This document shows positions 1 through 33,993 of a DNA stretch of 33,993 bases, piece after piece. Positions within the stretch are counted from its first letter, which is position 1. The number at the start of each line of letters is the position of its first letter. The notes under the pieces are model-generated. The model worked only from the letters and a program-made list of their open reading frames with translations. It had not been told where the DNA came from and searched no databases. This DNA comes from Candidatus Methylomirabilis sp. (GTDB lineage Bacteria > DYJV01), in assembly GCA_020722945.1 (NCBI GenBank), contig DYJV01000005.1:1-33993 (forward strand), written 5' to 3'. A program made the position numbers and the translations under genes.

Positions 1-47
1 TTTATGTTAACTTATTGTAATAACGAGGAAATGTAGGAAAATAAAGA

Positions 48-121
48 CACGCCTGAAGGGAATTGAACCCCTGACCTACGGATTCGAAGTCCGCCGCTCT
101 ATCCAACTGAGCTACAGGCGC
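48..121 (-). tRNA. tRNA-Arg, anticodon TCG
   Basis: The reverse strand folds as a full cloverleaf: acceptor GCGCCTG pairs with CAGGCGT, the D-arm begins GCTC, the anticodon stem GCGGA/TCCGT closes the loop CTTCGAA giving anticodon TCG, and the T-arm contains GGTTCAATTCC. Anticodon TCG reads CGA-type arginine codons. CCA is not encoded after the discriminator G at 48. It lies just downstream of the RNase R gene on the same strand. Confidence 0.95.
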
Positions 122-131
122 ATTTGTAGTT

Positions 132-2240
132 TTATAATTTTTTTATAAGTATAAAATCAGCATGTTTCTTGATTTTGTCAATTTTTTCAAGTTCAACTTC
201 CACTTTATCTCCTAACCTAAAGTAATTCCCTCGGCGTTTCCCTCTAATCATATACTCCCCTTCAATGTAGGAGTAGTAATCATCTAATAGTGTCCTGACA
301 TGGACAAGCCCCTCGAGAAGATTCTCATCTATCTCTACGAAAAAGCCAAAAGAGCTTACACCTGTTATTATGCCACTATAATGGTTGCCAATTTTGTCTT
401 CCATAAATTCAAGCTTCTTTAGGTCGACAATATCTCGTTCAGCATCTGCAGCATTCCTTTCAAGTGTTGAGCAGCGAACCCCCATATCAAATAATTTTTC
501 ATTCAGGGTGTCTATTAGAGCTGGTGATAGGGTGCCGCTGATAGCTTTTTTTAAGATACGGTGATTTATCAGATCGGGATATCTTCTTATTGGAGATGTA
601 AAATGTGTGTAATTTTCTTTTGCTAATGCGTAATGTCCAATATTTTTAGGAGTGTATACTGCCTGTTTCATTGATCTGAGAACAAGATAGTTGACAAGAT
701 TTTCATACTGCTTCCCTTTGATATCGTTAAAACATTTCTGTATCTCAACGGGTGTTCTCATTTTTGTAAAAATACCAAATTTAGCAAGTATATTTGATAT
801 CTCAAACAACTTATCTTCATCAGGTGCTTCATGGACTCTATATAGAAGAGGGATACCCTTTTTATTAAGAAAATTGGCAACAGTCTCATTAGCAATGAGC
901 ATAAACTCCTCTATAAGAATGTGAGCTTGATTACGCTCCACTTTTTTTATATTTTTTACCTTTTTATTTTCGTCAAACTCTATCTCTACTTCAGGAAGAT
1001 TAAAATCAATACTCCCTTTTTCGAATCTCTTTTCCCTCAAAATGTTAGAAAGTTCTAACATATTAGTGATATCTTCATATATATCTCTGTATTTTTCTCT
1101 AAGATCAGGGGGATTTTCATTTATTAATTTACCAATCTCTTCATAAGTAGCTCTAAAGAAACTTTTAATAACAGATTTATAAATTTTGTAATCAATAACT
1201 TCACCTTGGGTAGGCTCAATTAACATCTCAACAGTAAATGTAAATTTGTCTGTAAGGGGGGTCAAACTGCATAAATTGTTGGACAGAGCCTCAGGAAGCA
1301 TTGGATAAACCATCCCTGGATAGTAAACGCTTGTCCCTCTTTCAAATGCTTCTTTATCTATAATAGAGTTTTCTTTAACAAATCTTTCAACATCTGCAAT
1401 AGAGACAAAAAGTCTAAAATTGCCGCTACTCTCTTTTATTAGTGCAACTGCATCATCAAAATCTTTTGCATGAACTCCATCAATAGTAAAAAATTTTATT
1501 TTTCGTAAATCTTCTATCTTTTTGGTAATTTCTTGAGGTTTGGAAAGGAGTGCACTTGCAGCTTTAATAACCTTTTTGTCAAAATCCTCTTTTATTTTGT
1601 ATTTTAGGTTTACAGTTGCAATAATAGTCTCATTTTCTTCATATTTTCCTAAAACTTTGATAACTTCACCAACTGGGTTCTGAGATTTTGTAGGGTATTG
1701 AGTAATTTTTATTAATACTACATCTTTACTCTTTGCATTGTTAAACTTACCATTTGGGATATAAAAATCTCTCAATATTCTTTTGTCAAGAGGAGTTACG
1801 AAAGCAAAATTTTTACTCTTTTCAAATATGCCAACAATTTCTGATAGACCTCTTTCAAGAGTTTTTACGATGGTCCCCTCAGGCTTGCTGTTATTCTTGT
1901 ATTTATCTATTCGGACAAGGACTTTATCGCCATTTAATGATTCTAATAGAGTATTAGGTCTTAAAAAAATATCTGAAGTTGCAGATGGATCTTCAGGGAT
2001 TAGGAAAGCAAAGCCATTTGGATTAAACTGGATAACACCTTTTACAAGATTTGCTTCATCAGAGAGGCAGTATGTTCCACTTTTTGTAATTAAGATTTTA
2101 CCTTTTTTAGAAAGTAGATTAAGATCTTTAAGAAGAGTGCTTCTCTCCTTTTTTGATTTGAGCAGAAGAAACTCTGAAAGCTCATCAAAAGTGAGAGGCC
2201 TCGCATAATTTTTGAGTAGGTCAATAATATTAGTATTCAT
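132..2240 (-). CDS. rnr: Ribonuclease R (RNB-family 3'-5' exoribonuclease)
   Basis: This is a 702-residue RNase II/RNase R family enzyme that degrades RNA processively from the 3' end, including structured RNA, in the cytoplasm. Domain order fits RNase R: an N-terminal winged-helix region (about 1-60), cold-shock/OB domains (about 65-210), the RNB catalytic domain (about 245-575) and a C-terminal S1 domain (about 615-695). The metal-binding signature TIDGVHAKDFDDAV at 252-265 keeps the four expected aspartates (254, 260, 262, 263). The length is slightly short for the family because there is no long basic tail. It starts with ATG, 49 bases after the lipoprotein gene on the same strand, so co-transcription is likely. 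Confidence 0.93.
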   Translation of the reverse strand: MNTNIIDLLKNYARPLTFDELSEFLLLKSKKERSTLLKDLNLLSKKGKILITKSGTYCLSDEANLVKGVIQFNPNGFAFLIPEDPSATSDIFLRPNTLLESLNGDKVLVRIDKYKNNSKPEGTIVKTLERGLSEIVGIFEKSKNFAFVTPLDKRILRDFYIPNGKFNNAKSKDVVLIKITQYPTKSQNPVGEVIKVLGKYEENETIIATVNLKYKIKEDFDKKVIKAASALLSKPQEITKKIEDLRKIKFFTIDGVHAKDFDDAVALIKESSGNFRLFVSIADVERFVKENSIIDKEAFERGTSVYYPGMVYPMLPEALSNNLCSLTPLTDKFTFTVEMLIEPTQGEVIDYKIYKSVIKSFFRATYEEIGKLINENPPDLREKYRDIYEDITNMLELSNILREKRFEKGSIDFNLPEVEIEFDENKKVKNIKKVERNQAHILIEEFMLIANETVANFLNKKGIPLLYRVHEAPDEDKLFEISNILAKFGIFTKMRTPVEIQKCFNDIKGKQYENLVNYLVLRSMKQAVYTPKNIGHYALAKENYTHFTSPIRRYPDLINHRILKKAISGTLSPALIDTLNEKLFDMGVRCSTLERNAADAERDIVDLKKLEFMEDKIGNHYSGIITGVSSFGFFVEIDENLLEGLVHVRTLLDDYYSYIEGEYMIRGKRRGNYFRLGDKVEVELEKIDKIKKHADFILIKKL

Positions 2241-2289
2241 AATTTTGAGTAGTGTAGCAAGTTAAACGTTTTAAGTCAAGCTCTGAATA

Positions 2290-3003
2290 TTATAAAGAAA
2301 GCTTTTTAACTTCAAGTTTACCATTTGTCTCTATTGCAAATCTAATCTCTTTTATATTCGATGCTTCTGCTGGGAAATATAAAAATCCGTAAGTAATCAT
2401 ATTCGGGAGTATTGATTTATTTTTTATCTCTTTTTCGCTGATATCAGAACTTACTTTGCTCCCTGAGTCTTGGTATCCTGAAACACCTCCAAATATAGCA
2501 CCTGCTGCTGCACCTGCCGCTGCACCTTTGGCACTTGTTTCAGCTATATTTTTGTCAGTCAATATACCTATTGCAAGTCCACCAACTGCACCAAGTAATC
2601 CACCTAAAAGAGAAGGTTTGGCTGCTGATGCTACAGTATCACCAATTAGGACATTGTCTTGTATCCTTTGGACAGCTTTGTCATATTCCAAAATAGGCCA
2701 CGCATTCTCATCCGTATCTATCAAAAAGCATTGTGAAGCGACTATTAGTGCAGTATCCGGGCTTTCATTGTTTATTGTAACCCTTACGGGTAAAACTCTT
2801 GATTTTTTTATGTTAAATCCAACATCTTCATCTTTTTGAATAATATTTGCAACTACCTTTATCCCTTTACCAAAAGTAACTCCGTTGGAGGATGCTGATG
2901 GAAGTTTTATGGGTGTGATTGTATCTTTGTATCTTGAACAAGATGAAAGTATAAAGATAGCGAAAAGAAGGAGTAAAGATAAAAAAATTTTAAAACTTTT
3001 CAT
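2290..3003 (-). CDS. Putative lipoprotein with glycine-zipper segment
   Basis: The 237-residue product starts with a lipoprotein signal peptide ending in LSSC, with the lipidated cysteine at 22, so it should be anchored in the cell envelope. A central stretch (about 132-178) is rich in Gly and Ala with GxxxG spacing (GGLLGAVGGLAIG, then GAAAGAAAGAIFGG), the pattern of glycine-zipper membrane-inserting domains. The rest looks beta-rich and contains no catalytic motif I recognise. It sits 14 bases downstream of the purine permease gene and upstream of rnr on the same strand, so the three probably form a transcription unit. The function is unknown; a structural or stress-linked envelope role would be typical of glycine-zipper lipoproteins. 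Confidence 0.75.
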   Translation of the reverse strand: MKSFKIFLSLLLLFAIFILSSCSRYKDTITPIKLPSASSNGVTFGKGIKVVANIIQKDEDVGFNIKKSRVLPVRVTINNESPDTALIVASQCFLIDTDENAWPILEYDKAVQRIQDNVLIGDTVASAAKPSLLGGLLGAVGGLAIGILTDKNIAETSAKGAAAGAAAGAIFGGVSGYQDSGSKVSSDISEKEIKNKSILPNMITYGFLYFPAEASNIKEIRFAIETNGKLEVKKLSL

Positions 3004-3017
3004 TTAAAGCCTCCAAT

Positions 3018-4313
3018 TTAATTTTGGATGAAAATATAAAATAAAAGTGATAAAATTGCAAGAACCCACATTGTAGGGTGAATCTCTCTGAAACGTCCTG
3101 ACACAGTCTTGGTGAATACATATATGATAAATCCTGTTGTTATCCCGATACTTATATCGTAAGTAAAACAGATAAAAATAACAGTTGTAAAAGATGGAAT
3201 TACTTCTGTTAGATCTTTAAAGTTTATCTCAGCAATAGGTGCAAACATCAAAAGACCCACAATTATAAGTGCTGGTCCGTATGCATATGAGGGGATACTT
3301 GATACTAATGGGTAGAAAAACAGAGATAGCAAAAAAAGTATTCCAACTACAATAGATGTGAATCCTGTCCTACCACCACTTTCTATTCCGGTAGCTGATT
3401 CTATGTAAACACCAGCAGATGTAGTCCCCAATAAACCTGCAAGCATTGTTGAGGAGGCATCGCAAAGCATAGGTTTCTCTATCTCTGGAAGCTCCCCTTT
3501 GTCGTTGAGAAAGCCGCCCAGATAGGCAACCCCTATTAACGTCCCTATTGTATCAACAAAATCCATTATGACAAGTGAGATGATTATTGGGAAAAAACTG
3601 ATATTGAAAGCACCCTTTATATCAAGTTCTAAAAATGTTTCTGAAAGTGAAGGTGGGTAACTTATAAATTCTTTTGGCATTTGGTTGATATTGAGGATAA
3701 AAGAGAGAAAGGTAATAAAAAGTATTGAAATCAAAATTGCAGCAGGGAATTTCTTTATCATCAGGGTGCAGATAATCAAAAAACCAAGAATTGCTAATAA
3801 AACAGTTGGGTTGGAGAGGTCCCCCACTCGAACAGGTGCACCCGGCACCCCAAGTGTGACAATCCCTGATTGGTTGAGTCCTAAAAAGGTCAGAAAAAGT
3901 CCTATCCCTACTGAAAAAGATATTTTAAGACAGTTAGGGATAGAGTTTGCAAGCCATGTCCTTAATCTTAAAATTGTAAGTATAGTAAACAGAAGACCAC
4001 TCAAAAAAACTGCACCAAGTGCCTGCTGCCATGTAAAGCCGAGCAGTTTGACTACTGTAAATGCAACAAAGGCATTTACTCCCATATATGGAGCTATTGC
4101 AAAAGGTTTGTTTGAATATATACCGAGAAAGAGAGAGCCTATAAATGCAACAAGTATAGTGGCAGCCATAGATGGCCCAAAAGGTATCCCAGCAGCTTCT
4201 AAAATCTTTGGATTTACTACAATGATATAAGACATTGTGCAAAAGGTGGTAATTCCGGCTATTATTTCAGTTTTTAGGGTAGTGTTGTATTTGCTAAATT
4301 TGAGAAATTCCAT
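3018..4313 (-). CDS. NCS2-type purine permease (AzgA/PbuG-like)
   Basis: The 431-residue polytopic inner-membrane protein has about 12 hydrophobic segments. Its N-terminus, TEIIAGITTFCTMSYIIVVNP, is the hallmark of the AzgA/PbuG branch of the xanthine/uracil permease superfamily, which import guanine, hypoxanthine or adenine by proton symport. Further family blocks are GVNAFVAF near residue 80 and FVDTIGTLIGVA near 250. The start ATG is preceded by a good AAGGAG ribosome site. Substrate choice among purines cannot be read from the sequence. A 51-base inverted repeat lies in the leader, but I did not find a purine-riboswitch core there. Confidence 0.9.
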   Translation of the reverse strand: MEFLKFSKYNTTLKTEIIAGITTFCTMSYIIVVNPKILEAAGIPFGPSMAATILVAFIGSLFLGIYSNKPFAIAPYMGVNAFVAFTVVKLLGFTWQQALGAVFLSGLLFTILTILRLRTWLANSIPNCLKISFSVGIGLFLTFLGLNQSGIVTLGVPGAPVRVGDLSNPTVLLAILGFLIICTLMIKKFPAAILISILFITFLSFILNINQMPKEFISYPPSLSETFLELDIKGAFNISFFPIIISLVIMDFVDTIGTLIGVAYLGGFLNDKGELPEIEKPMLCDASSTMLAGLLGTTSAGVYIESATGIESGGRTGFTSIVVGILFLLSLFFYPLVSSIPSYAYGPALIIVGLLMFAPIAEINFKDLTEVIPSFTTVIFICFTYDISIGITTGFIIYVFTKTVSGRFREIHPTMWVLAILSLLFYIFIQN

Positions 4314-4352
4314 TATTTCTCCTTTTTAAAAAATGGAATATAGTTGATAAAA

Positions 4353-4403
4353 TTGCTTCTCTAAGTGATAGGCTAAATTTGAAAAGCTAATCTTTAGAAG
4401 CAA
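4353..4403 (-). promoter_or_regulatory. Leader hairpin upstream of purine permease
   Basis: An inverted repeat TTGCTTCT ... AGAAGCAA (8 perfect pairs) encloses a partly self-complementary interior (GAT-GC against GC-ATC). It lies about 40 bases upstream of the permease start codon on its coding strand. It could be a regulatory RNA hairpin or an operator. No known riboswitch consensus is visible. Confidence 0.3.
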
Positions 4404-4537
4404 AGTTAAAAAGCAAATAAATTTAATAGGTTTGAAATTATTATTTTAATTCTAAATCTCTATTGAGAGATAACAAATTAAAACTTAGTATAACAATTCT
4501 TAATTTTTTTGGCAAGTAATTTTGAGTGGAATGTAAA

Positions 4538-5710
4538 TTATTGTTGAGGTGAGAAACTCCTTAATTTGTTTACCCAGTAAGATATTTTTTTAGCTGAAAA
4601 GATAATATCTCTCTCTGAAAGACCCCTGCCGAGACTTATCCTTAAAGAGCTCAAAGCCTCCATTTTACTTCTACCCATAGCTTTTAATACGTGAGAGTAG
4701 GATTCTTTCTCAGATGCACATGCAGAGCCAGCGGAAACAGCGATCCCTTCGTAAGATAGTGCTTTTATTAAGGCACTTGATTCTATATTGTGAAAGCAGA
4801 TATTGGATGTATTGGGGAGTCTATTTGCAGTATCAGAATTTATAGTTAATCCTTTAATCTCGTTTAGAAGATAATTTTCCAGAGAATCTCTCATCTTTTC
4901 TAACTTTTGGCTATACATATCTTCAAAATCTCTAAGGATGATTTGGGAAGATTTACCAAGGGCTACTATGCCTGGGATGTTTTCGGTGCCACTTCTTAAT
5001 CCTCTTTGTTGTCCTCCACCATGTATAAAAGGGATCAATTCTTTACCTTTTCTTATAAATAGTGCCCCTATCCCTTTGGGAGAGTAAACTTTGTGTCCTG
5101 AAATGGATAAAAAATCAACTTTGATTTGCTTAAGATCAATAGGAATTTTACCGTATGCCTGAATTGCATCGGTATGAAAAGGTATCCCATGCTTTTCTGC
5201 TATCTCCCCAATCTCTTTTATTGGAAATATTACACCTGTTTCGTTGTTTGCATACATAACAGATATTAAAATTGTCCCTTCGTTGATGCTTGATTTAAGC
5301 TGCTCAAGAGAGAGATTCCCTTTGTGGTCTACATCAAGATAAGTAACGTCTGTGTTGCAATATTTTTGGAGAAATTGGCATGTATTGAGAGTTGCATCGT
5401 GTTCAACTTTTGTTGTAATAATATTTTTATTTTTTTTGGCGGATAGCAGATTTGATATTTTTAACACCCAATTGCTGCTCTCTGTCCCACAAGATGTAAA
5501 AAATATTTCATCAGGGTCACAGTTGAGAGTGGATGCTATCCTCTCTTTGGAAGTGGTAATGGCATTTTTTACCTTTTCACCTGCCCAATGTGGGCTCGAT
5601 GGATTCCCCCATAAATTTTTTAAATATGGAAGCATCTCTTTTAAAACTTCAGGTAAAATAGGTGTAGTTGCATTATAATCAAGGTAAATATGCTTCAATT
5701 TACACTCCAT
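4538..5710 (-). CDS. Cysteine desulfurase, NifS/IscS family
   Basis: This 390-residue PLP enzyme should remove sulfur from cysteine as a protein-bound persulfide for Fe-S cluster or other sulfur transfer. Visible family features are YLDYNATTP at the N-terminus, the PLP-contacting histidine in VEHDATL (about 104), the PLP lysine in SISGHKVYSPKG (K207) and the catalytic cysteine loop SAGSACASEK (C331). The loop after the cysteine is of the NifS/IscS type rather than SufS. The first ATG (5710) has no clear Shine-Dalgarno site; a TTG at 5696-5698 preceded by GGAG would start the protein at the usual MKHIYLD and is a good alternative start. No scaffold gene (iscU or nifU) lies next to it in this window. 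Confidence 0.9.
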   Translation of the reverse strand: MECKLKHIYLDYNATTPILPEVLKEMLPYLKNLWGNPSSPHWAGEKVKNAITTSKERIASTLNCDPDEIFFTSCGTESSNWVLKISNLLSAKKNKNIITTKVEHDATLNTCQFLQKYCNTDVTYLDVDHKGNLSLEQLKSSINEGTILISVMYANNETGVIFPIKEIGEIAEKHGIPFHTDAIQAYGKIPIDLKQIKVDFLSISGHKVYSPKGIGALFIRKGKELIPFIHGGGQQRGLRSGTENIPGIVALGKSSQIILRDFEDMYSQKLEKMRDSLENYLLNEIKGLTINSDTANRLPNTSNICFHNIESSALIKALSYEGIAVSAGSACASEKESYSHVLKAMGRSKMEALSSLRISLGRGLSERDIIFSAKKISYWVNKLRSFSPQQ

Positions 5711-6364
5711 TTATTTTTTTCGATAATTAACATATTAAAATAAAAAATGCAATATACATAATAATTATGTTAGCTTGGGAGCGATGTTCTTATTATATAT
5801 CATTTCCAAGTTTGCCAAAATTAATAGATAGATGATTTTTCCCCACAGAAAAAAGTTAAACACCCAATCTGGTGGCTGAATGTAAAAGCAGAAATAACTT
5901 TCTTGGTTACTTTAATTTAAAATTACTTCTCTACCAATCTACCGATCTGGCAATCAATAGGTATGAAGACTCCTGCTGGTAACTATCTTGGTAGTTATGC
6001 TTCTCTATCAATTTGACAATCAATAGGCAGGAAAGTTCGGAATTATAGTGTAAGTTTTTAACTCAACCTGAGTTTGTCAAAAGTGTTTATAACACATTGA
6101 TATTATTAGATACTTAAAATCATTCTACACTACAAATTTTCTTAAACTATTGTTTTTACTATTTTTAGTGGTTTTTAGCTCAATCCTATGCGGGTGCCTG
6201 TTTTTTTTATCTTTTTTTGACAAAATTAACTCAAGTTCTTTTAATAATTTTTTTTTAATATCTCTTCTGGTTAAATTGTGAAAAAACTTGATTATTTGCT
6301 CTTTATAGTTTATTGCGATAATTGTTGAATTAGTAAAAAATTTTTAATTTTTTAGGATGAGGTT
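5711..6364. other. 654-base non-coding gap between divergent genes
   Basis: No convincing gene is visible. The stretch holds two loosely similar copies of a segment containing CAATCAATAGG (5951-5961 and 6019-6029), a hairpin TAACTA-TCTTGG-TAGTTA (5980-5997), a short palindrome AACTCA-ACC-TGAGTT (6060-6074), long T-runs and one good sigma-70-type promoter annotated separately. Confidence 0.5.
6217..6245 (+). promoter_or_regulatory. Sigma-70-type promoter for the prepilin peptidase operon
   Basis: A perfect -35 box TTGACA (6217-6222), a 17-base spacer and a -10 box TTTAAT (6240-6245, five of six consensus bases) precede the prepilin peptidase gene, giving an expected leader of about 110 bases. 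Confidence 0.5.
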
Positions 6365-7144
6365 TTGTTTCAAGAGTATTTTGTTGAAATTGCAGTTACG
6401 GTTTTAGGGTTATGTGTAGGGAGTTTTCTTAATGTCTGTATTTACAGATTCCCGCTCTCCCAGTCTATAATTTTTCCTTCATCTTTTTGCCCAGAGTGTA
6501 AATCTAATATAAAATGGTTTCAGAATATCCCAGTAATAAGTTATATCTTCTTATGGGGCAGATGCAGTAATTGTAAAGCTAAAATATCAATTCAATACCC
6601 TTTTGTTGAGTTGCTTACAGCTTTTCTATTTCTTTTGAATTACATATTTTTTGCACTCTCTTTTAAGTTTCTGATTTCAATTATCTTCCTTTCGATGCTT
6701 ATAATTGTTGTTTTTGTTGATTTCAAACATCTAATAATACCTGATGAGGTTACTATAGGGGGTGTAGTTGTAGGGTTTCTACTATCTTTTTTAAATAGTG
6801 ATGTAACGTGGGTAGAGTCTATTGGGGGTATTATCTTAGGTGGAGGCATACTGCTACTGATAATAAAGCTCTTTTATCTTTTAACCAAAAAAGAGGGTAT
6901 GGGTGGTGGAGATGTAAAGCTTCTTGCAATGATAGGGGCATTTTTAGGTTATAAATCTATATTTTTTGTTGTATTTGTATCATCTTTGCTTGGAGTTTTG
7001 ATAGGTGTCCCACTTCTTTTCTTTAAAAAAGGGGAGAGTGGAGGAGTTATTCCGTTTGGTCCGTTTTTATCTTTTGCAGCGATAATATATTTCTATTCAG
7101 GTGAAAAGATAATTAACTGGTATCTAAATTTTTTAAAATATTAA
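6365..7144 (+). CDS. Type IV prepilin peptidase / methyltransferase (PilD/GspO family)
   Basis: The 259-residue inner-membrane aspartic protease should cleave prepilin leader peptides and N-methylate the new N-terminus. The N-terminal domain carries the two zinc-binding CxxC pairs (C42/C45 and C67/C70), typical of the bifunctional form. The catalytic aspartates are in VDFKHLIIPDEV (D119) and GMGGGDVKLL (D183). About eight hydrophobic segments are present. The start is TTG with AGGATGAGG just upstream; a nearby ATG (6358) is out of frame. It is the only prepilin peptidase in the window and could serve the MSHA-like apparatus encoded at 25203-31252. The next gene follows after 17 bases. Confidence 0.93.
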   Translation: MFQEYFVEIAVTVLGLCVGSFLNVCIYRFPLSQSIIFPSSFCPECKSNIKWFQNIPVISYIFLWGRCSNCKAKISIQYPFVELLTAFLFLLNYIFFALSFKFLISIIFLSMLIIVVFVDFKHLIIPDEVTIGGVVVGFLLSFLNSDVTWVESIGGIILGGGILLLIIKLFYLLTKKEGMGGGDVKLLAMIGAFLGYKSIFFVVFVSSLLGVLIGVPLLFFKKGESGGVIPFGPFLSFAAIIYFYSGEKIINWYLNFLKY

Positions 7145-7161
7145 CTTATGGAGAGTAGAGG

Positions 7162-8001
7162 ATGAAAGATGAAGTCAGCCCTATTGAAATAGTAAAGGGG
7201 ACTCCAAAAAGTAATTGTGGTGAATGCGGCTACTCTACTTGCATTGCTTTTGCAACCAATGTTACAAGAAGATTAGAACATTATAGTAAATGTCCCTATA
7301 TCCAGCTTGATAAAAAAATAGTTGACAAATTAGAATATAGTTTTGTAAACATAAAAGAGAAAAGAGAACCGGGTGTTAATGCTATAACAGGGCTTGAAGA
7401 AAAAATAAAGAGTCTTGATTTAGTGGATGTTGCCAAAAAGTTAGGTTTGACTTATTTTATTGATTACAATAAAACTATATTATATATAGATTATTTTGAT
7501 GAGAGAGTCAAATTTACAAATTTAGCAGGGGTATTGACTCTTGAGAAAATTTCAGGTGAGCCGGTTGATTTATACGATAAGATATTAATTTACAACTATA
7601 TTTTCTTTTCAGGTAGTAGTGGTATAAGTGGAACATGGGTTTCCATGGAGGGTTTGCCAAATTCAATCTCTAAAGTAAAAGCACTTGAAAAGGGTTCTGC
7701 CAAGCCTTTTAGAGATTTTTTTTCAGGTAAAGTTGATTTATTAAAAGAGAGAGTTAAGAAGTTTGATCATAAAATTTTAAAAAATGGTGATTGTATCTCT
7801 GATTTTTGTGTTGTTATCAATATTTTTAAAATGCTTCCTGTCCGTATAAATTTTTATGACAAAGTAGCCGAAGATAATCTTGGTGCAGAGGTAAAATTTC
7901 TTTATGATAAAAATGTCCTATCTTATCTTGATCTTGAATCTATTGTTTTTGCAACAGAGAAACTAACAGAAAAATTAACTTTTGAGGATAGTAATGAATA
8001 A
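7162..8001 (+). CDS. Fe-S domain plus DUF3786 protein
   Basis: The 279-residue soluble protein begins with a small cysteine cluster of the 4Fe-4S type seen in corrinoid/Fe-S proteins and related families: C19, C22 and C27 in NCGECGYSTC, then C44 in KCPY. The remainder (about 75-270) matches what I recognise as DUF3786, with a block around SGSSGISGTWVSMEGLP. The function of DUF3786 is unknown to me; proteins of this build occur in strict anaerobes. The start ATG has GGAG/GAGG upstream. The last eight bases overlap the next start codon, pointing to translational coupling with the FapA-like gene. Confidence 0.8.
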   Translation: MKDEVSPIEIVKGTPKSNCGECGYSTCIAFATNVTRRLEHYSKCPYIQLDKKIVDKLEYSFVNIKEKREPGVNAITGLEEKIKSLDLVDVAKKLGLTYFIDYNKTILYIDYFDERVKFTNLAGVLTLEKISGEPVDLYDKILIYNYIFFSGSSGISGTWVSMEGLPNSISKVKALEKGSAKPFRDFFSGKVDLLKERVKKFDHKILKNGDCISDFCVVINIFKMLPVRINFYDKVAEDNLGAEVKFLYDKNVLSYLDLESIVFATEKLTEKLTFEDSNE

Positions 8002-9739
8002 CGATAATTTTTTTGATATGTTTATCTCTTACAATGAGAGCAAAACAGAAGCATACCTAAATATCAGGCCCAACACAAGATTTGACAAAGAAAACCTCAA
8101 AGAATCTCTCAAAGAAGCCTACTCAAAGGTAAAGACATCACTTTTATACTCTGAGATATCTTACGGTATTGCTGAAGATAAAAATATTATCCAGAAACTG
8201 AAAGAGTATCTTACAACTCCTGAGCAATCAAGACGGAGTAAAATTTATCAATACATAATTGCAAAGGGTAAGGAGCCTATAAATGGTGTTGATAGCCAGT
8301 TGGAGATATATATAGATTTAAATAGAGAGAAAGTTGGTTTGCTCAATGAGGCAACTGGGAAGGTTGATCACAGAGAGCTTGGATTTAGTAGTAAAATTGT
8401 TACTGAGGACACTCCCCTAATAAAACTTACCAAACCTACTTCTGGAGAAGAGGGTATTGCAGTTACGGGTGAAATCATCCAGCCTGCTTACAAGGGTGAA
8501 ATGAAACATAAGATTAAATATGATAAGAAATCTATATCCGAAATTGATGGAGGGCTGGAGATAATTTATTCTGCTATAAAGACAGGGTTTCTTTATAAAG
8601 ATGATACCAAAGGTTATTTTATAGATGAAAAAGTCCTTGTCAAATCTATAGATTACACTATTGGTAATATCCATGCAACAGGTGTAGATGGAGCTTCTGT
8701 TGTGGTTCAGGGTGATACTGATGTTACAAAAGATGCGATTAAGCCTGGTTTTAAACTTGAATCAAAAAATATAAATGTTACAGGAAATGTTGGGGTTGAA
8801 GCTTGTTTATCAGGTGAAAATATAATTATAAATGGGATAGCAGATAAAAATTCTAAAATATATGGCTCCAATGTAGAGATAAAAAGGTCTTTTAATAATT
8901 TTGTTAAAGGTAAGGAGATCAAAATAGAAGAGGTAAATGGGGCAGAGATATATGGTGAATCTATTTTTATAAACAATTCTATATTTTCCCAAATAAGGGG
9001 TAGGGAAATTTTTATAGATAATGAATCAAGAGATGGTAATTATGTTACGGATAAGTTTATCTTTATTAAGACTTTGTGTGGGAATGCTAATCAGAAAATT
9101 ACTATAGATTCACTATGTTCAGAGGATACACTTACTAATTATAACCAACTAAAAGATGAGCGTAATAAGTTGCTCAAAGAGATTGAGTCTCTGCAAGATG
9201 ACCTCAAAAAAAATTTAGAGAGGCTCAACAAACTTGATATTGCTATTAATTCCTTGATATTAACTTACTTTAAATTTTCTCAAGATAGAGCTGAAGAGCA
9301 GAAGAAAGCTGTAAAAAAATTTATTGCCGAAGGGAATTGGAGTTTCTTAGAGGATAAATTTAAAATAAATTTTGCACTTCATGATATCGATAAGTTAGAC
9401 AAATACTTTTCACTTTTTACCACTGTCTCCAATATGAATCTCCAAATTTCTCAGCTTAAACAGAAAATTGAGGATATGGAGATTAATTTGCGTGGCATAG
9501 AGGATTCAAATAGAAATGCAGTAGTTGTAGTGCTAAATCATAAAATATCTTATTTGACAATTGAAATTGCAGGAGTTAAAAATTCCACTCTTACCATAAA
9601 AGATGATATTTTTGGTTCATACTTTGTAACTTTTAAGAATTTATACCCAGAATTAAAGAAATTTGACAAATCTATACTCAAGCAACTTGAAGCATTGTTA
9701 TCACAAGATTCTTTTAAACATCTCAAAAAGATTTTATAA
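7994..9739 (+). CDS. FapA-family (DUF342) polymer-forming protein
   Basis: The 581-residue protein has the DUF342/FapA layout: an N-terminal alpha/beta domain, a central right-handed beta-helix-like region (about 210-365) with repeated short strands (NINVTGNVGV, NIIINGIADK, EIKIEEVNGAEIYG) and a C-terminal coiled coil (about 385-520). DUF342 proteins are thought to make cytoplasmic polymers or scaffolds; some are linked to envelope or signalling functions. I chose ATG 7994 over the TTG twelve bases upstream because GAGG sits six bases before the ATG. It overlaps the DUF3786 gene by eight bases. The specific role here cannot be read from the sequence. Confidence 0.82.
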   Translation: MNNDNFFDMFISYNESKTEAYLNIRPNTRFDKENLKESLKEAYSKVKTSLLYSEISYGIAEDKNIIQKLKEYLTTPEQSRRSKIYQYIIAKGKEPINGVDSQLEIYIDLNREKVGLLNEATGKVDHRELGFSSKIVTEDTPLIKLTKPTSGEEGIAVTGEIIQPAYKGEMKHKIKYDKKSISEIDGGLEIIYSAIKTGFLYKDDTKGYFIDEKVLVKSIDYTIGNIHATGVDGASVVVQGDTDVTKDAIKPGFKLESKNINVTGNVGVEACLSGENIIINGIADKNSKIYGSNVEIKRSFNNFVKGKEIKIEEVNGAEIYGESIFINNSIFSQIRGREIFIDNESRDGNYVTDKFIFIKTLCGNANQKITIDSLCSEDTLTNYNQLKDERNKLLKEIESLQDDLKKNLERLNKLDIAINSLILTYFKFSQDRAEEQKKAVKKFIAEGNWSFLEDKFKINFALHDIDKLDKYFSLFTTVSNMNLQISQLKQKIEDMEINLRGIEDSNRNAVVVVLNHKISYLTIEIAGVKNSTLTIKDDIFGSYFVTFKNLYPELKKFDKSILKQLEALLSQDSFKHLKKIL

Positions 9740-9767
9740 AATATACAGTATACATTCTTTTATTTTG

Positions 9768-9796
9768 TTGACAAAAAAAAGTGCATGTGGTAAAAG
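9768..9796 (+). promoter_or_regulatory. Extended -10 promoter for the atp F0 genes
   Basis: TTGACA (9768-9773), a 17-base spacer and TGG-TAAAAG (extended -10, box at 9791-9796) lie just upstream of atpZ. The predicted transcript start, about 9803, is only a few bases before the TTG start codon, so the message would be nearly leaderless. That matches the lack of a Shine-Dalgarno site there. Confidence 0.45.
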
Positions 9797-9805
9797 ACAC
9801 AAACC

Positions 9806-10036
9806 TTGGATAATAAAAAATCTAATTACATTCAAATATTGTCTTACTCTACTCTTGGTATTGAAATGGGCATAAGTGTTGGTGCAGGTTTTTTTTTAGG
9901 CAATTATTTAGACAAAGTTTTTAATACTCGTCCATATTTAGTTATTTTTTTTACTATTGCAGGTTTTGGTGCAGCAATAAAAACTTTTATCAGAATGATA
10001 AAAAGATTGCAGAAAGATTTTAAAGATGAGAGTTGA
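9806..10036 (+). CDS. atpZ: AtpZ/AtpI-family ATP synthase accessory protein
   Basis: This 76-residue protein has two hydrophobic hairpin segments (about 13-33 and 42-62) and the family-typical GIEMGISVGAGFFLGNYLD sequence. AtpZ-like proteins are encoded at the head of F0F1 ATP synthase operons and are thought to help c-ring assembly or Mg2+ supply. The TTG start is the only plausible one after an in-frame stop at 9791-9793. Its end overlaps the next gene by 11 bases, consistent with an atpZ-atpI-atpB-atpE order. Confidence 0.8.
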   Translation: MDNKKSNYIQILSYSTLGIEMGISVGAGFFLGNYLDKVFNTRPYLVIFFTIAGFGAAIKTFIRMIKRLQKDFKDES

Positions 10037-10430
10037 TCTTAATCTTGTAACCAATTTATTTAAAACTACTTCTATCTACTCTTCCCTTCTTACACTTTTA
10101 TTGTTTATTGCTATTGCTCTCTTCTCCTCTTTTTACAAAGGATACAGTTTTTTTGTAGGTGGTTTTTTGATATCTCTTAATATTTATCTTCTCGGTTCGA
10201 TTGTAAAATTTTGTAGTTCTAATAGCAATCAGAAAAACAACATTCTATTTTCACTATTTTTATTTATGATCAAATTTTTTCTTCTTGGAGTAGTTATTTT
10301 TCTATTTATGTTTTTTGAGTTAGTAGATAATGTAGCATTTTTTCAAGGTTTATCACTTGGGTTTGGAGCATTAATTATTGCAACTGTTGTTGTTCTCCCT
10401 ATTAAAATTTATAAATTAGAAAAATCATAA
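10026..10430 (+). CDS. atpI: ATP synthase subunit I (AtpI-like)
   Basis: The 134-residue protein has four predicted membrane helices (about 18-37, 42-60, 75-98, 105-125). It shows little sequence identity that I can name, but its place between atpZ and atpB, its length and topology fit the AtpI/Unc1 accessory family that assists c-ring assembly. It overlaps atpZ and is followed after 12 bases by atpB with a clear AAAGGAG site. Confidence 0.7.
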   Translation: MRVDLNLVTNLFKTTSIYSSLLTLLLFIAIALFSSFYKGYSFFVGGFLISLNIYLLGSIVKFCSSNSNQKNNILFSLFLFMIKFFLLGVVIFLFMFFELVDNVAFFQGLSLGFGALIIATVVVLPIKIYKLEKS

Positions 10431-10442
10431 AAGGAGTTTCAA

Positions 10443-11129
10443 ATGATAGAGCATCCATTAGTCTTGACAGATTTTATCCCTGTTGTCAAAAATCTCCCTC
10501 ATCATATTACATGGACAATCATTGCTGATCTTGTAATATTTTTTGCAGTTATTAAAGGGGTAAAAGCTATCTCAATTATACCCTCTGCCAAATTAAATTT
10601 ATCTGTTATTTGTGAGCTTATTACAGAATTTATAAGTAATATGCTTCACGAAACTTTTGGAGATAAAGGGAGAAAATATACGTATCTTATAGGGACTCTA
10701 TTTATCTTTATTTTTGTGTGCAACTTTTTAGGTTTAATTCCAGGTTTTTTCCCGGCTACAGAGGATTTTAATACAAATCTTGCAATGTCACTTGCTGTAT
10801 TTGTTATATACAATTTTTATGGTATACAGAAGCAGGGTCTCTGGAAGTATTTTAAGCATATGATGGGTCCTATGCCACTTCTTGCCCCACTTATGCTCCC
10901 TATAGAGCTGATAAGCCATTTTGCAAGGATAGTATCTCTTGCTATGAGGCTTTTTGGTAATATTTTTGGTGACCATAAAGTTCTTCTTGTTGTAATATCA
11001 CTTGTCCCACTTGTTGTCCCTATTGCTATCTATGGAATGGGTGTTCTTGTAGCTGTGCTTCAGGCTTATGTTTTTACATTGCTTTCAACTGTATATATTC
11101 AGTTAGCTATTCAGGAAGAGGAACATTAG
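10443..11129 (+). CDS. atpB: F0F1 ATP synthase subunit a
   Basis: The 228-residue inner-membrane stator subunit forms the proton half-channels beside the c-ring. The essential arginine is present in SLAMRLFGNIFGDH (R169), and the C-terminal block with AVLQAYVFTLLSTVYI is diagnostic. The start ATG follows AAAGGAGTTTCAA. The F1 genes and the b and delta subunits are not in this window, so the F0 part is split from the rest, as in many non-model bacteria. Confidence 0.96.
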   Translation: MIEHPLVLTDFIPVVKNLPHHITWTIIADLVIFFAVIKGVKAISIIPSAKLNLSVICELITEFISNMLHETFGDKGRKYTYLIGTLFIFIFVCNFLGLIPGFFPATEDFNTNLAMSLAVFVIYNFYGIQKQGLWKYFKHMMGPMPLLAPLMLPIELISHFARIVSLAMRLFGNIFGDHKVLLVVISLVPLVVPIAIYGMGVLVAVLQAYVFTLLSTVYIQLAIQEEEH

Positions 11130-11163
11130 AGTATTACAAAATAAAAAGGAGGGGGGTGTAATA

Positions 11164-11481
11164 ATGAAAAAGAAACTATTTTCTACTATCTTGGCTGTTC
11201 TTGCAATGACTCTGCTGACAGCAGTGTCTGTTTTTGCTGCTGACGGGGGGAGTTCGGCATCTACTTATGCGGCTCTTGGAGCAGGTTTGGCTATCTCTTT
11301 TGGTGCTGCTGGTGGTGGTATAGGGATTGGGTTGGCTGGTTTAGGTGCTCTTTTGGGTATATCAAGAAATCCTGCTGTAGGTGGTAAAATCATGACTCTT
11401 ATGATTATCTCTATGGCTCTTTCAGAATCTTGTGCCATTTACTCACTTGTTATAGCTTTTATGCTTTACGGAAAAGCTTAG
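11164..11481 (+). CDS. atpE: F0F1 ATP synthase subunit c with N-terminal signal-like extension
   Basis: The 105-residue protein is longer than the usual 70-90. Residues 1-25 look like a cleavable signal peptide ending AVSVFA-AD, followed by the two helices of the c-ring hairpin, with the polar loop SRNP at 67-70. The ion-binding carboxylate is E88 in ALSESCAIYSLV. Serine 89 and tyrosine 93 match sodium-type c subunits (I recall E-S-T-G-I-Y in Ilyobacter), but the helix-1 glutamine needed for sodium is replaced by isoleucine, so proton coupling is more likely. A strong GGAGGGGGG-type ribosome site precedes the ATG, fitting the high copy number of this subunit. A terminator follows. Confidence 0.95.
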   Translation: MKKKLFSTILAVLAMTLLTAVSVFAADGGSSASTYAALGAGLAISFGAAGGGIGIGLAGLGALLGISRNPAVGGKIMTLMIISMALSESCAIYSLVIAFMLYGKA

Positions 11482-11505
11482 TATTAAGAATTTGTGTAAT
11501 TTTAA

Positions 11506-11524
11506 GATTGATATATTATCAATC
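11506..11524. promoter_or_regulatory. 19-base palindrome with FNR-like half sites
   Basis: GATTGATA-TAT-TATCAATC is a perfect inverted repeat. Its half-sites TTGAT/ATCAA are those of FNR-type regulators, but the spacing is five rather than four bases. It lies between atpE and its terminator, so it may be an operator or just a 3'-end hairpin. Confidence 0.3.
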
Positions 11525-11550
11525 AACTTTTGTTGCTGTTTTGTTTAGTA

Positions 11551-11577
11551 AAGAAGGGGGACATCCCCCTTCTTTTT
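11551..11577 (+). terminator. Rho-independent terminator after atpE
   Basis: A perfect ten-pair stem AAGAAGGGGG / CCCCCTTCTT with loop ACAT is followed by a T-run. It separates the atp F0 genes from the cytochrome gene. Confidence 0.9.
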
Positions 11578-11649
11578 AAGTATTAAATTAAAAATTTGAT
11601 ATTTAAAAATTAAGTTTTTTATTTAATATTTAAAAAAGGAGAGTATAAA

Positions 11650-12696
11650 ATGGGAAAGCTATTAAGTTTTTTATGGAGATTTAAATTTATTATCTATATT
11701 ATAGCTCTTATTGGAATAGGGTTTAGCATAGGAGCATTGGAAGCTACAATGGACTCCAAATTCTGTGGAGCATGCCACGAAATGGATCATGTTTACAATG
11801 CATGGTCACATTCAAGCCATGCAAATAGTGATGATGAGCATATGCGTGCAGGTTGTATGGATTGCCATGCAAAGCCGGGTTTGAAAGGTTTGCTTGCTGC
11901 AAAATTTGGCAATGGTTCTAAGTCTGCATATTACCATGTTGTATATATGTTTCACACTGACAAAGAGAAGATATATCAAAAGATAATTACAGAACATGCT
12001 CATGCTCCTCACGAAGCGTGTCTCAAATGTCATACCAAATTTCAGGAGACAGATAGGGCAAAATCTATATCTTTTCCTCACCATTCAAAAGATACAGAAT
12101 TTAGAGATGAAATGTGTAGCAAATGCCATCAGTATGTTGTTCATAGTCACAAAAAAGATGTAAGTTATGAACCTCCAAGGAAAAATGAAATTTGTCTAAA
12201 TTGCCACAAAAAAGAGGGGGTTGAAATAGATAGTTGTGAATCTTGCCATGCTGGTCAGGGTGAGATGGCTGAAGGTAAGGGTGCAAAAGATATAAAAGGT
12301 TCACAAGATTCTATGAAAGCTGCTGATGTAGGTTGCAAAGAGTGTCATACAAACTACAAAACCAATGATTACAAAGTTGTTGTTCAGTCTTGTGTAGATT
12401 GCCATGATGGAGATGAAAGTTATGGCAAGCCTGCAATAGAAGAGATGCAGAGTGAGTTAAAAGCAAAACTTCCTCTTCTATCAAAAGAGTTAATTGAGTT
12501 GGCTGAAGAGATAAAATTAGCAAGAAGAAATGGTAAAAATATTGATCAAGCACTCAAGTTATACGATAAGATAAAATTTAATTACAATTTTCTTTATGAT
12601 GATAAAAGTTTTGGAGTCCACAATCATGAATATTCAATGTCGATTCTTGGTGCTATAGAGAAAGATATAACTTCTTTAAGAAGTAGCATAAAATAG
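11650..12696 (+). CDS. Eight-heme NapC/NirT-family membrane cytochrome c
   Basis: The 348-residue protein has an N-terminal membrane anchor (about 12-32) and eight CxxCH heme sites starting at C39, C69, C124, C156, C182, C196, C229 and C248. The first site, CGACHEMD, has the methionine found in NapC/NrfH-type quinol dehydrogenases, and the first four hemes fit that family. Four more hemes (182-252) and a helical tail (about 270-345) extend the usual 180-200-residue form. It probably passes electrons from menaquinol to a periplasmic reductase, whose gene is not in the window. The gene has its own AAAGGAG site, terminators or hairpins on both sides, and the redox regulator Rex next to it. Confidence 0.88.
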   Translation: MGKLLSFLWRFKFIIYIIALIGIGFSIGALEATMDSKFCGACHEMDHVYNAWSHSSHANSDDEHMRAGCMDCHAKPGLKGLLAAKFGNGSKSAYYHVVYMFHTDKEKIYQKIITEHAHAPHEACLKCHTKFQETDRAKSISFPHHSKDTEFRDEMCSKCHQYVVHSHKKDVSYEPPRKNEICLNCHKKEGVEIDSCESCHAGQGEMAEGKGAKDIKGSQDSMKAADVGCKECHTNYKTNDYKVVVQSCVDCHDGDESYGKPAIEEMQSELKAKLPLLSKELIELAEEIKLARRNGKNIDQALKLYDKIKFNYNFLYDDKSFGVHNHEYSMSILGAIEKDITSLRSSIK

Positions 12697-12709
12697 AAAT
12701 ATCATATCT

Positions 12710-12735
12710 ATGGGGGGGGGTATGCTCCCTCTCAT
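12710..12735 (+). terminator. G-tract hairpin after the cytochrome gene
   Basis: A nine-base G run forms one arm of an 11-pair stem (A12710 with T12735) with loop TATG; three pairs are G-U. No strong T-run follows, so termination would be weak. It lies between the cytochrome gene and rex. Confidence 0.35.
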
Positions 12736-12759
12736 AAAATATTTTAAAGGTAGGTTAGT

Positions 12760-13431
12760 TTGAAAAAGTATCATTTGACCAAAATTCCTGAAGCAACTAT
12801 AAGAAGATTATCAATTTATATCAGATGTTTACAAAATCTTGAAAAACAGGGTGAACAGCTTGTTTCTTCAGAGGAGCTTGGAAATTCTTGCTGTGTCAAT
12901 TCAGCTCAGATAAGGAAAGATTTATCCTATTTTGGAGAGTTTGGGATTAGGGGTGTTGGTTACAATATCTCCCAACTAAAAAAAGCTATTAAGACCATCT
13001 TAGGTCTTAATAAAACATGGAATATTATATTAGTTGGAGCTGGAAATCTTGGGAGAGCACTTCTCAATTATCCAAGTTTTAAGAAGGATAGTTACAACTG
13101 GGTTGGAGCGTATGATGTTAATCCTGCTGTAATCAATACACAAATTTCTGGCATAACAGTTGAAGATTTTAATCTTCTTACCAAAGAGAAGATAGATATC
13201 CTTAAACCTGATTTTGCAGTTATTACTACTCCAGCAGAAGTTGCACAAGATGTTGCTGATAGATTAATTTCTTTTGGGATAGACTGTTTTCTTAATTTTT
13301 CACCTATAAAAATAAAAGTTAATTCTGAAAAGGGTGAGATAGCAAAAAATGTATTCTTAGTCACAGATTTTGATAATATTGCATTTACTTTATCAAAGAA
13401 GAGATTAAAGACTCATAAAATTAATATTTAA
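12760..13431 (+). CDS. rex: Redox-sensing transcriptional repressor Rex
   Basis: The 223-residue protein has the Rex build: an N-terminal winged helix with the recognition block NSAQIRKDLSYFGEFG (47-62), then a Rossmann domain with the dinucleotide motif VGAGNLGRALL (92-102) and a C-terminal swap helix. Rex senses the NADH/NAD+ ratio and represses respiratory and fermentative genes. The start is TTG, preceded by AAAGGTAGG. It is likely transcribed alone or by read-through from the cytochrome gene; no clear Rex operator was found around it. A cobalamin riboswitch begins about 50 bases after its stop. Confidence 0.95.
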   Translation: MKKYHLTKIPEATIRRLSIYIRCLQNLEKQGEQLVSSEELGNSCCVNSAQIRKDLSYFGEFGIRGVGYNISQLKKAIKTILGLNKTWNIILVGAGNLGRALLNYPSFKKDSYNWVGAYDVNPAVINTQISGITVEDFNLLTKEKIDILKPDFAVITTPAEVAQDVADRLISFGIDCFLNFSPIKIKVNSEKGEIAKNVFLVTDFDNIAFTLSKKRLKTHKINI

Positions 13432-13478
13432 AGTTTTTTTTAATTTATATTTTTTAAATAAAAGATTTATGTTTTTTC

Positions 13479-13674
13479 TTATTCAGGTTTAGGGAAGTGG
13501 GTAAATGCCCACCCTGTCCCCGCAGCCGTAAGTGAAGCCTTTTAATTTTTGTATTAAAAGGTAAAAATTGGACATTTGTCACTGATATTTTTGGTTTTAA
13601 GCTGAAATATTGGGAAGGCAAATCCAAAATCCAATTTTTGGTGACTTCACAAGGCGGAAAACCTGCCTGAATAA
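13479..13674 (+). ncRNA. Cobalamin riboswitch 1 (upstream of TonB receptor)
   Basis: The 5' half matches the cobalamin-riboswitch core closely: AGGGAAGTGGG, a short hairpin, then CTGTCCCCGCAGCCGTAAG. Next comes the CACTG ... TGGGAAGGC arm and a variant B12 box, AAGGCGGAAAACCTGCC. The closing stem P1 is perfect (TTATTCAGG 13479-13487 with CCTGAATAA 13666-13674). A side stem CCTTTTAAT/ATTAAAAGG is present. It should bind a cobalamin and turn down expression of the receptor and CobN-like genes. Downstream, a small hairpin (13683-13699) has a CGGGG loop complementary to CCCCG at 13518-13522, as expected for the kissing loop that couples ligand binding to expression. Confidence 0.93.
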
Positions 13675-13698
13675 ATTTAAAGCTCTCGGGGTAAAAGA

Positions 13699-13759
13699 GG
13701 ATGAAGTGGAATGCTTTATTCAATTCTTATCTTTCTTCTTATCATTTCACATCCTTTTT
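13699..13759 (+). terminator. Putative riboswitch-1 terminator hairpin
   Basis: GTGGAATG (13706-13713) pairs with CATTTCAC (13743-13750), extended by GGAT/ATCC across a bulge, followed by TTTTTCTCTTTT. A similar hairpin stands at the same place after riboswitch 2. It probably is the expression platform. The 29-base loop makes it imperfect. Confidence 0.4.
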
Positions 13760-14225
13760 CTCTTTTCCCAAAATTTTATTTTTTTCAAAAATTTAAGAAA
13801 GGAGGAGTCTTAAAGGTAGCAATTATACAATTTTAATTTTTAAAGTTGTGTGAGTATAGAGTTGGAGCACCTGAACCGATTGTATTAAATGCTGAATGCT
13901 GAATGATGAATGTTGAATTATGGATTGAGAATTGTAAATGTTGAATTATTTTTTCCCACTCAACAGCAATACCCAATAATAATTAATTGAGAATTGAGAA
14001 TGCTTAATTTCAATAACAATTAACTACTGTTTATCATCTTTCATTTTCTCTCTGTTTTTCTTTCACCTTCACTCTTTTACTTGATTTTCTGGTTTCTACT
14101 AAATATGCTCATAGAAATTAGAAGAGTATAGTTTGTCGTTATAATTTTAATTTTGAAATTGTATTACATCTAATTTAAAATGTATTTTTTAAATCTTTAA
14201 ATTACAATAAAAAAGGAGATAAAGG
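13760..14225. other. Long leader between riboswitch 1 and the receptor gene
   Basis: No gene is visible. An orphan strong ribosome site AAAGGAGGAG (13798-13807) has no start codon within reach. Two runs of degenerate heptamer repeats follow (annotated separately), then an AT-rich stretch up to the AAAGGAG site before the receptor start codon. Riboswitch 2 has no such spacer, so material seems to have been inserted or a short gene lost here. Confidence 0.5.
13888..14012. repeat. Degenerate heptamer repeats (AATGNTG / AATTGAG)
   Basis: From 13888 to 13950 nine consecutive 7-base units read AATGCTG, AATGCTG, AATGATG, AATGTTG, AATTATG, GATTGAG, AATTGTA, AATGTTG, AATTATT. A second run (13985-14012) has AATTGAG twice, then AATGCTT and AATTTCA. 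The exact 7-base phase across substitutions marks these as an eroding tandem repeat. Confidence 0.7.
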
Positions 14226-16151
14226 ATGAATAAATATACGATAATTAAAGTTTTTTTACCTATACTTTTTTTATTTCTATTTTCAGTAAATATATTTTCA
14301 GAAGAGCATATATCAAAGCTTGATTCAATACTTGTAACAGCAGAGAAAGCAGAGACCAAAGAGGAGGAAGTCACAAAATTTGCTACTATTGTTACAAGTG
14401 AAGAGCTCAAACAAACAGGTGCATACAACCTTGCTGAAGCATTAAGAAGAGTTGGCGGATTTGGTTATAAAGCTCTTAGTCCAACTGGGATTACACATGG
14501 TGGGATGAGTTCTGAATTAAATATAAGAGGGGTGTATGGGGGAGAGCTCGTGCTGATAAACGGTTTTCCTGTCCAACTTGCTTCAAGTAAAGCTTACGAC
14601 TTAGATATGTTGTCGATAGAGCAGATTGAAAGAGTTGAAGTTATTAAAGGAGCAGCATCAACACTTTATGGTGCTGATGCAATGTCGGGAGTTATCAATA
14701 TTATTACAAAAAAGAGTAGTGATAAATTAAACTTAAATTTATCTTCTATGCTTGGTGATTACCAATATAACAAAAACTCATTGGACCTCTCTTACAAAGG
14801 GATAGATGCAGGTTTTAGTAACAGTCACCTTGGAGATAGTATGCGTGCTTCTGAAAGCTTTACTAAAAAATATCACTACAATATAGATGATGAGAATAAC
14901 CGTAACTATCACATCTCATTGTTCCCACTGGAGGGACTTTCTTTAGATTTTATAGGAGCAGATGACAAAACAGCTTTTTTAAAAATAAATGAAGCTTCTG
15001 GTCCAAATTTACTCTCTGAAAGCGATCAAGAGCATCACAAATATTTCTTTGATACAAAGTATCAGTTTAAAGATTTTACTATTAAAGGATTTTACTATAA
15101 TGACTATCTAACCTTTGAAAAGATGGAGGAGACTTACAGTAAGAAGAAAAAAACTTGGGATAAAAAGTTTTCAAACACAATAAATAACTCAAAAAATTAT
15201 GGTGGAGAGCTAAATTATAAATTAAATATCTTTAAATCTGATATCCTTTTAGGTTCAGATCTTATTCACAGAAATGCTGATTACAGTCTACAATATGGTA
15301 AAAAGACAAGAGATGATTACTCTTTATTTTTACAAGTGAGGAGAAATTTTATTGATGCTTTAGGTATAGTTTTGGGGTTAAGGGAGCAGTATATAAATGG
15401 ACATCAGGGTGCAGATAACCAAAATATCTTTCTTCCATCTCTGGGAGGAAATTATAAATTATCAGAATCTATATATATCTTTGCCAATAGCAGTAAGGCA
15501 TTTAAAGCACCTACTTTTAACAACCTATACTACAGCAGTGATTTCTTAGTAGGGAATCCGAAGCTTGAGCCTGAATTGGGATGGACATACGATTTGGGAT
15601 TTAAATTTTATAAAGAGTATCTAAAATTAAAAACAGCTTTATTTTTTATGGATTATGAAGATAAGATAGAGCTTGATAAAACAAAAGGGTATCCTCAGAC
15701 ATACTATAATGCAAGTAATTACGAATCGAAAGGTCTTGAATGGGAGAGTGATATCAACCCTTTTTACGATTTTCAAAATATTATGAGAAATATATATTTT
15801 TCATTTTCAGGATTCTGGTGTGATCCTACTGCTGAAGATAGTAAGGGAGAAATTTATCAGATAGGACCAAAATTACAGTTTACTTTTTCAGCTTATTACG
15901 ATTCAGATATTTTTGATATTGCTCTATCTTATGTAACACTCTCTCATAGAGAGAAAAATTTAAGAGATAGTAATCTTTTTAATTTATCCTCTAAATTTAA
16001 ATTAACAAAACATTTTGATATATTTCTTGACATTGATAATATTTTTAATGATAAAGTTGATAATGCCGGAGATAGAGAGAGTAGTTTAAACAACTATGTT
16101 TACTACGGTATGGACAGGTTCTTTAAATTTGGGGTCAATTACAAATTTTAA
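14226..16151 (+). CDS. TonB-dependent outer-membrane receptor (BtuB/HmuR-like)
   Basis: The 641-residue protein has a signal peptide (1-25), a TonB-box region (SILVTAEK, about 35-42), a plug domain (about 50-160, with ELNIRGVYGGELVLINGFPV and EVIKGAASTLYGADAMSGVINIITKK) and a 22-strand-type beta-barrel ending in the outer-membrane terminal phenylalanine (NYKF). The block FKAPTFNNLYY ... GNPKLEPE is general for cobalamin, heme and siderophore receptors. Control by the upstream cobalamin riboswitch and the adjoining CobN-like gene favour a corrinoid as substrate, with heme or another metal tetrapyrrole as the alternative. A good AAAAAGGAG site precedes the ATG. The next gene begins 22 bases downstream. 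Confidence 0.92.
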   Translation: MNKYTIIKVFLPILFLFLFSVNIFSEEHISKLDSILVTAEKAETKEEEVTKFATIVTSEELKQTGAYNLAEALRRVGGFGYKALSPTGITHGGMSSELNIRGVYGGELVLINGFPVQLASSKAYDLDMLSIEQIERVEVIKGAASTLYGADAMSGVINIITKKSSDKLNLNLSSMLGDYQYNKNSLDLSYKGIDAGFSNSHLGDSMRASESFTKKYHYNIDDENNRNYHISLFPLEGLSLDFIGADDKTAFLKINEASGPNLLSESDQEHHKYFFDTKYQFKDFTIKGFYYNDYLTFEKMEETYSKKKKTWDKKFSNTINNSKNYGGELNYKLNIFKSDILLGSDLIHRNADYSLQYGKKTRDDYSLFLQVRRNFIDALGIVLGLREQYINGHQGADNQNIFLPSLGGNYKLSESIYIFANSSKAFKAPTFNNLYYSSDFLVGNPKLEPELGWTYDLGFKFYKEYLKLKTALFFMDYEDKIELDKTKGYPQTYYNASNYESKGLEWESDINPFYDFQNIMRNIYFSFSGFWCDPTAEDSKGEIYQIGPKLQFTFSAYYDSDIFDIALSYVTLSHREKNLRDSNLFNLSSKFKLTKHFDIFLDIDNIFNDKVDNAGDRESSLNNYVYYGMDRFFKFGVNYKF

Positions 16152-16173
16152 AAAATATTATTTGGAGTTGCTA

Positions 16174-19100
16174 ATGAAGAAAGTTATCTTTTTCTTGACC
16201 ATTGTTACAATTTTTCTCTTTACATATCCTCTTTTTGGGAAAGATAGTAAAATTGTATTTCTAATAGGACACTCAGCTTCTAAAAGTTTCTCTGATGCTT
16301 TACAATCTTTGGGGAAAGATGTAGAGTCAAAAGTTGAATTTATAACTGTTAAAGAGATAGAGAAGAGAGATTCTCTCCAATTTGATCAATCCACGATTCT
16401 CTTTGTTGATACAATGTATCCTCAAATAAAAAAAGTTCTTAAAAAAATAGGTAAAGAGAACAAAATCTACTCTTTGAGAGGGGCTTCTAAAAAGAGTTCT
16501 AAAGGGGGAAGTAGTGAGCTCCTTTATGATTCAGAGATAATAGCCTACTATGGTAATTTTACAGATAAAAATATTTTGAACCTTATCAGATACATACTCA
16601 ACAAAGAGGGGATTGTTTCTATGACTTATGAAGCTCCTACTCTGTTACCTGAAGTTTTCCTATCTTATCCCGGTAGCGGTAAGTTTTTTGATTCTTTTGA
16701 GGATTATGTAAAATGGTATAAAGATAATGGTTTATACAAAAGTAACTCTTTTTGGGTTGGGATAACTTACTATCGAGCAATGCTTGATAACGATTTTATA
16801 AAGCAATTTGTGAAAAGATTTGAAGATGCCGGGATAAATGTTGCAATAAGTTTCTCTTTTCCAGATTATCTTGGAGTGAAGAAATTTTTTGCCCCACAAA
16901 ATGTAAATTTTATTTTAGGTTTATCTTACAAATTTTCAGCTTCTGTCAATGATGAAAATTTTGACACATTAAAAAATCTAAATACTCCCGTTTATAATCT
17001 CATATCACTTTTTGATGCTTCAAAGGAGAGCTGGGAGCTTTCAGAGACAGGGCTTACTCCTTTTGAAGTTTCTTTTCAAATATCTCTTCCTGAAATGGGT
17101 GGGCTTATAGAGCCAACTGTAGTAGCCTCAAATGAGGAGATAAAAGACAATAGTAGCTCTAAAGTAGTTACATCAAGCAGAGAGATAGCTTATCAGGTAG
17201 ATTTTATCATCCAAAGAATCAAGAAGATGAGAGAGCTTCAGACAAAGAGTAACAAGGATAAGAAAATTGCGATATTTTACTATAATCATCACCCCGGTAA
17301 ACAGAATATAGGGGCAAGCTACCTTAATGTTATGGGCAGCCTTGGGGTGATTTTGTCAAAATTAAGGGAGAAAGGTTACGATATCCCAGAAAATTTTGAT
17401 GTAAAAGAGGAGAACCTCAAACAACTTATGCTTCTTTCAGGCAGGAATGTTGGGAATTATGCTCCTGGTGAGATTGAGGAGTTAGTTAAAACTGGAAAGG
17501 TTGAATTTCTACAAGTTGAGGATTACCTTAAAATGGTAGAGAGTTTTCCCCGCAACTTCATTAATCCTATTATGGAGAAGTGGGGTGATCCAAAAGAGAG
17601 CAAAATTATGTTTTATAATGGGAAATTTATTATCCCTATGGTAAAAATAAGTGATAAAGTTATTATCCTTCCTCAACCTTCAAGAGGGTGGGGAGAAGAT
17701 ATCGAAAAGATGTATCATGATGTAACTCTGCCCCCTCACCACCAGTATGTTGCTGTTTATATGTGGCTTAAAAATATTTTTAATGCAGATGCTTTTATAA
17801 ATCTTGGAACACATGGCACCCACGAATGGATGCCTGGAAAACAAGTAGGGACTATTTATTGGGATAATGGCGATTTTTTAGTTCAAGATATCCCTCTTTT
17901 ATATCCGTATGTTATGGATGATGTTGGGGAAGCTCTTCAGGCAAAGAGGCGAGGGCGAGGAGTTATTTTGAGCCATCTTACCCCTGCGATGAAGAAGGGG
18001 AGTCTTTTTGATAAATATTCTGAGCTTGGGGAGATTATCCAGCAGTATAACAGCTCTTTTGATAAAGATAAGAAATTAAAAGAGGAGAAGCTAAATAAAA
18101 TTAAGCGGATAGTAATTGATACAGGGTTATATAAAGATCTCAATCTAAAACTTACAGAAACCAAAGATATTGATATTGGTGAAGATGATATAGAAAATAT
18201 AGAACATTATCTTCTTGATATCAAACAGGAGGTTTTACCTTTTGGCCTTCACACTTATGGAAAGATAGATTTAAAAGAGGCAGAGGAGTTTGCAAAGTTA
18301 CTTTCTGAGAAACACTCTAATGATAAAGATTTCCTTAATAAATTAAAAATGAGTGCAAAAGATGAGATTGATAATCTTATAAATGGATTAAATGGTGGGT
18401 ATATTCCACCCGGAAAAGGTAATGATCCACTTAGAGCTCCTGATGCAATACCTACCGGCAAGAATTTGTATGCATTTGATTCAAGTAAAATTCCATCGGA
18501 AGAGGCTTACAATCTTGGAATTAAATTAGTTGAAGATAAATTAAAAAAGTATAAAGAGCAACATAGTGCTTCCCCTAAAAAAGTAGAAGTTATCTTGTGG
18601 TCAGTTGAAACTTGCAGAGATGAGGGGATTGGGATAAGTGAAGCTCTATACTATATGGGAATTAAACCTAAATGGGATTCAAAAGGTAAAGTTGTAGGGG
18701 TTGAAGCTATCCCTGGAAATATTTTAAAGAGGGGAAGGATAGATGTTCTACTCCAGACTTCTGGTCTTTTCAGAGATATGTTTCCAAATCTTATAAATCT
18801 TCTTGATGATGCTGTCAAACTTGCTAAAAATCAAACTGATGTTGAGAATTTTATAAGAGATAATTCAGCAAGATTAGAAAAATTGCTCATAGCTAAAGGT
18901 TACTCTAAAGAGGAGGCAGAAAATATTTCTGATATCAGAATATTTGGTGCACCACCCGGAGCTTATGGAACAATGGTTTCAGAGCTTACAGGGAATTCAG
19001 GGGTATGGGACAATGAAAGTAATATTGCTGAGGTTTATATAAATAGACTATCTTACGGTTTTTCAAGAAGCAGCTGGGGTAAACCACTGAAAGATGTTTT

Positions 19101-20049
19101 TAAAGAGAATCTTAAAGATGTTGATATTGTATCTCATACAATTTCAACAAATCTTTACGGAACTATGGATAATGATGATTTCTTCCAATACGCAGGTGGT
19201 GCTGTTCTTGCTGTGAGAAGTGTTACCGGCAAATCACCAGAGCTTTTTGTATCAAGAAGTGCAGACCCAAAAAATGTTTTTGCTGAAAATATCAGTAAAA
19301 CTGTCGGTAAAGAGTTTAGGATACGGTATACCAACCCTGAATGGATCAAGGGTATGATGAAAGATGGTTATGCTGGTGCAAGGGAGATGAGCAATTTTGT
19401 TGAGTATATGTGGGGATGGCAGGTTACAGTCCCTGATATAGTTGATTCTGCTAAATGGCAGGAGACTTTTGATGTTTATACTCAAGATAGATACAATCTT
19501 GGTATAAAAAAATTTTTTGAGAAAGATAATCCTTGGGCATATCAGTCTATCAATGCAAGGATGCTTGAAGCTGTTAGAAAGAGTTATTGGAAAGCTGACG
19601 AAGCTACAGTCAAAAAACTTTCTGTTGAATATGCATTAAATGTTATCAATCATGGTGTTGCATGTTGCGATCATACTTGCAACAACCCTATGCTTAATCA
19701 GATGGTTGTTAATATTATCTCACTTCCGGGAGTTATGAGTCCAGAGCTTGTTGAACAGTTTAAAGCCACCATTACAAAGGCAATTGGTAAACCTCTTGAC
19801 CAAGCTGTAAAAGATAGAGAGGAGTTGCTTGATAAATTGTCAAATATTGTGGAGGAGATGAAAAGTAAGAATGTTAATGGAAAAACTGATGCCAACAATG
19901 AAGTAAAAGGTTACGAAATGAAAGAGGAGACAAAGAAAGAGGATTCTCAAGCCACATCTTCAGGTGTCCAGTGGTATCTGATGATATTTGTTTTTGCAAT
20001 AATCTTCATAATATTTACAGGGATTATGAGGAGAAAAAAAGTTGACTAA
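16174..20049 (+). CDS. CobN-like chelatase, exported and membrane-anchored (HmuS-like)
   Basis: The 1291-residue protein belongs to the CobN / magnesium-chelatase-H family. It carries YYNHHPGKQNIG (about 372-383), the strongly conserved NLGTHGTHEWMPGK (about 543-556), CRDEGIGISEAL (about 814) and RIFGAPPGAYGTMVSEL (about 925). Unlike biosynthetic CobN it starts with a signal peptide (MKKVIFFLTIVTIFLF...) and ends with a single membrane helix and basic tail (about 1267-1291), so the catalytic body should lie in the periplasm. Near the end it has CCDHTC (C1164, C1165, H1167, C1169), a possible metal site. No CobS/CobT partners are nearby. This is the architecture I recall for HmuS of Bacteroidetes heme uptake, reported to act as a tetrapyrrole dechelatase. 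ATG 16174 was chosen because TTGGAG precedes it and the signal peptide starts there. Confidence 0.88.
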   Translation: MKKVIFFLTIVTIFLFTYPLFGKDSKIVFLIGHSASKSFSDALQSLGKDVESKVEFITVKEIEKRDSLQFDQSTILFVDTMYPQIKKVLKKIGKENKIYSLRGASKKSSKGGSSELLYDSEIIAYYGNFTDKNILNLIRYILNKEGIVSMTYEAPTLLPEVFLSYPGSGKFFDSFEDYVKWYKDNGLYKSNSFWVGITYYRAMLDNDFIKQFVKRFEDAGINVAISFSFPDYLGVKKFFAPQNVNFILGLSYKFSASVNDENFDTLKNLNTPVYNLISLFDASKESWELSETGLTPFEVSFQISLPEMGGLIEPTVVASNEEIKDNSSSKVVTSSREIAYQVDFIIQRIKKMRELQTKSNKDKKIAIFYYNHHPGKQNIGASYLNVMGSLGVILSKLREKGYDIPENFDVKEENLKQLMLLSGRNVGNYAPGEIEELVKTGKVEFLQVEDYLKMVESFPRNFINPIMEKWGDPKESKIMFYNGKFIIPMVKISDKVIILPQPSRGWGEDIEKMYHDVTLPPHHQYVAVYMWLKNIFNADAFINLGTHGTHEWMPGKQVGTIYWDNGDFLVQDIPLLYPYVMDDVGEALQAKRRGRGVILSHLTPAMKKGSLFDKYSELGEIIQQYNSSFDKDKKLKEEKLNKIKRIVIDTGLYKDLNLKLTETKDIDIGEDDIENIEHYLLDIKQEVLPFGLHTYGKIDLKEAEEFAKLLSEKHSNDKDFLNKLKMSAKDEIDNLINGLNGGYIPPGKGNDPLRAPDAIPTGKNLYAFDSSKIPSEEAYNLGIKLVEDKLKKYKEQHSASPKKVEVILWSVETCRDEGIGISEALYYMGIKPKWDSKGKVVGVEAIPGNILKRGRIDVLLQTSGLFRDMFPNLINLLDDAVKLAKNQTDVENFIRDNSARLEKLLIAKGYSKEEAENISDIRIFGAPPGAYGTMVSELTGNSGVWDNESNIAEVYINRLSYGFSRSSWGKPLKDVFKENLKDVDIVSHTISTNLYGTMDNDDFFQYAGGAVLAVRSVTGKSPELFVSRSADPKNVFAENISKTVGKEFRIRYTNPEWIKGMMKDGYAGAREMSNFVEYMWGWQVTVPDIVDSAKWQETFDVYTQDRYNLGIKKFFEKDNPWAYQSINARMLEAVRKSYWKADEATVKKLSVEYALNVINHGVACCDHTCNNPMLNQMVVNIISLPGVMSPELVEQFKATITKAIGKPLDQAVKDREELLDKLSNIVEEMKSKNVNGKTDANNEVKGYEMKEETKKEDSQATSSGVQWYLMIFVFAIIFIIFTGIMRRKKVD

Positions 20050-20077
20050 AATACTTTTTTTTGTTAAAAATATAAAC

Positions 20078-20096
20078 TACTCATAAGTAATGAGTA
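20078..20096. repeat. 7-5-7 palindrome after the CobN-like gene
   Basis: TACTCAT-AAGTA-ATGAGTA is a perfect inverted repeat between the CobN-like stop codon and the terminator. It could be an operator or a small RNA hairpin. Confidence 0.3.
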
Positions 20097-20100
20097 TTCC

Positions 20101-20145
20101 AAATGCCATGAAGGTTTTTCGATTCCCTTTGTGGCATTTTTTTTT
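20101..20145 (+). terminator. Strong rho-independent terminator after the CobN-like gene
   Basis: AAATGCCA pairs with TGGCATTT and the stem continues inward through TGAAGG/CCCTTTG with two G-U pairs (14 pairs in all), followed by a long T-run (20137-20145). It stands only 19 bases before the start codon of the next gene, leaving no room for a separate promoter. Confidence 0.88.
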
Positions 20146-20163
20146 GAAGTTGGTGAGGCTGAT

Positions 20164-21270
20164 TTGAAAAAGTTTCTCTTTTTAATTTTTATATTTATAT
20201 CAAGTAATCTTTATTCAGATAATATTGTTAGGCATAATGAAAAATCTGCTTTCTATGATGAAAAAGGAAAGCTTTACAAAATTGAAGAGGATTCCAATAA
20301 AGATGGGAAAATTGATATAATTAAGTTACTAAAAGATGGTGCTATTTATCAAGTTGTTCAGGATAAAGATTTTGATAATTTCTTTGAAACAACTATATTT
20401 ATGGATAAAGGGAAGGTTGTCAAAGTTACTTTAGACCTTAATAAAGACAAAAGTATTGATAAAGAGATACTTTATAAAGATGGATATGTTGAATCAGTTA
20501 AGATTGATGATAATTTTGATGGTAAGTTTGATAAATTTCAATATTTTGATGGTGATAAGATTGTAAAGCAGGTTGAAAAGGATAAAATTACATATTTTCT
20601 CCCTGACAACAGAAAGAGAGTTGTTCAAGGTGATAGCGAATTCTTCTACTTTAATGATACTATTATTAAGGCTGTTGTTTATAAAAATCGTAAAATATTC
20701 AGAACTGTTAATTTTAAAAATGGGATAAAAGATTCTGAAGAGATAGATGTAAATCTTGATGGAGTAGTAGATAGAAAATTAAATTACAAGAAGGGTGAGA
20801 TTTTTAAAGAGATTGTAGATTCTAATTTTGATGGTTTTTTTGAAGTAGCGATCTCTTATGAACATGGAAATATTGTAAAAGATGAAAAATATACAAAAAG
20901 TTGTAAATATCCTATTCAAGTCAAGATCGGTGAAACAATTTCTTTTGATTCCAATTGTAATGGAATATTTGAAAAGAGAGTTACTTCAAAGGGTGAGATA
21001 AAAGAGGTTGCTGTTGATAAGGACGAGGATAAAATATTAGATTCAATTTTGGAGTATAAAGGTAAAGAGCTTCTATCTTCAAAAGAGGACACAAATAAGG
21101 ATAATAAATTTGATTTATTTATCAAATATAAAGGTGGAAAAGTTATAAAAATTGAAAAGGATAGTAATTTTGACACTCAAATAGATATTGTCGAAATTTA
21201 TAAAGATGGAAAGCTTCTAACAAGAAAGAAAGATTTAGATTTTGATGGAAAGTTTGATTTTGAAGAGTAA
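20164..21270 (+). CDS. Exported protein of 24-residue DxNxDG repeats
   Basis: The 368-residue protein begins with a signal peptide (about 1-18, no lipobox). The mature part is a tandem array of calcium-loop-like motifs of the form DxNxDGxxD starting at residues 43, 67, 91, 115, 195, 219, 262, 285, 309, 333 and 357. Most are spaced exactly 24 residues apart and each is followed by a short strand such as YKDGKxxKI. The loops resemble dockerin, EF-hand or thrombospondin-type-3 Ca2+ sites, so Ca2+ binding in the periplasm or at the surface is likely. TTG 20164 was chosen because GGTGAGG precedes it and the signal peptide begins there; upstream codons lie in the terminator. It is followed after 36 bases by exbB. 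The role in the uptake module is unknown. Confidence 0.72.
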   Translation: MKKFLFLIFIFISSNLYSDNIVRHNEKSAFYDEKGKLYKIEEDSNKDGKIDIIKLLKDGAIYQVVQDKDFDNFFETTIFMDKGKVVKVTLDLNKDKSIDKEILYKDGYVESVKIDDNFDGKFDKFQYFDGDKIVKQVEKDKITYFLPDNRKRVVQGDSEFFYFNDTIIKAVVYKNRKIFRTVNFKNGIKDSEEIDVNLDGVVDRKLNYKKGEIFKEIVDSNFDGFFEVAISYEHGNIVKDEKYTKSCKYPIQVKIGETISFDSNCNGIFEKRVTSKGEIKEVAVDKDEDKILDSILEYKGKELLSSKEDTNKDNKFDLFIKYKGGKVIKIEKDSNFDTQIDIVEIYKDGKLLTRKKDLDFDGKFDFEE

Positions 21271-21306
21271 TTTTATACAACAAAATTTATTAGATAAGAG
21301 GTTATT

Positions 21307-21957
21307 ATGTTTGAATTAATTGTAAAATCTGGAATTTGTGGTTATTTGATAATTTTCTGCTCAATCTTGTCTCTTACTTTTATAATAGAGAGATTTATTG
21401 CTTTTAGAAAAATTAGGGTAAATGACCCTGAAATTTTTATTGAGATAATTGATTCATTAGAGAGTAATAAAATTGATAAATTACTCCCTAAAATTGAAAA
21501 ATCTAACTCACCTGTTGTAAAAGTGATCCATCAGATACTTACAAGGCATACAGGGAATGCCTCATGCTGTTTAAGTTCAAGAGAGTCGATAGAGAAGGGT
21601 ATCAATCATCTTTCTGAAAGGGAAGTCCGAGATATGGAGAAGAATTTGCCAATACTTTTGATAATAGGCCAGCTCTCGCCGTTGTTAGGTTTGCTTGGCA
21701 CAGTGCTTGGAATGATCAAGGCATTTATGGTTATTCAGGATCTGGGTGGGAAAGTTAATGCTCAGGCTCTTGCAGGAGGTATATGGGAAGCAATGCTCAC
21801 TACTGCAATGGGATTGTTTGTAGCAATACCTACGATGATTGCTTACAGCTATTTTGAAACACAGTTGGACAAGATGGTTGGTTTGATGAATGATATTGGT
21901 AATGAATTGATACACTCTTTTGAAAAATCAGGATACTTCAAACACAGTCATGATTAA
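21307..21957 (+). CDS. exbB: ExbB-like proton channel subunit
   Basis: The 216-residue MotA/TolQ/ExbB protein has three membrane helices (about 12-32, 112-135, 155-180) and the family block LPILLIIGQLSPLLGLLGTV followed by GMIKAF. With ExbD it forms the inner-membrane proton channel that energises TonB. An AAGAGG site precedes the ATG. It overlaps exbD, and the exbB-exbD-tonB order is classical. The TonB receptor is encoded 5 kb upstream on the same strand. Confidence 0.92.
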   Translation: MFELIVKSGICGYLIIFCSILSLTFIIERFIAFRKIRVNDPEIFIEIIDSLESNKIDKLLPKIEKSNSPVVKVIHQILTRHTGNASCCLSSRESIEKGINHLSEREVRDMEKNLPILLIIGQLSPLLGLLGTVLGMIKAFMVIQDLGGKVNAQALAGGIWEAMLTTAMGLFVAIPTMIAYSYFETQLDKMVGLMNDIGNELIHSFEKSGYFKHSHD

Positions 21958-22360
21958 TATAAAGAGCAACTTAAAAAATAAAAACGAGTTTCTTAACCTT
22001 ACTCCCCTGATTGATATTGTATTTCTTCTATTGATTTTTTTTATGGTTACTACCAATTTCATAGAAACAGATGGTGTTGACATAAAATTACCTGAAGCAA
22101 ATGCGAGAGCTGTTTTAGATACCGAAAATATTACAATTTATGTTACAAATGAAGATAAAATATATTTTAAAGGTAAATTTCTAACTCTTTCTGAATTAAA
22201 AGATAAACTCAAAGAGGATATTGCACTATCTCCAAACAAAATTGTAATCCTAAAATCTGATAAAAATGCAAAAGTTGATATTGCTGTAAAGATACTTGAT
22301 ATTGCAAAATCTTTGGGTGCTGATAAACTTGTTATTGCAACTAAAAGAGATGATAAATGA
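21950..22360 (+). CDS. exbD: ExbD-like proton channel subunit
   Basis: The 136-residue protein has one N-terminal membrane helix with the essential aspartate (D22 in LTPLIDIVFLLLIFFMV) and a periplasmic domain of the ExbD/TolR type. ATG 21950 overlaps the exbB stop by eight bases; a TTG 30 bases upstream would add a short tail inside exbB and seems less likely. Its stop overlaps the tonB start as ATGA. Confidence 0.92.
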   Translation: MINIKSNLKNKNEFLNLTPLIDIVFLLLIFFMVTTNFIETDGVDIKLPEANARAVLDTENITIYVTNEDKIYFKGKFLTLSELKDKLKEDIALSPNKIVILKSDKNAKVDIAVKILDIAKSLGADKLVIATKRDDK

Positions 22361-23097
22361 CGCTATCTTATTCAAGAAAGGAGAAAAACACTCTCTATAT
22401 TTTCCTCATCTCAACCATTATCCATTTTTTTATTTTTTTTATTTTCTTTAATGTTTATAAAAGTAAAGAGCCTGTCTCTAATCAAAACATTGTTGAGATA
22501 AATATTGCTGAGTATCAGAATGATGATTCTGTCTCCACTCCAACCGATGTAGGGGAGATAGATAGTGAGCTTGACACAAAAGATATTGACAAAATCAATC
22601 TTGAAGATATAAAACCTTTAAAACTCGATAAAGTTAAAGTTGAAAAGAGTAATTTAAAATTTTCAGATATAGGTGAAATCCCCTCTGACATTCCACTCAC
22701 ATACAATTTGGCGAATAGTAAAAGTGACAAAACAGAAAAAAAAGTTAGCAATATAGATAGTAAACCTCCTAAAGCTCCAAAAAATATAGATAGAAGCAGT
22801 GAACAAAATTATCTTACAAATTATCTTGGATCTGTGAGGAGTAAAATTGAGAAAAACAAAAATTATCCCCTTATAGCAAGAAAAATGGGTATAGAGGGGG
22901 TTGTTGGTGTAGAGTTTAAGATTTTCAGCAATGGGAAAGTCGAATTATTAAAGATTATTAAGAGTTCAGGGGCAAAATCTTTAGATCAAGCTGCATTTGA
23001 AGCAATTAAAAAATCTGAGCCTTTCCCACAATTCCCCGAACTTTTAAATAAAGAGAATTTAATGGTCAATTTATCAATTGTTTTTAAAATTGATTGA
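22357..23097 (+). CDS. tonB: TonB-like energy transducer
   Basis: The 246-residue protein has a cytoplasmic N-terminus, one membrane helix (about 14-32), a long charged periplasmic linker with few prolines and a C-terminal TonB domain (about 155-246). The domain carries NYPLIARKMGIEGVVGVEF, GKVELLKIIKSSG and LDQAAFEAIKKSEPFP. It couples the ExbB/ExbD channel to the plug of the receptor. Start and exbD stop overlap (ATGA). The -35 box of the next promoter overlaps its stop codon. Confidence 0.9.
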   Translation: MTLSYSRKEKNTLYIFLISTIIHFFIFFIFFNVYKSKEPVSNQNIVEINIAEYQNDDSVSTPTDVGEIDSELDTKDIDKINLEDIKPLKLDKVKVEKSNLKFSDIGEIPSDIPLTYNLANSKSDKTEKKVSNIDSKPPKAPKNIDRSSEQNYLTNYLGSVRSKIEKNKNYPLIARKMGIEGVVGVEFKIFSNGKVELLKIIKSSGAKSLDQAAFEAIKKSEPFPQFPELLNKENLMVNLSIVFKID

Positions 23098-23122
23098 CAT
23101 AAATAAAATTATTTAGTAATCA
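23094..23122 (+). promoter_or_regulatory. Candidate promoter for riboswitch-2 transcript
   Basis: TTGACA (23094-23099) overlaps the tonB stop codon. With a 17-base spacer the -10 is a weak TAATCA (23117-23122). The predicted start, about 23129, falls just before the first paired base of the riboswitch, which supports the position despite the poor -10. Confidence 0.4.
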
Positions 23123-23131
23123 ACTATTTAT

Positions 23132-23318
23132 ATTGTAGATTCAGGGAAGTGGGTAAATTCCCACCCTGTCCCCGCAGCCGTGAGTGAAGCCTTTTATAAA
23201 AAAGGTAAAAATTGGACATTTGTCACTGATATTTTTGGTTTTAAGCTGAAATATTGGGAAGGCAAATCTCAAAATCCAATTTTTGGTGACTTCACAAGGC
23301 GGAAAACCTGTCTACAAT
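23132..23318 (+). ncRNA. Cobalamin riboswitch 2 (upstream of DUF2162 operon)
   Basis: The core is almost base-for-base the same as riboswitch 1: AGGGAAGTGGG, CTGTCCCCGCAGCCGTGAG, CACTG ... TGGGAAGGC and AAGGCGGAAAACCTG. The closing stem differs completely in sequence yet pairs perfectly (ATTGTAGA 23132-23139 with TCTACAAT 23311-23318), and the side stem is shortened on both arms. Compensatory change of this kind shows the structure is under selection. The small CTCT-CGGGG-AGAG hairpin (23323-23338) is conserved too. It should control the three downstream genes in response to cobalamin. Confidence 0.93.
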
Positions 23319-23336
23319 TAAACTCTCGGGGATAAG

Positions 23337-23398
23337 AGGCAAAGTGAGAAGATACTCCTCTTCATCGATTCTCATTTAACCTATTTATCTCCTTTTTA
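23337..23398 (+). terminator. Putative riboswitch-2 terminator hairpin
   Basis: AGTGAGAA (23343-23350) pairs with TTCTCATT (23369-23376), extended by AGG/CCT, followed by a run of T at 23393-23397. It matches the hairpin after riboswitch 1 in position and design but not in sequence. It ends shortly before the AAAGGGG ribosome site of the DUF2162 gene. Confidence 0.4.
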
Positions 23399-23425
23399 TA
23401 CTTTAATGTTATAAAGGGGTTATTA

Positions 23426-24151
23426 ATGGAGATAAAATCTTTAATTCTTGGCATTGTTTTTACTCTGGGAATATTTGCTTTCAAATCAGGGATAGGTTTG
23501 AACTATCTTCTTTTTAGCAGAGATAAGGGTAAATTTTTTGTAATGCTTATAGGTATACTTTCATATTTCTTTATATTTGCAGCAAGCTACTTTATAATCA
23601 AACATATCAATATCCTTGATTATTTTCAGATTTTTGAAAATTTTCTCAAAACTGGAATAGTGGTCCACCTTACTCTTGCGATAGGTATGATCTTATGGGG
23701 TATTCATATCCTTACTAAGACAGAGCATACATCATTAGGTTATCTTCTCCTTCTAGTCCCATGCCCATTATGTTTTATAACTGTTTTTTTATGTTTATCC
23801 TTCCTTGTAAAGTTTACAGGTTCATACAGCTTTGCTGATACAATTTTATTTTATTCAGGTTTTCTTGGACTACAGATATTTACAATGATGATATTTAGAT
23901 TTTTTTCAAAAGTAGTTGATGTCAAAAATATTAATAATATACTTGGATATGGTCTTGTTGCAATGGGTTGTTATTTTATCGGTATTTTCTGTTTTGCCCC
24001 TGTTTTTGGTGATATTGATAAGATTTATAGAATGTCAAGTTATCTCAATAGTGGGTTGGCTATCAATCAAAATCAGGTTATTCTCTTAATTGGAGTTATT
24101 ACAATAATAGTATTAGGATTTATTACCTCAAGGCGTAGGATTTTTAAGTGA
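23426..24151 (+). CDS. DUF2162 family inner-membrane protein (putative transporter; HmuT-like)
   Basis: The 241-residue protein has six to seven membrane helices. A VPCPLC motif (C113 and C116) sits in the membrane and could bind a metal or act as a redox pair; the overall look recalls the CcdA/LysE-type transporters. I recognise it as a DUF2162-type protein, a family I recall in archaea and in Bacteroidetes hmu clusters beside CobN-like genes. As first gene after the riboswitch, and the only polytopic transporter-like protein in the module, it is the best candidate for moving the substrate or released metal across the inner membrane. It ends in a GTGA overlap with the next gene. Confidence 0.7.
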   Translation: MEIKSLILGIVFTLGIFAFKSGIGLNYLLFSRDKGKFFVMLIGILSYFFIFAASYFIIKHINILDYFQIFENFLKTGIVVHLTLAIGMILWGIHILTKTEHTSLGYLLLLVPCPLCFITVFLCLSFLVKFTGSYSFADTILFYSGFLGLQIFTMMIFRFFSKVVDVKNINNILGYGLVAMGCYFIGIFCFAPVFGDIDKIYRMSSYLNSGLAINQNQVILLIGVITIIVLGFITSRRRIFK

Positions 24152-24771
24152 ATTTTTCTGCTTTTATACAGACTATTTTATACATTGTCTCATCTTCTCT
24201 CCTTATACCTGTGATGGTTTTGCTGGTTTTTCTCCTTGTATGGATACTTTTTATAACAGGGATGATCTTTTCTGAATGGGTAGAGAGGAAAAGACTTAAC
24301 AAAATATCCAATACTAACCTCTTGATAGATGAGGTTAAATCAAAAAAAATGATTCCTTCAGATTTTGATCAATATTTTACACTAAATGTAAGACGTTACT
24401 TTAATAAATTAAACAAACTAATCGAAAATAGGGACGAGCTCCTCGAAATAAGGGTTGAGAATCTTATTCAGGAAAAAGAGTTAAAGATGCTAAAAGAGAG
24501 TGATAAAATCAAAATACTTATCCGTATAGGTCCAAGTCTTGGGCTAATGGGGACATTAATCCCTATGGGCACAGCTCTTGCCTCCATAAGCAAAGGTGAT
24601 CTCAACCAATTATCCTCAAACTTGGTAATTGCATTTACTACTACAGTTGTTGGATTGGGTCTGGGTATGCTCTCATATTTTTATAGTGTAATAAAGGAGA
24701 GGTGGGTTCAGGAGGATATGAAAAATATGGAAGTTCTGACAGAGACCTTCCTATCTTCATTAAAGAGATAA
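24148..24771 (+). CDS. Second MotA/TolQ/ExbB-family protein (HmuU-like)
   Basis: The 207-residue protein has three membrane helices (about 15-40, 125-148, 155-180) and the family block IRIGPSLGLMGTLIPMGTAL, the same place as the GLLGTVLGM block of ExbB. It starts with GTG overlapping the DUF2162 stop (GTGA). Together with the DUF2149 protein it may form a second proton-driven complex, distinct from the ExbBD-TonB set upstream. It is clearly a different subfamily from the exbB at 21307, with a shorter N-terminal part. Confidence 0.82.
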   Translation: MNFSAFIQTILYIVSSSLLIPVMVLLVFLLVWILFITGMIFSEWVERKRLNKISNTNLLIDEVKSKKMIPSDFDQYFTLNVRRYFNKLNKLIENRDELLEIRVENLIQEKELKMLKESDKIKILIRIGPSLGLMGTLIPMGTALASISKGDLNQLSSNLVIAFTTTVVGLGLGMLSYFYSVIKERWVQEDMKNMEVLTETFLSSLKR

Positions 24772-24810
24772 AATTATACCAAATTATATTCCACTACAAA
24801 AAAATAGTAT

Positions 24811-25155
24811 ATGAAACTACTCAAAAAGAGAAGAAATTTTTCAAAAGCACTCCATAGCCATTTTGAAGACCCTATAAGTGGACTTGCAAACCTTCTCGAT
24901 ATATATTTAGTCTTCATTGTAAGTCTTATCCTTGCCCTAATCAGTGTCTATCATCTAAACGATTTTTTTAATGAAAAAACAGAGATTACAATCAGCAAGA
25001 AGAGTGCAGATGGTAAAATTGAGATAATTACGAAGAAGGGTAAAGAGATAAAGGCTTTTAAAGTTACAGATAGTATTGGTAAGGGTGAAGGTGAAAAGTT
25101 AGGGACAGCTTACAAATTAAAAAATGGTAAAATGGTTTATATTCCTGATAACTAA
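24811..25155 (+). CDS. DUF2149 protein, ExbD-like single-helix subunit (HmuV-like)
   Basis: The 114-residue protein has a basic N-terminus, one membrane helix (about 27-48) and a small hydrophilic C-terminal domain. An aspartate (D30, in GLANLLDIYLVFIVSLILAL) sits at the start of the helix exactly as D22 does in ExbD (LTPLIDIVFLLLIFF), which suggests it is the ExbD/MotB-type partner of the preceding MotA/ExbB-like protein. I recognise the family as DUF2149. The ATG has no clear Shine-Dalgarno site. No terminator is visible before the pilus operon that begins 47 bases later. Confidence 0.75.
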   Translation: MKLLKKRRNFSKALHSHFEDPISGLANLLDIYLVFIVSLILALISVYHLNDFFNEKTEITISKKSADGKIEIITKKGKEIKAFKVTDSIGKGEGEKLGTAYKLKNGKMVYIPDN

Positions 25156-25202
25156 TACATTTAGTTGTTGATTTTTAAATATATATATTATATTAACTCT
25201 TT

Positions 25203-26696
25203 ATGTATATAGATTATTATAATTTTACAAAAGAGCCTTTCAACATCACACCTGATATAGATTTCTTTTACTGTTCCAAACATATTGAAGATATTCTTGA
25301 CCTGATAGAGTATCAGCTATCCAAAAGGAGAGGATTTATACTCCTTACCGGAGATGTTGGCACAGGTAAAACTCTTATCTCAAGAGTTTTACTTAATAAA
25401 CTTCAGAGATTCAATTCATCTCTCATACTTAATCCTTTTCTCAATTATGAAGAGTTGCTTTTCTATATCTGCAAAGATTTTGGTATAATCAACGATAATG
25501 AATCTGTCCAGAAGGGTCAGCTATTTCATCTTTTAGCTGAGTTTTTAATCAAAGAGTATAAACAAGGTAAAAATTGTATAATTATAGTTGATGAAGCACA
25601 AAATCTATCTTTTGAATCATTTGAAATGATACGACAGATATCCAATATTGAGCTTGAAGATACAAAGCTTGTTCAGATCTTATTTATTGGACAAACAGAG
25701 CTAATTGATAAGATAAATTCAACAGAGCTTAGACAGCTCAAACAGCGGATAAGCAGTATAGTTGAACTTACCCCCCTTGATATTGAAGACACCACAAATT
25801 ATATTCATTTTAGAACTCAAGAGGCTCTCAAGTATAAAAGATTTATATTTTCTGATAGTGCGATAAAAGCTATCTATTCATATACAAATGGTTCCCCCCG
25901 TGAAATTAACCAACTTTGCCATTCATCACTCATTATTGCTGCTTCTAATGACCACAAATCAGTTACCCAAGGTGATGTGGAGTATGCAGCCTCTGATTAT
26001 TACGGTAAATTTAATACTACCAAAAAATTTAATATAAGCAGATATATTTATTTAACTATTGTCATCCTAATTATTTTAATTGCTTTATCTTTTTACTACT
26101 CAACCTACCTTGCAAAACCATCAGCAGTGGAAAGTATAAAGATGAGTCCACGATCATCTTCTGTTATTCAGAGTTCTGATAATATTAGTGACAATACCAG
26201 CATTAATATTTCAGCAGAAAATTCTACCATTACTCCACAGGATAATATATCAGATAATGACTCTTTAGTGGAGCTTCCTTCATTAACAGATACTTCACCC
26301 ACCGATTCAACACTTACTGAAAAGAGCATTTCTAATAAAGTAGAGGATGATAATCTGACAAACTTTAAAAAAGGGGTAGAAATTATTGCACCATTTATTG
26401 ATAACTCTTCAGTAAAAAGTAAAGAGAAGAGAAACCAAGTTATTGCATCAAATCGCAATTTACCTGACAACATAACCAAACCTATGATGATTTTTATCTA
26501 TGCAGATAACAGCAACCAATTATCAGAACTCACAGACAAACTTAAACAGAATAGCATAGATTTTTATACCAGAAAAAAATCTGATGGTAGATTTGTTGTT
26601 TTTTTAGGGACATATAAAGTTGGTGAAAATATTAATAAAATGTTTCAAAAACTTGAAAAGCTTGGTATATATGGTGCACAACTTAAAGAGATGTAG
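25203..26696 (+). CDS. ExeA/MshM-like AAA ATPase with C-terminal SPOR-like domain
   Basis: The 497-residue protein starts with an ExeA/GspA-type ATPase domain: YYNFTKEPFNITPD, Walker A GDVGTGKT (50-57) and Walker B IIIVDEA (126-132). A membrane helix (about 279-302), a Ser/Thr/Asn-rich periplasmic linker and a C-terminal region (about 425-497) that resembles a peptidoglycan-binding SPOR domain follow. Such proteins help insert a secretin or pilus assembly complex through the cell wall. It heads a seven-gene operon in MSHA order and corresponds to MshM. The next gene starts four bases after its stop. Confidence 0.85.
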   Translation: MYIDYYNFTKEPFNITPDIDFFYCSKHIEDILDLIEYQLSKRRGFILLTGDVGTGKTLISRVLLNKLQRFNSSLILNPFLNYEELLFYICKDFGIINDNESVQKGQLFHLLAEFLIKEYKQGKNCIIIVDEAQNLSFESFEMIRQISNIELEDTKLVQILFIGQTELIDKINSTELRQLKQRISSIVELTPLDIEDTTNYIHFRTQEALKYKRFIFSDSAIKAIYSYTNGSPREINQLCHSSLIIAASNDHKSVTQGDVEYAASDYYGKFNTTKKFNISRYIYLTIVILIILIALSFYYSTYLAKPSAVESIKMSPRSSSVIQSSDNISDNTSINISAENSTITPQDNISDNDSLVELPSLTDTSPTDSTLTEKSISNKVEDDNLTNFKKGVEIIAPFIDNSSVKSKEKRNQVIASNRNLPDNITKPMMIFIYADNSNQLSELTDKLKQNSIDFYTRKKSDGRFVVFLGTYKVGENINKMFQKLEKLGIYGAQLKEM

Positions 26697-26699
26697 AGA

Positions 26700-27410
26700 A
26701 TGAGTGTTATTGCAAAGGCTTTAAAAAAGAGTAGAGAAAAAGATAGTAAATCTCTTTTTTTAATTAACCATTTACAATTCAGACGCTCTTACAATATTCC
26801 ATTTTATCTAATTATTCTAATTCTTTTAATTGTTGTTATTTATATATTTTTAGAATTATTCTATTTTAAGAAGAATTTTTATTCTTACCCACAAATCAAT
26901 CCAGATAATTATGAAGCTAAGTATAAAGATACCATCAAAGGATTTGAAAATTCTATGAAAGGTAAAAATATAAGAGAGATAGACTTGAAATACAGTATTA
27001 AATCTGGGGATTTTAATAAGGTTAATAACTTTTTATCCGAAATCAGACCTCTAAATGATAAATTATATTCAAAATATATAGCACTTCTTTTTTACCATCA
27101 GAAAAATTATCCTAAAGCTGAGATTTATTTTTCTGATTTTATCTCCAAATTTGGTTATGATGATGAAGTTATTGCTGCACTTGGAAATATATCCTTTTAC
27201 AAAAAAGATATTCAACAAGCATTAAAGTATTATGAACAATTAAAAAAAGATTCTTTTGAGGTAAATCTTAATAAAGCCATTATATATGAAACTTTAGGTG
27301 ATCTCAAAAAAGCTAATCTATTTTATCACTCTGCATATCAGAATGTTAATGACCCACTATACAAGAAAAGAATTTATAATAAAATTTTTTTATTGAAAAA
27401 TTATGAATAG
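26700..27410 (+). CDS. MshN-like membrane-anchored TPR protein
   Basis: The 236-residue protein begins MSVIAKALKKSREK, like the MSVINK start of MshN/GspB proteins, then has one membrane helix (about 34-54) and three or four tetratricopeptide-like repeats in the periplasmic part (about 115-235; YSKYIALLFYHQKNYPKAEIYF, AALGNISFYKKDIQQALKYY and similar). It probably acts as an assembly scaffold of the pilus machine. It overlaps the next gene by eight bases. Confidence 0.72.
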   Translation: MSVIAKALKKSREKDSKSLFLINHLQFRRSYNIPFYLIILILLIVVIYIFLELFYFKKNFYSYPQINPDNYEAKYKDTIKGFENSMKGKNIREIDLKYSIKSGDFNKVNNFLSEIRPLNDKLYSKYIALLFYHQKNYPKAEIYFSDFISKFGYDDEVIAALGNISFYKKDIQQALKYYEQLKKDSFEVNLNKAIIYETLGDLKKANLFYHSAYQNVNDPLYKKRIYNKIFLLKNYE

Positions 27411-28374
27411 AAACATTACAAATATCATAACTATTCAGGAGAATCTTCTTAATCATCTTATTATCTTAAAGAAACGTGGAGAGAATATTGTAAAAGGAGT
27501 CTCCTCCTTTGATTTGGATATTAACAACCTAAAATCCTTAGATACCAACCTCTCGGAAATTTCAAGATATATTGGTGATAACAACCTCACAAGCATACTC
27601 CTCATTACTAACAATATTCTCAAAACAATTATTACTTTGGATCTTAGGGAGAGTGAAGGAAATATAAGAGGGGAGGTTTTGAATCGTTTTAAAAGCACTT
27701 TTGATGTTAATTTAGGTGATTATTATATAGATTTTGAAGTTTACGATTCTAACGAAAAGAAGATAATCTTTGTTGCAGGAGTTCCGAAAGAGTTCCTTGA
27801 TAATATTCTAAAGATATTTGTAACTCACAAATTTAAACTTCTTTATATGGAGACAGCTGTTAACTCTCTAAAGAGAATGTTATCCTTTTCTAAAGAGGAT
27901 AGCATAATTATGAATATTCATATGAGGTTTGACTCGTCAATATTTATTGTTGCTGGCAATGGGACTATTTACACTTTTAGGGAAATTCATTTTGGTTTTG
28001 AAGATGTTTTAAACAACATTTCAGAAAACAGTGGTATAAGTATTGAGGAGATAAAGTCCAAGATATATACAAAAGATTTTAATTATGAGGACTATCCACT
28101 CTCTGCATCTATTGATAGATTGATATTGGAGATTCAAAGAACAATAGATTTTTATAATAACCAGTATAGAAATTTTCCTATTGCAAAATTTGTATTGACT
28201 GGTCAAGCTGCTAATATAAACAGTTTTGATAAATTATTATCCCAGATCTTTGCTATTGAATCTTTAAAATTTGATATTTTAAAGAGTGTAATATTTGAAG
28301 TTGACCCAGTTGAAGTTGACAGTATCCCTTACATAAGGGAGAGTATAAGTGTTGGATTGAGAGATTATGAGTAG
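27403..28374 (+). CDS. PilM/MshI-like actin-fold pilus assembly protein
   Basis: The 323-residue cytoplasmic protein has the weak but recognisable signature of PilM-type ATPases: SSIFIVAGNGTIYTFREIHFG (about 170-190), a RLILEIQRTIDFYNNQ helix and FVLTGQAANINSFDKLL near 270, where PilM has a glycine-rich adenosine-contact motif. PilM binds the cytoplasmic tail of PilN in the inner-membrane alignment complex. Its place directly before PilN- and PilO-like genes supports this. It overlaps both neighbours by eight bases. Confidence 0.75.
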   Translation: MNRNITNIITIQENLLNHLIILKKRGENIVKGVSSFDLDINNLKSLDTNLSEISRYIGDNNLTSILLITNNILKTIITLDLRESEGNIRGEVLNRFKSTFDVNLGDYYIDFEVYDSNEKKIIFVAGVPKEFLDNILKIFVTHKFKLLYMETAVNSLKRMLSFSKEDSIIMNIHMRFDSSIFIVAGNGTIYTFREIHFGFEDVLNNISENSGISIEEIKSKIYTKDFNYEDYPLSASIDRLILEIQRTIDFYNNQYRNFPIAKFVLTGQAANINSFDKLLSQIFAIESLKFDILKSVIFEVDPVEVDSIPYIRESISVGLRDYE

Positions 28375-28954
28375 AGCTTTAATAAAGAGTAATTTTAATT
28401 TACTTCCACAAGAGTATAGATTTGATATCCAGAAATATATCATTATAAGATGGATCCTATTGTTATCCATATTCAATCTAATTTTAATCTTTGGAGTATA
28501 TACTTTATTAAATTTTGAAAAGAGAGAGTTAAAGAGATTGACCACTGACAAAAAGAATGTTTTACTAAAACTACAAGGGTTAAACTCTAATTTTATTAAA
28601 TATAATGAAGAGTATAAAAAGTTATTGAAGAGTATTGGAGATACAGAGGAGAAGAAAAAGCTCTTCTCTCTTAACTATAGCATAAAAAATTCACCTTTTG
28701 TCTCTATAATTTCTATAGGAAAGAGTTTATTAAATGGAATAGAAATCGTTGATTTAAATTATAATAATGGAGTTTTTGTAATGATAGGTAGTGCAGAGAG
28801 TCCACAAAAATATTACGATTTTTATCTAAATTTAAAAAACAACAACAATATAGAAGATGTTGAATTTTTTTATGTTGAGCAGAACGATAAAACAGGTCTT
28901 ATATCGTTTAAATTTGAGATAAAGGTAAAAAATTTATCTGATGAAAAAATTTAA
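28367..28954 (+). CDS. PilN/MshI2-like inner-membrane protein
   Basis: The 195-residue protein has the short N-terminal motif NFNLLPQEYR (9-18), the PilN segment that binds PilM (usually INLLP), then a membrane helix (about 27-50), a coiled coil and a small periplasmic alpha/beta domain. It should pair with the PilO-like protein. It overlaps the next gene by 14 bases. Confidence 0.78.
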   Translation: MSRALIKSNFNLLPQEYRFDIQKYIIIRWILLLSIFNLILIFGVYTLLNFEKRELKRLTTDKKNVLLKLQGLNSNFIKYNEEYKKLLKSIGDTEEKKKLFSLNYSIKNSPFVSIISIGKSLLNGIEIVDLNYNNGVFVMIGSAESPQKYYDFYLNLKNNNNIEDVEFFYVEQNDKTGLISFKFEIKVKNLSDEKI

Positions 28955-29507
28955 TTTTAAGTTATCAAAAGAGCTTTTACTCCTTCTTTTCTTTATAATA
29001 TTTATCTCTGTAAACTATACATTTTACTCCAAAATTTTCACTGCAATCAATAAAGAGAAAGTAAAGTTAGTAAAAGAGCTGACAGAGCTTCATAGCGGAG
29101 TGAATAAAGAGATATCAACTTTTGAGGGGAATCTTGATATATTTAATAAAATAAAATCTGCACGTGAAATTCTTATAGAGAAAGAGTATGAGATCAACTA
29201 CCTCAAATCTAAAATACGAGACAAAAAAGATGTTCTTTCGGTCCTAAAAACATTAATGCTTGAGAGTAAGATTGGAATTAACAAAATAGAGCTGACATCT
29301 GATACAGTTACTGATAGAGTTGGATTGCTGACTTTTTCATGCTCTGGGAAAGTTAGGTTAGAGGAGTTTATAGAGTTTCTTGATATGGTGGATGGAAAGA
29401 ATGATATATTGATAGTTGAGAGTTACAATATCAAGCCGAATAGGGAGAGTGAATTTTGGAATTTGGAAATTATAATAAAATCACTATCTCTCGTGCTTCC
29501 TACTTAG
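28941..29507 (+). CDS. PilO/MshJ-like inner-membrane protein
   Basis: The 188-residue protein has a membrane helix (about 11-30), a coiled coil (about 32-85) and a ferredoxin-like periplasmic domain (about 90-185; GINKIELTSD, LEEFIEFLDMVDG). That is the PilO/GspM layout. Identification rests on topology and on the M-N-O-P-Q-like gene order more than on sequence motifs. Confidence 0.75.
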   Translation: MKKFNFKLSKELLLLLFFIIFISVNYTFYSKIFTAINKEKVKLVKELTELHSGVNKEISTFEGNLDIFNKIKSAREILIEKEYEINYLKSKIRDKKDVLSVLKTLMLESKIGINKIELTSDTVTDRVGLLTFSCSGKVRLEEFIEFLDMVDGKNDILIVESYNIKPNRESEFWNLEIIIKSLSLVLPT

Positions 29508-29517
29508 TGGGGAAGAT

Positions 29518-29901
29518 ATGAAAAAATACTTGATTTTACTTTTTATATTGTTTATAAGTAAACCATCTTTTGGTGTAAATCTTATTGAAATACTACCTAT
29601 TCCAGATAACAGTAAGTATATACACTTTGAGAAAAAATATATTCAATCCTTTAATGATAAGATCCCAGTAGTAAATGACAATATCACGGTTGTAAAGGGA
29701 GAGACAGAGTTATTACCCGATTTCTTATTAACAGGGATATTCAAAACTGATAAAGGTTTTGTTGCAATAATAAATGGCAATGACTGTATCGAAGGGATGA
29801 TAATAGATAACTTTTTAGTTGAGAAGATAAGGGTTGATTCAGTTGTTCTTGCAGCCTTGAAAAATAATAAAAAGAGGTTAACCTTAAAAATTGAAAATTA
29901 A
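29518..29901 (+). CDS. PilP/MshK-like periplasmic protein
   Basis: The 127-residue protein has a signal peptide or anchor (1-20) and a beta-domain (about 65-125) with the PilP/GspC homology-region pattern LLTGIFKTDKGFVAIING ... CIEGMIIDNFLVEKI ... DSVVLAAL. It links the inner-membrane complex to the secretin. No lipobox cysteine is seen, unlike classical PilP. Its stop overlaps the start of the secretin gene. Confidence 0.75.
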   Translation: MKKYLILLFILFISKPSFGVNLIEILPIPDNSKYIHFEKKYIQSFNDKIPVVNDNITVVKGETELLPDFLLTGIFKTDKGFVAIINGNDCIEGMIIDNFLVEKIRVDSVVLAALKNNKKRLTLKIEN

Positions 29902-31252
29902 AACTTTGATATTGCTTATACTCCTAACTTTTATTTCGCCGCTTTACTCCATAGATTTGTCGAGTAGGATAACATTAAATCTTAAAAAAGCTGATATCCA
30001 TAATATACTTACATCTATTGCAAGAGAGCAGAAGTATAATATTGTAATTCCACCTTATGTATCAGGTGAAGTTACTATTTTTCTCAATAATGTTACAATA
30101 GAAGATGCCTTCAAAATTATTACAGAGCTTGCTGGTTTTGCCTACTATGTTTCAAATGATATTATATTTATTGATAAAAAGGAGAGTATTGATAAGAAAT
30201 TTGGTTCTACTGACATGAAAACAGAAATTTTTGATATCAATTTTTCAAAAGTGTCTGTTCTGGTTAATCAGATAAAGGAAGTTGTTTCTGAAAAGGGTAA
30301 AATTTTTGTAGATGAAAGAACAAACAAACTAATAGTTACTGACATAATTCCTAATTTAAAAAAAGTTAAAGAAGTGATTGCCAAGCTTGATATTCCTACT
30401 GGTCAGGTTATGATAGAGGCAAAAATTGTTATAATAAAAGATTCTGCAGCAAAAGAGTTTGGAATACAATGGGGTGGTTCATTAGCGAAAAAGATCTCTT
30501 CTGACAATTTTTACTATGGATTAACTGGTGCAGGTTCTACAACTACAACTTCTGGGACAGGTTCTACAACTTCAGGGACATCTGGAGGTGGAATCGGTGA
30601 TATGTTTACTGGAAGCACTACTTCTGTTGGGGTATCACCAACTGGGTCAATTGCATCATCTGCTATTACTGCTGTTTCTGATTATGCAGTAAATATCCCT
30701 ACTATTTCATCTCCGGTAGGGGGACTTGGATTAATTTTTGGTAAGTGGGGGTATTACAATCTTGCAGTAAAACTTACAGCATTGAAGAGTAAAAATTTGG
30801 CTAAAGAGATATCCAGCCCAAAAGTTCTTGCACTTGATAATGAAAAAGCAAGTATTGGAGAGGGTGTTGAAATACCTTACAAGACAGTTTCAGAGGGTGG
30901 CACAGAGACACAATTTAAAGATGCAAAGTTAAAGCTTGAAGTTACTCCTCACATCTCTTCAAATAGTATGATAGCTCTTGATATAGGTCTTAATAAAGAC
31001 AGCCCCGGTCAAATGACAGATGCAGGTCCTACTATAAATAGCCAAGAAATCACAACCAAATTACTCGTTAAAGATGGAGAAACTGCTGTTATTGGGGGTA
31101 TTCTTGGAAATACTGCTTCCAAAGGTGAAAGCAAAGTCCCATTTTTTGGTGATCTCCCAATGCTTGGAGCTTTCTTTAAAAATGATATCAATAGTGAATC
31201 GACAGGTGAACTATTGATTTTTATAACTCCTAAAATAGTTAAAACTTACTGA
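29891..31252 (+). CDS. MshL/PilQ/GspD-family secretin
   Basis: The 453-residue outer-membrane channel protein has a signal peptide (1-20), an N-terminal secretin/TonB short domain (about 24-95), a second N-type domain (about 110-165) and the C-terminal secretin domain. The latter has LKLEVTPHIS, GGILGNTASKGESKVPFFGDLPMLGAFF and ELLIFITPKIV. Inside the secretin domain a Gly/Thr/Ser-rich insert (about 216-255) probably forms the variable gate or extracellular loop. At 453 residues it is short for a secretin. The start is TTG overlapping the previous stop. It is the last gene of the MSHA-like operon in this window. Confidence 0.9.
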   Translation: MKIKTLILLILLTFISPLYSIDLSSRITLNLKKADIHNILTSIAREQKYNIVIPPYVSGEVTIFLNNVTIEDAFKIITELAGFAYYVSNDIIFIDKKESIDKKFGSTDMKTEIFDINFSKVSVLVNQIKEVVSEKGKIFVDERTNKLIVTDIIPNLKKVKEVIAKLDIPTGQVMIEAKIVIIKDSAAKEFGIQWGGSLAKKISSDNFYYGLTGAGSTTTTSGTGSTTSGTSGGGIGDMFTGSTTSVGVSPTGSIASSAITAVSDYAVNIPTISSPVGGLGLIFGKWGYYNLAVKLTALKSKNLAKEISSPKVLALDNEKASIGEGVEIPYKTVSEGGTETQFKDAKLKLEVTPHISSNSMIALDIGLNKDSPGQMTDAGPTINSQEITTKLLVKDGETAVIGGILGNTASKGESKVPFFGDLPMLGAFFKNDINSESTGELLIFITPKIVKTY

Positions 31253-31801
31253 TTTCCTGAATATTTTTTATAGCAATTTGATTCTTTTGCTCCCCATTTC
31301 TAAAATAGTTGCTCTTTTTTATAGATAATGTCAATAAATGTTTACAATTTTCCAAAGTAAGATTCTCCCTTCATGCTGTTTTTTCGAGTAACTCATCTCT
31401 TTTAATCATAATAAGTTTTAATTTTTCTATACACTATCTTTTTGACAAACTTGGGATAACCAATTTTCAATCATATCTAATAAATTAATCCTCTATTATT
31501 GAGCGTTGGAAAATGAAGGCTCTTTTGGCTGCGAAGCGTCTGCCCGTGTTTTGGGGCATCCAAATGTGCCTGAATGTGCGGTGGGTTTCCATTTTCTTTT
31601 TTGTCTTTATGCAGCAAAAATTCCTTTGTCATTATGTCGTCTGTTTTGTCTTTTTACAATGAACGCTAACGGATGGCGGTATGAAAAGTTGGGGATTGCG
31701 GGAGATTTCCTATCAAGTTACACAAAAGTTGAAGCGGGCTACAACCCTTGATATTTAATACTTTCCCTGCCATTACTTATACAATATGTTATTCACTGGC
31801 A
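31253..31801. other. 549-base gap with a compositional jump
   Basis: Bases 31253-31500 are AT-rich like the rest of the window. From about 31505 to 31755 the sequence is visibly richer in G and C and contains an 81-codon open frame (31506-31751) with no ribosome site and no recognisable protein pattern; I treat it as non-coding. This segment looks like foreign intergenic DNA and adjoins the DUF4143 gene. Confidence 0.5.
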
Positions 31802-33022
31802 TTAGTTTTTCTTTTCATTTTCTTGTAGTAACCAATCAATTACATTTAATTTTTGGATTCCATCGATGCTTGTATTATCAAAATCAAGTGTCAATAAATA
31901 TTTTGGATAATTGTCCTTAATATTCTTAAATGCCGAAATTTCTCGTTCAAATGTTTTTTCGTCATTAACGGTATAGGCAACTTGATAATATTCTCTTTCG
32001 TTATTTGGTTTCTGCACTACAAAATCAATTTCTTTGTCATTGTGCTTACCTATATAGACTTTTCCTCCACGCCTGAATAGCTCGAAATAAACAACATTCT
32101 CAAGTTTATGACCTAAATCTGTATCATATTTATTAGTTGCTGTAATATTTCTTAATCCTAAGTCAACCACATAATACTTTTCATTGGTTGAAAGCAACTC
32201 TTTACCTTTTATATCGTATCGAGGTGCAGCATAAAGAATGTATGATTGAGTAAGAAAGTCCAAATACTTAATTACTGTATTGTGTGATATTTTTTTTGAC
32301 GAATTTTTGTTGAGTTCTGCTGCAATATTTGTCGGTGAAACGCAAGAACCAACAGAATCAAACAAAAAACTAATTATTCGCTGTAAATTATGTATGTTCC
32401 TAAGTTTATTTCTTTGAGCAATGTCTTTTATGATAACCGTATCGTAAATAGATTGGAGGTAATCGTTTACTAAATCTATATTGTTTTTAGAAAGCGTAAC
32501 AGCTTCAGGGAAGCTACTGTCATTAAGGTATTTACGAAACAAGCGGTCGGTGTTTTTGTCCTCATTATTTGCTAAAATATACTCCTTAAATGAATATGGC
32601 TGAATATTAATTGCAATGTATCTGCCAGTCAATAGGGTAGCTAATTCACTTGAAAGCAGATAGGCATTTGAACCTGTAATGTATAAATCAATATTTTTCT
32701 TAGTGTACAAACTGTTTATTAACTTTTCAAAATCGTTGATTAATTGAACTTCATCCAAAAAAATGTAAGACTTCTCCTTGCTGCTTACATTCTTTATGAT
32801 TTCATCGTATAATACAGTCCAATCTTTAAAATCAAAATTTTCTCTTTCTTCAAAATTTATAAATAAAATATTTTTAGGAGAAACCCCATCAGATAATAAT
32901 TCATCTTTAAAAGCTTCGAGTAGAGTAGATTTCCCGCAACGACGAATACCCGTAATGACTTTTATTAAATTTTGGTCTTTAAGTTGCCTTAGTTTGCTTA
33001 AATATGTCTCTCTTTTTATCAT
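31802..33022 (-). CDS. AAA-family ATP-binding protein with DUF4143
   Basis: The 406-residue protein has an N-terminal P-loop domain (Walker A TGIRRCGKST at 24-33, Walker B YIFLDEVQLI at 86-95, sensor TGSNAYLLS near 116) and a C-terminal DUF4143/nuclease-like domain (about 210-390, with GHKLENVVYFELFRRGGKVY and DFVV). These ATPases are common accessory genes in bacteria and archaea; their function is not settled, and links to mobile or defence-related DNA are suspected. A TAtcTTTG element lies 12 bases upstream of the start codon, the -7 consensus of Bacteroidetes promoters. Codon use and flanking sequence differ from the rest of the window, so transfer is likely. Confidence 0.85.
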   Translation of the reverse strand: MIKRETYLSKLRQLKDQNLIKVITGIRRCGKSTLLEAFKDELLSDGVSPKNILFINFEERENFDFKDWTVLYDEIIKNVSSKEKSYIFLDEVQLINDFEKLINSLYTKKNIDLYITGSNAYLLSSELATLLTGRYIAINIQPYSFKEYILANNEDKNTDRLFRKYLNDSSFPEAVTLSKNNIDLVNDYLQSIYDTVIIKDIAQRNKLRNIHNLQRIISFLFDSVGSCVSPTNIAAELNKNSSKKISHNTVIKYLDFLTQSYILYAAPRYDIKGKELLSTNEKYYVVDLGLRNITATNKYDTDLGHKLENVVYFELFRRGGKVYIGKHNDKEIDFVVQKPNNEREYYQVAYTVNDEKTFEREISAFKNIKDNYPKYLLTLDFDNTSIDGIQKLNVIDWLLQENEKKN

Positions 33023-33481
33023 TCTTTTTTATGCAAAGATAATCGTTATTGACGAAAAATTATGTTATTTGTAAATTTAGTCATTAATGTGACGTTTTTT
33101 GCTTGTGCATAACGGAATATGTCTTAAAAGTTGACCCCATTTTTTAAGCAACATTTCCTGTCTGCCATCTACCTATGCAGTGAGGCACAGGCAGGGTTAG
33201 TTTCAGATAGATATTTTTATCCACATTAATTGTTACAATTTTTTCAGGTTCTTGCCTGTGCTGTTGGAACAGTAGAGAAGCTCAAATTCTTCTTTTTCCT
33301 TTTATTTATCTTGAGAGGATTAGATTTAAATACCTCCTCACAAACTTTTTTCTTTTAGCCCAAGTTTGTCCCTATTTTTCAATCATCTATTTTTTCAATG
33401 CATGTTTTCGGGCTAAGTTTTTTATCGTTGGAGTAATCTATCCTATCCCCTCTGGGCTAATTATATGTTGGTATGAAAAAG
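33023..33481. other. 459-base gap with nested inverted repeats
   Basis: No gene is visible. Signals present: the DUF4143 promoter element (33034-33041), a nine-base inverted repeat GCACAGGCA (33185-33193) / TGCCTGTGC (33255-33263), an eight-pair hairpin ACAAACTT (33340-33347) / AAGTTTGT (33362-33369) whose loop contains TTAGCCC, and two copies of the complement GGGCTAA (33410-33416 and 33454-33460). Confidence 0.5.
33034..33041 (-). promoter_or_regulatory. Bacteroidetes-like -7 element of the DUF4143 gene
   Basis: On the minus strand the bases read TATCTTTG, fitting the Bacteroidetes -7 consensus TAnnTTTG. A matching -33 TTTG at the usual distance is not clear. Transcription would begin only a few bases before the ATG. 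Confidence 0.35.
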
Positions 33482-33727
33482 TTATTCTGATCCGCCACCA
33501 TATTGCCCTAATCCTCTGTCGATCTTTACATTTGGGTTTACGCTATCACGTATTTGTGCCGCAGGATCAACCCCATACCTTATCCGATCACCAGGGTTAC
33601 TTAAATCATATTTATATTTTGTCCCGGTAATGCTTTTATAAGGGTATTCATTGTCATTATAATTCCAAGCAAATACAGGAGAAGTCATTAACAAAGCAAT
33701 GGTTACCAACAAAAATTTTTTTCTCAT
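33482..33727 (-). CDS. Small exported protein of unknown function
   Basis: The 81-residue protein starts MRKKFLLVTIALLMTSPVFA-WNY, a clean signal peptide cleaved after about residue 20, leaving a mature protein of about 60 residues. The mature part is rich in Tyr, Asn, Asp and Gly (SITGTKYKYDLSNPGDRIRYG) and ends with a flexible QYGGGSE tail. AGGAGGTAAC just before ATG 33725-33727 decides this start; longer in-frame extensions lack a ribosome site. I do not recognise the family. It lies between the inverted-repeat gap and a TPR gene end on the same strand. Confidence 0.65.
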   Translation of the reverse strand: MRKKFLLVTIALLMTSPVFAWNYNDNEYPYKSITGTKYKYDLSNPGDRIRYGVDPAAQIRDSVNPNVKIDRGLGQYGGGSE

Positions 33728-33879
33728 TTTGTTACCTCCTAAATATTTTTTTAGCTGGAGTTTAGAGTGTCTCCACACTTTATATTGATTTGAAAATATG
33801 CACCAATTTAACAAAAAGTATTTGACAATCCGCAAAAAATAGCCGTCCGCTGAGCAGGTGTAGTGCCTTGTTAGCTGGA

Positions 33880-33993
33880 TCATCTCTTGATTGCACGGAT
33901 TTTAGCTGCACGCTGCTCTAATGGTTCAGCCTCTTTATCCCGCTTTGTATCTCGATACAAAGCAGCAAGATTCTCAAGGCTTGTAGCCACATC
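33880..33993 (-). CDS. TPR protein, C-terminal end (cut by window edge)
   Basis: On the minus strand an open frame enters from the right edge and ends at TGA (33880-33882). The 37 visible residues (DVATSLENLAALYRDTKRDK then EAEPLEQRAAKIRAIKR) match the last repeat of kinesin-light-chain-type tetratricopeptide proteins, where xATSLNNLAxLYxxxGxxxEAEPLxxRALxI is the usual form. The N-terminal part lies outside the window. Base composition is richer in G and C than the main part of the window. Confidence 0.75.
   Translation of the reverse strand, partial: DVATSLENLAALYRDTKRDKEAEPLEQRAAKIRAIKR

Follow-up and report, generated by a model that had tools for sequence, protein, structure and literature searches.

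The closest described counterparts of the locus examined here come from Bacteroidota. In the hmuYRSTUV operon, the hemophore HmuY and a TonB receptor are encoded together with HmuS, an exported, membrane-anchored, CobN-like heme dechelatase (PDB 9d26), with HmuT, and with HmuU (MotA/ExbB-type) and HmuV (DUF2149). HmuY-less Hmu-like operons under a cobalamin riboswitch were described from B. fragilis NCTC 9343 in 2023, and a function in cobalamin metabolism was suggested (PMC10100974). Rodionov 2003 is credited in PMC6460266 with the BtuS class of CobN-related proteins and a predicted role in metalloporphyrin salvage; the class is described from Bacteroidota. In Chlorobium and Chlorobaculum, a CobN-type chelatase gene adjoins genes for a cobalamin TonB receptor and corrinoid transport, alongside the BchH/BchI/BchD (ATP motor) genes; a DUF2162/DUF2149 module is not reported, and an earlier Chlorobaculum speculation on cobalt insertion into imported cobalamin is repeated (PMC8620254). 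In view of these three accounts, the statement in the original prediction that no B12-controlled Hmu-like pathway had been described is not supported.

We analysed a stretch of 33,993 nucleotides from Candidatus Methylomirabilis sp. (hereafter, the window). The predicted gene content and single-strand layout were found as described, and the RF00174 matches, Pfam matches and gene layout confirmed the observation as a whole (Table 1). Like the B. fragilis operon and the BtuS class, the window operon combines an exported CobN-like protein with cobalamin riboswitches and has no HmuY; with hmuYRSTUV it shares the TonB receptor, the anchored CobN-like protein and both the HmuU- and HmuV-type proteins. 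Unlike hmuYRSTUV, it carries B12 riboswitches and, as predicted, includes its own ExbB-ExbD-TonB, encoded between the receptor and BtuS genes and the second riboswitch. No HmuY was found in the operon, where every ORF except the repeat protein was assigned to another family. The repeat protein had no counterpart among related loci, and CbiZ, BtuF and BtuCD were absent from the window operon. The receptor's best named model was TIGR01779 (TonB-B12), at 133 bits, under that model's cut-off. Taken as a whole, the window operon and the heme-type HmuRSTUV system of gut bacteria are sisters.

Table 1 Features of the BtuS operon, with positions numbered from the first nucleotide of the window
Feature	Position	Strand	Evidence or context
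Cobalamin riboswitch 1	13468-13684	+	5' of TonB receptor; RF00174 57.8 bits, E 5e-12
TonB-dependent outer-membrane receptor, signal peptide	14226-16151	+	PF00593/PF07715
BtuS, CobN/HmuS-type class I chelatase, exported	16174-20049	+	PF02514 E 3e-285
Repeat protein, exported, DxNxDGxxD-like acidic loops	20131-21270	+	no family match
ExbB/TolQ-type subunit of canonical TonB motor	21307-21957	+	PF01618 E 1e-30
ExbD/TolR-type motor subunit	21920-22360	+	PF02472 E 3e-31
TonB	22357-23097	+	PF03544 E 2e-17
Cobalamin riboswitch 2	23120-23329	+	5' of DUF2162 triad; RF00174 54.4 bits, E 5e-11
DUF2162, multi-helix membrane protein, HmuT position	23426-24151	+	PF09930 E 6e-27
Second MotA/ExbB-type protein (putative motor), HmuU-like	24148-24771	+	PF01618
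DUF2149, small ExbD-like protein, HmuV-like	24811-25155	+	PF09919 E 1e-29

Both predicted riboswitches exceeded the curated gathering score of the RF00174 covariance model (31.5 bits). Their P1 stems are formed by pairing of 13479-13487 with 13666-13674 in the first copy and of 23132-23139 with 23311-23318 in the second. The three core blocks of the two copies are 93-100% identical; P1 differs in sequence, and all eight compared pairs still form, with both partners changed in five of them and a single partner changed in none. Because the changes in P1 are compensated, both copies look functional. Riboswitches of this class generally permit expression when cellular cobalamin is low.

BtuS is the only PF02514 protein in the genome. 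Its ORF is open from 16096, and the start at 16174 is the one that yields a signal peptide; inspection of the termini revealed this N-terminal signal and a C-terminal hydrophobic helix or membrane anchor. A simple hydropathy rule applied to 43 long rows called a hydrophobic stretch at the N-terminus in 38 and at the C-terminus in 41. Among PDB entries, HmuS (9d26) scored highest against BtuS (501 bits), ahead of CobN (388) and ChlH (375). In the tree, BtuS and HmuS share one exported clade (support 100) apart from CobN and ChlH, within which BtuS forms a branch of its own (support 92), separate from the heme HmuS branch. The prediction that the protein is HmuS-like and falls outside the cytoplasmic, biosynthetic CobN proteins is thereby upheld. 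Cytoplasmic CobN (PDB 7c6o, 9uk9) has the same PF02514 fold, but it is soluble and driven by CobS-CobT, whereas BtuS is exported and anchored, and no ATPase partner was encoded among the operon genes.

The alignment points to a residue split between the two exported branches. The active-site residues His1209 and Glu1212 of HmuS and its heme ligand His254 occur in all heme-type rows, including 9d26 and three Bacteroidota hmu-type loci (L108-L110). The window BtuS retains the GTHG His and has Asp and Gln (TMDNDDFFQYAGG) in the columns of His1209 and Glu1212, matching the Asp and Gln of the DDxxQ motif in cytoplasmic CobN, and Tyr in the column of His254. Every Desulfobacterota row covering these columns likewise carries Asp at 1209 and lacks His at 254; two CobNs share the Asp. 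His/Glu of the heme type versus CobN-like Asp/Gln would separate HmuS from BtuS. For the originally proposed stripping of metal, this means that the His/Glu pair of the heme dechelatase is gone and CobN residues stand in its place, so that metal transfer may run in either direction.

Of the three small membrane proteins said to belong to Hmu families, two held up. Profiles of MotA/ExbB and DUF2149, derived from the window sequences and those of two relatives, matched both genes in L108-L110, and PF09919 matched the genomes of these loci. Thr136 in the ExbB helices of the second MotA/ExbB protein is invariant (44/44), as are Asn27 and the membrane Asp30 of DUF2149 (43/43), the latter likened by eye, from its position, to the Asp in the membrane helix of ExbD. 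The conserved Thr and membrane Asp suggest an ExbB/ExbD-type pair with a putative motor role. The third assignment was not supported: HmuT gave no match to Pfam DUF2162 at E 5, was negative by HMMER and lacks the PCPxC motif, which is invariant in DUF2162 (37/37). A profile-profile comparison gave a probability of only 68%, and HmuT is probably not a DUF2162 member. AlphaFold models of DUF2162 (two sequences, pLDDT 46.9) and DUF2149 (four sequences, pLDDT 60.4) were not good enough to base a fold search on.

The operon is recurrent across sulfate-reducer-type bacteria, and the window is one member. A contig scan with two peptide patterns gave seven loci; the locus counts reported here rest on a separate genome survey. 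DUF2149 was above cut-off in 42 of 395 Desulfobacterota genomes. A cobalamin riboswitch lay on the same strand at most 10 kb upstream in 26 of 46 DUF2149 loci, against 0.34 expected. A corrinoid marker was present in 35 of 45 D-type loci (riboswitch in 29, CbiZ in 22, CbiK in 10) and in none of three heme-type loci; the ten D-type loci without a marker are explained in part by contig ends. Several relatives' loci encode an exported CbiZ or BtuF-CbiZ, a corrinoid amidohydrolase, confirmed by Pfam. The gene order riboswitch-receptor-CbiZ-DUF2162-MotA-DUF2149-BtuS recurs in an order-level relative (G001) and in an unrelated genome (G261). An apparent DUF2149-BtuF-CbiZ fusion in one locus (L106) crosses a run of N and was left out as a scaffold artefact. 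CbiD was found in 12 of 14 tested module-bearing genomes, including that of the window, which therefore probably makes corrin itself; corrin auxotrophy was accordingly rejected as the reason for import.

Re-tasking of the Hmu system to corrinoids, the core of the original prediction, is supported because the heme residues are absent, the Asp and Gln of CobN are present and relatives carry corrinoid markers (CbiZ, BtuF and CbiK, besides the riboswitches); the stripping activity, the family of HmuT and the claim of novelty were not supported. With slightly better than even confidence, we favour a corrinoid acquisition and processing operon under B12-riboswitch control, centred on the exported class I chelatase BtuS. 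Such an operon probably captures B12-like molecules and acts on their metal outside the cytoplasm. When cobalamin is low, the riboswitches would allow expression, and the receptor, powered by its own ExbB-ExbD-TonB, would carry corrinoids into the periplasm. There BtuS, held by its anchor on the periplasmic side of the inner membrane, would bind the corrin and handle its metal. Most likely, as its CobN-type residues suggest, it would insert or exchange cobalt in corrinoids that carry no metal or the wrong one, although the direction is uncertain. Many relatives encode an exported BtuF-CbiZ, which would trim the corrinoid side chain, likewise in the periplasm. DUF2162, MotA/ExbB and DUF2149 may form an inner-membrane unit serving BtuS, in which the PCPxC pair of DUF2162 would pass metal or electrons and the ExbB/ExbD-like pair would power the chelatase from the proton-motive force. 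The pair would thereby replace the ATP-driven CobS-CobT or ChlI-ChlD motor, which could not operate outside the cytoplasm. Weighing against this explanation are the lack of CbiZ, BtuF and BtuCD in the window operon, the probable ability of the genome to make corrin and the ten D-type loci that bear no marker.

The role of the pair is where a rival carries most weight. B. theta HmuUV have been modelled in print as energising the TonB receptor (PMC12583661, PMC10100974); if the ExbB/ExbD-like pair did the same here, the operon would be a TonB importer of the usual kind to which a chelatase has been added. We consider this unlikely. A complete, separate ExbB-ExbD-TonB is present in the window and five other loci, and, judged on sufficiently complete contigs, 42 of 45 D-type loci encode BtuS along with the pair. 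In Methanosarcina, an archaeon that lacks an outer membrane, DUF2162, MotA and DUF2149 occur together with an exported BtuS, and the cytosolic CobN adjoins an AAA+/VWA ATPase; Methanosarcina acetivorans scored for DUF2149. The separate TonB motor of the window and the retention of the four-gene set in Methanosarcina are evidence that the pair serves the chelatase and not the receptor. Only tentatively, and with more doubt than confidence, do we extend this to the view that MotA/ExbB-DUF2149 powers both BtuS and HmuS from the proton-motive force, that the metallation of corrinoids takes place outside the cytoplasm and that receptor energisation is the wrong function for HmuTUV. In B. theta lysate, dechelation by HmuS required NADH and not ATP (PMC12583661), which counts against the motor, as does the in-vitro activity of HmuS, observed though its partners were not supplied in defined form. 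Motor and chelatase are not strictly coupled, since the Chitinophaga japonensis genome encodes an exported D-type BtuS but gave no match to DUF2149, and in one Methanosarcinales genome MotA-DUF2149 occurs with no BtuS nearby.

The same corrinoid operon might also run in reverse, with BtuS stripping cobalt or another metal and DUF2162 moving the freed metal inward for synthesis started by CbiK. Its sister protein HmuS does remove iron (PMC12583661), CbiK lies within ten of the 45 operons, the PCPxC motif is invariant and the frequency of CbiD suggests that a supply of cobalt would be useful. Nevertheless, the His/Glu proposed for removal of heme iron is swapped for the Asp/Gln of cobalt-inserting CobN, and the accompanying CbiZ keeps the ring for salvage. 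Removing cobalt from an intact corrin is also chemically very hard, and stripping appears improbable to us.

Instead of corrinoids, the operon might take up cobalt or nickel, as ions or small chelates, and BtuS might be a protein that handles these metals. This would fit the PCPxC motif and the common placement of cobalt transporters under B12 riboswitches, and TonB receptors specific to cobalt have been suggested (PMC7689651). It is very improbable, given that BtuS is accompanied by corrinoid-specific BtuF and CbiZ domains in 22 of the 45 loci and that the receptor's best model, albeit below cut-off, is of the B12 receptor family. Least probable is a heme-iron Hmu system merely placed under B12 control: HmuS is the closest solved structure, the exported, anchored architecture is shared and B. 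fragilis btuS1 btuS2 double mutants grow poorly on heme (PMC6460266), but the window BtuS lacks the three heme residues, its operon has neither HmuY nor a Fur box (no match with up to three mismatches to a delta-proteobacterial consensus, which may differ from this genome's own), relatives' neighbours include CbiZ and CbiK, and an apparently different family occupies the HmuT position.

In the literature searched, no account linked the BtuS class to exported CbiZ, the residue split or a second motor. So far as that literature shows, these links, the evidence that the pair serves the chelatase and the distribution across Desulfobacterota are new. Corrinoid salvage is thought to be cytoplasmic, following import by BtuFCD. 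An external CobN-type chelatase under B12 control, often with CbiZ, would imply that remodelling or remetallation of corrinoids precedes their entry into the cell. It would also offer a concrete substrate class for proteins that databases label 'cobaltochelatase subunit CobN' and that recent work termed unassignable, and in metagenomes the residue split could serve as a simple rule for sorting such operons into heme and corrinoid types. Both the layout with two motors and the archaeal copies cast doubt on the role published for HmuU and HmuV, and the operon may hint at what the unexplained small membrane genes do in both BtuS and Hmu systems.

The nine-gene layout with two riboswitches put forward in the original prediction was borne out, every element lying at the same position on the + strand, and both cobalamin riboswitches exceeded the Rfam gathering score in a covariance check. 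The cores of the two copies are 93-100% identical in three blocks, and their flanks diverge. Their P1 closing stems differ in sequence and keep their pairing, with five of eight pairs changed on both sides and none of the eight on one side, as would be expected of two functional copies of one duplicated switch. The assembly contains four cobalamin riboswitches in total. In the second B12-riboswitch operon of this genome, the encoded CbiK (PF06180, 258 bits) belongs to the class II chelatases and bears a signal peptide. In several Desulfobacterota (L096, L098, L091 and L092; G1037, G1124 and G1025) the module follows tandem cobalamin riboswitches separated by a few hundred bases, and in genome G1135 their spacing is 1.4 kb.

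Features of the operon, its surroundings and other loci discussed in the text
Feature	Location	Strand	Description
Upstream genes	window 10026-13431		ATP synthase c subunit, NapC/NirT multiheme cytochrome, Rex-type (CoA-binding, redox) regulator
Riboswitch 1	window 13468-13684	+	cobalamin riboswitch
Leader	window 13685-14225		AT-rich, ~540 nt, unusually long; separates riboswitch 1 from the receptor gene
BtuS	window 16174-20049	+	exported CobN-like chelatase (PF02514)
Repeat protein	window 20131-21270	+	exported, between BtuS and exbB; acidic DxNxDGxxD-like loops
Riboswitch 2	window 23120-23329	+	cobalamin riboswitch
Downstream cluster	window 25203-31252	+	directly downstream; pilus/secretin-type assembly cluster: AAA ATPase (PEP-CTERM/MshM-like), TPR protein, PilM-like, two small membrane proteins, secretin
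Second B12-riboswitch operon (L015)	G000:C136, 5228-8846	-	same genome; TonB receptor, then exported CbiK
Riboswitch of L014	G000:C49, 4296-4474	+	best-scoring cobalamin riboswitch of the genome, 103.6 bits
Downstream of L014 riboswitch	G000:C49, 4716-4976; 5335		only a small ORF (86 aa), followed by a gene for an HflX-like GTPase at 5335
Methanosarcina cytosolic CobN	L036, 7026-13537		next to a ChlI-VWA fusion ATPase

The assembly encodes no PF02514 protein other than BtuS, in which inspection shows a signal peptide and, at the C terminus, a membrane helix. Compared with solved structures, it scored highest against HmuS, the heme dechelatase of the Bacteroidota hmu operon (501 bits), followed by CobN (388) and ChlH (375). 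A 49-row tree placed the exported proteins together in a single clade (support 100), separate from CobN, ChlH and the cytosolic CobN of archaea. This clade contains a heme branch (support 100), made up of HmuS 9d26 with three Bacteroidota loci, next to a 41-row BtuS branch (support 92) to which the window protein belongs; the tree comes from one quick search under a simple model with reference rows assembled from printed alignments, and its deep branch order calls for caution. BtuS is a CobN-type chelatase that is exported and differs from heme HmuS; PMC6460266 credits Rodionov 2003 with recognising it as a third class of CobN-related protein.

For HmuS, metal handling by His538 and His1209, with Glu1212 supporting and His254 as heme ligand, has been proposed (PMC12583661). 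His538 is universal. HmuS and the three Bacteroidota loci also have the other three residues, which are replaced in the window and Desulfobacterota proteins; there, position 1209 is Asp in every row having the column, position 1212 is mostly Gln and no row has His at 254. The same Asp and Gln were found in two CobNs. Because the residues split in this way, BtuS combines the HmuS architecture with a CobN-type site. CobN inserts cobalt into corrin, and we infer that this site would make BtuS do likewise; metal insertion by BtuS is somewhat favoured over removal. Cobalt insertion into acquired cobalamin has been speculated for Chlorobaculum (PMC8620254).

Using profiles built from the window and its relatives, 48 loci were annotated. 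The usual order is riboswitch, TonB receptor, DUF2162, MotA/ExbB and DUF2149; after these come BtuF-CbiZ and BtuS, whose order varies, followed in some loci by CbiK or ExbB-ExbD-TonB; one locus (L077) has the same two-riboswitch layout as the window. Pfam confirmed CbiZ, BtuF and CbiK in example loci. Among the 45 D-type loci, a riboswitch is present in 29, CbiZ in 22 and CbiK in 10, with at least one of these in 35; none of them was found in the three heme-type loci (HmuS-like with His1209). Most CbiZ proteins of these loci begin with a signal-like sequence, suggesting that they probably act outside the cytoplasm. At the Desulfothermus locus (L034), the riboswitch follows BtuS and precedes a receptor; it is linked to BtuS but may not control it. 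For the window's repeat protein, searches returned no known family and no homologue in the related loci that were searched.

With DUF2149 as survey marker, hits above cut-off came from 42 of 395 genomes in the Desulfothermus phylum and 3 of 395 in the Chitinophaga phylum; a set of 386 bacterial genomes spread across families contained 5. A same-strand cobalamin riboswitch lay within 10 kb upstream of at least 26 of 46 DUF2149 loci, against 0.34 expected under uniform placement; the count is a lower bound, many contigs being short, and the surveyed genomes are related and the loci non-independent, yet the riboswitch-linked loci fall on several deep tree branches. The module is statistically linked to B12 control, and the operon very probably serves B12-controlled handling of corrinoids, not heme. 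A riboswitch-controlled Hmu-like operon with a suggested cobalamin role was reported in B. fragilis in 2023 (PMC10100974). Full-text searching of open-access papers yielded none on DUF2162 and none connecting DUF2149 to B12, an absence that is weak evidence.

MotA/ExbB and DUF2149 also occur in heme-type loci. DUF2162 is the positional counterpart and a candidate homologue of HmuT; PCPxC is present in all 37 DUF2162 rows, HmuT from the heme-type loci has neither PCPxC nor a PF09930 match, and profile comparison of the two gave 68%. In the published model, HmuU and HmuV, the counterparts of MotA/ExbB and DUF2149, form the receptor's motor (PMC12583661). Two findings speak against this for the window operon. 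A complete ExbB-ExbD-TonB accompanies MotA/ExbB-DUF2149 in the window and in five loci besides, and Methanosarcina sp. KYL-1, an archaeon without an outer membrane, carries DUF2162-MotA-DUF2149-exported BtuS (L115). Methanosarcina BtuS has been described as lacking the operon (PMC10846266); in a related strain, L115 contradicts this. The other CobN of KYL-1 adjoins a ChlI/ChlD-like AAA+/VWA protein, and the active-site motif of this CobN, GCCCYFGTHGG, is cysteine-rich, unlike every other class. Given the separate TonB motor and the archaeal four-gene set, we propose that the MotA/ExbB-DUF2149 pair energises the exported chelatase, an assignment somewhat less likely than not. There are counter-examples: Chitinophaga has an exported BtuS without DUF2149, and one Methanosarcinales genome has the MotA-DUF2149 pair without BtuS beside it.

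In the proposed mechanism, the TonB receptor would import corrinoids, BtuS would insert or exchange metal, PMF would be coupled to BtuS through MotA/ExbB-DUF2149, and DUF2162 would have a role in the system. The presence of CbiD and a CbiET-like gene in the window's genome suggests that the organism probably makes corrin itself and uses the operon for salvage or cobalt economy.
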